This document shows, one piece after another, positions 1 through 64,000 of a stretch of DNA of 64,000 bases. Within the stretch, counting starts at the first letter, position 1. Every line of letters starts with the position of its first letter. The DNA is from Lumbricus terrestris (taxonomy: Eukaryota > Annelida > Clitellata > Crassiclitellata > Lumbricidae): positions 23,769,682-23,833,681 of the forward strand of contig OX457053.1 of NCBI GenBank assembly GCA_949752735.1, in the 5' to 3' direction. Under the pieces are notes generated by a model. It was not told the origin of the DNA, searched no databases, and saw nothing but the letters and a program-made list of their open reading frames with translations. A program made the translations under genes and the position numbers.

Positions 1-221
1 TTACGGAGTTAAACCGCCAACGCTATGCAATGTAACTCGCTTTGAGTTGTTGCGCCTTGCCGTACAAGCCTTCTTTCTTTATGCGGACAGGTTACAGACC
101 AAGTACCACGGAAGGCATTCGTTTATTATAGATTAGATAAATTTGCATTCTATCGTGTTGTATTGGATTAGATCAACGACCATCCATTACTGCTTGGAGC
201 CAACCGTAACGCAATAGAAGT

Positions 222-537
222 GGTTAGATTAGATTAGATTAGATTGGATTGGCTTGGCTTGACTTGGCTTGTCTTGGTTTGGCTTGGATTGGATTGGATT
301 GGATTCGATTAGATTAGATTAGATTAGCTTAGATTAGCTTAGATTAGCTTAGATTAGCTTAGATTAGCTTTAGATTACCTTAGATTAGCTTTAGATTAGC
401 CTCAGATTAGCTTCAGATTAGCTTCAGATTAGCTTCAGATTAGCTTCAGATTAGCTTCAGATTAGCTTCAGATTAGCTTCAGATTAGATTTAGATTAGAT
501 TTAGATTAAATTTAGATTAGATTAGCTTAGCTTGCAT
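222..537. repeat. GATTAG-type degenerate simple repeat
   Basis: Tandem runs of GATTA, GATTGG, GATTAGCTTA and GATTAGCTTC fill this stretch. The unit changes in blocks (5 bp, then 10-11 bp), so it has expanded locally more than once. No coding potential is seen. Confidence 0.9.
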
Positions 538-1482
538 TTTATTGTATTGTATTTTACTAGAAAGGACTTAATAAGCGATCATACATAATTCTAAATCTAC
601 GTTGAATTAAGAAGAGATAGATAAGGGAGGAAAAGATTTGCAGTTCAATAATCTTGCCCTGGTAGGCCTACATAAGATGCAACCAACATAAATTTTTGCA
701 GGCAGCGTCCCAAAAAGCGAGCTCGTGGAAATTAGGTTATTCGATGGCGTAGGCTATTTGCATTTTCATTTTCTTTGTATCGGTATAATTAAGCAGTCCT
801 TTCCCTCACTGTCTGATCGTCTCACTGACAAGTAGTGTAGGGTCAGCTGGGATAAAAGCCAGAGTCACTAATAAAATAGAATAGTAGGCCTAAATAGCTA
901 CGGTAGGAAACTTTAGATAGTAGGCCTAAATAAGAAGTTAAATGGCAGTGCAGCCTTCTTACTACAATACCACTAAGTCTTGTCTATTTGAAAACTATTT
1001 GGATTGAGTAACAGATTACTGTTTTGTGAATTTTGGATGTTTCCAGTGTAATAAACTTTGATTAGTTGTTCTATTTAACTTTAGTACAAACAAGCGTTTA
1101 AGTTTCACAATTATAGAGGCAATAGCTGCTAACTCGAGTTAAAGAACTTAGAGTTAATAGGCAATTTTAACAGAAGCGTAAATTCAATAAATTCAATTTA
1201 TTCTCCGCAACTGGTGGGCGGATTTACTTTCTTTTCGTAATAAATAGTATATAGGAACGTACTATCTGATTGCTAATTTGTTAAGGCAAGAGTTTTACAT
1301 ATTAAAATAGTGACGTAAAAGTTTTAAACTATTTAAATTCAATTTGAATGGCAATTAGTTTATTTACTATCAGTAGTGTACAAAGGGCGATGCTCACCCA
1401 CCCACGCCAGTGCAGGTCACGTGGGTGCACCAGAACCGGTCATTTTTACACTACAACTGCCATTTAGCTAATAAATGACGGC
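538..1482. other. AT-rich sequence, nothing recognised
   Basis: No exon, RNA gene or repeat boundary is supported here. Several TAGGCCTA palindromes occur. It is probably intron or intergenic DNA upstream of the exon at 1923. Confidence 0.5.
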
Positions 1483-1492
1483 TAGTGTAACC

Positions 1493-1789
1493 TGGTGCGA
1501 CCTGGTGGCTGATCGGTAACGCGCTCGCTCACGGAGCGGGCGGTTGCGGTTCGAATCCGGGTAATGACCTTGGGCAAGTTGTTTGCGCACACGTGCCAGT
1601 CGTGCCTCTGTCACCAAGCAGTATAAATTGGTACCAGCGTAAGCTGGAAAGTAAACGGCAAGTCCTGGAAAATCACTGGCCCCGTGTCCAGGACCTTGGG
1701 ATTCGTCCATTGCCGGCTCAAGGGCCAAGAAAAGGAGATGAGCGCCTCACCAACGGGCCTTCGGTCCTCGGATGACTTTACTTACTCCT
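1493..1789 (+). mobile_element. tRNA-derived SINE with 10-bp target duplication
   Basis: The head resembles a tRNA gene. An A-box-like TGGCTGATCGGTAACGC is followed about 35 bp later by a B-box-like GGTTCGAATCC. A non-tRNA body and a short AT-rich tail follow. The element is bounded by a perfect direct repeat TAGTGTAACC at 1483-1492 and 1790-1799, the mark of LINE-mediated retroposition. It sits about 130 bp upstream of the exon acceptor at 1922. Its body differs from the SINE family near 54-63 kb, so at least two SINE families are present. Confidence 0.85.
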
Positions 1790-1922
1790 TAGTGTAACCC
1801 AGTCACTGCAGCTTAGTTGGCTAGGGGCACAGAAGGAGAAGAAATCGCGAGACAAATTTCTGTTCTCGCGCACAACTGCACTTGATTATTGTTAATTAAT
1901 TATTGTTCTGTTGTCTTTTTAG

Positions 1923-2700
1923 CAAGCGGATCGGCAACGTGATTGGTCAGGAGTTAGCGATGCGGGACCTGAAGCCGTTGAGTTCAGCAACAGCCGTCTA
2001 CGACACAACCGTCGTCTACGCAAGGAACAAGGCCTTCGAACCGGTCAAGGTCAACATCGTTCGTTCCCCGGCGAATTCCTCCTCCGCAGCAGGCGGCGCC
2101 TCGAAGCCCGGCCAAGGAAACTGCGCCGCAGAAGCGCCAAGCGATTACGAATACGTCTGGGACAGCCCGTCCAACATGGCGTCGTCTGGTCACGTGTCCA
2201 CCTGCCCGGTCGCTAGCAAGACAGTCGACAACGGTCCTGACCTGTTGAAGGTCACGTCGTCGTGTGCCGCGTCCACCTCTTGCGCCAATCCGAGAGGGGC
2301 GGCGGTGACGGGGCAGCGATCGGTGACCTTGCCCAAGAAGGAGATGGGCAGGCGATTCGAGAGACAGGCCGGGACCCTGGGCCGCGGCGGGGCTACCAAC
2401 AACACCCTGAGGAAGCCGGAGATGGGCGGCCCCATCGCCTCCCCCTCTTGTTCTTCCTCCTCCACCACCTCCTCCTCGCCCCGCCCATCCAGACCAGCCT
2501 TCGATGCGACGGACTGTAGAGGGAGACCGTGCACTGTGAAGAGGAGTGGCAGCAGGGACGATGGCCTCCTCGTTGGGTCGCAGAAGACTCTGCCGACGAG
2601 AGGTAGCAGTGACCTCCTGGCCGCCAAGCGATCCATCGCCCTTCCTCTTGCGGCCGATGTTCCCCCACCGCTCGCAGTTCGGCAGCACAGGCGCTGCTAG
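1923..2700 (+). CDS. Serine-rich unrecognised protein, probable last coding exon
   Basis: An open frame runs from a good splice acceptor (pyrimidine-rich tract ending in TTTTTAG at 1922) to a TAG at 2698-2700. It is much richer in GC than its surroundings. With the acceptor used, translation enters at phase 2 and begins KRIGNVIGQELAMRDL, continuing for about 258 residues. The first 50 residues look structured (KAFEPVKVNIVRS near the end). The rest is low-complexity, rich in Ser, Pro, Gly and Arg, with a serine/threonine run near the middle. This would suit a disordered cytoplasmic tail. The ATG at 1903 lies before the acceptor, inside the predicted intron, and is unlikely to be the real start. 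Upstream exons were not found in the window. I do not recognise the family. The opposite strand is also open but looks like a shadow. Confidence 0.5.
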
Positions 2701-2873
2701 GTCCGCTGTAGCCTCAGCCGTCGACGATGCATCGCTTGCCGAGGGAGCCAATCACCTCGTCGGTCCCCTTGCCATCATCGACCACCGCCTATGTCTCTCT
2801 GCGAATCACCTGCTGGTTAAGTTTGTCAGAAGCATGCAGCGAATCGTTTTCTGAACTGTAGGCTATTATGTCC

Positions 2874-3029
2874 TGGTATCCATGGAGATGACCTCACATT
2901 GGTATCCATAGAGATTGCCTCGCATTGGGATTCATGGAGATGACCTCACATTGGGATCCATGGAGATTGCCTCTCATTGGGATCCATGGAGATGGGCTCA
3001 TATTGGTATCCATGGTGATTGCCTCACGT
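2874..3029. repeat. 26-bp minisatellite, six copies
   Basis: Six units of exactly 26 bp, each built around ATCCATGGAGAT followed by GCCTCACATTGG or a close variant. Degenerate copies containing CCATGGAGA continue to about 3385. It lies just after the 1923-2700 exon. Confidence 0.85.
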
Positions 3030-3582
3030 TGACATCATGGTTAAAGTTGTTTGGGTGAGTAGTGGGAACACCGAAGAATAGTTTTACTGGAATGCATGTG
3101 TTTCCGTGGTTCCAGGCATGATGAGCAGTGAGAGCAGCACAAGCAAAGAATTTCGAAGCGGTGGAAACGCCGTTCACGCGCGTTCCCGCCCACTTTAAAC
3201 CCTGGCACCGCGGTATCCACCGAAAACACGTGACGTTGGTAACCATGGATGTCACGTGACGTTGATTATCATCGAGATGTCTTGACGTTAGCGTCGATTT
3301 AAATACAGGGGCGTTGCAATGGTAACCATGGAGACGTCTGTGCGTTCGTATCCATGGAGATGGACAGTTAGCCGGCGACTCCACCGTTCAACCAATGGCT
3401 GCTAAGGAGGGGCGGGGCTGCCTCCTGTGTTTCGCCACCTGGCGAATGTTTAGGTGACTAACGCCGCACAAGGATCTCTTCTCGCTGTTGTCAGGCTCGG
3501 ACGGTGTATCTATTATGTAGTTCAGCTCAAGGCTAAAGGCTTTATTTGCGTTATCTCGGTGTTCCTGCATGCACATTGCACA

Positions 3583-3650
3583 CGCGTACATACATACATG
3601 CATACATGCATACAAGCCATACATACATGCACATACATGCACATACATGC
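3583..3650. repeat. ACATACATGC microsatellite
   Basis: Repeats of ACATACATGC and CATACATG. It directly abuts the MITE at 3657. A similar run lies between the two MITE copies at 3958-4030. Confidence 0.85.
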
Positions 3651-3656
3651 TGGCAC

Positions 3657-3939
3657 CAGAGGCGGATACAGAAATGTTTTAAGGGTTTAGTCAACATTTT
3701 TGGTCTTGGATCAAAAAAATTGTTTGGGTCTTTCGCCGAAAATTCTCATGACGTAGGCTACATGTAACAACTCCGGTTGTTTGAAAGCTGGTGACCTTTT
3801 TAAAGTCATATGGTATTTTTTCTCTCTCACCTTTTCCCGCTGCATTGATTGAAAGCTTGAAACATAGATAATGGGAGCCACGTCCCGTGTAAATCTCTGA
3901 ATGGGTGTATGGCCTGATTTACCTCTGGATCCACCCCTG
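3657..3939. mobile_element. hAT-type MITE, family A (CARGGGCGGAT), diverged copy
   Basis: Ends CAGAGGCGGATACAG and CTGGATCCACCCCTG form an imperfect terminal inverted repeat. The flanks GCTGGCAC (3649-3656) and GCTGTCAT (3940-3947) are a likely decayed 8-bp TSD (6 of 8). The interior has the family's short AGTCAT/GATGACC blocks. There is no transposase. Confidence 0.65.
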
Positions 3940-4053
3940 GCTGTCATGGCTGACACGAATACATACATGCATACATACATAGTACATACACATACGTATA
4001 TGCAAACGTCCATACATTATATGCATGCATGCGTAACATGCGTAACTCTGTGC

Positions 4054-4488
4054 CAAGGGCGGATACAGAAATTTTCGGAGGGGGGCCAAAATTTTGGGTC
4101 TTGTTGGTGGGACAGGGGAAAAATTTCGTTGTGCCGCCGAAAAACTTGATGACCTTTTTTTAGTCATCGTCCAATTTTCCGGGAAAAGATACCATTTCAA
4201 CCGCCGAAAAAACTGATGACCTTTTTTTTAGTCATCGTCCAATTTTCAGGGAACACCATTTCAACCGCCGAAAAAATGATGACCTTTTTTTAAGTCGTCA
4301 TCCATAGTCGTGATGATAAATTGAACGGGGGGCCACGTCCCATACAATTTTTAATAGGGGGGCCTGATGTCCTGTTTTCTCTCCCGCTATATTTATTTAA
4401 TGGCTTGTTGAACCAAATGTGGGGGCCACGGCCCATGCAATTTTTAAATGGGGCCATGGCCGGATTGGCCCCCCTGGATCCGCCCCTG
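4054..4488. mobile_element. hAT-type MITE, family A, longest copy
   Basis: Begins CAAGGGCGGATACAG and ends CTGGATCCGCCCCTG, a terminal inverted repeat of about 15 bp. Flanked by CTCTGTGC (4046-4053) and CTCTGCGC (4489-4496), 7 of 8 matching. An internal segment ending in a GATGACCTTTTTT-type motif is repeated three times, which explains the length. Confidence 0.8.
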
Positions 4489-4496
4489 CTCTGCGC

Positions 4497-5250
4497 ACAC
4501 ACAAGCGCTTACTAATGTACCGTATATAGAGTATACACCTATGATCAGTGTATTTATGTACTGTAACTTGTATTTTTCAAGTGCGGATCCATTCATTTAG
4601 CTTCGGTGCACCCACCACTGAGCAGTTCTCCGTGCAGAACGGTTTTGGCAGAGAGCAGAAGTTTTTTTATCTCATAATATGATATCAGGGCCAGAGCGAA
4701 ATCTCTGCGAAAATGATACACAGGATTGCAGACAGATTAAGTCAAGAAAAGTCAGATCGGCAGAGAGAAAGAGGTATAGGGAGATGGGAAATGGGGAGAA
4801 GAGGGAAAGATAGAGTGAGACTAGTTATAAGCTGATACCGGGCGAAAGAGATGGATAACTTGGATCCCTTTTTCATCAGTTTCTGCATGCTCCGCCTTTA
4901 TATTTATTTAATTTTATATAATAATTATATATAAAATGTCTGCTTTCTTTATATAATAATTATATATATCTGCATTGTTGTATATATGTATATTTATGAA
5001 TAGCCTTGCTTCTTAATTGTCTAGAGTAGCTGTTGCATCCGCAAATTTAAACGGGAGCATTGTCTTCTAAAATTAATTTGTCACCATTCTAGAACTTATC
5101 TACAAATTGCAATTAATTCGCTGTGACAAATCAAGAGGTTCAGGGCTGAGAGTTTATTCCACAGAATAGCAGTTTACAGAATAAAAACTATAAATATCTT
5201 GTACCTAAATTCCGAGACATTTTTCTTCTCAGCTCTACTACCAGGGATAG
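4497..5250. other. No gene seen; short AT-rich duplication inside
   Basis: No coding or RNA feature is supported. An AT-rich block (TTTATATAATAATTATATAT) occurs twice, near 4912 and 4950. Confidence 0.5.
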
Positions 5251-5258
5251 GTCCCTGA

Positions 5259-5420
5259 CATAGGTGCAAATTGTGCAATCACGTCCTAAAAGTTGAGGGG
5301 GGACCATAATGAATCATGTCCTAAAAGTTGGGGGACCATAATAATAAAGTTAGGGGCCACTCAAAAGTTGGGGGGACGCGTCCCGTGGGTCCTATAGGGT
5401 GGTTGTAACTTGTGCCTATG
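5259..5420. mobile_element. Short hAT-type MITE (CATAGGTGCAA ends)
   Basis: Ends CATAGGTGCAAATTG and CAACTT...GTGCCTATG-like are inverted. Flanks GTCCCTGA (5251-5258) and GTCCGTGA (5421-5428) match at 7 of 8 positions. The interior carries AAAGTTGGGGG-type tandem blocks. Confidence 0.65.
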
Positions 5421-6139
5421 GTCCGTGAAGTCCGCCGATCACCTGAAAAATATCAAGAAACTAAGCTTTTCAGGCATCCTGAAATCTTCTAAACGATTTT
5501 AAGATTTAAACCAACGGCATTCCATAATTCTACCACTGTACCACATTGCTGACCTTGAGAACCCATATGCCCATTGTCCCATCGTTTTGCCTATGAAGGT
5601 AGTTCTTTGGACCTAAACCTATAGGTAGGCTAACATACAGCATCCGTCACTACATTTCTTTTGTTTGTCCATAACTTTAAAGTTGGTGAACGCAACTTCG
5701 ACTATCTCGGGTTCTTTATGATACTTTTTATTTTAGCATTGATGTTTATTAACAATAAAATTGAATTTTCCCCCAAAAAATCTGTTAAGTTAATGTTAAT
5801 AAATAAAAGCGCTGACAGGTCCTTCGCACTTCCGACTTAATATCACAGCGGCTGAACAGGACAGTTGTGCTGTAACATCAGAACTAAAGAATAAAAAGAC
5901 TTTCGCTTCAGGACCGTTTCCAAGAAGTGAACAATTACGCCCAGACCGAGACAATAGGTTCCGAGACACTATCCGAGACCATGCAATTCTAAATGTCAAA
6001 TGGTAAGTAAGTGATGAACTGGTAAATCCATTTTTGCACCGATTGCAGAGTCTATAGCTTTGTGCGAAAGTGAAAGCCAAGGCATAGCTTTGGTCCAAGA
6101 CAGTGTGCACATGGGAGTAACAAAAGTCGCATTGCTTAC

Positions 6140-6341
6140 CTGTCACGATGACGATGATGATGAGGAGGAGGAGGAGGAGCGGGATGAGTAGGAGGAGGAG
6201 AAGGAGAAGGAGAAGGACGGTCAGTAATTGTTTTTGGTCTTGAGGATCAATGAGGATAGCATCAAGGAAAGTAATTGGCAAAACAATGGGCATGAAGACT
6301 TTGAAGAGTGAGGGGTACACTAGCTCGCCCCCACTCTCCAT
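6140..6341 (-). CDS. Possible first coding exon with leucine-rich hydrophobic segment
   Basis: On the minus strand an ATG at 6341 opens about 67 codons. They run into a textbook splice donor, GTGACAG|GTAAGC, at 6140/6139. The predicted peptide starts MESGGELVYPSLFKVF and has a long Leu/Ile run encoded by a (GAG/CTC)n-type repeat at about 6155-6215. That could be a signal anchor or just the simple repeat. The longer open frame that reads through the donor to 5796 would be intron. No downstream exon was identified and no family is recognised. Confidence 0.25.
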
Positions 6342-7160
6342 TAAAAAGGTGCACTCGCAAATTACGGTTTATGCATTTGTGACAACGTATGGAACCAAAC
6401 AGTGGTTTCCACTTTACATTATAACACTTAACGGTTATAAGTCATTGCTAAGAGGTTTTTTGCATCAATGTTGAGATGCCGTCAGCAGTTAATAGTGAAT
6501 TCTTTATACGTAATAATGATTCGATGCTGAGATTTGGCTTATATGCTATGTTAAACTTGAACCTGTAGTAGGTTTATTTGTTAAATCTTTCGAAACAGTG
6601 TAAAGTTGTGTAAAGTTTGTTGAATTCTTCACAGAAATAATTCCAAACCCGCGGACTTATAGGCCAGAGGTTTCGTTAACTTGTTCAGGAAAATCGCAAG
6701 TCGTGGCCTAAGCCTATTGAGCCCACCGAAAGTTTTTCAAAGCTGAAATATGTTGTCTTTCAGGTCGGTTTTAGGGACTGTCCAATGTCCATATATGGCG
6801 TCACGGGGATTGGGGGGGGGGAAGGGAGTCAGACATTTGTGACGATGTGCGACGGCCACACACTAGATACCATACGAATTTTGTGTTGGCGCCTGACGAG
6901 GGGTTGGGTAAAAAAATCGTCAAAAATTGCGTCACGTCATTTGTGAACGGCCTCTCGCGCTGTGTACCGGGTAGCTCTAATGGCACTTGTTAAATTAAGC
7001 ACTTGTGAAATTAAGGCTACATTGACCGTCTAATATTTATGACAGTGTATTGAGATTTTTAATGCTACTATTGTTAGTTTGTACCATAGATATGGTTTGT
7101 GTTTGTACAGAAGCTGTTTAAAAGTTTATGGTAAAGCGCAATAAAAAACAAACTAGGGGC
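6342..7160. other. No gene recognised
   Basis: No exon, RNA or complete mobile element could be bounded here. Confidence 0.4.
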
Positions 7161-7717
7161 CTAGGGCTGTACCGAATGGGTGATTACCAATATCCTGCCG
7201 AATACGAATAATTGGACGAACTATTCGGTTGAATATGAAAACGAATAGTGTACGAAATAAGTTTACCGACAGCATAAAATTTTTCAAATCTGAGCAAAAG
7301 TTTCAAGTCAGTAAATTTACCACATGAATATTTAGCCTATTAACTAAAATTAGGTGTAAACAGTTGACCACATAAGGGGCGGATCCAGGGGCCAATCCGG
7401 CCATGCCCCCATTTAGAAATTTCCTTTTTACTAGCTATTCTGGCTTGGGAAGTTGACGTGCCCCCCCCATGAGTAATGCCGTAGGCCCTCCGCACACCCA
7501 CGAAGTCCGCACACGAGGCCATTACGACTAAGGAAAATGGTCATCAACTTTTTGGCGGATAAAATGGGTATCTTTTTCTTGGGAAATGGAAACAAATGAC
7601 TATCAGATTTTTCGACGACCAAGACGAAAATTTAAAAATTTTCCCTGCCCCAAGACCGAAAATTTTGCCCCCTCCTTCGAAAATTCCTGTATCCGCCCTT
7701 GTTCGGTACAGCCCTAG
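7161..7717. mobile_element. MITE with CTAGGGCTGTACCGAA ends, carrying a nested MITE
   Basis: The two ends, CTAGGGCTGTACCGAA at 7161 and its inverse ending at 7717, are perfect inverted copies. The left interior has repeated GAATA/CGAAT blocks. The right end directly abuts the family A MITE inside it. No matching 8-bp flank was found, so the right side may be rearranged. Confidence 0.6.
7374..7701. mobile_element. hAT-type MITE, family A, inverted and nested
   Basis: Reads AGGGGCGGATCCAGGGG at its left and TGTATCCGCCCTTG at its right, the reverse orientation of the 4054 copy. It lies within the 7161-7717 element. No clean TSD is visible. Confidence 0.6.
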
Positions 7718-8093
7718 AAAATCTATCTTGAAAGATCTCTGATCTCTGAATTGCTGCACGATGTTCTAGCGTTACGTCATTATTATTAGAGAATTGCTTG
7801 AATGCTTTTGTCACGTAAACTCGATGTGAAACTTTCAGGAACCCCAATTATCGTCCAAAAACTATGAACACGACTTTATATAATTATTGAATTGGAAAGT
7901 CTTGTGTATAAATTGTCTTTGGCTTCGCGTAAAGAAACTTGATGATTCGATTAAATTGTCGAATAGTGCATTTAAAGTAAGCTTATAATAGGGCCTACAT
8001 GCAGCATGAGAATAGGTCTAATGTAGAAAAATTGGTTGGGTCAGACTTTAATTTATGTGAGTGTGCAATGAGGAATTTACTATGGGTCCTAAG

Positions 8094-8291
8094 CAGGGTG
8101 AGAATTGCCGGGGTTTGGGGGTTTAAACCCACAGTCTTTCTTAGAGCCACATACTAAAGCCTGTTTTCACTCCCCAATTCCAAGTGGATAATGGTCCAAC
8201 CCCTCAGTTATTTTACCACAATTATCACACTGGCCATAAGAAAGACTAGGAGGAGTTGAACCCCACAGCCTCTTCGGTAATTCTCACCCAC
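8094..8291. mobile_element. Short inverted-repeat element (CAGGGTGAGAATTGCCG)
   Basis: CAGGGTGAGAATTGCCG at the left and CGGTAATTCTCACCCA at the right are inverted. Each is followed inward by GGTTTAAACCC-like or TTGAACCCC-like sequence. The TSD is not clear. Confidence 0.55.
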
Positions 8292-8405
8292 CTAGGCCTA
8301 CTTATGATGATAAAGGGCTATTCGGTTAGCAATTATTGAGATAATAAATTATTTATTGTGAGAAAATTTGCGTGTCAAGAAACAGGTCTATAGGCCTAGC
8401 CTGGG

Positions 8406-8569
8406 CAGTGGCGTAGGCAAGGGGGGGTTTCGGGGGTTAAAACCCCCCCCATTGGCTCCGAAAAAAAGGTTTTTTTAAGGTTATTTTTCCGTTTAAGTAA
8501 GAAAAAATAGCAAAAAACAGAGTTTCCGGCCATAAAACCCCCCATGAAAAATTCCTGGCTACGCCACTG
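8406..8569. mobile_element. hAT-type MITE, family B (CAGTGGCGTAG), perfect TSD
   Basis: 164 bp, with exact terminal inverted repeats CAGTGGCGTAG/CTACGCCACTG. Flanked by a perfect 8-bp duplication AGCCTGGG (8398-8405 and 8570-8577). The TSD length and CAG-start ends fit the hAT superfamily. A related copy lies at 61859. Confidence 0.9.
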
Positions 8570-8577
8570 AGCCTGGG

Positions 8578-9184
8578 ACGTCCTATTCGTTCAGAAACTG
8601 TGATTTTAACTGTGTCTAGAAGACTTTCGGCCAATAGGCTACATATCGGCCTACCATTAGCCTATTATCTGTGAGTCGGCCTAACTGTTAATTAAATCCT
8701 TGACAAAGTTGAACTGTCTACCTCTTCGGTGTAGTGTATACCTAATTCCACGGGTTTGATTTTCGAATCAAGTCAAGACGATTTAGTATTCGCTATGAAG
8801 CGTATTGAAATGAAGTGATGTGTATTGAATTATAAGTTGACGTGTAATAAAAAAAAGAGAAAAGACTTATTGATTTTTCATTGCCATAGCAATAGCAATA
8901 GCCTACCTAGCAGTGACGAATTAATGGCCTACGTGTGACGTGCCGACTTCGAGCCTGCAATAGGCTCTACAGTCTACAGACTACAGACCGCATAGGCCTA
9001 GGCTATTATTCATCGGCCTGTGGACAGATGTGCAATATATGAAACGTTACCAGCCTATACATTATATTGCAAACGTACATGCACGCGCACAATCCTATTG
9101 TCGATATTGTATGTCCTACTCTTTATAATTGTTTGAACGATTATATGCCTATCTGTCCACCGCCTATCTATGGCGGTGGAAGTG
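8578..9184. other. No gene; TAGGCCTA-rich unique sequence
   Basis: Several TAGGCCTA or AGGCCTA words occur. No exon is supported. It is the 5' flank of the gypsy insertion. Confidence 0.4.
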
Positions 9185-9189
9185 CGTGG

Positions 9190-9338
9190 TGTTGCGTGAT
9201 TAAGTTAATGTATCCTCTATGTGATATGTGGTCTGGGCCTAGGCTCCGGACAGGAAGCTCTTTGTTGTTGGACTTTAGGCACGATTATTATTTGACTTAT
9301 AATAAACCTATGTAAGTATTAAAAGTTAACACGAAACA
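9190..9338 (+). repeat. 5' LTR of the gypsy element
   Basis: 149 bp, TG...CA, identical to the copy at 13554-13702. It contains AATAAA at 9301-9306 as the likely polyadenylation signal. The target duplication CGTGG precedes it. Confidence 0.97.
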
Positions 9339-9352
9339 TGGTGGCAGCGGTG
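9339..9352 (+). promoter_or_regulatory. Primer binding site, tRNA-Leu type
   Basis: TGGTGGCAGCGGTG begins directly after the LTR. It is complementary to the 3' end of an animal tRNA-Leu (…CACCGCTGCCA plus CCA) as I recall that sequence. A match to the species' own tRNA set would confirm it. Confidence 0.7.
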
Positions 9353-9443
9353 CACACCAGTGTCGTCTAAACCAGCGCTGGAAACTAACTTTCGGAACTA
9401 AATTCCTAACGAACGATATTAATCCTGCTCCTCAACGTGCAAA

Positions 9444-9584
9444 ATGGCGGAAGTTTTAGTCGCACCTATCTCGGGTATTCGACCCCCTGCGCCTCTCTGC
9501 ATGGACGATAACCTTGTTGACAGTTGGCGTTCTTTCAAGCAGAAATGGAAAAACTACGCCATAATTACCAACCTAGCACAATAG
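9444..9584 (+). pseudogene. N-terminal gag segment ending at in-frame TAG
   Basis: The ATG at 9444 opens 46 codons (MAEVLVAPISG...) ending at TAG 9582-9584. The same frame then continues without interruption through the ATG at 9621 and the whole polyprotein. The amino acids on both sides (DSWRSFKQKW before, YQVALLLHVMG after) read like one gag domain. This is therefore a gag frame split by a single nonsense codon. Readthrough suppression or a start at 9621 are alternatives. Confidence 0.75.
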
Positions 9585-9620
9585 AGCCAACAGTATCAGG
9601 TTGCCTTACTTCTACACGTC

Positions 9621-12600
9621 ATGGGCGACCAAGCGTTGAAAACCTACAACGGCTTTAAATTCTCTACTGGTGAAGACGACCGCACGGTGGACGAGATCTT
9701 GAAACAATTCGACGACTTCGCTGTTGGTGAGATAAATGAAACTTATGAGCGTTATATGTTCAACAGGCGTAACCAGAACGAGGGAGAAACTTTTGAGGGT
9801 TTCCTTACGTCCTTACGACTGCTCATTAAATCTTGTAATTTTTGTGACCACTGCATCGATTCGGTGTTGCGTGACCGTATTGTTCTGGGCATTCGAGAAG
9901 AAGACACTCAGAAACTGTTACTGCGTGAGCGAACTCTCACACTGGAGAAAGCCATTGACATTTGTCGAGCTGGGGAGATTGCTTTAGCCCAAGGCAAGGC
10001 GTTTAGAAATGACACCATCCATCTGGTGGAAGGGGGGTCACAGTTTCACAGACGCAATCCTCCTCAAACAGTGGCAGACAATGCCAAAGACCCAAAACTC
10101 TGTAAGTTTTGTGGACAGAAACATGTGTTGGTCAAATCTTTGTGCCCTGCCTGGGGAAAAACCTGCAACAAGTGCCTTCTCAGGAATCATTTCGCCCAGT
10201 CCTGCCCTAACAGCCGACCAACCATTCCCTCACAACGAAGGAGACAAGTTCACCAAGTGAATGAGGCATATCCTGAAACGCCAGAGGAATGGGTTAACGC
10301 TGTTGAAAATGTCAGTGTTAGCAGTGATACGAAGAAAGACATCAAATGTGAAATGATAATAAACGATGAAGCTGTCATATTCCAGATAGACACTGGAGCC
10401 TCTGTGAACATTATGCCTTCACGTTACGCTCCGTACGTCACACCCACAAATAAGATGTTAACAATGTGGAATGGAACTCGTTTTACACCACTAGGATCCT
10501 GTCGCACAATACTGAAGAACCCGAAGAACAAGAGACGATACAATGTGGAGTTTCTAGTGGTGAAAGAAAATCTGACTCCTCTTCTGGGCCTATCAGCATC
10601 TGAGCAGATGAAACTAATTACAGTGAATAATTACAATCTACACAGAGTGCTGACAATCACTGACAAACAAGTGACTGACAAGTATGGTAAGGTCTTTGAT
10701 CGCACGCTGGGTACTCTTGACGGACCGGTGCATCTGAGCGTGGACAAATCAGTTCATCCAGTGGTCATGCCTGCAAGACGTCTTCCACTCGCAGTACAAC
10801 CAAAGCTGAAAGTGGAACTCGAGAGATTGACAACTATGGGTGTCATCACACCAGTTGATGAACCAACTCCTTGGGTCAGCCAGATTGTGGTGACCCAGAA
10901 AAAGAATGGTGATCTCAGAGTCTGCATTGACCCACGAGAACTCAACCATGCATTAAAACGTGAACATTTCATTCTGCCAATCCTGGAAGACACACTTCAT
11001 GAACTTGGTCAGTCACGTTTTTTCTCTAAAGCTGATCTCTCCTCTGGTTTCTGGCATGTTGAACTTGATCATGAATCCAGTCTCCTGACAACGTTCCAGA
11101 CTTGTTATGGACGTTACAGATGGTTGCGCCTGCCCTTTGGCACATCGGTGTCATCTGAGATTTTTGGCAAGAAGCTGCGTGAAGCACTTGATAATCTTTC
11201 GGGTGTGATCTGCATTGCTGACGACGTCGTAATCCATGGACGTACTGAAGAACAACATGATCGGCACCTTGATCAATTTCTGGCTCGTTGCCAAGAACGA
11301 GGCATCCGGTTGAACAAGGATAAATTCGAGCTGAAACTGAGTGAAATTGTCTTCATGGGACACAAAATATCTGCTGCTGGATTGCAGGCTGACCCTGAAA
11401 AAGTCAGAGCAATAACAGAGATGCGACCACCAGAAAACACAGAACAGCTGCGACGATTCTTAGGTATCGTTAACTATTTGGGAAAATTCCTTCCCCATCT
11501 ATCTTCGCTCACGGAACCACTGAGAAACCTGACGAAAAAAGACACTCCTTGGAATTGGTCTGTTTCACAAGAGGTTGCATTCAACAAGATAAAACGTCTT
11601 GTCACAGAAACGCCTGTTTTGGCTTTCTATGATCCTGCCAAAGAACTGACCTTGGAAAATGATGCCTGTGAGTACGGTCTGGGTTCTGCGCTTATGCAAC
11701 AAGGCAGACCAATCGCGTATGCCAGCCGTTCGCTTTCTGAGACAGAGACACGATATGCGCAGATAGAGAAAGAGATGCTCGCCATAGTCTTTGGACTCGA
11801 AAAATTCAACCATTTTACCTTTGGTCGACCTGTGTCTGTCATTACTGATCACAAGCCATTAACAGCCATCGTTTCCAAGCCACTGTCAAAGGCTCCTAAG
11901 AGACTTCAATCACTCCTCCTCCGAACTCAAAAATATAATTTCTCACTGGAATACCGACCGGGAACCTCTATACCTATTGCTGATGCACTCTCTCGGGCAC
12001 CCCTGGGAAGACAACCGGAGGAAGACATTCAGACAGTGAACAATCTTACCTTCAGCGCTATCAATGACAGCCGACTATCAGAAATAAGAGATGCCACAGA
12101 GCAGGATGAGTCGTTGAGAATGCTGCGTGACGTCGTTGTCAAAGGTTGGCCTCAGAACAAAGCAACACTACCTCAAGCGGTTGCAGTTTACTACAGCTAT
12201 CGCGATGAACTATCAGTGCAGGACGGTATCATATTGCGAGGAGAACGAGTTGTCATACCGAGATCAATGCGGGATGACATGAAGAAAAGACTCCATGCGG
12301 GACATTTAGGCATCAATTCATGTTTGCGGAGAGCACGCGATGTTATTTTCTGGCCTGGCATGACACAGGAGATTAGACAGTACATTGAAGGTTGCACAGT
12401 ATGTGCCACTTTCAGTGACAGGCAAGCTCCGGAACCTCTGCTTGTCCATGAAGTATGCAATCGACCATGGGAGAAAGTAGGTTCGGACATTTTCTCAATA
12501 AATGAGAGAAACTACCTTGTGACAGTTGATTACTGCAGCCATTTTTTTGAGGTCGATTACCTAACGGACACACTTTCTGAGACAGTCATAACAAAACTGA

Positions 12601-13448
12601 AGCATCATTTTGCACGACATGGAATACCTGACACTCTGATTAGTGATGGTGGACCGCAGTATACCTCGAATGTATTCAAGAAATTCAGCCAACAGTGGCA
12701 GTTTCAACATGTGATCACCTCTCCGGGCAACAGCAAGGCCAATGGAGCTGCTGAAGCTGCAGTCAAGGTTGCAAAGCGTCTGATGCGGAAATGCCATGCT
12801 GCTAACGAAGACCCTTATCTTGGACTCTTAAACTTGAGAAACACTCCAACAGAAGGTTTGGATCTCAGCCCTGCACAACGTCTGTTTGGTAGGCGCACTA
12901 AAACTATCATGCCTACTACATACAGTAATCTACGACCGTCGGTTGAGGCAACAGCACTACAAGAAAACAAACGAGCGAAATGGGCAGAACGCACAGGACA
13001 CCATAGGCGAGAGCTTCGTCCTCTGGCTGTTGGTGAACCAGTGCGCTTGCAACCAATTGCACCTCATCAGCGTGAGTGGAGACCAGCGACAATTACTAGA
13101 CAGCTACCATACAGGACATACGAGGTCATAACACCTGAAGGACGAACCATGAGACGAAATCGACAACTGATCCGACCTACGCAAGCAAAGCCGGATGCAG
13201 ATCTTTCTGACTGGCATAAACCCTCCACGACTCCAGATGAGGATGAAAGCCCGGACTACTTACCAGATGCACAGTGCCTATTCATTCCTCCTGCTATTCC
13301 TCCTGTTATTCCTCCTGCTATTCCTCCTGCTATTCACATACAGCAACCTACAGATACACATGAGTCAGATTCAAATACAACTACAGTGGACTACCCTCGA
13401 ACAAGATCGGGACGATTATCAAAACCTGCTGTCAAGCTAGATTTGTAG
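9621..13448 (+). CDS. Gag-Pol polyprotein of the gypsy element
   Basis: A 1275-residue open frame. Domains in order: gag remainder; cysteine clusters at about 161-195, the second a classic CX2CX4HX4C knuckle; aspartic protease with DTGA at 257-260; reverse transcriptase with the first Asp in ADLSSGFW (472) and the catalytic pair in IADD (534-535); RNase H with Asp681, Glu716/718 and Asp743, then the DALSRAP end at 788-794; integrase with an HHCC zinc region (892-928) and a D,D(35)E triad at 956, 1009 and 1045. The C-terminus has an IPPAIPPV-type proline repeat from a 15-bp tandem DNA repeat. All catalytic residues are present, so the enzymes look intact. The only lesion is the upstream TAG at 9582. 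The RNase H motif reads ENDAC, where related elements commonly have TDAS. Confidence 0.97.
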   Translation: MGDQALKTYNGFKFSTGEDDRTVDEILKQFDDFAVGEINETYERYMFNRRNQNEGETFEGFLTSLRLLIKSCNFCDHCIDSVLRDRIVLGIREEDTQKLLLRERTLTLEKAIDICRAGEIALAQGKAFRNDTIHLVEGGSQFHRRNPPQTVADNAKDPKLCKFCGQKHVLVKSLCPAWGKTCNKCLLRNHFAQSCPNSRPTIPSQRRRQVHQVNEAYPETPEEWVNAVENVSVSSDTKKDIKCEMIINDEAVIFQIDTGASVNIMPSRYAPYVTPTNKMLTMWNGTRFTPLGSCRTILKNPKNKRRYNVEFLVVKENLTPLLGLSASEQMKLITVNNYNLHRVLTITDKQVTDKYGKVFDRTLGTLDGPVHLSVDKSVHPVVMPARRLPLAVQPKLKVELERLTTMGVITPVDEPTPWVSQIVVTQKKNGDLRVCIDPRELNHALKREHFILPILEDTLHELGQSRFFSKADLSSGFWHVELDHESSLLTTFQTCYGRYRWLRLPFGTSVSSEIFGKKLREALDNLSGVICIADDVVIHGRTEEQHDRHLDQFLARCQERGIRLNKDKFELKLSEIVFMGHKISAAGLQADPEKVRAITEMRPPENTEQLRRFLGIVNYLGKFLPHLSSLTEPLRNLTKKDTPWNWSVSQEVAFNKIKRLVTETPVLAFYDPAKELTLENDACEYGLGSALMQQGRPIAYASRSLSETETRYAQIEKEMLAIVFGLEKFNHFTFGRPVSVITDHKPLTAIVSKPLSKAPKRLQSLLLRTQKYNFSLEYRPGTSIPIADALSRAPLGRQPEEDIQTVNNLTFSAINDSRLSEIRDATEQDESLRMLRDVVVKGWPQNKATLPQAVAVYYSYRDELSVQDGIILRGERVVIPRSMRDDMKKRLHAGHLGINSCLRRARDVIFWPGMTQEIRQYIEGCTVCATFSDRQAPEPLLVHEVCNRPWEKVGSDIFSINERNYLVTVDYCSHFFEVDYLTDTLSETVITKLKHHFARHGIPDTLISDGGPQYTSNVFKKFSQQWQFQHVITSPGNSKANGAAEAAVKVAKRLMRKCHAANEDPYLGLLNLRNTPTEGLDLSPAQRLFGRRTKTIMPTTYSNLRPSVEATALQENKRAKWAERTGHHRRELRPLAVGEPVRLQPIAPHQREWRPATITRQLPYRTYEVITPEGRTMRRNRQLIRPTQAKPDADLSDWHKPSTTPDEDESPDYLPDAQCLFIPPAIPPVIPPAIPPAIHIQQPTDTHESDSNTTTVDYPRTRSGRLSKPAVKLDL

Positions 13449-13540
13449 TACTCTCCCTTCAAGACTCTGTTTGTGGGACTATCCTGTTAGACTATAAACT
13501 TAGACTATTAGGCGTAACAGTGGACTTCTCTTCTCTAACA

Positions 13541-13553
13541 ACAAAAGGGAAGA
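13541..13553 (+). promoter_or_regulatory. Polypurine tract
   Basis: ACAAAAGGGAAGA lies immediately before the 3' LTR, where plus-strand synthesis is primed. Confidence 0.85.
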
Positions 13554-13702
13554 TGTTGCGTGATTAAGTTAATGTATCCTCTATGTGATATGTGGTCTGG
13601 GCCTAGGCTCCGGACAGGAAGCTCTTTGTTGTTGGACTTTAGGCACGATTATTATTTGACTTATAATAAACCTATGTAAGTATTAAAAGTTAACACGAAA
13701 CA
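13554..13702 (+). repeat. 3' LTR of the gypsy element
   Basis: 149 bp, identical to 9190-9338. AATAAA lies at 13665-13670. The target duplication CGTGG follows at 13703. Confidence 0.97.
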
Positions 13703-13707
13703 CGTGG

Positions 13708-14206
13708 CACGTGCGTAAATGTTCTCGTTTTGTCGCGTGCCAGTAGAATTGGCCGGAGAGTAACTGTTGGTAGGCTTATTCAAAAGGAATCTGGAACACT
13801 GAGCAGTCTGATCAATTCGTGTGTCAGGCTTACCATTTCATAGTAGACCAATTTTAGCACGTGCGATGTCAACTAATTTCATCGGCAGGTTTTCAGTTTT
13901 CAAAGGTCCTTTGAAACTGGAATATTAGGCCTATTCGTTACATGTTGGCGTTTATTTCGTCTCAGCTGAATGCAGAGATTTAATTCATCCAATCATAGGT
14001 CTAGTCATTCTGTTGCCAGCTTGGATATGATCCGATCTTATCTGTTTCCGCGGGAAATAAGATTTCGTGAATAACTAACGTGCAGTGGAAGAACTTTAGG
14101 TTCAATGTAGGCCTATAGATTTCATGTGAACGTGATATTCGCAACAAGTGGACGAAGCTATGTCGGTAAGTTTGATTCGCATAATTATTATGATATTAGG
14201 CCTACA
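13708..14206. other. Unique sequence, nothing recognised
   Basis: No open exon-like segment with splice sites, no repeat boundaries and no RNA gene were seen. Confidence 0.4.
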
Positions 14207-14214
14207 TGCAGTAC

Positions 14215-14491
14215 CAGGGCCGGATTAAGGCCTGTTCAACATGTTCGGTCGAACAGGGGCCCCACAATTTAGGGGGCCACACATGCGGGCAAAAAATTCG
14301 ATTTTTTATATTTTTAGCAGAACCAATTAAACGACTAAAAAGGGTTATCAACTTGGGAGGGAAATAATCGGTATATTCTACGAAATTTTCGACCAAACGA
14401 CTAATAAAAGGTCATCAGAATTTTGCTTAAGATCCGCAAAAAATTTCCCGGACAGGGCCCCCACATTTCTATGATTTCTTTATCCGGCCCT
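14215..14491. mobile_element. hAT-type MITE, family C (CAGGGCCGGATTAAG)
   Basis: Left end CAGGGCCGGATTAAG, right end TATCCGGCCCTT. The interior matches the next element in reverse order, including a GTTCGGTCGAACA palindrome near the left end. The TSD is not clear. Confidence 0.7.
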
Positions 14492-14581
14492 TACTATGAT
14501 TATTATCTTCTTTAGGCCTGCCTTATTTTTACGCGGTTGTGGGTCCATCTGTCTCGAGTAGCCTACTATCCCGTTGGAGAT

Positions 14582-14834
14582 CAGGGCCGGATTAAGAAAT
14601 GTGGGGGCCCTATTCGGGAAATTTTTGCAGATCTTCGGCCGAAAATTTTGTAGAATATACCGACGATTATTTTCCTCCAAAAGGTTTATGACTTTTTTTA
14701 GTCGTTTGGTTGAAATTTGCTAAAATCTAAAAAAAAATTCGGAAAAGATTTGTTTCACGCATGTGTGTGGGCCCCCTAAAGTGTGGGGGCCCCTGTTCGG
14801 TCGAACATGTTGAACATGCCTTAATCCGGCCCTG
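14582..14834. mobile_element. hAT-type MITE, family C, inverted copy with perfect TSD
   Basis: CAGGGCCGGATTAAG and CTTAATCCGGCCCTG are exact inverted ends. The duplication TTGGAGAT occurs at 14574-14581 and 14835-14842. It is in reverse orientation to the neighbour at 14215, 90 bp away. Confidence 0.9.
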
Positions 14835-14884
14835 TTGGAGATACGACTATATATAGCTAATTAGGCCTACCTTATACCGTCCTA

Positions 14885-15395
14885 TCGTATCGTAATCTCG
14901 AGACTTCTACAGCGCCCACAAAAGCCAAGTCGCGGGAACTGCAGCTTATTCACAGGCGCTCAATCAAAACAAAATCGATAGGCAGCGGGTCAAGTCCGGA
15001 GAGTCAGGCAGGCAGATAGATGGACGACTAAGGTGGGTGATGTTTAGAATTGAAATGACGAGGGATGTGATGAGAAGAGTAGGAATCAGGCTAGGATTTG
15101 TGAAAGCGCAATGTTTTCAGTTTTGAGTGAAAGACCTGTGGGGAGATAGCGAGAGGTGGAGTTTTGGTGAGTTCGTATGATGGGTCCTACAGTGTACTGT
15201 ACGTGCACGTGGGGGTTGACTCATCAGTGTTTTACAGGCTCCTAAAGACCCATTTGTAATCGTAATCGTAATCTCCAAACTTCTAAAGCGCTACCAGAAT
15301 GCCAAAGCGGGGGCACCAGCAGCTTAATTCACGAGCGCTGCGTCAAGTCAAAAGATTGCCCGTAAGAACAGTCCGAAGGTGGGGGCGGGTCGAGT
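14885..15395 (-). repeat. Two copies of a LINE-like 3' tail with (GATTAC)n end
   Basis: Segments from about 14885 and 15250 both read, on the minus strand, toward GTAGCGCTTTAGAAG and then GGAGATTACGATTACGATTA. Partial copies lie at 17268-17315 and inside the 46663 MITE (about 46990-47130). The shared end with a short tandem tail is typical of non-LTR retrotransposons. No RT motif is present. Confidence 0.55.
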
Positions 15396-15404
15396 TACCA
15401 TAGG

Positions 15405-15712
15405 CAGTGGCGGCGCCAGGATTTCAGTTTGGGGGGATGAACTCCCGCGGAAAGTTTTTCCATTTCCAGCGGCCAAAATTTCTGACCACCTTTTTTAGTC
15501 ATTTGGTCGAAATCTCGGGAAAATTATTCCATCATTTTAACCGCCAACATTTCTGACGACCTTTTTTAGTCATTCGGCCGAAATCTCGATCCTGCTTATG
15601 GTTTTCAGATTTTAGGGGGCTGAGCAAGGAAATTTTCATTTTTACATGCGAAAAAATGAATGGGTTTTGGGAGGGTTTAGCCCCTAGCCCCGCCCCCCCT
15701 AGCGCCGCTACT
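15405..15712. mobile_element. MITE with CAGTGGCGGCGC ends
   Basis: CAGTGGCGGCGCCAGG at the left and CTAGCGCCGCTACTT at the right form an imperfect inverted repeat. Internal TTTTTTAGTCAT blocks occur twice. No matching TSD was found. Confidence 0.55.
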
Positions 15713-15927
15713 TAAGTGTTTTAAGTGTTCTACTTAAGTGCTCTAAAACCAAAGCAAAAAAATCTAGTAAGAATAGGCTAAACATAGGCCTACCTGTTAG
15801 GCTAGTGTCATTGTTCAAAACAAGGCAGATGAGAATTAATTTGCAAAAATATATACACGCGGACGTGGCTTTTCGACTTTTCTTCATTTAGGAGGATGCG
15901 ATTAATACGGGGGATAGGCCTACTCTA

Positions 15928-16250
15928 CAAGGGCGGATACAGAAATTTTCGAAGGGGGCCAAAATTTAGGATCTTGTTGGTGGGGCAGGGGAAATTTTTT
16001 CGTTGTGTCGCCGAAAAAACTGATGACTTTTTTTAGTCATCGACCAATTTTTCGGGAAAAAGATACCATTTCATCCGCCGCTGAATCGGCGGGGGGCCAC
16101 GTCCCGTACGATTTTGTAATAGCGGGGGCCTGATGTCCTCTTTTTCTCTCTCCACTACATTTCTTCAAACCAAATGGGGGGGCCACGTCCCATGCAATTT
16201 TTAAATGGGGGGTGGCCATGGCCGGATTGGCCCCCCTGGATCCGCCTCTG
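15928..16250. mobile_element. hAT-type MITE, family A, perfect TSD
   Basis: Ends CAAGGGCGGATACAG and CTGGATCCGCCTCTG. The duplication CTACTCTA is exact at 15920-15927 and 16251-16258. It is the best-preserved member for defining the family boundaries. Confidence 0.92.
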
Positions 16251-16273
16251 CTACTCTATTCCGTGACACCGCC

Positions 16274-16451
16274 CAGTGCTTAAAGTGTGGAAAAATAAGT
16301 GCCTGGACGCCCCTTATTTTTCCAAAATAAGTGCATGGACGCCCCTTACCTTTCTAGTCATTGCTGGCCAATAAGTGGCTGGACGGTGTTCATATTTTAA
16401 AATAAGTGCATGGACGCCGTCCATGACCGTCCAGCCACACTTTAAACCCTG
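16274..16451. mobile_element. hAT-type MITE, family D (CAGTGCTTAAAGTGTGG)
   Basis: Inverted ends CAGTGCTTAAAGTGTGG and CCACACTTTAAACCCTG. Perfect TSD ACACCGCC at 16266-16273 and 16452-16459. The interior is made of repeated AAGTGCATGGACGCC-like units. A sibling lies at 57812. Confidence 0.9.
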
Positions 16452-16768
16452 ACACCGCCACTGATTGATGCTGCTGTGTGCTGTGCATTTGATTTTGAAG
16501 GGCCTCGATCTTTCCACTCTTCCGGTAAAATACAGTAAAATGAATGTCTTAATTGTGGATGACCTTGGCTGATTTAGGCATACCTTTGTAAAGGGAAGGC
16601 TCTTATTAATAGGCACGTCCTGCAGTGCAGTTTTAGTTTAACGACACTGTGTGTCAGTAAGTAAGTGAGTGTGTCAGTGTGTGATACCAAAAATCATCAG
16701 CGTCGATCGTCTTTCTTTTTTTTTTATCCAAGCTTGGGGTGAGAAAGATTTTAGAGCCTACTAGCTGT

Positions 16769-17254
16769 CAGTAAGTGTGTGAGCGAGCGAGCGAGCGAGC
16801 GAGTGAGTGAGTGAGTGAGAGTATGAGAGAGTCACTGTGAGTGAGTGAGTGTATGAGTGAGTGAGTGAGTGTATGAGTGGGTGTATGAGTGAGTGAGTGA
16901 GCAAGTGAGCGAGTGAGTGAGTGAGTGAGTGAGTGAGTGAGTGAGTGAGTGAGTGAGTGAGTGAGTGAGTGAGTGAGTGAGAGTATGAGTGAGTCACTGT
17001 GAGTGAGTGTATGAGTGAGTGAGTGTATGAGTGGGTGTATGAGTGAGTGAGTGAGTGAGTGAGTGAGTGAGTGAGTGAGTGAGTGAGTGAGTGAGTGAGT
17101 GAGTGAGTGAGTGAGTGAGTGAGTGAGTGAGTGAGTGAGTGAGTGAGTGAGTGAGTGTGTATGAGTGAGTGTATGAGTGAGTGTATGAGTGAGTGCGTGT
17201 ATGAGTGAGTGAGTGAGTGTATGAGTGAGTGCGTGAGCGAGCGAGTGAGTGAGT
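16769..17254. repeat. (GAGT)n tetranucleotide array, about 0.5 kb
   Basis: Nearly pure GAGT/GTGA repeats with scattered GTAT and GAGC variants. The 4-bp unit leaves all frames open on the minus strand, giving spurious Thr-His-Ser-Leu reading frames. Confidence 0.97.
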
Positions 17255-17468
17255 ATAGGTGATTGAGTAATCGTGATCTCCAAATTCTAAAGCGCTACTC
17301 GAAAGCCAAGCGCGGTGTGAGTGAGTAAGTATAGGCCTATTCTTTAATATAGGCCTATAACCAGCAGTCAAGCGGCATTCTTCTTCGCAAACCATAATAG
17401 GCTATAGCTTGTCCAACATCGTCTGTCTGAGACTGTCTCGTTCACCTCGATCTATGGTGTGGTGTGGC

Positions 17469-17820
17469 CAGGGCCGTGTATAAGGTTCTTCGAGTGTCGG
17501 TGCAAAGTTTTACCGCAGAGGCATAGGGCCTATAATAATTATAGTGTCGTTCGAGCGGCCGTTGATTTTCCAAAAGCAACGGCCACGTGCATATAAGTAT
17601 ATATTAGGCCTATCATAAAGAAATTTAGATCACCCTATAGGGTTTTTATGGTAGCTACACTTTTAATAAATGTTTTCGTACACTTATTAATTTTTTAAAG
17701 TAACACTAAGACTCTCTGCAGTCGAAAAAGACATTTGGCCAATAGCAAAAAAACTCTCGGCTCAGGCCTCAGGGCATTCGGTGCATGGCACCGAATGGAC
17801 CTATGTTAAACACGGCCCTG
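17469..17820. mobile_element. hAT-type MITE (CAGGGCCGTGT ends)
   Basis: CAGGGCCGTGT and ACACGGCCCTG are exact inverted ends. Flanks GGTGTGGC (17461-17468) and GATGTGGC (17821-17828) match at 7 of 8. It is distinct from family C inside. Confidence 0.85.
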
Positions 17821-18750
17821 GATGTGGCCCAGCTATCATGCCTCAAGCCTTTCACTCAGCCTCATCACATTTCTATTAGGTTGGCACCCTGTGGTTAGCT
17901 CCGTTTAAATTGCAGAGTTTACGATTAGGTCTACGATTCTGTGGAGACAACGTAATGAAGGCAGATGACGTAGGTATATGGGTATATTTTTTAACCGGAG
18001 CCAAATTCAGAAATGACATTTGAGAAGAAAAAAAGTCATGAAAAAAATATTTTAAAATAAGAGAAATATTTGTATAGTAGTGCTGAAGCAAAGTTAATAT
18101 TGAGCAGTGCTCAAATTTATGACATTTGACCAAGGTTTTTATTTTAGTTTTTATTGTATTTTGAAGAAAATACAACACCGTTACTTTGATTCCTAAATAT
18201 TTACAACTCCGTTATCTTATTTACAAAACACGCCCAAAATACCATAAATGTTTACAATCATTTATTATTTAGTGTTTGTTATGCTCTAAAATGTTACAGA
18301 ACAATCTGAATGATTCTGATGGCAATTTATTTTTATATGTACCACAAAAATATTTCATTTTAATAAAAAAAAAAGGCACGGAGTTGTAACTCGGTCACGG
18401 AGTGGTAAATCACAACGAAATATCCATCCAATATAATAGAGAATTTCATTATGATCACACTACAATACTCTTCATTTAAGTCACATTCATGCATATTTGA
18501 AAGACTTTACCCTTTGATGTCAAACATTTGACCATTGAAGCAAGTTTTTCAACAAATTAATCAGACACCGTCAACTTTTAATAAAAACCACACAGCTCAT
18601 CTCTTAGTAGATAGAATGTTATTTATAACATTTGTGAACATTTAATTAAAACTATATTTCAGTCTTCGCTCAGACACTGTCAACTTTTAATAAAAACCAC
18701 ACAACTCTTCTCTTAGTAGATGTAATGTTATTGATAACATTTGTGAACAT

Positions 18751-18903
18751 TTAATTAAAACTATATATAAGTCTTCGCTTTGTAGATAGAATGTTATTGA
18801 TAATCGGTGGATCAATTGCCACGACTTCTGGATACCACCCCTCGTCTAGTCTTCTGGGCCACATCCATCCTCCACTGTGTCCAGCAGATTGCATACAATG
18901 GAC
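18751..18903 (-). CDS. Candidate terminal exon inside the 17975-20760 element
   Basis: On the minus strand a good acceptor (TTATTGTTCTAG) is followed by 50 open codons and a stop. The peptide contains GGWMWPRRLDEGWYPEV. The density of Trp, Pro and acidic residues, and the well-formed acceptor, suggest real coding rather than chance. The pattern recalls a C-terminal module often seen in invertebrate mobile-element proteins, but I cannot name it. Confidence 0.35.
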   Translation of the reverse strand, partial: VHCMQSAGHSGGWMWPRRLDEGWYPEVVAIDPPIINNILSTKRRLIYSFN

Positions 18904-19157
18904 CTAGAACAATAAATTAAAAACAAGTTCGTTTGAAAAATTTAAAATTATGAGTTTGCAAGTATAAATGTCTACAAATATATATATTTTAATTAAACCC
19001 CTCACATATGTTTTATCGCTTACTAACTTAATTCTTTCTCATTTAGTCAAGAGTTAGATCTACCATCATACTTAGCAATTCTTGGCTGTGGCATTTTTTT
19101 ATAATTTGTACAAGTGTCCTTGTTTAGTAGGTTCAGGGATCCCGTCCGGTCCTATGC

Positions 19158-19694
19158 CTAATTTTGATTTGTGCCAACTATGTGGTCTTCTGAATTTGTG
19201 TCGACTACGTGGTCTTCTGAATTTGTGTCGACTACGTGGTCTTCTTGATTTGTGCTGACTATGTGGTCCTCTGAATTTGTGTCGACTACGTGGTCTTCTG
19301 GATTTGTGTCGACTACGTGGTCTTCTGGATTTGTGCTGACTACGTGGTCTTCTTGATTTGTGCCAACTATGTGGTCTTCTGAATTTGTGTCGACTACGTG
19401 GTCTTCTGAATTTGTGTCGACTACGTGGTCTTCTGGATTTGTGCTGACTACGTGGTCTTCTGGATTTGGGCCAACTATGTGGTCTTCTGGAGTTGTGCTG
19501 ACTTGGTCTTCTTTATTTGTGCTGACTATGTGGTCCTCTGGATTTGTGTCAAGTATGTGGTCTTCTGGATTTGTGTCGACTACGTGGTCTTCTGGATTTG
19601 TGCTGACAACCTCTGGCTTCAGGAAAGGTTGATTGTGTATGAGAACATTTCTCTTTATTGCTTTATTACACAGTAGTGGTATGCACAATAACAT
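19158..19694 (-). CDS. Open 27-bp minisatellite coding a 9-residue EDHVVDTNP repeat
   Basis: The minus strand is open for 178 codons. About 16 units of 27 bp encode EDHVVDTNP-type repeats with conservative variation (V/I/L, D/S/G, P/S/Q). One unit is 3 bp short, an in-frame change, giving EDQVSTTP. An N-terminal part MLLCIPLLCNKAIKRN precedes the repeats. It may be an acidic exon of the element's gene, or a minisatellite that happens to stay open because its unit is a multiple of three. Confidence 0.4.
   Translation of the reverse strand: MLLCIPLLCNKAIKRNVLIHNQPFLKPEVVSTNPEDHVVDTNPEDHILDTNPEDHIVSTNKEDQVSTTPEDHIVGPNPEDHVVSTNPEDHVVDTNSEDHVVDTNSEDHIVGTNQEDHVVSTNPEDHVVDTNPEDHVVDTNSEDHIVSTNQEDHVVDTNSEDHVVDTNSEDHIVGTNQN
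19167..19617. repeat. 27-bp minisatellite, about 16 units
   Basis: Unit TGGTCTTCTGAATTTGTGTC plus GACTACG, with GAATTT/GGATTT and CGACTACG/CAACTATG variants in alternation. Confidence 0.95.
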
Positions 19695-20207
19695 ATAAAT
19701 TTAATTATGGATTATAGTATTATATCGTTAAAATTTTCGATTTTGAAATAAAATTATTCAGAATTCCTATGGATTCTGGTATAAATTTAGCTACACCCTA
19801 GCAAAATGAAGCAAAATAACCACCTGTTTAAAGAACTGAGAGCTATAACTATAAATTAAGAGAATACACACGGGACCAAATATATATATTCATACAAATA
19901 TAAACACAAATTCGTACACCCATTCATGCATACAACGAAGCCTACACTCAGTTACAACTCCGTTTTTGATACTACAACACCGTTACCAATAAAAGTATCG
20001 GAGTTGTAGTATCGGAGTTGTGAAATTTCCATAAATAGGTCACCACACGGCTCGGACCAAGGAAGGTAAATTTAATAGTTACTTCATAGTGGTCGGGATG
20101 CCAGTTTCAATGCAATTTATGAAAAACTTATTTTTTTTATATACGCTAAATGCAGTAATTTACGGTATCGGTGTTGTAAATATTTGATATACTATAAGAT
20201 TACCTGA

Positions 20208-20348
20208 TTAACTTTCGAAAATTTTCACCAGAACGAAATGGCCGATTGGATTTCTTCCGGGAAAATCAATAGATACTGGTTCCCTGCTTTCGAAGATGTC
20301 AACTCCAACGTCAGAAGTTTTCAATTTATTCCACAGATGGCCAAATTC
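20208..20348 (-). CDS. Candidate minus-strand coding segment in the TIR element
   Basis: 46 open codons and a stop follow acceptor-like AG dinucleotides near 20348-20352. The peptide reads EFGHLWNKLKTSDVGVDIF and ends GHFVLVKIFES. It looks protein-like but lies within the internal repeat zone. No domain is assigned. Confidence 0.3.
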   Translation of the reverse strand, partial: EFGHLWNKLKTSDVGVDIFESREPVSIDFPGRNPIGHFVLVKIFES

Positions 20349-20760
20349 TACTAGTAACGGTGTTGTAAGACATTTTTGAGGACAGCTGTTTTATTTATTT
20401 TTTAATTAGTCAGTATAGTTAATAAATTAATCAGAGTCTTCTAGCACGACCGTCATCCATAATTTTATTACGTAAAATTATACAACATCAGCTAAATACC
20501 TCGACGGCTTCGTAACTGAACGTTTTTCTGACTCAACCTCACAAAGGACAACGCAATTTTGGCATATTTTGGACCTTTTAAATTTTTTTTCTGTTATTAG
20601 TCGTGTAAATAATGTCATGGAAATCAGTTTATCCAATTAAATTATGCCTCACAATAAATGTAAAAATTTAAAAAACCCATCTTATGCTTTGTGTGATTTA
20701 TCCAAGGGCAAGGACCGAATTTCCTTGAATTTGGCTCCGGTTAAAAAATATACCCATATA

Positions 20761-21619
20761 GGCCTATCATTCCATCAACAAGTCCTATTTTGGTGAAGTT
20801 GGTCTGTTTTCGACGGGCAAGATATCACGAACGCGTGAGTGCTTACAAGAAAGAAAGGTGCTCCTTACTAGTCCATACTACAGAACAACAGATTGTTGAT
20901 CGACCTATTTAGGCCATTGATGCATAAGTAATTGAAAAGTAGGTGGCGTTGGTCAGCGCTTGTCTGGGGGCGTAGGTAACGTCATTTGAGAGAGAGTGTA
21001 GAATCTATGAAATATAATCTATGCTGAATTCACCACAACAGGTCGTTGACGAAATGACGGAATTGTCGTTAAAATAATGTTTTCTCTGTATTCTAATCTA
21101 CAAATATCATGGTAAGTGCGTCGGAATGTTTTGTTGTTGTTGCTAATAATCGAGATTATCGGAATTCAATATGAGGCCGTGGTATTTGTGATATAGGCAA
21201 ATGTGTCTGCATTAATGAGAAACAGTCGTGTGCTAATGTAAGCCGGGTTGACATCGGTGAAATAAATTCGGTCTCGATTATGAGTTGCATAATTCACCGA
21301 CTATTCAAACAACCTGTGAGCTGGGCTTTCGAGGACGTTGACTGTGTTGTTCAAACGTCGTGAATCGTGACTTTAGTGTCATCAGAATTCAGTAGAATGT
21401 CGTAAGCTTATAATTATTAATAGGATATTCGTCATTGTTTGGGTTTCAGCGTTGGTCGAAGTTCGATGGACGAAAGCAATTCAAGATTGCTAAATAGAAG
21501 TTGGACTGATGAAAATAATTTTTTATTGAATGGAAGTGGAGTTTGTTAAAAGGATATAGCTTAAGTCGAAACTGGATTGATGGCAAATAATTGGGTCTAA
21601 TTATTTGGGTCTCTGCTTT
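20761..21619. other. Unique sequence with one consensus splice donor
   Basis: No open exon is recognised. A consensus donor ATCATG|GTAAGTG at 21111/21112 could end a 5' untranslated exon of the gene starting at 24172, which has an acceptor directly before its ATG. This is inference only. Confidence 0.25.
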
Positions 21620-21937
21620 GGTGCTCTTAGGTGCTGCTCCTGTATATGCAAGAGCTCTGTGACTCTATTTTGGTTGTACAGGAACGTCGTGCTCTACGTT
21701 CTTCCACTCAGGTGAACTCCTGATTCCCAGAGCATGAACTGTTCTTCGACAGCACTGTTATTAGCCACATGGCTTTGGAATGGGCTTCCACTTTCTATGA
21801 ACCTTATGCCTAGGGTTTGTTGAGATGCGTTTTGTCGCAGCCCTAAAACAATACTTTTAGCCGAGGCTGGTTCGGGAGTGCTCCCGAGTAGTAACCTTGA
21901 GGGGGTGCTATTTAAATCTCCATAATGAATGAATGAT
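21620..21937 (+). mobile_element. L2/CR1-like LINE 3' end, degenerate
   Basis: The frame contains QELCDSILVVQERRALRSST and, after frame breaks, a GWFGSAPE stop. These match the C-terminal end of L2/CR1-type reverse transcriptase ORFs (LC.PVS..RR.LRS…). After the stop comes AACCTTGAGGGGGTGCTATT and an (ATGA)n tail, the same 3' end as the LINE at 28235. Confidence 0.65.
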
Positions 21938-22164
21938 TTAATGGCATTTTTAATATTAAATAGACGTCCGTCCTAGTGATGAAAAACTATTGTTCGGATA
22001 CAGAATTAGAGTTAATGTTGGTGAATAATTTTGTACTCACTACCTGATCTGCTCAATATTTCATTTTCATGTTTCTTTAATAAAAGCGGGATTGATGCAG
22101 TTGTATTGATTAAAAATAATAGACAAATAGATAATTTGCAATGCTAAACTACATACAAACCTAA

Positions 22165-22480
22165 GTGTTCAAAAGGTCCTCCTTTGTTCACGGACACATG
22201 ATTCTAGATGTAGTAGTTTAGTAGCTGTCCCGGGAGACACCCAACTTTATATCCTGTAGCTGTGGCAGCCCAACAGTCCGGACCTCAATCCGGAGTGTAC
22301 TGGAGGAGTGCGTTTTTTGTTCCCGTATTCATGACATCAATAACCTTAGGTAGGGCGCGTCGTTTGAAGAGTGGCAGCTGCTTGGCCACATGATCATCGA
22401 CCGGACTATAAAACAGTGGCGTCTATGTCTACGGTCGTGTGTCCGTGAACAAGGACATTTGAACACCGGATATAGCTGAA
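22165..22480 (+). mobile_element. Degenerate mariner transposase C-terminus with inverted end
   Basis: Around 22260 the frame reads WQPNSPDLNPE, close to the WPPNSPDLNP motif holding the second catalytic Asp of Tc1/mariner transposases. After a frameshift, RIHDINNLR, a stop, EEWQLLGHMIIDRTIKQWR and CVREQGHLNT follow, as in mariner C-termini. At 22167-22202 the same C-terminal DNA (GTTCAAA...GTTCACGGACACA) occurs in inverted orientation. The locus is therefore a broken inverted duplication and not functional. Confidence 0.75.
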
Positions 22481-23102
22481 TTTCACTTCCTTTCAGCTTT
22501 TCCATGTTGGAAATGTTCATTTTTCGGCTCTGCATCTCAAGCGCTCGTTAATTTAACAAACTCACGAACATTCCTAATAGGCATTATGATTTGGTGGTAA
22601 TATGGCTACTGTTGTTGTTTTAAAATTTTGTAGGCAAATACTAAAGTTTTGACCGAGTTATGACGCTTTTTGTTTGGTCTACCTTTCATCGGAACACAGT
22701 ATAGACTATTTACTCAGAAGCGTGTCTGTTACAAGATTTTGCTTGCGGTTTCCGGAACTCAACAAGGATTGCAGCTACCTTTGTGATCTGATGAGCAAGT
22801 CCTGCTCTTTCTTTTTGTACCCTTAGCTATCCATACCATCTGTTCTCTTTGTCATTTGGGAATGGACCCTTCCTCTTGCAATAACCTTCCCTCTTATGCT
22901 CTAAGATTTTTACCGACGTCTCTTCCCTCCTCTGTTTGATGGCTGTTTTATTCCCTTGGATCTGTCATGCTGAGAGCGCTCTGAATAGCTGATAATGTAG
23001 GAGGCACTGAAATTTTAAAGTTATTCTTCTGTGTCTTCCAATTGGATACTTTCTTTTTATTGCACCTCTAACGATCTTTTCACTAATTGCAAGACTGTGG
23101 TT
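22481..23102. other. No gene recognised
   Basis: No exon, RNA gene or bounded repeat is supported. Confidence 0.4.
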
Positions 23103-23110
23103 GATTAGAC

Positions 23111-23400
23111 CAAGGCCGTAGCTGGTGGGTGTTTTGGAGTGTTTGAACACCCCCGAAATTAAATAATGTGAAAATGAAATAATGCGTTTACTAGCACACG
23201 ATATTAGAGAACTAGGAAATTTCATTCCGATACTCGTATTTCTATGTGCTATTATACAGTAGATTAGATCGAACACTTCCTTGAGAACTCATGACGCTTC
23301 TCCAAACCCCTTAGTCAGTTGATTCGGTTGCTTGTTGTTTTGCTTGAGGTCAAGTAAACACACACACACACACCCAAACAAAATCCTGGCTACGGCCTTG
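23111..23400. mobile_element. hAT-type MITE (CAAGGCCGTAGC ends)
   Basis: CAAGGCCGTAGCTGG and CCTGGCTACGGCCTTG are inverted ends. Flanks GATTAGAC (23103-23110) and GATTTGAC (23401-23408) match at 7 of 8. A short (AC)n run is internal. Confidence 0.85.
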
Positions 23401-23408
23401 GATTTGAC

Positions 23409-24165
23409 AAACTTTGGGTCACCATCTATTCTAAGCTGTTTCTTTTGTTCATGAGTATGTGAAATCCTCAGTGAAAGAATTTTTTCCAGCATAGGATATG
23501 GGAAAGATCCAGTTGAATAAAATCCGCACAAACCCCTCATTATGAGAGACAGAACTTTATTATTATTACATAAATTTCTTACGCGTGCAAGGTCTCACCG
23601 AAATGTGAATCTGAGGCGCGGATAGTCAGCCGCCAGAGGAAGATTTATAACATTTCCAGCATGAGCAATAAAGCGTATGATGCAAAGTTATTTTTAATCA
23701 ACAACTTCTGTTGGACTGGTGAGAAATCATCAACAGAAAACACAAGAAACCACTAGGTTGTGCCCCTAATTTGTTATGTAATGTAATTTGTAACTTATGT
23801 AGTAGCAGTGACCATTCAGTAGTGCTCCCAGTGCCATTGACCAAGATAATAAATGGATTTTCAGGATAGAAAGAGACATAGAGAGATTTTGGAATAGCTG
23901 ATGCTGTAGTAGGCAGATTTAAAAAGAATGGAAGCATTTAATGAGGAGGGCATTCAACAGAGCTCTGGCCCAATGGTGGCAAATACTCTACTTTTGACAA
24001 AGTGGTCCTTGTTCGCATTAAATTCTTTTATGGTTTATTATGTCTTAAAGAAGAAACATTTTAACCCTTTAATAACCAGCTTCATACGTCTTCAATGCAT
24101 TTTAGTGCATGCTGGTCGTTAAGGTTTAATTGTGCAACAAAGGATTAAGAAATTTTTGCATTTAA
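23409..24165. other. Upstream region of the membrane-protein gene
   Basis: No coding exon is supported. It ends in an acceptor-like TTTAATAACAG immediately before the ATG at 24172. This suggests the 5' untranslated region is spliced. Confidence 0.35.
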
Positions 24166-24171
24166 TAACAG

Positions 24172-25244
24172 ATGACACGACGCTTTGAACAATGTCTAAG
24201 CATCAGCCGGAAGAAGATCCTCTTCGGCATCGCCCTCGGCTACGTCCTGGCATTCCTTGTCGTGCAGCATCGCTACGGCTGGTCTTTCGCGTCGCTCTTC
24301 TCCACGCTCAGCGAGCGCGGTCGAGCAATCATGAGCAGCTCACAACCGGAGCACCAACCGCTCCAGGACCTCGTTCTAAGGAACTCCGGCGTGTCCAATA
24401 CCTCAGCGGATAATCAGATCATGCACCGACCGATAGATATCCACTTCGAGGACCCGGTGCTTGGCCACACGGGAGAGGCCAGCGGACACCAGGACCACGG
24501 TCTGCAAGACACGACCAATCACATCGCAATCGGAGGCGGCATAACGTCGAAGAAGCTTGACGGCGTTACGGCGGACAACATCAAATCGAAATTCCAGTTT
24601 TTCACGATACTCATGCCGTCGTTCTGCCGGACGGTGACGCCCGGCTACCACTACCACTTCTACCTGGCGTACGACACGAGCGATCCGGTCTTCAGCGACC
24701 CCGGTCTGCTCGGCGCTTTCAACGACGCGTTCTACTCCGTCTGCCAGTCGCTGTGTCCGAAGAATCTCAACACGTCGCTCCACTTTGTCCAGTGCAGTCA
24801 CCAGGGGCGCCCGGCGTGGGCGCAGAACGATGCGATGATCGAGGCTTACCTCGACGGCATGGAGTACTTCTACCGTGTCAACGACGACTCGATTCTCGAG
24901 AGTTCCGGTTGGGTGGAGGAGTTCATCCGGACGCTGGGCGGTTACGATCCACCGAACGTTGGAGTCGTCGGACCGAAGCACCTGGGGGGAAACGAGCTGA
25001 TTCTGACGTACGATTTCGTCCACCGAACGCATCTCGAGGTCTTCGGGTTCTACTACCCGAGGGTTTTCACCGACTGGTACGCGGACGATTGGGTGACGAA
25101 GGTCTACATGCCCGGACGAATGACGAAGCTGTCGCACATCCATCTGAAGCACACGATGACGCTCGGCCAGAGGTACCGGAACGACTTCACCATCTATCCG
25201 AAGTTGGAGCTGCAGCTGAAGGCGGACAAGCTCACGCTGTCCAG
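24172..25244 (+). CDS. Exon 1 of the glycosyltransferase-like gene
   Basis: Starts at the ATG right after an acceptor-like AACAG and ends at donor CCAG|GTACGC (phase 2). It encodes the anchor, stem and NDD-containing domain. Reading on past the donor gives only a hydrophobic tail encoded by intron DNA. Confidence 0.8.
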
Positions 25245-25370
25245 GTACGCAGCGGCTATTTTTGTGATTCCGTTTGTGTGTGTTCGTAATTGTATTATTT
25301 TTATTATTATATATTCATTGTTTGATTAGTAAATGAACTAGTAATAGATTATGTGATTTTTAGTTCGTAA

Positions 25371-25415
<45 letters not shown>

Positions 25416-26652
25416 GTATTTATTGTTTGATTAGTAAATGAACTACTAATAGATTATGTGATTTTTAGTTTTAAAATGTACCGCGGTTCCACTGCAATTG
25501 AAAAAATCTGCAATAATGAAAGCATTTCTCGATTGTGTGTGTGGAATCTTGCAGGGCGTCCTCAATTTTTCCTCACATCTTCAGCAAAATTGGTTCTACT
25601 TTTTCTGCTCCTGCATATAGACATGACATGTGTCCAGCATGACACACCAGCCAGTTCTCTTTTCCTCATATCATATGAGTTGGCTTATAATGTTTCACAG
25701 GTACATCGCATACAAGAAGCATGGCTACACACAGCCGAGTCTCAAGAAGGTCATTGCGGTGTCTCTCTACGGCAACGAACCAAAGATGACGATGGGGGCC
25801 ATTCGCAACGCGCAGACGATACCGGCGTTCTTCCCCGGTTGGTCCCTAAGGGTCTACGTCGCCAAACCAACTCCGGATCTACCAGATAAGAACTGGATCG
25901 TACCGGATCGGATCATCGCAAAGCTCAAGTCGCTCGGCGCTCAGATCGCCTATGTTGACGTGAAGCACGTCAGGTTGGCGCCACGATGGTGGAGCCATCT
26001 GGTGGTTGACGACCCGAGCGTTGAGTATTTTTTGGTCCGCAGCGCCAACGGTCGACTGAGCGACCGCGACGCGGCTGCGGTTTCTGATTGGATAGAATCA
26101 ACGGATGGTGAGTCGGCTTTTCACTGCATCCGCGATCACCCGCGCCACGCGGCCATGGCGGTCGAAAGCAAGTTGTGGGGTGGACGAGGAGCGCCCCTCC
26201 GCGAGCGACTGAAGCCCGGAATGAGCGCGCTGCTCCACGAATACGCGTCGAATCATTCCGGGGAAGGGAGCGCAGCGCCGCGGCCCGCTCACTTCCTCTC
26301 GAGCGTCGTCTGGCCGCTGGTGCGTGACGTCGCATACTGTCACGACAGCGTCTCGTGCAAGAACTGGCCAAACACTTACAGCTTTCCGGTGAAGCGGGAC
26401 GATCCGTCTCAGTTCGTCGGGCAGTTGTTTAATGAGAATCAGGAGGCCGAAGGTGGTCCCGACCCGGGCGAGCTGGCCTCTGTTACGCCTGATTGCACGG
26501 GGAAAGGCAAGTGGCAGCCTGTTGCTGCAGCAGATCTCCCAACTCCAACACCCGCGCGGTCGTCGAGTTCCCTGTCGTTCGAACAGCAACGAAACGTGAC
26601 TAATACGAACCTAACAGGGACAGCTGTGGCTGGTTTCAAGTCGAGTCGATGA
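24172..26652 (+). CDS. Two-exon type II membrane protein, glycosyltransferase-like (674 aa)
   Basis: Exon 1 (24172-25244) and exon 2 (25701-26652) join in frame across a 456-bp GT/AG intron (2025 nt, 674 residues). Residues 15-32 form one hydrophobic anchor after a basic N-terminus (type II, Golgi-like). A variable stem follows to about 138. The first conserved block (140-350) has HFYLAYDTSD, an RVNDDS acidic motif (NDD 237-239, a DXD-like metal site) and WYADDW (302-307), consistent with a GT-A fold. The second block (374-530) has KVIAVSLYGNEPKMTMGAIR, FPGW, VRSANGRLS and FHCIRDHPRH, resembling another glycosyltransferase-like family. In that family, as I recall it, the VRSANGR position is usually acidic (RDxDSR), so this half may be inactive. 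The tail after about 600 is low-complexity. Both exons are GC-rich against AT-rich flanks. The substrate is unknown. Confidence 0.75.
25375..25414. repeat. (ATT)n microsatellite inside the intron
   Basis: Pure ATT repeats. On either side the sequence GTTTGATTAGTAAATGAACT is duplicated about 110 bp apart (25319 and 25429), so the intron grew by a local duplication. Confidence 0.9.
25701..26652 (+). CDS. Exon 2 of the glycosyltransferase-like gene
   Basis: Begins after acceptor TGTTTCACAG (25691-25700). The single G completes the Arg codon begun by exon 1, and the next codons read YIAYKKHGYT. It ends with TGA at 26650-26652. It holds the second GT-like block and a Ser/Thr/Pro-rich tail. The 25630 ATG is in the intron. 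Confidence 0.8.
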
Positions 26653-28234
26653 ACACCTGTCGTGTAGTGAAATGTTTGAGTTGCCGTCACAGTTTTTTTT
26701 ATGTGATTGGGATTGTGATAGCAACATGTGTGGTACGTTGGTTATTGTGAAAATCATGTGGGTCGAGATTCTACGTTATTTGCAGTGGATGAGTTGTGTC
26801 TGAGTCGGGAATGTCAGTTTCTTAAATGTTAGTTTCGTAGCCTTAAATGTCAAGATTTGAGTCGGAAGTGTCGGTTTCGTACTTGAGTTTGAAGAGTAAA
26901 GTCATAACTTGGTGTGCTGCACACAGGATGTTTTGCCAAGAGGTCGATTTCGGTTTTCGAAAAGCCTCTGTTTTAGCAAAGTAATGGTTTACAATGACTA
27001 GTCTTGGGTACTTCATTATTGTTATTTATACATTGATTGAGGACACTTTGCGTAGTTAACACTGCAAAATCTCATTTGAATCGAAGTAAAGCTAAAAATT
27101 AAACCTAAGTCTGTCGTACTTAGTCAGTTTGCCTCTATCTGTGCACATGTTTTTATGGATTTTACAGAAGAAATCGAACTGGTTTTGCTTTTCTGGATAT
27201 GTCTCGCCCTCCGTGTTATAAACGCAGCTGGTGGTTGAATACCAGTGAGTCGTACAAAATCGATAATAACATACGCACTTTCTACGTACGTAGCAATAGT
27301 TTCGTCTGTTTCCTTCAATGTGTTTGACGCTTGATAAATAACAGAAATGCCTGACAAGACTACTTGCCTGGTGAAATATTGACCCTATCTGGGACAGCTG
27401 TACATGTGCATTGTGCAGTGTGAACTGGCTGATGAGAAGTCTTACAGTGCGTAAACAGGGCAAGCTTTAATTGATGATGCTCAAAAGAAATCAATACATT
27501 GTACTACGCTGCATTTCTTGTACAGCATGTTAACCAATTCGATGTGTTGATCGCTTGGAATGTCGTAATACTACGTCACGTTACGTGTAATGGCGTGTAA
27601 ACTAGACGTAAAAGTGATAATAATATATTCGTTTTATCGATTTCTTGCTGACTTACCGCAGCCAGTTACAAATAAGAAATGATACAGAAAATCATAATTC
27701 AATCAAATGGGTGGAAGCTAGAAAGAGGGACAATGGTCGAATATCTACGAAGTACTCGAGAAATGTAATTTCTTGCGTCCTTAGTCGGGAGTTCAAAACT
27801 GTGCGGACGAAGATTAAGAGCGAATGGACAGTTAATCTAATCTAAATTAATTTTAATCTATAATCAGATGTACTCTATTTGCTGGGTTAAAAGTATTCCA
27901 TTGTTTTGTCTGTTTTTAAGTGAGGAGAATTTGATGGAAGACAAGTTACGAGTAACAATTTCCAAGATGTTATATATTTGAAATCATGAGTGGCTTCTGT
28001 ACTTTGTATAGCTTGGCATTGTTTTGAAGGCTCTACCCAGTTTTCTGACTTGACCTAATCTTCTGGCGTAGCGTAGCTTTCAAGCCTTGACGTGTTTTCC
28101 TGGCTTGAAATAGTTTTCAACACTGAGCAGAAGAGGCTTTGACCCTATCCCATTGGGCAGTCATTACTATATACAGACCTTCAGTCTTGTTTACCACCTG
28201 GCATATATCACTATTTCGTAATTAATAATAATAA
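26653..28234. other. Downstream flank, no gene recognised
   Basis: Presumed 3' untranslated and intergenic sequence. Short open frames here have no splice context or recognisable motifs. Confidence 0.4.
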
Positions 28235-28605
28235 TTCATTCATTCATTCAGAGCATTTATCTAGCGCCCCTTCAAGAAACTACTCAGAGGCACTCCCAGC
28301 CCAACAACGAACAAAGAAAACAGATTTGAGAGACTTGTAGAACCCAGCTGGATGGACCACAAGTAGAGAGCGAAGCGTAACCGGGAGGTCGTTCCAGACA
28401 GTAGGCCCCACGACTGAGAAAGCATGGCGCTGCTTAATAGCTAAGCGGGACCAGAAGCTCGCCCCCCTTGCTGAAGAGCGAAGTACACGACGCGCTGCAA
28501 CGTCAGAGACTGGGCAGCAAAGATCGCGCAAGTATGACGGAGCACAGCCAATGACACAGCGAGAGAACACAGCAGCAATGTGGTATGAGATTCGCTGGGA
28601 CACAG
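28235..28605 (-). mobile_element. L2/CR1-like LINE, 5'-truncated 3' end
   Basis: The minus frame from about 28603 reads GCAPSYLRDLCCPVSDVA, RRVLRSSARG, FSVVGPTVWNDLP and ends SASE at a TAG (28280). These are hallmarks of the C-terminus of L2/CR1-type reverse transcriptase ORFs. The 3' untranslated end (TTTCTTGAAGGGGCGCTAGA) and a (GAAT)n tail follow. Of the LINE pieces here it is the least decayed. Its terminal sequence is shared by the SINEs at 54-63 kb. Confidence 0.85.
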
Positions 28606-28858
28606 GGGTTTAGGGTAATGGCAACTCTGGCCCACAGTGAGCTTGGACATGAGATTGCTTCCCACTACTAACCCAAAGGTCCTCTCAACCTTCAAAATGG
28701 CAGATGGCAATTGTAAATCAAATAGTAGGACATGATGGGTGATCTGCCGGCAGTTAAATTCGACTCCTGTAATAACTGGTGATCATCCGTCATAATACGA
28801 TTCACAATCATTCTGCAGGGTGGCAGTTTGAAATTGAAAGAAGATTATTGTCATTATG

Positions 28859-28861
<3 letters not shown>

Positions 28862-28903
<42 letters not shown>
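28862..28903. repeat. (ATT)n microsatellite
   Basis: About 14 ATT units. Confidence 0.95.
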
Positions 28904-28904
<1 letters not shown>

Positions 28905-29289
28905 TCTTGGTAAAGCAGGAGGAGACTGCTACGCCATGCAGTGAGTCAAGCAGCAGAATGCCTGGGACAGTTGCCAAGCCACATAGTTCTAAAACTGTGG
29001 AATCTGAAGTTGACTCTAGCTGGCGTTGTTTTTATAAAAATATTAATATTTTCATTTATAAATAAATATTGTTATTATTATTTTTTTATTACTGTCACTA
29101 TTAACCATTCCAGACCTAGTTTCTCCCTAGCGTGGTTATTTTGTCACTACCCTGGCCAAGGGCAGATCTAGGGACGGCAAATTTCTGTATCTGCCTCTGA
29201 CCCTGGCACTTAAAACAATTGTCTGAATGCGTTTTGTGTGTCCATGCATGTGTTTTGTATATGTGCCAGACTTTCAGAATGTGATATGC

Positions 29290-29335
29290 GTATATATATA
29301 TACATATATATATATAATAAATATATATATATATA
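29290..29335. repeat. (TA)n microsatellite
   Basis: Imperfect alternating TA. Confidence 0.9.
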
Positions 29336-29349
29336 TGGGTTTGTGTGTA

Positions 29350-29695
29350 TGTATGGAGGAAGATGCAAAGAATATCTTGGAAGTTAAAAGGACAAACGAG
29401 TGGGTACGCATAGAGATTCGTATCGAAAATGATGAGTCGTTACAACAAGAAAGAAAGAAAGAAGAAAGTCGGGTTTCTTTGGTCATGTTATGCGCTCAAA
29501 TGGACTGGAAAAAGATATGATGCTGGCATGTGAAGAAGGAAGGAGAAGATAAGGGCGGCCGAGGAAAAGGTGGTTGGATGAGGTTCAGGAAACAACTGGA
29601 ATGAATCTGGAAGAACTAAGGGAAGCGACATCAGAAAGAAAGCAATGGAGGAAACTGGTCATGACAGTTGCTAGAGTTCAAGGAACTGAAAGCAC
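29350..29695 (+). mobile_element. RTE/Jockey-type LINE C-terminal fragment
   Basis: With frameshifts, the plus strand encodes GFFGHVMRSNGLEKD, then GRPRKRWLDEVQETTG and LREATSERKQWRKLV. This is the typical C-terminal end of many non-LTR retrotransposon ORF2 proteins (GHV.R…GRP+.RW.DE). Degenerate. Confidence 0.7.
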
Positions 29696-30324
29696 AAGGT
29701 GTGTATGTATCAGTATGTGTTTATGTCTATGTGTGTGTTTGTGTTCATGGGTTGTGTGTATGAACCACTATGTGTTTCAGTAAGTATGTGTGTAATGTGT
29801 AATATACTATGTGTGTATGTGTGCGTGCAACTGCGCATGCATGTGTGTGTGTTTGGATGGAAGGTAGAGGGAGCGAGAAAGAGAAGTACACGCAAAAGAC
29901 ATAGACGAATGCTTGCAGACATATATGTCTGGTGTCAGAGCACATTTTGATTTAGCACTACTATTCATTTCTGCCTAGACACTACAAGAGAGGTCAGTGG
30001 TTGTTCTCTATCAATGATCAGACAGCTGTGTCTATGTGTTGATGGCCACAACAGTTTGTAAGCTAACCAGACATGATTGATAACTGTGTAAATAAATTCT
30101 ATGGCCTGTTTTAGCTAAAGGTTTTTCGTTCATTGCCATTGTGGTGTTTTTCTTATTTGGGTGTTACCACCTGTGGGATAATTTGCCAAAAAATGTCTGG
30201 TGTGCCAAATTGCTCAAATGAAGTTTCTAGTTTTAAAAGAATTTACATGTATTCTGTTGAAATTTTCTTCTATAGGTTTCTTCCTTGCAGAGCGACCAAG
30301 ACGTGTAAACTAGAGAAATGAGAC

Positions 30325-30600
30325 AAGCGTGCACAGAAACAAAGACAGATATACAGGGAGACAGACAGAAGCAGACAGACACAGAGGCTAAAGCAGAGAC
30401 AGGCAGGGAGGCAGAAGAGACAGGCATGCAGAAACATGTCTACAGAGAGAGACATAGACAGAATGGGATTGAGATATGGACATAGGCAGACCTATGGAGA
30501 CAGGAATATAGGGGCAGACATGCACAGATACGAAAACAGACAGATGGAAGCAGACATATGGAGAGAGAGGGGGAGAGAAGGAAAGAGAGGGAGAGACAAA
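30325..30600. repeat. AGACAG-rich purine tract
   Basis: Degenerate CAGACAGA/GAGAGACA repeats with strong strand asymmetry. The minus strand yields Cys/Leu/Ser-rich spurious frames. Confidence 0.8.
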
Positions 30601-31560
30601 TGCTCAAATTCGGATAGGGGGTTAAATTTTTTTCGTCTAACATTTCCAGTGGCATCACGATTTGTAACTTTTTTCTGATCATGTTTTGGCGAGGTCATCA
30701 GTTCATGCGATTCTTCAGATAATTACAAAAGAGAGGTACATTTATTAGTGGTACTTAAGTAAAAAAAATTGGTACTGTACCACTGTTTTAGAAAAGTTCT
30801 GTTAAAAGTGGTCAGGCATTGATGTACTGGTATAAGCGCAGTTGCAATTTTTTTTAGCTGGATAGGCAGTTCCTATTCTTTTAGAATTGGTATTGGCATG
30901 CCAAGGGAATCAGTGTGCCGGGAAAACTGTTTTATATATTTTATTGATACAAAATGAATTATGTTCAAGCAATACTTTCTATTTAATTCAAGTATTAGCT
31001 GGTTTTTGTGACTGTATTCAGTGTTTTTGTTGATGGAATTTTTTGGAGTTCGTACCCCTGGTTCTTCTTTCCACCCTTTCATCCGCAGAGATGTTGGTGG
31101 GTGAGGAAGCTAAATATCTCACGAGTAGTCAGTTGATTTGTGTTCTATGTATAATTATGTCAACAACACTAGATTTTGACCTGTTTTTGTGTACTGTGGT
31201 GATCAATAAAAAAGTTTGCCTCACCCGAACTTATTGAATCCACACCAATGGTTGTATATGGCTGCGTAATACGAGTGCCCGATATTTGATTTCATGTAGC
31301 CGGCTGGATTTATCGTAGTTCACCATCTGTTGTAATGTTTCAACAGCTTTTTTCCCTTAAAAAGTCACACGATTCAATATGGCTTTAAATGTGTGTGTAA
31401 CATATGGCTAAGCCACAGCATAATAAGCAATCAATGTTGCACTCTCACCTGTTTCCTCAATCTCTGTAATCTGTTAAATGTTTAATTATGTCAACTTTTG
31501 CATATTGTGGCTCTGTATGTCCTCGACCGTAAGCCTACTGTTAATTTTCCAACGAATTGA
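30601..31560. other. No gene recognised
   Basis: AT-rich unique sequence leading to the satellite flank. Confidence 0.4.
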
Positions 31561-32057
31561 TTGCGTCAGATCCTTCACCACCGCTTTTTCATTCTTCGCT
31601 CACAATACAACTATATTCTGCATGATTCGTGGGCGGCTATGTTCAATCTATAAAGCTTCCCATTTTAAAGAGATTCCGAGTCAATCAAAATTTCATCGTT
31701 TTTTTCTCAAAAATCCTTCATGGTTAGTTAGTTCATGGTTTTTTCTCACGAAAAATTTGACGTAATGCGATCTTGAAAATATTGACTCAGCATGCGAGAT
31801 ACATGGCAAGTATCGCATTTCCTCAAAAATCTTGCCAGCCGAAGAGACCGAAGCAGAGATTATATGCATTGTGTTCATAGCAGTTGCCATGGTAGCACTA
31901 GGTGTTTTATGGTCAGTATCATGCTCTCATTTTGCATTAGTCGCTCACAATACAACTATATTCTTCCTGATTCGTGTGCAGCCATATTCTATCTATAAAG
32001 CGTCCCATTTTAAAGAGATTCCGAGTCAACCAAAATTTCATCGACTTTTTCAAAACA
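31561..32057. repeat. Left flank repeat, period about 345 bp
   Basis: About one and a half units. TCGCTCACAATACAACTATA occurs at about 31596 and 31941. The same family reappears on the right of the array at 48111-48740. Its sequence does not obviously match the 340-bp monomer. Confidence 0.75.
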
Positions 32058-35000
32058 GGTTTTCTTGAAAAAATGACGAAATTTTGACTATGCAGGAACC
32101 GTTTCAAAATTACATATTAGATAGGCTGGCTAGGCCTAATGATGACCGGGGATGAATTTCCTCCTTATCTTTGGTGATTACTGCAAAATTCGACAATAGA
32201 ATTCGCTTCAAAGCGAATCGGATCACCGTGCCAACAGGTATAGATAAAGTGACATATCTTAATTCTGGGCATATCAAATGACGAAATCTCTTCGGAATGT
32301 GATGCCTGACGTCTCCCTCACAAGCTCACTTAATCTCAAGATGATTGGAAGAGGTAGAATATTTGGCAAGAAAAAACCAATGGACTAACCATCAACGTTT
32401 TCTTGAAAACATGACGAAATTTTAACTATGTAGGAAACGTTTCAAAATTACATATTATAGATAGGCTGGCTAGGCCTAATGATGACCGGGGATGAATTTC
32501 CTCCTTATCTTTGGTGATTACTGCAAAATTCGACAATAGAATTCGCTTCAAAGCGAATCGGATCACCGTGCCAACAGGTATAGATAAAGTGACATATCTT
32601 CATTCTGGGCACATCAAATGACGAAATCTCTTCGGAAATGTGATGCCTGACGTCTCCCTCACAAGCTCACTTAATCTCAAGATGATTGGAAGAGGTAGAA
32701 TATTTGGCAAGAAAAAACCAATGGGCTATAAACCATCAAGGTTTTCTTGAAAATATGACGAAATTTTGACTATGTAGGAAACGTTTCAAAATTACATATT
32801 AGATAGGCTGGCTAGGCCTAATGATGACCGGGGATGAATTTCCCCCTTATCTTTGGTGATTACTGCAAAATTCGACAATAGAATTCGCTTCAAAGCGAAT
32901 CGGATCACCGTGCCAACAGGTATAGATAAAGTGACATATCTTCATTCTGGGCATATCAAATGACGAAATCTCTTCGGAAATGTGATGCCTGACGTCTCCC
33001 GCACAAGCTCACTTAATCTCAAGATGATTGGAAGAGGTAGAATATTTGGCAAGAAAAAACCAATGGACTAACCATCAAGGTTTTCTTGAAAATATGACGA
33101 AATTTTGACTATGTAGGAAACGTTTCAAAATTACATATTAGATAGGCTGGCTAGGCCTAATGATGACCGGGGATGAATTTCCCCCTTATCTTTGGTGATT
33201 ACTGCAAAATTCGACAATAGAATTCGCTTCAAAGCGAATCGGATAACCGTGCCAACAGGTAGGCCTATAGATAAAGTGACATATCTTAATTCTGGGCATA
33301 TCAAATGACGAAATCTCTTCGGAAATGTGATGCCTGACGTCTCCCTCACAAGCTCACTTAATCTCAAGATGATTGGAAGAGGTAGAATATTTGGCAAGAA
33401 AAAAACAATGGACTAACAACCATCAACGTTTTCTTGAAAACATGACGAAATTTTAACTATGTAGGAAACGTTTCAAAATTACATATTAGATAGGCTGGCT
33501 AGGCCTAATGATGACCGGGAAATGAATTTCCTCCTTATCTTTGGTGATTACTGCAAAATTCGACAATAGAATTCGCTTCAAAGCGAATCGGATCACCGTG
33601 CCAACAGGTATAGATAAAGTGACATATCTTCATTCTGGGCATATCAAATGACGAAATCTCTTCGGAAATGTGATGCCTGACGTCTCCCGCACAAGCTCAC
33701 TTAATCTCAAGATGATTGGAAGAGGTAGAATATTTGGCAAGAAAAAACCAATGGACTAACCATCAACGTTTTCTTGAAAATATGACGAAATTTTGACTAT
33801 GTAGGAAACGTTTCAAAATTACATATTAGATAGGCTGGCTAGGCCTAATGATGACCGGGGATGGATTTCCCCCTTATCTTTGGTGATTACTGCAAAATTC
33901 GACAATAGAATTCGCTTCAAAGCGAATCGGATCACCGTGCCAACAGGTATAGATAAAGTGACATATCTTCATTCTGGGCATATCAAATGACGAAATCTCT
34001 TCGGAATGTGATGCCTGACGTCTCCCTCACAAGCTCACTTTATCTCAAGATGATTGGAAGAGGTAGAATATTTGGCAAGAAAAAACCAATGGACTAACAT
34101 CAAGGTTTTCTTGAAAATATGACGAAATTTTAACTATGTAGGAAACGTTTCAAAATTACATATTATAGATAGGCTGGCTAGGCCTAATGATGACCGGGGA
34201 TGAATTTCCTCCTTATCTTTGGTGATTACTGCAAAATTCGACAATAGAATTCGCTTCAAAGCGAATCGGATCACCGTGCCAACAGGTATAGATAAAGTGA
34301 CATATCTTCATTCTGGGCATATCAAATGACGAAATCTCTTCGGAAATGTGATGCCTGACGTCTCCCGCACAAGCTCACTTAATCTCAAGATGATTGGAAG
34401 AGGTAGAATATTTGGCAAGAAAAAACCAATGGACTAACATCAAGGTTTTCTTGAAAATATGACGAAATTTTGACTATGTAGGAAACGTTTCAAAATTACA
34501 TATTAGATAGGCTGGCTAGGCCTAATGATGACCGGGGATGAATTTCCCCCTTATCTTTGGTGATTACTGCAAAATTCGACAATAGAATTCGCTTCAAAGC
34601 GAATCGGATCACCGTGCCAACAGGTAGGCCTATAGATAAAGTGACATATCTTAATTCTGGGCATATCAAATGACGAAATCTCTTCGGAAATGTGATGCCT
34701 GACGTCTCCCTCAAAAGCTCACTTAATCTCAAGATGATTGGAAGAGGTAGAATATTTGGCAAGAACAAACCTATGGACTAACATCAAGGTTTTCTTGAAA
34801 ATATGACGAAATTTTGACTATGTAGGAAACGTTTCAAAATTACATATTAGATAGGCTGGCTAGGCCTAATGATGACCGGGGATGGATTTCCCCCTTATCT
34901 TTGGTGATTACTGCAAAATTCGACAATAGAATTCGCTTCAAAGCGAATCGAATCACCGTGCCAACAGGTATAGATAAAGTGACATATCTTCATTCTGGGC

Positions 35001-38000
35001 ATATCAAATGACGAAATCTCTTCGGAAATGTGATGCCTGACGTCTCCCGCACAAGCTCACTTAATCTCAAGATGATTGGAAGAGGTAGAATATTTGGCAA
35101 GAAAAAACCAATGGACTAACCATCAACGTTTTCTTGAAAACATGACGAAATTTTAACTATGTAGGAAACGTTTCAAAATTACATATTATAGATAGGCTGG
35201 CTAGGCCTAATGATGACCGGGGATGAATTTCCTCCTTATCTTTGGTGATTACTGCAAAATTCGACAATAGAATTCGCTTCAAAGCGAATCGGATCACCGT
35301 GCCAACAGGTATAGATAAAGTGACATATCTTCATTCTGGGCATATCAAATGACGAAATCTCTTCGGAAATGTGATGCCTGACGTCTCCCGCACAAGCTCA
35401 CTTAATCTCAAGATGATTGGAAGAGGTAGAATATTTGGCAAGAAAAAACCAATGGACTATAAACCATCAAGGTTTTCTTGAAAATATGACGAAATTTTGA
35501 CTATGTAGGAAACGTTTCAAAATTACATATTAGATAGGCTGGCTAGGCCTAATGATGACCGGGGATGAATTTCCCCCTTATCTTTGGTGATTACTGCAAA
35601 ATTCGACAATAGAATTCGCTTCAAAGCGAATCGGATCACCGTGCCAACAGGTAGGCCTATAGATAAAGTGACATATCTTAATTCTGGGCATATCAAATGA
35701 CGAAATCTCTTCGGAAATGTGATGCCTGACGTCTCCCTCAAAAGCTCACTTAATCTCAAGATGATTGGAAGAGGTAGAATATTTGGCAAGAACAAACCTA
35801 TGGACTAACATCAAGGTTTTCTTGAAAATATGACGAAATTTTAACTATGTAGGAAACGTTTCAAAATTACATATTATAAATAGGCTGGCTAGGCCTAATG
35901 ATGACCGGGGATGAATTTCCTCCTTATCTTTGGTGATTACTGCAAAATTCGACAATAGAATTCGCTTCAAAGCGAATCGGATCACCGTGCCAACAGGTAT
36001 AGATAAAGTGACATATCTTCATTCTGGGCATATCAAATGACGAAATCTCTTCGGAAATGTGATGCCTGACGTCTCCCGCACAAGCTCACTTAATCTCAAG
36101 ATGATTGGAAGAGGTAGAATATTTGGCAAGAAAAAACCAATGGACTAACCATCAAGGTTTTCTTGAAAATATGACGAAATTTTGACTATGTAGGAAACGT
36201 TTCAAAATTACATATTAGATAGGCTGGCTAGGCCTAATGATGACCGGGAAATGAATTTCCTCCTTATCTTTGGTGATTACTGCAAAATTCGACAATAGAA
36301 TTCGCTTCAAAGCGAATCGGATCACCGTGCCAACAGGTATAGATAAAGTGACATATCTTCATTCTGGGCATATCAAATGACGAAATCTCTTCGGAATGTG
36401 ATGCCTGACGTCTCCCTCACAAGCTCACTTTATCTCAAGATGATTGGAAGAGGTAGAATATTTGGCAAGAAAAAACCAATGGACTAACATCAAGGTTTTC
36501 TTGAAAATATGACGAAATTTTGACTATGTAGGAAACGTTTCAAAATTACATATTAGATAGGCTGGCTATGGGCCTAATGATTACCGGGGATGAATTTCCC
36601 CCTTATCTTTGGTGATTACTGCAAAATTCGACAATAGAATTCGCTTCAAAGCGAATCGAATCACCGTGCCAACAGGTATAGATAAAGTGACATATCTTCA
36701 TTCTGGGCATATCAAATGACGAAATCTCTTCGGAAATGTGATGCCTGACGTCTCCCGCACAAGCTCACTTAATCTCAAGATGATTGGAAGAGGTAGAATA
36801 TTTGGCAAGAAAAAACCAATGGACTAACCATCAACGTTTTCTTGAAAACATGACGAAATTTTAACTATGTAGGAAACGTTTCAAAATTACATATTATAGA
36901 TAGGCTGGCTAGGCCTAATGATGACCGGGGATGAATTTCCTCCTTATCTTTGGTGATTACTGCAAAATTCGACAATAGAATTCGCTTCAAAGCGAATCGG
37001 ATCACCGTGCCAACAGGTATAGATAAAGTGACATATCTTCATTCTGGGCATATCAAATGACGAAATCTCTTCGGAAATGTGATGCCTGACGTCTCCCGCA
37101 CAAGCTCACTTAATCTCAAGATGATTGGAAGAGGTAGAATATTTGGCAAGAAAAAACCAATGGACTATAAACCATCAAGGTTTTCTTGAAAATATGACGA
37201 AATTTTGACTATGTAGGAAACGTTTCAAAATTACATATTAGATAGGCTGGCTAGGCCTAATGATGACCGGGGATGAATTTCCCCCTTATCTTTGGTGATT
37301 ACTGCAAAATTCGACAATAGAATTCGCTTCAAAGCGAATCGGATCACCGTGCCAACAGGTATAGATAAAGTGACATATCTTCATTCTGGGCATATCAAAT
37401 GACGAAATCTCTTCGGAAATGTGATGCCTGACGTCTCCCGCACAAGCTCACTTAATCTCAAGATGATTGGAAGAGGTAGAATATTTGGCAAGAAAAAACC
37501 AATGGACTAACCATCAAGGTTTTCTTGAAAATATGACGAAATTTTGACTATGTAGGAAACGTTTCAAAATTACATATTAGATAGGCTGGCTAGGCCTAAT
37601 GATGACCGGGGATGAATTTCCCCCTTATCTTTGGTGATTACTGCAAAATTCGACAATAGAATTCGCTTCAAAGCGAATCGAATCACCGTGCCAACAGGTA
37701 TAGATAAAGTGACATATCTTCATTCTGGGCATATCAAATGACGAAATCTCTTCGGAAATGTGATGCCTGACGTCTCCCTCACAAGCTCACTTTATCTCAA
37801 GATGATTGGAAGAGGTAGAATATTTGGCAAGAAAAAACCAATGGACTAACCATCAAGGTTTTCTTGAAAATATGACGAAATTTTAACTATGTAGGAAACG
37901 TTTCAAAATTACATATTATAGATAGGCTGGCTAGGCCTAATGATGACCGGGGATGAATTTCCTCCTTATCTTTGGTGATTACTGCAAAATTCGACAATAG

Positions 38001-41000
38001 AATTCGCTTCAAAGCGAATCGGATCACCGTGCCAACAGGTATAGATAAAGTGACATATCTTCATTCTGGGCATATCAAATGACGAAATCTCTTCGGAAAT
38101 GTGATGCCTGACGTCTCCCGCACAAGCTCACTTAATCTCAAGATGATTGGAAGAGGTAGAATATTTGGCAAGAAAAAACCAATGGACTAACCATCAAGGT
38201 TTTCTTGAAAATATGACGAAATTTTGACTATGTAGGAAACGTTTCAAAATTACATATTAGATAGGCTGGCTAGGCCTAATGATGACCGGGGATGAATTTC
38301 CCCCTTATCTTTGGTGATTACTGCAAAATTCGACAATAGAATTCGCTTCAAAGCGAACCGGATAACCGTGCCAACAGGTAGGCCTATAGATAAAGTGACA
38401 TATCTTCATTCTGGGCATATCAAATGACGAAATCTCTTCGGAAATGTGATGCCTGACGTCTCCCTCACAAGCTCACTTAATCTCAAGATGATTGGAAGAG
38501 GTAGAATATTTGGCAAGAAAAAACCAATGGACTTACCATCAACGTTTTCTTGAAAACATGACGAAATTTTAACTATGTAGGAAACGTTTCAAAATTACAT
38601 ATTAGATAGGCTGGCTAGGCCTAATGATGACCGGGAAATGAATTTCCTCCTTATCTTTGGTGATTACTGCAAAATTCGACAATAGAATTCGCTTCAAAGC
38701 GAATCGGATCACCGTGCCAACAGGTATAGATAAAGTGACATATCTTCATTCTGGGCATATCAAATGACGAAATCTCTTCGGAATGTGATGCCTGACGTCT
38801 TCCTCACAAGCTCACTTTATCTCAAGATGATTGGAAGAGGTAGAATATTTGGCAAGAAAAAACCAATGGACTAACATCAAGGTTTTCTTGAAAATATGAC
38901 GAAATTTTGACTATGTAGGAAACGTTTCAAAATTACATATTAGATAGGCTGGCTAGGCCTAATGATGACCGGGGATGAATTTCCCCCTTATCTTTGGTGA
39001 TTACTGCAAAATTCGACAATAGAATTCGCTTCAAAGCGAATCGAATCACCGTGCCAACAGGTATAGATAAAGTGACATATCTTCATTCTGGGCATATCAA
39101 ATGACGAAATCTCTTCGGAAATGTGATGCCTGACGTCTCCCGCACAAGCTCACTTAATCTCAAGATGATTGGAAGAGGTAGAATATTTGGCAAGAAAAAA
39201 CCAATGGACTAACCATCAACGTTTTCTTGAAAACATGACGAAATTTTAACTATGTAGGAAACGTTTCAAAATTACATATTATAGATAGGCTGGCTAGGCC
39301 TAATGATGACCGGGGATGAATTTCCTCCTTATCTTTGGTGATTACTGCAAAATTCGACAATAGAATTCGCTTCAAAGCGAATCGGATCACCGTGCCAACA
39401 GATATAGATAAAGTGACATATCTTCATTCTGGGCATATCAAATGACGAAATCTCTTCGGAAATGTGATGCCTGACGTCTCCCGCACAAGCTCACTTAATC
39501 TCAAGATGATTGGAAGAGGTAGAATATTTGGCAAGAAAAAACCAATGGACTATAAACCATCAAGGTTTTCTTGAAAATATGACGAAATTTTGACTATGTA
39601 GGAAACGTTTCAAAATTACATATTAGATAGGCTGGCTAGGCCTAATGATGACCGGGGATGAATTTCCCCCTTATCTTTGGTGATTACTGCAAAATTCGAC
39701 AATAGAATTCGCTTCAAAGCGAATCGGATAACCGTGCCAACAGGTAGGCCTATAGATAAAGTGACATATCTTAATTCTGGGCATATCAAATGACGAAATC
39801 TCTTCGGAAATGTGATGCCTGACGTCTCCCTCACAGGCTCACTTAATCTCAAGATGATTGGAAGAGGTAGAATATTTGGCAAGAAAAATCCATCAAGGTT
39901 TTCTTGAAAATATGACGAAATTTTGACTATGTAGGAAACGTTTCAAAATTACATATTAGATAGGCTGGCTATAGGCCTAATGATTACCGGGGATGAATTT
40001 CCCCCTTATCTTTGGTGATTACTGCAAAATTCGACAATAGAATTCGCTTCAAAGCGAATCGAATCACCGTGCCAACAGGTATAGATAAAGTGACATATCT
40101 TCATTCTGGGCATATCAAATGACGAAATCTCTTCGGAAATGTGATGCCTGACGTCTCCCGCACAAGCTCACTTAATCTCAAGATGATTGGAAGAGGTAGA
40201 ATATTTGGCAAGAAAAAACCAATGGACTAACCATCAACGTTTTCTTGAAAACATGACGAAATTTTAACTATGTAGGAAACGTTTCAAAATTACATATTAT
40301 AGATAGGCTGGCTAGGCCTAATGATGACCGGGGATGAATTTCCTCCTTATCTTTGGTGATTACTGCAAAATTCGACAATAGAATTCGCTTCAAAGCGAAT
40401 CGGATCACCGTGCCAACAGGTATAGATAAAGTGACATATCTTCATTCTGGGCATATCAAATGACGAAATCTCTTCGGAAATGTGATGCCTGACGTCTCCC
40501 GCACAAGCTCACTTAATCTCAAGATGATTGGAAGAGGTAGAATATTTGGCAAGAAAAAACCAATGGACTATAAACCATCAAGGTTTTCTTGAAAATATGA
40601 CGAAATTTTGACTATGTAGGAAACGTTTCAAAATTACATATTAGATAGGCTGGCTAGGCCTAATGATGACCGGGGATGAATTTCCCCCTTATCTTTGGTG
40701 ATTACTGCAAAATTCGACAATAGAATTCGCTTCAAAGCGAATCGGATCACCGTGCCAACAGGTAGGCCTATAGATAAAGTGACATATCTTAATTCTGGGC
40801 ATATCAAATGACGAAATCTCTTCGGAAATGTGATGCCTGACGTCTCCCGCACAAGCTCACTTAATCTCAAGATGATTGGAAGAGGTAGAATATTTGGCAA
40901 GAACAAACCTATGGACTAACATCAAGGTTTTCTTGAAAATATGACGAAATTTTAACTATGTAGGAAACGTTTCAAAATTACATATTATAAATAGGCTGGC

Positions 41001-44000
41001 TAGGCCTAATGATGACCGGGGATGAATTTCCTCCTTATCTTTGGTGATTACTGCAAAATTCGACAATAGAATTCGCTTCAAAGCGAATCGGATCACCGTG
41101 CCAACAGGTATAGATAAAGTGACATATCTTCATTCTGGGCATATCAAATGACGAAATCTCTTCGGAAATGTGATGCCTGACGTCTCCCGCACAAGCTCAC
41201 TTAATCTCAAGATGATTGGAAGAGGTAGAATATTTGGCAAGAAAAAACCAATGGACTAACCATCAAGGTTTTCTTGAAAATATGACGAAATTTTGACTAT
41301 GTAGGAAACGTTTCAAAATTACATATTAGATAGGCTGGCTAGGCCTAATGATGACCGGGAAATGAATTTCCTCCTTATCTTTGGTGATTACTGCAAAATT
41401 CGACAATAGAATTCGCTTCAAAGCGAATCGGATCACCGTGCCAACAGGTATAGATAAAGTGACATATCTTCATTCTGGGCATATCAAATGACGAAATCTC
41501 TTCGGAATGTGATGCCTGACGTCTCCCTCACAAGCTCACTTTATCTCAAGATGATTGGAAGAGGTAGAATATTTGGCAAGAAAAAACCAATGGACTAACA
41601 TCAAGGTTTTCTTGAAAATATGACGAAATTTTGACTATGTAAGAAACGTTTCAAAATTACATATTAGATAGGCTGGCTATGGGCCTAATGATTACCGGGG
41701 ATGAATTTCCCCCTTATCTTTGGTGATTACTGCAAAATTCGACAATAGAATTCGCTTCAAAGCGAATCGAATCACCGTGCCAACAGGTATAGATAAAGTG
41801 ACATATCTTCATTCTGGGCATATCAAATGACGAAATCTCTTCGGAAATGTGATGCCTGACGTCTCCCGCACAAGCTCACTTAATCTCAAGATGATTGGAA
41901 GAGGTAGAATATTTGGCAAGAAAAAACCAATGGACTAACCATCAACGTTTTCTTGAAAACATGACGAAATTTTAACTATGTAGGAAACGTTTCAAAATTA
42001 CATATTATAGATAGGCTGGCTAGGCCTAATGATGACCGGGGATGAATTTCCTCCTTATCTTTGGTGATTACTGCAAAATTCGACAATAGAATTCGCTTCA
42101 AAGCGAATCGGATCACCGTGCCAACAGGTATAGATAAAGTGACATATCTTCATTCTGGGCATATCAAATGACGAAATCTCTTCGGAAATGTGATGCCTGA
42201 CGTCTCCCGCACAAGCTCACTTAATCTCAAGATGATTGGAAGAGGTAGAATATTTGGCAAGAAAAAACCAATGGACTATAAACCATCAAGGTTTTCTTGA
42301 AAATATGACGAAATTTTGACTATGTAGGAAACGTTTCAAAATTACATATTAGATAGGCTGGCTAGGCCTAATGATGACCGGGGATGAATTTCCCCCTTAT
42401 CTTTGGTGATTACTGCAAAATTCGACAATAGAATTCGCTTCAAAGCGAATCGGATCACCGTGCCAACAGGTATAGATAAAGTGACATATCTTCATTCTGG
42501 GCATATCAAATGACGAAATCTCTTCGGAAATGTGATGCCTGACGTCTCCCGCACAAGCTCACTTAATCTCAAGATGATTGGAAGAGGTAGAATATTTGGC
42601 AAGAAAAAACCAATGGACTAACCATCAAGGTTTTCTTGAAAATATGACGAAATTTTGACTATGTAGGAAACGTTTCAAAATTACATATTAGATAGGCTGG
42701 CTAGGCCTAATGATGACCGGGGATGAATTTCCCCCTTATCTTTGGTGATTACTGCAAAATTCGACAATAGAATTCGCTTCAAAGCGAATCGAATCACCGT
42801 GCCAACAGGTATAGATAAAGTGACATATCTTCATTCTGGGCATATCAAATGACGAAATCTCTTCGGAAATGTGATGCCTGACGTCTCCCTCACAAGCTCA
42901 CTTTATCTCAAGATGATTGGAAGAGGTAGAATATTTGGCAAGAAAAAACCAATGGACTAACCATCAAGGTTTTCTTGAAAATATGACGAAATTTTAACTA
43001 TGTAGGAAACGTTTCAAAATTACATATTATAGATAGGCTGGCTAGGCCTAATGATGACCGGGGATGAATTTCCTCCTTATCTTTGGTGATTACTGCAAAA
43101 TTCGACAATAGAATTCGCTTCAAAGCGAACCGGATAACCGTGCCAACAGGTAGGCCTATAGATAAAGTGACATATCTTCATTCTGGGCATATCAAATGAC
43201 GAAATCTCTTCGGAAATGTGATGCCTGACGTCTCCCTCACAAGCTCACTTAATCTCAAGATGATTGGAAGAGGTAGAATATTTGGCAAGAAAAAACCAAT
43301 GGACTAACCATCAACGTTTTCTTGAAAACATGACGAAATTTTAACTATGTAGGAAACGTTTCAAAATTACATATTAGATAGGCTGGCTAGGCCTAATGAT
43401 GACCGGGAAATGAATTTCCTCCTTATCTTTGGTGATTACTGCAAAATTCGACAATAGAATTCGCTTCAAAGCGAATCGAATCACCGTGCCAACAGGTATA
43501 GATAAAGTGACATATCTTCATTCTGGGCATATCAAATGACGAAATCTCTTCGGAATGTGATGCCTGACGTCTTCCTCACAAGCTCACTTTATCTCAAGAT
43601 GATTGGAAGAGGTAGAATATTTGGCAAGAAAAAACCAATGGACTAACATCAAGGTTTTCTTGAAAATATGACGAAATTTTGACTATGTAGGAAACGTTTC
43701 AAAATTACATATTAGATAGGCTGGCTAGGCCTAATGATGACCGGGGATGAATTTCCCCCTTATCTTTGGTGATTACTGCAAAATTCGACAATAGAATTCG
43801 CTTCAAAGCGAATCGAATCACCGTGCCAACAGGTATAGATAAAGTGACATATCTTCATTCTGGGCATATCAAATGACGAAATCTCTTCGGAAATGTGATG
43901 CCTGACGTCTCCCGCACAAGCTCACTTAATCTCAAGATGATTGGAAGAGGTAGAATATTTGGCAAGAAAAAACCAATGGACTAACCATCAACGTTTTCTT

Positions 44001-46654
44001 GAAAACATGACGAAATTTTAACTATGTAGGAAACGTTTCAAAATTACATATTATAGATAGGCTGGCTAGGCCTAATGATGACCGGGGATGAATTTCCTCC
44101 TTATCTTTGGTGATTACTGCAAAATTCGACAATAGAATTCGCTTCAAAGCGAATCGGATCACCGTGCCAACAGATATAGATAAAGTGACATATCTTCATT
44201 CTGGGCATATCAAATGACGAAATCTCTTCGGAAATGTGATGCCTGACGTCTCCCGCACAAGCTCACTTAATCTCAAGATGATTGGAAGAGGTAGAATATT
44301 TGGCAAGAAAAAACCAATGGACTATAAACCATCAAGGTTTTCTTGAAAATATGACGAAATTTTGACTATGTAGGAAACGTTTCAAAATTACATATTAGAT
44401 AGGCTGGCTAGGCCTAATGATGACCGGGGATGAATTTCCCCCTTATCTTTGGTGATTACTGCAAAATTCGACAATAGAATTCGCTTCAAAGCGAATCGGA
44501 TAACCGTGCCAACAGGTAGGCCTATAGATAAAGTGACATATCTTCATTCTGGGCATATCAAATGACGAAATCTCTTCGGAAATGTGATGCCTGACGTCTC
44601 CCTCACAGGCTCACTTAATCTCAAGATGATTGGAAGAGGTAGAATATTTGGCAAGAAAAATCCATCAAGGTTTTCTTGAAAATATGACGAAATTTTGACT
44701 ATGTAGGAAACGTTTCAAAATTACATATTAGATAGGCTGGCTATAGGCCTAATGATGACCGGGGATGAATTTCCCCCTTATCTTTGGTGATTACTGCAAA
44801 ATTCGACAATAGAATTCGCTTCAAAGCGAATCGAATCACCGTGCCAACAGGTATAGATAAAGTGACATATCTTCATTCTGGGCATATCAAATGACGAAAT
44901 CTCTTCGGAAATGTGATGCCTGACGTCTCCCTCACAAGCTCACTTTATCTCAAGATGATTGGAAGAGGTAGAATATTTGGCAAGAAAAAACCAATGGACT
45001 AACCATCAAGGTTTTCTTGAAAATATGACGAAATTTTAACTATGTAGGAAACGTTTCAAAATTACATATTATAGATAGGCTGGCTAGGCCTAATGATGAC
45101 CGGGGATGAATTTCCTCCTTATCTTTGGTGATTACTGCAAAATTCGACAATAGAATTCGCTTCAAAGCGAATCGGATCACCGTGCCAACAGGTATAGATA
45201 AAGTGACATATCTTCATTCTGGGCATATCAAATGACGAAATCTCTTCGGAAATGTGATGCCTGACGTCTCCCGCACAAGCTCACTTAATCTCAAGATGAT
45301 TGGAAGAGGTAGAATATTTGGCAAGAAAAAACCAATGGACTAACCATCAAGGTTTTCTTGAAAATATGACGAAATTTTGACTATGTAGGAAACGTTTCAA
45401 AATTACATATTAGATAGGCTGGCTAGGCCTAATGATGACCGGGGATGAATTTCCCCCTTATCTTTGGTGATTACTGCAAAATTCGACAATAGAATTCGCT
45501 TCAAAGCGAATCGAATCACCGTGCCAACAGGTATAGATAAAGTGACATATCTTCATTCTGGGCATATCAAATGACGAAATCTCTTCGGAAATGTGATGCC
45601 TGACGTCTCCCGCACAAGCTCACTTAATCTCAAGATGATTGGAAGAGGTAGAATATTTGGCAAGAATAAACCAATGGACTAACCATCAACGTTTTCTTGA
45701 AAACATGACGAAATTTTAACTATGTAGGAAACGTTTCAAAATTACATATTATAGATAGGCTGGCTAGGCCTAATGATGACCGGGGATGAATTTCCTCCTT
45801 ATCTTTGGTGATTACTGCAAAATTCGACAATAGAATTCGCTTCAAAGCGAATCGGATCACCGTGCCAACAGATATAGATAAAGTGACATATCTTCATTCT
45901 GGGCATATCAAATGACGAAATCTCTTCGGAAATGTGATGCCTGACGTCTCCCGCACAAGCTCACTTAATCTCAAGATGATTGGAAGAGGTAGAATATTTG
46001 GCAAGAACAAACCGATGGACTAACATCAAGGTTTTCTTGAAAATATGACGAAATTTTGACTATGTAGGAAACGTTTCAAAATTACATATTAGATAGGCTG
46101 GCTAGGCCTAATGATGACCGGGGATGGATTTTCCCCTTATCTTTGGTGATTACTGCAAAATTCGACAATAGAATTCGCTTCAAAGCGAATCGAATCACCG
46201 TGCCAACAGGTATAGATAAAGTGACATATCTTCATTCTGGGCATATCAAATGACGAAATCTCTTCGAAAATGTGATGCCTGACGTCTCCCTCACAGGCTC
46301 ACTTAATCTCAAGATGATTGGAAGAGGTAGAATATTTGGCAAGAAAAATCCATTGGAACCATCAAGGTTTTCTTGAAAATATGACGAAATTTTGACTATG
46401 TAGGAAACGTTTCAAAATTACATATTAGATAGGCTGGCTAGGCCTAATGATGACCGGGGATGAATTTCCCCCTTATCTTTGGTGATTACTGCAAAATTCG
46501 ACAATAGAATTCGCTTCAAAGCGAATCGGATCACCGTGCCAACAGGTATAGATAAAGTGACATATCTTCATTCTGGGCATATCAAATGACGAAATCTCTT
46601 CGGAATGTGATGCCTGACGTCTCTCTCACAAGCTCACTTAATCTCAAGATGATT
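32058..46654. repeat. Satellite array, about 43 monomers of about 340 bp
   Basis: Head-to-tail monomers. The ATGACGAAAT landmark recurs at 32073, 32411, 32755, 33094, 33442, 33782, 34119, 34459, 34803, 35142 and so on to 46381 (mean about 340 bp, range 337-348). Monomers are very similar. Length variants come from an AGGCCTAT insertion after CAACAGGT, TATTAGATAGG or TATTATAGATAGG, and ACTAACC or ACTATAAACC. Each carries a perfect hairpin ATTCGCTT-CA-AAGCGAAT. Marker spacing shows a higher-order repeat of 14-15 monomers. 340 bp is about two nucleosomes. Minus-strand 88-90-residue frames in five monomers depend on the 8-bp insertion and are not taken as genes. Confidence 0.97.
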
Positions 46655-46662
46655 GGAAGAGG

Positions 46663-47807
46663 CATGGGCGCCCGCAGAAATTTTTGCAGGGGGGGGCAAA
46701 ATTTTTAAGATGGTCATGGTTAAATTTCTTAGTCGCAAGAGCCTAAAAATTGCAAAGCTGGGAAGTGAGAGCACGGGTATTTTTCAAAGAGGTTTCTCGT
46801 GTGTAGGCCTATGATTTTTCAATATGAATAGTTTTCTTAGTGCGAAGAAATTTATTAAAAATCAAAAATAGAATGCTAAAACGTAGGTTTTTAAGGGGCG
46901 CTATGTATATATGAATGAATGAATAAATAAGTGAAAAACAGGTGTCAATTTTAAAGGGGCGAGTGCCCCATCAAGTTACTTCTATATTAATCATAATTTC
47001 TAAACTTCTAAAGTGCCACTCCAAAGTCAATTGCAGGGCACCAGCTTATTCAGAAGTGCTGCATCGAGTCATCAGGCTGTTCAAAGTGTAGTCAAGAAAG
47101 AGTTCCGAGTTCGGTAGCCAGAGGGTCAGATGTTAATGCAGGTGTCGTTTAGTAAGGTGGAGGATCCCGAGGATCAGAAGAATGGGATATCAATTCTTTT
47201 GAACAGAGGAGACGTTGGTTTTGGGAGAAAATCTCGAGGTGTGATAACCAGAGTCAATTATGCAAGTTTCACTACAGCTTGACCTACCTAAATTCTGTAC
47301 TGGCAGCATGCAAAATGGACAAAATGCAGTCTGACTTAAAGCAGACTTGATTCCATATTATAACGCTGGTGAATATGTAGATCTCTCTGACTTAATTTCA
47401 ATGGGCTGTTGATATATTTCAAATTTGTATCATTCGTGTAATTTTATCGATAATTCATTTTTGTACAGTTGTGAAAAATGGCATTAACCTACAGAGAGAT
47501 TCCAGACAAGTAGGTCATAATCGATAGGAATACTATTTGAATGGGCACCCGCGGGAGGGTTAAAGTCATTGTTACCGTTTTCAGGAGGAGCTTGAAAAAG
47601 GCAAGGCAGAAAATTAAGAGCTTTTTTATTTCTAGAGAGATTTCTATACTTAAATTCTGACTTTCACTTAAGTGTATCATTAGTAACATTAGTATTTCAA
47701 TGGGAAGAAATTTCTTTAACCCCAAAAGTAGTAATTAGAAAAACAGGTTTCAATTTTCCAGGGGGGGGGCAAGTGCCCCCCCTTGCCCCTATGTGCGGGC
47801 GCCCATG
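46663..47807. mobile_element. 1145-bp hAT-type element inserted in a satellite monomer
   Basis: Ends CATGGGCGCCCGCA and TGCGGGCGCCCATG are exact inverted repeats. The satellite sequence GGAAGAGG is duplicated at 46655-46662 and 47808-47815. It is non-autonomous as far as can be seen (longest frame 78 codons). It carries a LINE-tail-like segment at about 46990-47130 and C-rich/G-rich tracts near both ends. Confidence 0.92.
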
Positions 47808-47815
47808 GGAAGAGG

Positions 47816-48110
47816 TAGAATATTTGGCAAGAAAAAACCAATGGACTAACATCAAGGTTTTCTTGAAAATATGACGAAATTTTGACTATGTAGGAAACGT
47901 TTCAAAATTACATATTAGACAAGCTGGCTAGGCCTAATGATGACCGGGGATGAATTTCCATCTTATCTTTGGTGATTACTGCAAAATAAAGTGACATATC
48001 TTCATTCTGGGCATATCAAATGACGAAATCTCTTCGGAAATGTGATGCCTGACGCCTCCCTCACAAGCTCACCTTATCTCAAGATGATTGGAAGAGGTCA
48101 AATTTTCTTA
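47816..48110. repeat. Last satellite monomer, diverged
   Basis: Continues the interrupted monomer and includes one more ATGACGAAAT (47871). It lacks the hairpin segment (a deletion after ACTGCAAAA), as expected for an array edge. Confidence 0.9.
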
Positions 48111-48740
48111 AAGAAAAAAACCAATGGACATTCATGGTTTTTCTCTCACGAAAATTTGACCTCGTACGATCATGAAAATATTGACTGAGCATGCGAGGGA
48201 CATGGCAAGAATCACATTTCTGCAAAGATTTTGCCAGCCTAAGAAGCCGAAGCAGAGATTATACGCACTGTGTTCATAGGAGTTGCCATGGTAACAATCT
48301 TTCTTTTATGGTCGATATCATGCTCTCATTTTGCATTAATCGCTCAGAATAGAAATAAATTCTGCCTGATTCATGTGCAGCTATGTTCTATCTATAAAGC
48401 CTCCAATTTTAAAGAGATTCAGAGTCAACCAAAATTTCATCGGTTTTTTCAAAAATCCTTGATGGTTAGGTTAGTTCATGGTTTTTTCTGACGAAATATT
48501 GACCTTATGCGATCTTGAAAATAATGACTATCCTAAGCATGCGAGGGACATGGCAAGTGTCGCATTTATGGAAAGAATTTGCACCTGAAGAGGCCGGAGC
48601 GGAGATTATATTCATTGTTTTCATAGCAGTTTCCATGGTGACAAGGGGGTTTAGCAGTTGATATCATGCTCTAATTTTGCATTAATCGCCCTCAATACAA
48701 GTAAATTCTGTGTGATTCGTTTGCAGCTGTTCTATTTAAT
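48111..48740. repeat. Right flank repeat, period about 345 bp
   Basis: TTCATGGTTTTTTCTGACG-type units recur at about 48130 and 48475, with AGCATGCGAGGGACATGGCAAG in both. Homologous to 31561-32057, so the satellite sits inside an older tandem repeat. A faint third unit follows to about 48900. Confidence 0.75.
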
Positions 48741-48904
48741 AAAATATAGTACTTAAATGCGATTACAAATCACTGCATATTTCATAATTTTTCATAATTA
48801 GACAACTGTTATGGAGTTTGGAGTTTAAAAAAATAAATTATGACTTCTTGCTACATGAAAATTTTAGACTGAGCATGTGAGACAAACTGTCAAAGAAGCT
48901 TACC

Positions 48905-48975
48905 TTACCTTTTTAGACCTTAGTGCTTCCCGTACAGATCTGCACACTGGGGAACACAGTCTCTCCACTCAAAAG
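48905..48975 (-). mobile_element. LINE C-terminus remnant
   Basis: On the minus strand FEWRDCVPQCADLYGKH stop resembles the fragment at 55655 ([17 protein letters not shown] stop). Short and decayed. Confidence 0.4.
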
Positions 48976-50367
48976 AGGCTAAGAGGTAGCTACAAAGTAT
49001 TTATTCTCGTGGAGGCTTGTGGCAACTTGGTGCATTGAGTAGCTAAGTAAGGTTGGTGAAAGCAAAAGAGAGCACATAACAGTGCAACAGTATAGACAAT
49101 TTTCTCTAAACGTGTAGACAGAAGATACATAATTTGTAATGTAACGACAGAACTTCTTTTCACACAAAACACTGACACCATTAACAACCTAGACACCTTG
49201 CAAATGGAATTTACAATGGCAATCATCACCCGCCCGCATGCTGCCGCAGCCCTGCAAGGTACGATATGTGTATAGGAGTAACCAACTTTCAGATTACTCT
49301 TGTCAAGTACTTTGCAATAAATGTTCACTCTCCAGCGCTACACACACCACCTCCATAAACTATCAAATCAAGTGTCATCGGATATTACATAACAAAATTA
49401 TTATAATTAATTAGGTACAATTAGTGATTACTAACGAGTCCACCGCAAAAGCTCAGGTAGTTCGCACATAATAAGAGCAACTTTTCTTCAAGACTGGTGC
49501 TTCCACAGGGCAAAAAGCTAGCATACGAGCAGGAATTTTAATCGCATAATAATTCGCTTTCATTACTCATTGTCCTTAAAATGAAACATTTAAACATTAA
49601 CAACAATCGGGTATGCTTTCATTGAAACATGGCTTAACAATGCAGTCGCAACATCAAAGCAATTTCCAAACCTCCGACACAGAATTGAAAGACAAACAGA
49701 TAAGCCTGGCACCGCAGTGCCACCTACGAACCGCTAAAGGGAATGTTGATGTAACATCTTGGCAACAGGGGAACAAATGAATACAAGAAACAATTAAAAT
49801 TTTTACAACGAATAGTGAAATGTTTGCAACTTCACAGCAAAGTCAAAACAAAGGACCTCGCATCAGCTGGTCACCAAAAAACGTCTCGAAAATACAGAAA
49901 ACAGACAATAATTACATCAGCGTGAGAAAGAATCTGGGTTAAAATGAAACGTCAACTGATATTGAAAAATAACCAAAATTATCATCAACGATTTACAAAA
50001 CCTCCAGAAATACACATTCAGTATTTAATTCGCATTATATATAATCAGTTTTATTATTAATCAGCTGTTAATTAATACAATAACAATATACACACATAAT
50101 TATAATGTGCGCACATTTAATTAATAATTAATATTGGTCACAAATTGATATTGAGTGAAGATAAAAACAAGTCTTCAGTCAATTATTCATTTAAAGCATA
50201 TCGCTAAAACAATGATTCCGCCCAGCCCAACACAAAAGGACAGATTTCAACCGTCCGTAAAACAAGACAAAGAATAGCCAGAGTCGATGTTTTGGCAAGT
50301 TGTGATAAGTAGTTGCCCAAAGCCAAGAAGCTGTTCTGAAGTTTGTACTGTTGGATTAAATACAAAG

Positions 50368-50370
<3 letters not shown>
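48976..50370. other. AT-rich sequence, no gene recognised
   Basis: A 112-codon minus frame at 48990-49328 has no recognisable motif and is not called. Confidence 0.4.
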
Positions 50371-50423
<53 letters not shown>

Positions 50424-50458
50424 ATATATAAATATATATACATGTAAATATATACACA
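50371..50458. repeat. (TA)n microsatellite
   Basis: Long alternating TA tract with small interruptions. Confidence 0.95.
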
Positions 50459-51594
50459 ATGATGACATATACAATTACACATGCGTTGTTCGTGAATAAA
50501 ACAAACATCGTTTGTATTGGGCAACTTTGACAGCTCGTTGGCAGCAAATCTTATTGCTAAGGCACTGCTGTTTTGAAATTCGAATTGTTTTTTCAACAGA
50601 TTCAACTAAAAATGTATTCGTTTATATCAAAGTTTTAATATTTGTTGCATTAAGAAGCAGAGAAAGTCAGAAAACCGACAAACTCTATAGCGCCACTGTT
50701 ATGACTGTTAAGCAGAATTGGTGCGAGTAAACGAAAAGACAAGTAATTACTCGAATCTTAAACCAAAGAGGCACGGATGGTACTATATACATGTACAGTC
50801 TCTGCTGCTTTGTTTTCTCTGCCTCGTATCGTTCACACAACAGCGACTTCAACGCACAGAGCTTTCAGTTTAGCACAACTGACACTATTGACCATTTTCT
50901 CCACCATGATCAAATGAAATCGCCATCAATTTAAAACTATGATTGATTGCAATTATACTATTTCATCATAAGAGCAAATGATATGGTCCTGGGTCATCAT
51001 TTTATCATGAGCAAATAATATGGTCCTTAGGTCATCACTGTCCAAACTCTAGAACTGTCCTCTTGTGCAATGACAGAAATTTTTATATTTGGCCTGCTTA
51101 AAAATTGCCAACACTATTTGATTTTCTACCTGGCCACTTAAATACTCACAGAATTTCCAGCACAATATCTGCAACAGCTCTCTAAGAGTGCCTAGGCACA
51201 ACAATAGAGATAGGTTTAGCAGGCCAAAATGGTCAACATTGTCCAATCTCCAGTCCGGGCGTTTACGCAAATGATACTAGTTTTCACAGGCCCGTAATGC
51301 CCAGCCGCAATCCATTTCCCAACAAGAGATCGTTCGTTTACCAGACGTTAAACCAAACACCACAGAAAAATCGGCTAACCTTAAATATCAATAAAATGAC
51401 AAAAACAAAATGTATTATGTACAGAACGAACAGCACAAAAAAACCACGAAAAGAAACCGTTCTCGACAAAAACAAAACCAGACAGCCTTTTATCAGAAAA
51501 TAGACCGGATATTTGGCAACCGTAGCTCTCTTTGACCTCCGACGAAGAGGTCGTTCTATCTAGTAACCTTCGACCTTGCACAGGTCAACGTCAT
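50459..51594. other. Region 3' of the RhoGAP gene
   Basis: Presumed 3' untranslated and intergenic DNA. No exon is recognised. Confidence 0.4.
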
Positions 51595-51772
51595 TCACGA
51601 GAAGATGTGCTTGAACTCGATGATCATGAATTCGACGACCTGACCCTGGTAGACCATGCTGGCGGCCAGGTTCATGTCCTTGTTCTTCGCCTCCGGCCAG
51701 AGCAGCGTTGGTCCGAAGACGATCGCAAGCGCCTGCGTGTTCATGCGATTCGATGTCGTGTGACGTATCACG
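51595..51772 (-). CDS. ARHGAP12/15/27-like: RhoGAP gene exon i: last exon and stop
   Basis: Acceptor GATTGCGTTTCAG, 178 nt to TGA at 51597-51595. Reads [20 protein letters not shown], then PTLLWPE and [14 protein letters not shown]. The protein ends at the GAP domain. A (AATC)n run sits in the acceptor's pyrimidine region. Confidence 0.92.
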
Positions 51773-54700
51773 CTGAAACGCAATCAAATCAAATCAAATC
51801 TTGTTTATTCAAAGAGATCAACAAATCAAAAACAGCAGTAAAACAAAAAAATACATGAAAAAAGAGTGTACAGAGAGACGAGGAGCTAATATTATCATCT
51901 AACAGGTGAAAGATCAAAAAAAAGGGCAGCCCAGAAAGGGAGTGATCCTGTCAAACCTGGGCAATCACAACAGGAATTATATTAAGATGGAGGTGACAGA
52001 AGAGTGGGGTAAATATCTAACAATATAGATGAGACGAAAACAGTAAATGAGTTATAGGAGAGAGAGGAGGAGGAGAGATAAAACAGGTCATAAGCAGGGT
52101 GAAAACAGTATACATTAATAGCGAATGACTAAGTAAAGCTAATTCGAATTCTAAAGGAATAAATGAATGTCAAAAGTACTGCAATGTATGTGCTGCTTGT
52201 ACTCGAGTCAAACTCACGAAACGACTCTTGTACAGTAATTACCTAGCTGCAAACTTCTACTATGGTAAAAAGGCAATTGCCAGGTAGATTTTCGTTTGGT
52301 ACCTGCCAGCAGCTGGAAAAGCTAGACTTGGGGTTTCCTATCTTCTGAATTCCCTACCCTTTTCTTCTCCACCTCTGTACGGGACCTTCTAGTTCTTTTT
52401 ATAAACTACTCAAGACTTTCCTTTTTGGCCATGCTTGGTTCGGGATGGCCTCTGAATAGTTCTCTTTAAGGGGTGCTATACAAATTCTGTATACAGACAA
52501 GACAGACAGACAGAAAGACAGACAGACACAGTGACAGACTGATGGATGGACAAACGGATGGGCAGGCAAGCAGACAGACAGGCAGACAGACATACATACA
52601 TACAGACAGATAAATATAGTATTATAGATGGCTACACAGATAGCTACAAAGACAGATAGATAGCTGGATAGACAGACAAAATTTAATGTTTAGACACAAC
52701 AAATACTTAGAAATGTCAACAGACTCGGTTAGGTGTTTGAAAAGTTCTTTCATTGTCTCTCGGTGAATAGTCGGCAATTTTCGAACGATGTCTCGAATCG
52801 CTTTCACCTGACGCTGCCGACCCTGAGCCTCTGCAGAACAGAAAAAGATCGATTCCAATTGACGTGGTTCTGACATGTCAACACAATACAAAGCGCCTTT
52901 CGCAGGGCACACCCACCAATCAATGGCACAAAAAATATGCGGTAGTAGGTCAAATGATCCTTCTGTTCATCGTATAATTCTATTCTTCTTTCTCTCTTCC
53001 CAAAATCTGCCTTTTCTGGCAGGGCCTTCCACACTGGGAGTCTTTATGAGGAGGGCCTTCCACACTGGGAGTCTTTATGAGGAGGGCCTTGCACACTGGG
53101 AGTCTTTATGAACAGTTCGCCATACTGGAGAAGCCTTATAGAATACAGTGAGCAAATTGTATTGTATTGTACATGACCATTTATAAAGCGCTTCTCGCAG
53201 CAAGAGCCTTTCAGAAGCGCTCCCAGTGCGTTCAACCCCGAGAGAAAAGGCAAGTTTTTAGACGAGCGAACGATGAAGAAAGACTACCAGAGAGGATGAC
53301 AGAGCGAACTTGATGACGGAAGCCCATTCCATAGGGAGGGACCAATGCAGGCAAATGAACTGGATTGAGCCATTGCGGCATTCAAGCAGCAATGCCTGTG
53401 TCAATTGTGCCATGCAATCTCACAAGCGTTAAAGTGCCCCAGTATAGCTCTAAACGTAAACTTGTATGGTTACCGCTAGTAAAGGTAAAGATAAGGAGGT
53501 TAGATTACGGATACGGTAAGTCAAGATAAGGAAATGTACAGTACCAAAAAAACCAGCAACCTACAAGTGCATAAAAATGCTAATGGTAGACATGTCAATC
53601 ATCCCATTGATTTAACCCGTATGTAAAAATAATTTAATCATAACCATAAATCTGATTTTTTTAAATTTTCAACAAATGCAGAACAAGTATAAATAATTGC
53701 ACCTGTGAGTTTACTGGTTGAGAAACATTGGAAATGGACAACACAAAAAAGAAGTAAGTCCCAACAACAGTATTCTGAGGTCCAGAAAAGACCCAAGAAT
53801 ATGAATTTCCTACTAAAGAAAACCGGCTTCACTTACTGTAGGCGTCGAGAAATTCTTCAAAGAGTGCAAACGTGAAGAGAGGTTCTGACAGTTCTCGGAA
53901 GAAGAGCTTCAGTGCTCCCGTTACAACATGTACATCCCAGAATGAGCTGTTGAGGTCGTAAAATTCGTCTATGGATATAAAAAAAACAGTTAGTTCTTAA
54001 TTTACTACACAAAAATCCAGTGCTTAATTGGCTACAAGCTGGACTTGGGGTCCCTATCGTCACCTTATGATGAGATCTTTACCTTACAATGCATAATAGT
54101 ACCTCTTCTTTCTTTAGGTTCTCTGCCAAGTGGCAGGTCCGAACGTCCAATGTCTCCATCTTTCACGCTGTTGTGCCATGTCCTTAAGTTCTCTGTAACC
54201 CTTCTCCATCATCCCATCCAGCAGTTTTTGTCTAGGTCTTCCTCTGCACCTTTTCCCCTCCAATCTTCCTTCAATTATTTCTTTCTGCAGTGAGTTTCCT
54301 CGCAGCAAATGTCCTATCCAATTCTTTTGTCTTGTCTTTATATAATAGTACCAGAGGGTTAAAATTTCCGTCAAATCCGTCAATCAAAATTGATTGATGT
54401 CCAAACATTTGATATAGCAGCGCTTAGAAAATGGCCAATAACCACCAAAGCCACCACCAATATAGAAGAGAGAGACACAAACACACGTACTGTTGTCCAC
54501 TACCTGACGCAGTTTCTGCACGTTGGCCATGTTGCCGCCAACTCTGTAGACTCCCTCGACGTCCAGTCCTGTTACAAATTAGAGACAGCATATCAATAAT
54601 ACAGGTGTCAACAAGGTGTAAAAACCGGTTACAGGAACGTATTTATAACAGCTAAAAACAGTGTTTGATTTATTTTTTATTTATTTATTTATCCATTTCT

Positions 54701-55381
54701 ATAGCGCCTCTTCATGCTCTCTACTCAGAGGCGCTCCCGACTACAAAGCGGACACTGCATCGGAGTTCCACGCCGAAGCGCCCAAGCAATTGCGAGTGAA
54801 GGACTTGCTCAAGGTCCTTACGCAGCGACTTAAGGTGAATTCGAACCTTGAACCTTCCGGCTTCAAGGCAACGACGCCACCACTACACCAACGCACCCCA
54901 ATGTATCCACACATCTATCCACCATCAGCATCATCCCTTCTACAAGTACCACCTTCCATTACCACTCTACCACCATCACCAACACCACTATCATATCCCC
55001 ACAATCAACCCGTAGTTCAAAATGAGTGCATGATACCACACATGTAATACAAGATTTAAACAAGGTGTATGCACATTTTAGCAACATAGGAAAGATGATA
55101 ATAATGTGCAATAAACAGAAATAAATAAGGAACACACAGGAATCAGCAATATGGTCAGAAAGTATAAAAAGTATAAAGAAAGTGAACAAAGGTGCAAATG
55201 TGCACTTTTGAACCCACGGTAAGGGGCATCACCACATAACAGTTGCAGTCTATTGCAAACAAAACGAGGACAAATGATGGAGTTTCTTCATCCTAGGACA
55301 TCATCAATATCATCGTCATCAATATCATCATCGTCATCATCGTCATCATCGTCATCAATATCATCATCGTCGTCGTCGCCG

Positions 55382-55414
<33 letters not shown>

Positions 55415-55421
55415 TCATCAA

Positions 55422-55465
<44 letters not shown>

Positions 55466-58400
55466 CTATTGTTATCATCACTATTATCATTACCTCTTTT
55501 TTCAACAGCTACAATGCACTCATGTACAAATCTTGGAATCTTCGTCTTTTCTCGTTCACAGAGATCCGTCAGACTTGACCCATAAACCGCATCTGAAGCA
55601 AAAATTTCAAATTCTGCACGTCACTTTCACAGACAGCCATGCTTAGCTTAGCTTAGTCCATCCCGTGCAGAACTGCACATCGGGCAACGCAGCCTTTCCA
55701 CTCCACCCGGTCCATCGCCATCCGAACAGCATCCTCCACCGTCATCTCCAAGCACTTCAGACAGCCATGCCCAGGCATTTTTGCACAGGTTTTAAAAAGG
55801 TGCTATATAATACTTTGGCATATCACACATACATGCGAGCGATGATGATAATGATGAAAATATCGACAACAACAACAAAGAAAAGAAAATTGATAATGAC
55901 CCTGACTGTTATGTGTTTAAGGGAAATCATCATTAGGTTATGCATGTGTGAGGAAGTTCACCAGCGTAGGAATATTTCCAGTTGTCTGAGCAGCAAGGCT
56001 TGATTTTTGTTCAACTTTTGCTCTTGCTGAGGTTTAAGACCACATGGGCAAGTGTTTGGGCATGGGTTTACCTCAGCAGATTTTCTTAGCCATTACCTTG
56101 GGGCATTGTGGTGTAGTGGGTATGTTTGTAGCCTTGCAGCCGGAGGGCTGCAGGTTCGACTCCCCCTCAAGCCGCCACGTAGGGACCTTGGGGAAGTTCT
56201 TCACTCGCAATTGCTCATTGCTTTGGTGTGAGACTCCGATGCAGTGTACGCTCTATAGTGAGGAGCGCCTCTGAGTAGCGTGCTTGAAGGGGCGCTATAA
56301 CAAGTGCACATACAAACCTTGTAGCAGTGTTTCCCATGATGGGTTTGGTGGAATCCTGAGGTTCCATGAGGGAAAGGCAAGGTTCTGTCACGATGTTGGA
56401 TAAGTATTGTTTGGATTTGATGTTAGGTTATAAATCAGACTCTGATGTGAAAAGAAGTTACGAGGAAAATATTTCACTTAAAATAACACGTAATCTATGT
56501 AAATTTTATGTACCTGACTCATTCATCTATTCATTACAAGGATTTACATAGTACCCCTTCAAGGCGACTACTCAGAAGCGTTCCTGACCCCAGAATAACT
56601 AAAAAGGACAGTTTTTAAGATGTGCATAGAAAGAGTAAGAGTGAACTGAGGGGTTAAAGCGCAGCGCCAAAGAGAACCCAACACAGAATCCAACTTTCCA
56701 GCATCAAAACTAACATCATAAAATATGTAAAAAAAGCAAAAGCACCAGGCCCGAGGGCAAAGCTTTAGAGAATTTCTTAGCCAATACTACAAAAGGTTTC
56801 CATTAGCCATAATCTTCTAAGATTCCTTTACTACCTCCTTTGATGATTCTCCTGAACTACAATGAATCTCATTGCCATTACTTTAGACGTTTCTCTTGGC
56901 CATACCTTTGATGGTTCCCTCTACTCTTGCCATTACCTTTGAGTATTCCTTATCCATTACCGTTACAGACTCCCTTTGTCATTACCTTCGACGATTTCCT
57001 CACCCATTACCATCGCAGATTCCTTTGCTATTACCTTCAGGGATTTCCTTATCCATTACCATTGCAGACTCCCTTTGCCATTACCGTTGAAGATTCCTTT
57101 GCTATTACCTTCAGGGATTTCCTCACCCATTACCATTGCAGATTCCTTTGCTATTACCTTCAGGGATTTCCTTATCCATTACCGTTGCAGACTCCCTCTG
57201 CCATTACCTTCGAGTATTTCCTCACCCATTACCATTGCAGATTCCTTCCGAGCTGTTTTAAAGAAATTTTTAGAACTGCACAACCCCATCTTTCCTTTCC
57301 CATCCTCCATGGTAAATTACTTTCAATCAGAGGAAAATGGCCTTTTTCAACTAGCTTTAACTGCACAGAAATGCTTCTACAACTGCACATATCCATTTAG
57401 AACTGCACATTTTGTGTACAGCTGCACGCTAAAAAAAGCCCTCGATTCCTTTGCTATTACCGTCAGGGATTTCCTTATCCATTACCGTTGCAAATTCCCT
57501 TCGCCATTACCTTTGAGGATTCCCTTAGCCTGGAGCAATTCCTTCGTAGGTCGGCGCTTCAGCCAGTGCAGCAGCTTGTCGGCAACGCGCAGTCGTTCTT
57601 CGCCGAGGACGCCTATATAGCTAGACATTCGTGACATCATCTCGACTGTTCGTGCATCGTCATTGAGAGCAGAAGTAGATAGAGGAACGCACGTAAACGA
57701 CGATTAGACAAAGCATGTAGAAAACACAGACTGTTAGAAAGCACTGTAGGTTAACGGTATCGACGAGGTGCGATCTGCGGCTGGAAGGATCACCACTCAA
57801 TGCGCAATTACCAGGGCTTAAAGTGTGCCTGGACGGTCATGGACGGCGTCCATGCACTTGTTTTAAAATCTGAACGCCGTCCAGCCACTTATTGGCGAGC
57901 ACAGAATGGAAAGGTAAGGGGCGTCCGGGCACTTCTTTTGGATTGGTAAAGGGCGTCCAGGCACTTATTTTCCAAACTTTAGGCACTGGCAATTACTACG
58001 GTTGCTGGTATCCAGAATTGTGGAAAAATAACTTGGGGGTTGGATTATTATCCACTTTGAATTGGGGTGTGAGAAGCAGACTTTACTATGGGGCTCGAAG
58101 GAGGGCTGAAACCCCCAACTCCCTGGCAATCCCCCCTGCTGGTATCATGCATTCGTTAAGCACCACAGCATCTACAATGGTGTGCATTGTGAAAGAACTT
58201 CTTCAAGGTCCCTAGAGGAGGAGGCTAGAACCCCATACTCTCCATGTTACGAGTCCAGCAGTCTAGTAGATTGGTCACCGTGTCCTAATACATTACCCTC
58301 TATGCTGAAAATCCAGTGAAGGGTATACTGTTTGGCCATTTCGTTACTCAGTGACAAATATGCAGGTCTTCAGAGGTGGGGTGGGTGGTGTGTGGAGGGG

Positions 58401-61400
58401 AGACCCATGTCCTGGTTAAGAGACCAGGATCAGATGGGAGAAATACATAGCCAATGATAATCATCTAGGGTCAAGAAGAAATGTCAGCATCACGTGCCCT
58501 GCAACCGATGCCCTGCAACCCCACATACAAGAACATACAAGAAACAGAGGGTCAATTGTGCATGAAAAGAAACAGACGTCTGACCCCCTACCAATGAGGG
58601 TATGGTTTGATCCTGTTTCCCATACAAAATGCACCTCCGGTCAGGGGTGGATCCAGGGGCCACGACCCCCATTTATATTTTTTAATATTTTCTACCAGTC
58701 ATTTTGGCTTGGAAAGTTGAAGTGACTTCCCTTTTTCGGCAACCAAGACGAAAATTTCCCCTGTCCCAAGATCGAAAATTTTGTCCCCTCCCCTTCGAAA
58801 ATTTCTATATTCGCCCTTGCCCCCGGTCCCTCACTGGGCAGAAGCGTCATAGCTGGATAAAAATAATACCGAATTTGAAGATATTCCGGGTTGGCGCTTT
58901 TGCCCCTTCCATCTCACAAGTCGCACCTCGAACATCGCAGATTAAGCTAGCAGGAAAATGCAAGGAGGCAAAGGAGAAGGAAGTGACTTTGCGAAACTGC
59001 ATACATCAGCCCACAGGTCGAGTTTGGCTGCAAAAATTTGTCCCACAAAGAGAGTCAAAATTGCTACTAGAAACATTTTTTTATGTTTATGTTATGATCT
59101 GCAAAATTTGATTGGTTCGAAATAAATGATCCCAATGTCACCATAATTCAGTTTTCAAGCAACTTAAAGCTCACATTTAATTCCTAATAAAATTTCCGTG
59201 TTTGGCAATAACTCTAGACCTAGGCCAAAACAAATACTTATTAAAAAATTAAATTTTGAAAAAAATTGTAATAAGCCAAAAAGAATTCTTTCGGAATCTA
59301 GCTGAAGTAAACACCCAATTAGAAGAGACCTGTTGATCAATTCAATGTCACTTCCTTAAAACAACCAATCAGATTAAAGCTGTTCTCATTCCTAAGAGAA
59401 TACATCGGCTAAATGCCAAATGAAATGCAGTCAAAACACAGGATAGAAACACAGTTAAAACATAATTTGATTGAAACAATTCAACATCAAAACACAAATG
59501 TACCTTACGACTGCATAATTATGTTTGATTGGTTATAATTATATGATTTAAAGTACAATAAACATACTACTACTGCTACTACTACTACAGCAGCAAAAAC
59601 ACTATCAAAACACGACTAAAACACAATCAAAAGTAACAATCATTATATACAACTAAAGGACAATAGAAACAGCGCTTCATATTAGAGAAGATGACCTGAT
59701 CCCATGCGGTTAACAGGCAACAAAGCAGAAACACAGGAGTGTCTTTTGAAATTGGCAAGCTATGGAAAATCAATGATATTCATTTCAAGGTGTTTAAGTT
59801 AAAGTTCATGAGGCTTCGAATGGAGACAACTGAAACTTAAATTGAAACTTAAACTGTAACAATGGAAACAATGGTAAACACTGGAAACCAACAAAACACA
59901 TACTGCTATCAGCAACAGGATCTATGTAGCATCAGCACTAGATGCGTAGTCATGCCCAACAAAATACAACTATTGGACACGATGATAGGAAACGCTATTA
60001 ACATACAAATACAAAGGAGCGGCTTGCATTAAAAAAAGAGGTTGTAAATGTAACAGGGTAAACTCAGTCATGCAAATGAAGTGGATTGGACCATCAAAAA
60101 AAGAAATCAAAGATCTTTTTACACTCAGTCCAAGTTCCTACCTCCTGTGTAAGAAAGATGGACAGTAACTGACGACAAAGTTCGTCTACAAGCAGACTGT
60201 TGCAAGTTAAGACCACATAAAGAAAGTGTCTTTCAACAGAGAAGAAGGCATAGCATAGCGTCTCAGGGCATAAGATACCAGAACATCAAGCACAATTGAA
60301 AATACCGCAGAAGGTCTTCAGAATCTACCGACGTAAGGTAAGGTAAGAACGTAATCATGCATTCATCATATGGTATATACCACATTTATCAAGTATGACC
60401 AACAGGAGTACATGAAGTAAGGAAGGTTCTTCTAAATCTAATGACATCTTTAGAATATTTATCGGTATTGATGGATGTCTTAGGTATCGATCAATGGCAT
60501 CAAGAGAAATCACACTCAATACTCAGAATCCACAGAAGAAGCCACGTTTAATTCCGATAAATCGGAGAAGCCAGAAGCCAGACTACGGTTGGTATGAGGA
60601 TCTTTCAAGTTTACCAATTACTTTCGATCGTGGAGTGCACAAAAGCAAATAAAGGCATCAAAAGAATTTTTAGGTCACCCGAGTCCTTAAGATTGAGGCC
60701 CTAAAAGCTCAAGGAGGAACTAGGTAACAAAATTTCACCAATCAAGGTCATTGCAATTAGAAAAACATCTGGGTCATACGAGTTCATAAATCTAGGTCGA
60801 ATGATGTCATCGGAAGTAAACAGCGTGAGCAAGCGTATATGCGGAGGAAAGAGAGCGCACGTACGTAGCAGCAGACGACGCAGTTGTTAGTCAAGCATTG
60901 TACCTGCCGTAGAAAACTACCGATTCATGCAAAAAACTACTAACCGGGTTTCGTTGGCGTCAAAGTACTGACGTCCTTCACTTCTTTCGCTGGAGTTGTC
61001 ACCTGCATCAGAACAACAACACACACTCCAGAAAATGCTCCACATAAATTGCCATTGATGATAAGCAACACACGTTGTTGGACTGGGAGCGCTTCTCAGT
61101 AGTTTACCTTGAAGGTGTGCTATATAAAAAGTCAATAATAATAATAATAATAATAAACAAGAGTGAAGACAGAAGTCCTCTGTATGAGCCCTTAGAAGCA
61201 GATATGGCCTGAAGTGTTGGCATCTTTATTTTTTGCGTCGGCATGCAAGGGCTTTACCACCCGCAACATAAAATTGGTTCCCTCATTCCGTGACTGAGAA
61301 TGCTGCTAAAGTGATTGGATTCCCCTAGATCGGACAGAAATCTAACAGCGTACGATTGATTTACCTAATAGCTGTTGCCTTAATTAAAAAAACCATCCTG

Positions 61401-63765
61401 ACTAGAATTAATTCTTCACCGGCAACACTCTTGAAAAATCGCAGTAAGAACTTTACAGTTACAAGTGTTCAAGTAACGAAAGCGTAACATAACGCAAGTA
61501 ATTTGTCTTGATTTGACCATGGAAACTACACAACTTTCAACCTGCAGACAGAAGACAAAAATGCACAACTGCAAATGCTGTGACACTCCTTCAAAAGTTC
61601 AGAAGCGCACTCACACGTACACATGGAGCGCCTCTGAGTAGTTTCTTGAAGGGGCGCTATATAAATGCTATGAATGAATGAATGAATGCCTTGTTCTGAG
61701 TGCTGAGCAATTCAGAGTAACCACTTCAAACCATACTCCAGTGTTGTCCAACCTTTTTGACACTGTGGATCTAGAAGACGAGGGCTGCATCGATAAACTT
61801 AAAGGCAACAATTAAAAATCATTGAAAATAAAAGGCTGTAACAAAATTTACTACGGTGCAGTGACGTAGACAAGGGGGGTTTCGAGGTTAAACCCCCCCA
61901 TTGGCCTAGGAAAAAGATTTTTTAAAGGCTGTTTATCCACTTTAATAAGAAAAAACAAAACAATTGCTTATAGTAACAATTGTCTTTCTTACTTTGTTCC
62001 CTTTGTTACTTCATTCCTTTTATTTACTGTAATACTGTTGGGTTGGTGTCAGAAAGAGCATCCGGCCAGGCCATAAAACCCCCAAATCCCCCCATCACAA
62101 ATTCCTGGCTATGCCACTGCTATGGTGCTATCATAATGAATGTGTCGTGGAAACTGGGTTATGTGCTCACAATGTCAAATAAGAAGTTAAGTTATGAACT
62201 ATTGGATTTTTGTGTTCTTCATTTTCAAAAAATTTGCAAAAATTTCAGTAGCTTGGGAGGGCCACTTAAAATCAGTCGGCAGGCCACATGCAGACTGCAG
62301 CACTGCCATGCTCAATGAGTCAGAAGGCGAAAGCTCCAACCAATCGGGATCCTTGAAGAAACTGCAACTCACAAGAACAGCAATGTTGTTTTCAAGTGAC
62401 TCCCTCCAGTGCTGAAGAACATCCTCGCTTTCGTTGTGTAGAAGATAAACATCACCTTTCGATAAAGTTAACTACAACAAAAACGACATATCTGTGTATT
62501 TCACACACAGTATTATGGCTCATGTATATGCTTGGTAACAATTATAATATTAAAACATGGATTCATAAAGCATCTATTCATTTCTCGCAATTGCGAAAGC
62601 CCTCCTTCAAGCTTTATACTCAGAGGCACTCCCAACTACAGCATGAACACTGCATCGGACATTCACCCCAAAGCGCCCAAGCAATTGCTAGTGAAGGACT
62701 TGCTCAAGGTCCCCACATGGCGGCTTTGAGGTGGATTCGAACCTGGTACCCTCCAGCTACAGGGCACCGAACTCATCACTATGCCACCGCACCACAAAAT
62801 GGCAAGTTAGTAAAGTATTTCCATATCCTTATAATACCGATGAGCTATGGACAGAGGCATGTCATACACTGCTCATGAAAGGTTTGCGAGCGAACACTGG
62901 TGTGTCCGTTCTGCAGTCGGGAGCGCCTCTGAGTAGAGGGCTAGAAGGGGTGCTATAACAAGTGCACATAAATACATATGACACCTGAGAGCGAGTGAGA
63001 TTAAGAGTGATAGAGAGAAAGAGGGATAATCATTATCGTCAGTATTAATTAACACCTTAACAGGATACATCTTATTCTTTAGGTCTGCTGCCTCCCGGCA
63101 GGTCCAGATGCCCAACGACGCCACTCTTCTCGGTGTTGTGCTTTTTCTTTTAGTTTTCCATATCCATCCTCCATCATCCAGTCCAAGAACTTTTCCCTAG
63201 GTCTTCCTCTTCCCCTCCATTTTGCCCTCCACTATGTCCCTTTGCAAGGAGTTGCCTCTCAGTACATGTCCTATCCAGTTCCTCTGCCTTGTTCTAATTG
63301 TATTCATCAAGGATCTTTCTTCTTCCACCTTCTTCAGGACTTCTTCATTTGATTTATGCTCTGTCCAGCTGACCCGTTTCATCCTTCTCCATATCCATAT
63401 CTCGAACGCTTCTATTCGTTTACAGGATACATAGAAGCCCCTAAAATGTGCTACATAAAATGACAACAATAGAATCATTGTTTCATAATTATATTCCACC
63501 TTAACATCTGGAGTTGAAGCGTTGGAGCAGCAACAGCAACAAAACCTCATGTGTTGAAACAAGCTCTCCCTCTGCCGGAAAAGAAACTCAAAAAGAAGCC
63601 TAGTAAATCATGTACTACAGAACTCTGACAACAGTTGATATATTATATTTAATGAACCGTAGTTACCACAAGAATCTGATTCTTCTTTTCGTCTGGTGAA
63701 GATGATATCTGAGCATCAACGAGATCCAATGTCAACTCCGATTTCCCCAAAGAATTAACCGATTT
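51595..63765 (-). CDS. ARHGAP12/15/27-like: PH-RhoGAP protein, C-terminal part, nine exons (ARHGAP9/12/15/27-like)
   Basis: Minus-strand exons, 5' to 3': 63765-63667, 62471-62373, 61002-60941, 57620-57511, 55592-55494, 54568-54491, 53968-53837, 52830-52725 and 51772-51595. All have GT/AG junctions and phases that chain to 963 nt (320 residues plus stop). The first two encode the C-terminal half of a PH domain. The fourth leads in with [16 protein letters not shown]. The rest are a full RhoGAP domain: arginine finger in [19 protein letters not shown] with the conserved Lys and Arg, and NRM…[13 protein letters not shown] with the conserved Asn. It should stimulate GTP hydrolysis by Rho/Rac/Cdc42-type GTPases at membranes. 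The order PH, short linker, RhoGAP and ending at the domain match the ARHGAP9/12/15/27 group. The start of PH and any SH3/WW domains lie beyond the window. Further linker exons between 57.6 and 62.4 kb cannot be excluded. Confidence 0.9.
52260..52490 (+). mobile_element. L2/CR1-like LINE 3' end
   Basis: Decayed frame ending [20 protein letters not shown] stop, then TTCTCTTTAAGGGGTGCTAT. Same ORF end and 3' untranslated end as at 28235. It lies in the intron between the last two RhoGAP exons, antisense to the gene. Confidence 0.75.
52490..52680. repeat. (GACA)n-type microsatellite
   Basis: Imperfect AGACAGAC repeats ending 45 bp before RhoGAP exon h, inside the intron between exons h and i. 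Confidence 0.9.
52725..52830 (-). CDS. ARHGAP12/15/27-like: RhoGAP gene exon h
   Basis: Acceptor TTCTGTTCTGCAG. Reads [17 protein letters not shown] and [10 protein letters not shown]. The frame stays open past the exon, but the phase required by the last exon selects donor ACCGA|GTCTGT at 52725, a weak donor. Confidence 0.85.
53021..53113. repeat. 31-bp tandem repeat, three copies
   Basis: AGGGCCTTCCACACTGGGAG plus TCTTTATGAGG, repeated with one substitution. Confidence 0.9.
53155..53400 (-). mobile_element. LINE 3' end, diverged subfamily
   Basis: On the minus strand, [15 protein letters not shown] and [14 protein letters not shown] remnants end in GGGAGCGCTTCTGAAAGGCT and an AAGCGCTTTATAAATGGTCA tail with (TACAA)n. 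It is related to the other LINE tails here but has its own end. Confidence 0.5.
53837..53968 (-). CDS. ARHGAP12/15/27-like: RhoGAP gene exon g: GAP domain core
   Basis: Acceptor TATATCCATAG, donor GCCTACA|GTAAGTG. Reads [20 protein letters not shown] and [15 protein letters not shown]. It carries the conserved Lys and Arg that contact the GTPase. Confidence 0.93.
54114..54383 (-). mobile_element. RTE/Jockey-type LINE C-terminal fragment
   Basis: An intact 89-codon frame: [20 protein letters not shown], then [20 protein letters not shown] and [15 protein letters not shown] stop. This is the characteristic ORF2 C-terminus. It lies in the RhoGAP intron between exons f and g, same strand. Confidence 0.85.
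54491..54568 (-). CDS. ARHGAP12/15/27-like: RhoGAP gene exon f: arginine finger
   Basis: Acceptor TTTGTAACAG, donor GACAACA|GTACGTG. Reads [20 protein letters not shown]. The Arg of VYR is the catalytic finger. The usual following Ser of YRxSG is Gly here. An earlier in-exon donor (CGTCAG|GTAGTG) would break the phase of the next exon, so the later one is chosen. Confidence 0.92.
54688..54905 (-). mobile_element. tRNA-derived SINE, family 2, antisense
   Basis: Reading the minus strand: a head with an A-box-like TGGTGTAGTGG and B-box-like GGTTCGAATTC; then GACCTTGAGCAAGTCCTTCA; then the body; then GAGCGCCTCTGAGTAG and GCGCTATAGAAATG at the tail. Confidence 0.8.
55294..55490. repeat. (ATC)n trinucleotide array next to a splice donor
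   Basis: Nearly pure ATC/GTC triplets ending just before the donor of RhoGAP exon e (55493). In the transcript it is a (GAU)n run starting a few bases into the intron. Confidence 0.95.
55494..55592 (-). CDS. ARHGAP12/15/27-like: RhoGAP gene exon e: start of GAP domain
   Basis: Acceptor TTTTGCTTCAG, donor AAAAGAG|GTAATG, phase 1 at both ends. Reads [14 protein letters not shown] and [15 protein letters not shown], matching the F.G..L..LC.RE…VP.FV..CI..VE pattern. Confidence 0.9.
55655..55765 (-). mobile_element. LINE C-terminus remnant
   Basis: On the minus strand [20 protein letters not shown] then [14 protein letters not shown] stop, like the ends of some non-LTR ORF2 proteins. A shorter copy is at 48905. 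Confidence 0.45.
56101..56315 (+). mobile_element. tRNA-derived SINE, family 2, full-length
   Basis: A-box-like TGGTGTAGTGGG and B-box-like GGTTCGACTCC in the head, then GGGACCTTGGGGAAGTTCTT. Its 3' end is GAGCGCCTCTGAGTAGCGTG and GAAGGGGCGCTATAACAAGT. ACCTTG flanks it at 56095-56100 and 56316-56321 (short possible TSD). Confidence 0.85.
56540..56660 (-). mobile_element. LINE/SINE tail remnant
   Basis: Reverse complement contains AGGAACGCTTCTGAGTAGTC and CTTGAAGGGGTACTATGT, the shared 3' end, preceded by a decayed LINE segment. Confidence 0.5.
56870..57520. repeat. 25-bp minisatellite built on a splice-donor sequence
   Basis: About 12 well-aligned units at 56940-57248 (24-25 bp, CCATTACCATTGCAGATTCC-type), decayed units before that, a 200-bp interruption, and about three more at 57449-57520. 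On the minus strand each unit contains AAG|GTAATGG-like sequence. The last unit is the true donor of RhoGAP exon d. Confidence 0.85.
57511..57620 (-). CDS. ARHGAP12/15/27-like: RhoGAP gene exon d: lead into the GAP domain
   Basis: Acceptor GAATGTCTAG, 110 nt, donor CTCAAAG|GTAATGG (phase 1). It encodes a basic helix [15 protein letters not shown] and AKGILK, as in ARHGAP12/15 (…FL.RRPT…L..KGI.KD). The exon's last 14 bases and its donor resemble the units of the adjoining minisatellite. Confidence 0.8.
57812..57988. mobile_element. hAT-type MITE, family D, perfect TSD
   Basis: Ends CAGGGCTTAAAGTGTG and CAAACTTTAGGCACTG. The duplication GCAATTAC is exact at 57804-57811 and 57989-57996. The interior has AAGTGC…GGACGCC units as in the 16274 copy. 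Confidence 0.92.
58642..58819. mobile_element. hAT-type MITE, family A, short inverted copy
   Basis: Begins CAGGGGTGGATCCAGGGG and ends TATATTCGCCCTTG. Flanks CCTCCGGT and CCCCCGGT match at 7 of 8. Confidence 0.75.
58820..60940. other. RhoGAP intron sequence, nothing further recognised
   Basis: AT-rich, with a short (CTA)n run near 59570. A linker exon could hide here, but no conserved motif with splice sites was found. Confidence 0.4.
60941..61002 (-). CDS. ARHGAP12/15/27-like: RhoGAP gene exon c: possible linker exon
   Basis: Acceptor TTCTGATGCAG, then [20 protein letters not shown] in phase 0. The donor TA|GTAGTT leaves phase 2, as the next exon needs. A nearer donor (CCCG|GTTAGT) would break the frame. 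There is no conserved motif, so this exon is the least certain. Confidence 0.4.
61075..61155 (+). mobile_element. SINE/LINE 3' end fragment with (AAT)n tail
   Basis: GGGAGCGCTTCTCAGTAG, CTTGAAGGTGTGCTATATAA and an (AATA)n tail. A truncated copy of the shared 3' end. Confidence 0.7.
61600..61691 (+). mobile_element. SINE/LINE 3' end with (GAAT)n tail
   Basis: GGAGCGCCTCTGAGTAGTTT, CTTGAAGGGGCGCTATATAA and a (TGAA)n tail. Closest to the LINE end at 28235. Confidence 0.75.
61859..62119. mobile_element. hAT-type MITE, family B
   Basis: Ends CAGTGACGTAG and CTATGCCACTG. Flanks CTACGGTG (61851-61858) and CTATGGTG (62120-62127) match at 7 of 8. The interior matches the 8406 copy at both ends, with about 95 extra bases in the middle. 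Confidence 0.85.
62373..62471 (-). CDS. ARHGAP12/15/27-like: RhoGAP gene exon b: PH domain C-terminal helix
   Basis: Acceptor TTTTGTTGTAG, 33 codons, donor GTTCTT|GTGAGT, phase 0. [17 protein letters not shown] ends the PH fold with its invariant Trp. Confidence 0.8.
62595..62800 (-). mobile_element. tRNA-derived SINE, family 2, antisense
   Basis: Minus strand: A-box-like TGGTGCGGTGGCATAG, B-box-like AGGTTCGAATCC, then GACCTTGAGCAAGTCCTTCA and GGGAGTGCCTCTGAGTATAA. Same family as 54688 and 56101. Confidence 0.8.
62885..62975 (+). mobile_element. SINE family 2, 3' fragment
   Basis: GGGAGCGCCTCTGAGTAGAG and GGGGTGCTATAACAAGTGCA, matching the 3' end of the 56101 copy. Confidence 0.7.
63080..63400 (-). 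mobile_element. RTE/Jockey-type LINE C-terminal fragment, frameshifted
   Basis: Minus strand: [20 protein letters not shown] and EGKMEGK, then a frame change, then the [24 protein letters not shown] end. Homologous to 54114-54383. It lies in a RhoGAP intron. Confidence 0.75.
63667..63765 (-). CDS. ARHGAP12/15/27-like: RhoGAP gene exon a: PH domain strands
   Basis: Acceptor TATTTTTTTTAG, 33 codons, donor CTTGTG|GTAACT, phase 0 at both ends. The segment [14 protein letters not shown] and KKNQILV matches the middle strands of ARHGAP-type PH domains (…ESS.DL.GA.I…KKNVF.I). Confidence 0.75.
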
Positions 63766-64000
63766 CTAAAAAAAATATATTCAAAAAATAAATTAAATAA
63801 CAAAACTGTGGAAGTCGGCAATTTGCTAACTAATGAAATCCAGGTTCTAGCCAACCTGTCGAGCTCAGACCATTATGTCATGTCGTTCCCGGCTAAAGAC
63901 TTGCGCTTCTCAGTCTGCATTTCTCCACCATAAGTTGCCTCACTGCTGTTGACTTTCTGGACATTTGCACAGTGGTCAGAGCATGGCCCATAACACGGAT

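What the first reader, a model, noticed from the sequence alone, without database searches (positions are those of the whole stretch)
32058..46654. Satellite with 14-15-monomer higher-order repeat
Rare monomer markers recur at fixed large offsets. The AGGCCTAT insertion is at 33258, 34623, 35650; then 38379, 39744, 40762; then 43150, 44515. The GGGAAATGAATTTCC variant is at about 33519, 36247, 38634, 41356 and 43405. Offsets are about 5112-5121 bp, then about 4772 bp. The drop of about 340 bp between 37.9 and 43.1 kb equals one monomer, as expected from unequal exchange. The array therefore evolved by block duplication, as alpha satellite does.
Basis: seen in the sequence. Interest (0 to 1): 0.75.

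Follow-up and report, generated by a model that had tools for sequence, protein, structure and literature searches.

The report
Earthworm satellite with recent block duplication
This is a tandem array of about 43 nearly identical 341-base repeats in the common earthworm genome, in which one 15-unit block was recently copied next to itself and then lost one unit, an ordinary way for such repeats to evolve but a clearly readable example.

Summary
All 8 insertion markers and all 5 GGGAAATGAATTTCC variants lie within 2 bp of the stated places, in an array of 42.9 copies of a 341-bp unit. One tandem duplication explains the main offsets: monomers 9-23 (34786-39894) and 24-37 (39895-44666) differ by 8 mismatches, one 2-bp gap and one 339-bp deletion. 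The deletion has a visible breakpoint: monomer 33 is m18 in front and m19 behind. This supports unequal exchange. With the recent copy removed, no lag passes a family-wise threshold (lag 15 nominal P=0.006). So: two block copies of 98%-identical monomers, not an alpha-satellite-like higher-order repeat.

Context: the genome matches Lumbricus terrestris, chromosome 18. The array lies between remnants of a diverged sister satellite in reverse orientation, in register. A transposon-like element cuts off one more unit. Related arrays lie on chromosomes 14, 17 and 18, with array-specific variants. No function is shown; a pericentromeric role is possible but untested.

The parts
32057..46662 (+). 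Main A-type satellite array: 42.9 copies of a 341-bp unit, monomers m01-m43 (m43 cut short by the inserted element)
   Evidence: TRF; segmentation into 43 monomers; mean pairwise identity of m01-m42 98.2%
34786..39894 (+). Block copy 1: m09-m23, 15 monomers, 5109 bp
   Evidence: 8 mismatches, one 2-bp gap and one 339-bp gap against copy 2
39895..44666 (+). Block copy 2: m24-m37, 14 monomers, 4772 bp
   Evidence: 13 monomer pairs outside the deletion differ by 0-4 columns
42966..43312 (+). m33, hybrid monomer: m18-like at columns 31-112, m19-like at columns 168-275; site of the one-monomer loss
   Evidence: sites differing between m18 and m19 switch parent once; the remaining site (column 347) fits a T seen only in m19
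39895..40235 (+). m24, likely junction of the duplication: one difference from m14 against four from m09
44667..45007 (+). m38: identical to m17 except a 2-bp TA shared with m24; followed by m39, which is identical to m18
46663..47807 (.). 1145-bp interspersed element with terminal inverted repeats CATGGGCGCCCGCA and an 8-bp target-site duplication GGAAGAGG, inserted in the array (hAT-like by these features)
   Evidence: the 25 bases at its left end occur 1207 times in the genome
47805..48129 (+). Continuation of the array beyond the insertion: rest of m43 and one diverged A unit with an internal deletion
   Evidence: 78% over 47854-48129; alignment
31585..32055 (-). Left flank: diverged B-type satellite units, inverted relative to the A array, in register
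   Evidence: about 59% to the reverse complement of A; 86% to the right-flank unit over 325 bp
48131..48881 (-). Right flank: diverged B-type satellite units, same orientation as the left flank

Best explanation
A non-coding satellite array of the earthworm Lumbricus terrestris (chromosome 18) that evolves by unequal exchange between its own near-identical 341-bp units. Shown by the sequence: a block of about 15 monomers exists in two tandem copies, 99.83% alike; one copy lacks exactly one monomer and has a hybrid unit at that place; an element with target duplication sits near the array's end. Shown: the array lies in inverted orientation, in register at the unit junction, between remnants of an older related satellite (B type), which forms its own 40-kb array 0.87 Mb away. 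Inferred: unequal exchange as the cause, the recency, and that an A-type unit or short array entered or flipped within an old B array at the unit junction, then expanded and was homogenised locally. I can show nothing that it does for the worm. Its behaviour (local homogenisation, array-specific variants, arrays in both orientations) is that of a self-homogenising satellite family.
For: Two block copies at 99.83% identity with one 339-bp gap. Hybrid m33 with one parental switch. The run of near-identical pairs exceeds all 2000 shuffles. Array-specific variants: identity 97.7% among the 43 window monomers against 84.7-90.3% to samples of five other A-type arrays, 16 monomers. A-like 38-mer within 3 mismatches 1446 times in the genome, reversed control 0. 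Inverted B flanks. 8-bp target duplication of the inserted element.
Against: The assembly was not checked against reads. Gene conversion could also make near-identical units, though a net loss of one unit with a hybrid junction is more naturally an exchange. How A came to lie inverted in B is not shown. A weak excess similarity at lag 15 outside the recent duplication (nominal P=0.006, 0.013) leaves room for an older 15-unit phase. The unit folds better than dinucleotide shuffles (z -2.8 as DNA, -3.2 as RNA), so a structural role is not excluded.
Confidence: 0.85

Rival explanations
1. A genuine 15-mer higher-order repeat with three copies (m04-m08 onward, m09-m23, m24-m37), the first copy older and partly eroded.
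For: The two rare markers recur at about 15 units also between m04/m05 and m19/m20. m01-m08 against m16-m23 is nominally closer than shuffled orders, P=0.013; lag 15 in the array without the recent copy, P=0.006.
Against: Not significant over 20 lags (5% family-wise threshold about 0.003). m08 against m23 differs by 19 columns while m08 and m11 are identical. For the first 8 monomers lag 11 is as good as lag 15 (8.62 against 8.75 mean differences).
Confidence: 0.15
2. Centromeric or pericentromeric satellite: the A/B family marks the centromere zone of chromosomes 14, 17 and 18.
For: The arrays listed so far lie in one zone per chromosome (chromosome 14: 29.48-34.85 Mb; 17: 7.97-9.53 Mb; 18: 22.89-27.96 Mb) with array-specific variants. 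The place lists are cut at 100, so other zones may exist.
Against: The contig-ordered list of a degenerate A motif starts at C15, so it has no match on C1-C14; another A motif has one isolated match on C5. The two arrays seen in full are small (15 and 40 kb), and the arrays are scattered over megabases. Near the window array lie a RhoGAP exon and an open 386-aa frame with 294 relatives. No kinetochore data exist here. My motifs would miss diverged members.
Confidence: 0.15
3. Assembly artefact: collapse or false duplication of a longer or shorter array.
For: Highly repetitive, 99.8% identical blocks; 33-fold HiFi contigs scaffolded with Hi-C (PMC10799228, passages).
Against: The copies differ by 8 substitutions and a 339-bp deletion with a hybrid junction, which a simple artefact would not create. 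The window has no N. Both flanks are different sequence.
Confidence: 0.07

Closest known systems
Primate alpha satellite higher-order repeats
   Same: Tandem non-coding monomers; block duplication and unequal exchange; array-specific variants; diverged monomers outside a homogeneous core.
   Different: Two near-identical block copies here against hundreds to thousands; monomers 98.2% identical against 50-70%; a 15-kb array here against 250-5000 kb (PMC3966626, passages); flanking old monomers inverted; centromere role unknown.
Drosophila 1.688 (359-bp) satellite family
   Same: Similar unit length; small arrays of a diverging family near genes (the latter recalled; of PMC7642928 I saw the listing and abstract start only).
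   Different: Unrelated organism; sequence not compared here; functions proposed there (recalled) have no counterpart tested here.
Meloidogyne satellite DNAs with simple and higher-order arrays
   Same: Related but highly diverged satellites joined at monomer junctions that carry conserved motifs (PMC3694981, passages).
   Different: There one motif is CENP-B-box-like; here the junctions between inverted A and B units lie at the unit boundary, and no CENP-B box was searched for.

Membership tests
Higher-order repeat (alpha-satellite sense) | A fixed multimer repeated many times | tested here: not met
   Two near-identical copies of the 15-unit block; no lag of 1-20 significant family-wise once one copy is removed
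Higher-order repeat (alpha-satellite sense) | Identity between multimers much higher than between monomers inside one multimer | tested here: inconclusive
   99.83% between blocks against 98.2% between monomers: higher, but a small contrast and one pair only
Higher-order repeat (alpha-satellite sense) | Constituent monomers well diverged (50-70% identical in human; PMC3966626) | tested here: not met
   mean 98.2%, minimum 95.5% for m01-m42
Satellite DNA family | Head-to-tail tandem non-coding units of one length, recurring as homogeneous arrays | tested here: met
   unit length not a multiple of three; no Rfam match at the curated threshold
Centromeric satellite | Co-localises with centromere histone or primary constriction | not testable with these tools
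   no chromatin or cytology data
Centromeric satellite | Present on all chromosomes, or the dominant satellite of each | tested here: inconclusive
   A motif found from C15 on, none on C1-C14 by list order; one hit of another motif on C5; diverged types would be missed
hAT-type transposon (inserted element) | Terminal inverted repeats and 8-bp target-site duplication (defining features recalled) | tested here: met
   14-bp identical ends, GGAAGAGG on both sides
hAT-type transposon (inserted element) | hAT transposase in the element or an autonomous relative | not tested
   the 1145-bp copy shows no reading frame of 120 aa or more in the list; relatives were not examined

The most novel reading that the evidence does not exclude
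The A/B 340-bp family is a pericentromeric satellite restricted to a few small earthworm chromosomes, and this window catches an A array that invaded an older B array in inverted orientation at the unit boundary and is starting to build a higher-order repeat: a nascent, chromosome-specific annelid higher-order array.
Probability: 0.13. Interest if true: 0.55.

Novelty: new member of a known kind. Interest (0 to 1): 0.27.

Why it matters
It is a compact, gap-free record of satellite evolution in which one duplication, one single-unit loss with a readable breakpoint and one element insertion can be told apart. In the listings of my open-access literature searches (titles and abstract starts) I saw no paper on a satellite family of Lumbricus: 0 papers, 1, 7 and 1, of which I opened only PMC12130307. 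That paper, on the earthworm Amynthas aspergillum, reports 43 centromeres called by software; the passages I read give no repeat unit. Searches (1 paper; 10 of 13 listed) showed no annelid centromere repeat in titles or abstract starts. The family would give chromosome probes, and if pericentromeric a handle on annelid centromeres.

Tried and rejected
Higher-order repeat of 14-15 units as a regular property: rejected beyond one duplication. Regular higher-order periods in two chromosome-14 arrays from exact spacings of motif hits: 9-unit (3066 bp, 6 pairs) and 8-unit (2711 bp, 8 pairs) looked attractive by eye, but shuffled intervals reach such counts (mean 5.9, maximum 10; mean 5.1, maximum 8), so dropped. 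Coding or structural-RNA array: no Rfam match in the window at the curated threshold, unit not a multiple of three. Strand folding: unit m03 folds better than most of 100 shuffles (z -2.83 as DNA, 1 of 100 shuffles as good; z -3.23 as RNA, 0 of 100). A hairpin conserved across the family: the perfect palindrome ATTCGCTTCAAAGCGAAT was seen in this array only, the consensus of the other five A-type samples having imperfect versions. Against random placement of the same 25 substitutions, palindrome gain had P 0.027-0.22 by stem length, and RNA folding energy was reached by 0 of 300 placements. With 500 placements, both strands and six arrays (12 tests), this array gave 0.01 and 0.068, the chromosome-17 sample 0.03 on one strand, and the remaining nine values were 0.14-0.99. 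As a post-hoc result it does not survive 12 tests; I draw no conclusion. Search of the viral collection with a 27-base motif: 0 matches. The A-monomer DNA query on the whole genome was not scored for size, and the array-2 consensus query scored 38 of 136 candidates and did not list array 2 itself, so distribution rests on motif counts whose place lists are cut at 100. The mitochondrial ND2 query listed Lumbricus rubellus as best named match (80%) and no L. terrestris record among the 120 shown; the species rests on the assembly's span, chromosome lengths and mitochondrial length, while the held genome has 331 contigs against 361 scaffolds in the paper.
Full report
Observation. The window holds a tandem array of a 341-bp unit at 32057-46662, 42.9 copies, 95% matches. 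The inserted stretch is 6 bp long. I cut the array into 43 monomers and aligned them. Mean identity of m01-m42 is 98.2% over ungapped columns, minimum 95.5% (m43, cut short, left out).

Block structure. A global alignment of 34786-39894 with 39895-44666 shows 8 mismatches, one 2-bp gap and one 339-bp gap, i.e. 99.83% identity over aligned bases. Of the 13 monomer pairs compared outside the deletion, 8 are identical and the others differ by 1, 1, 1, 2 and 4 columns. The longest run of pairs with at most 2 differences is 8, at lag 15; 2000 shuffles of monomer order gave a maximum of 5, once.

Breakpoints. Monomer m33 carries the m18 state at columns 31, 63, 64 and 112 and the m19 state at columns 168, 174, 189-194 and 275. 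At column 347 it agrees with m18 against a T found only in m19. One exchange between columns 112 and 168 explains the loss of one unit. Monomer m24, the first of copy 2, differs from m14 at one column but from m09 at four, which suggests the junction of the duplication. Monomer m38 is m17 plus a 2-bp TA shared with m24, and m39 equals m18. Several exchanges of different size therefore probably shaped the array. Exact repeats of 767-1487 bp occur at offsets of 5, 10, 14, 15, 20 and 21 units (nine pairs of 700 bp or more).

Is it a higher-order repeat? A definition read in PMC4053949 (passages) asks that multimers be much more alike than monomers. PMC3966626 (passages) gives 50-70% identity between human alpha satellite monomers and arrays of 250-5000 kb. 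Here two block copies exist and monomers are 98% alike. With the recent copy removed (28 monomers; m24-m37 and m43 left out), lag 15 has P=0.0057 and lag 7 P=0.013, against a family-wise 5% threshold of about 0.003 over 20 lags; at lag 1 neighbours are unusually dissimilar (P=0.9993). TRF with a limit of 2000 bp prefers a 1708-bp, 5-unit period by a small margin. I conclude: a recent two-copy segmental duplication in a satellite array, with at most a hint of an older 15-unit phase.

Surroundings. At 46663-47807 a 1145-bp element with 14-bp terminal inverted repeats and an 8-bp target duplication interrupts the array; the 25 bases at its left end occur 1207 times in the genome (613 forward, 594 reverse). 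The array resumes, with one diverged unit ending at 48129. Both flanks, 31585-32055 and 48131-48881, are relatives of the unit (59-62% identity in the best stretches) on the opposite strand, in the same register, and their best units are 86% alike (alignment). An A array thus sits, inverted, between B units, with both junctions at the unit boundary. How this arose is inference.

Genome. The window is C19:23769682-23833681 of a 1.056-Gb genome. Contig lengths 36,070,508, 39,888,740 and 46,277,363 and the 15,933-bp mitochondrial contig match chromosomes 18, 17 and 14 (36.07, 39.89 and 46.28 Mb) and the 15.93-kb mitochondrion of Lumbricus terrestris (abstract start and passages of PMC10799228). 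The paper gives 361 scaffolds, the held genome 331 contigs. Mitochondrial ND2 points to a lumbricid earthworm.

Family. The left-flank B unit finds 81 matches, all listed and all on C19 (a lower bound by the tool's own note): the window flanks and a 39.8-kb array at 22.893-22.933 Mb. In that array 113 B matches lie on one strand and all 112 A matches on the other. Its 108 aligned units show runs of 4-7 near-identical pairs at lags 16, 14, 20, 13, 7 and 6, and TRF reports 340-, 680- and 1700-bp periods there. An A motif of 38 bases occurs 1446 times with up to 3 mismatches (681 forward, 765 reverse), against 0 for the reversed control. Place lists show arrays on C15 at 29.48, 30.13 and 31.06 Mb (first 100 of 1194), on C15 at 34.80-34.85 Mb and C19 at 27.94-27.96 Mb (38 of 136 candidates scored), and on C18 at 7.97-9.08 Mb (first 100 of 266) and 9.53 Mb (3 of 3). 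The list of the degenerate A motif runs in contig order and begins at C15, so C1-C14 have no match; another motif (618 matches) has one isolated match on C5 and the next on C18 (first 100). The 24-base palindrome motif of this window occurs 41 times in the genome, all in this window. Samples of five other A-type arrays (16 monomers) are 84.7-90.3% identical to the window units, while the window units are 97.7% alike (43 monomers). The three chromosome-14 samples are 95-97% alike, but the two chromosome-18 A arrays only 84.7%, so homogenisation is not simply chromosome-wide.

Function. No coding or Rfam signal was found in the array. Genes lie close by: a RhoGAP exon at 51598-51783 on the minus strand (E 1.5e-6) and a 386-aa reading frame at 24169-25329 with 294 relatives at E <= 0.001. 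The unit folds better than shuffles, without a consistent family-wide signal. Clustering in one zone per chromosome would fit a pericentromeric satellite; scattered small arrays and absence of near matches from C1-C14 speak against a general centromere repeat. Neither is tested by chromatin data.

Verdict. The alpha-satellite comparison holds for the process, not for membership. New member of a known kind; interest modest.

Noticed in passing
window 32883-32900 and the same place in 41 units: A perfect 8-bp-arm palindrome, ATTCGCTTCAAAGCGAAT, in this array (41 exact anchors); samples of five other A-type arrays have imperfect versions, three substitutions apart in the majority sequence, each completing one pair. 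It may be a template-switch product; tests were weak.
   Followed up: partly
window 46663-47807: 1145-bp element with terminal inverted repeats CATGGGCGCCCGCA and 8-bp target duplication; the 25 bases at its left end occur 1207 times genome-wide.
   Followed up: partly
window 9585-13448: Open 1287-aa frame with reverse transcriptase, RNase H and integrase domains (Ty3/gypsy-type retrotransposon).
   Followed up: no
window 24169-26652: Two long frames (386 and 341 aa) without Pfam match; the first has 294 relatives, the few named ones in annelids and a brachiopod.
   Followed up: partly
G000:C19:22893149-22932942 (L052-L056): Second satellite array, B type, about 112 units of 340 bp, with a 2.2-kb interruption near 22.909-22.911 Mb.
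   Followed up: partly
G000:C318:35670-38654 (L063, L064): A second COX1-like copy in pieces with in-frame TGA, possibly a nuclear or variant mitochondrial copy.
   Followed up: no
window 16770-17254 and 19166-19607: Other tandem repeats: AGTG repeat of 121 copies and a 27-bp repeat of 16.5 copies.
   Followed up: no
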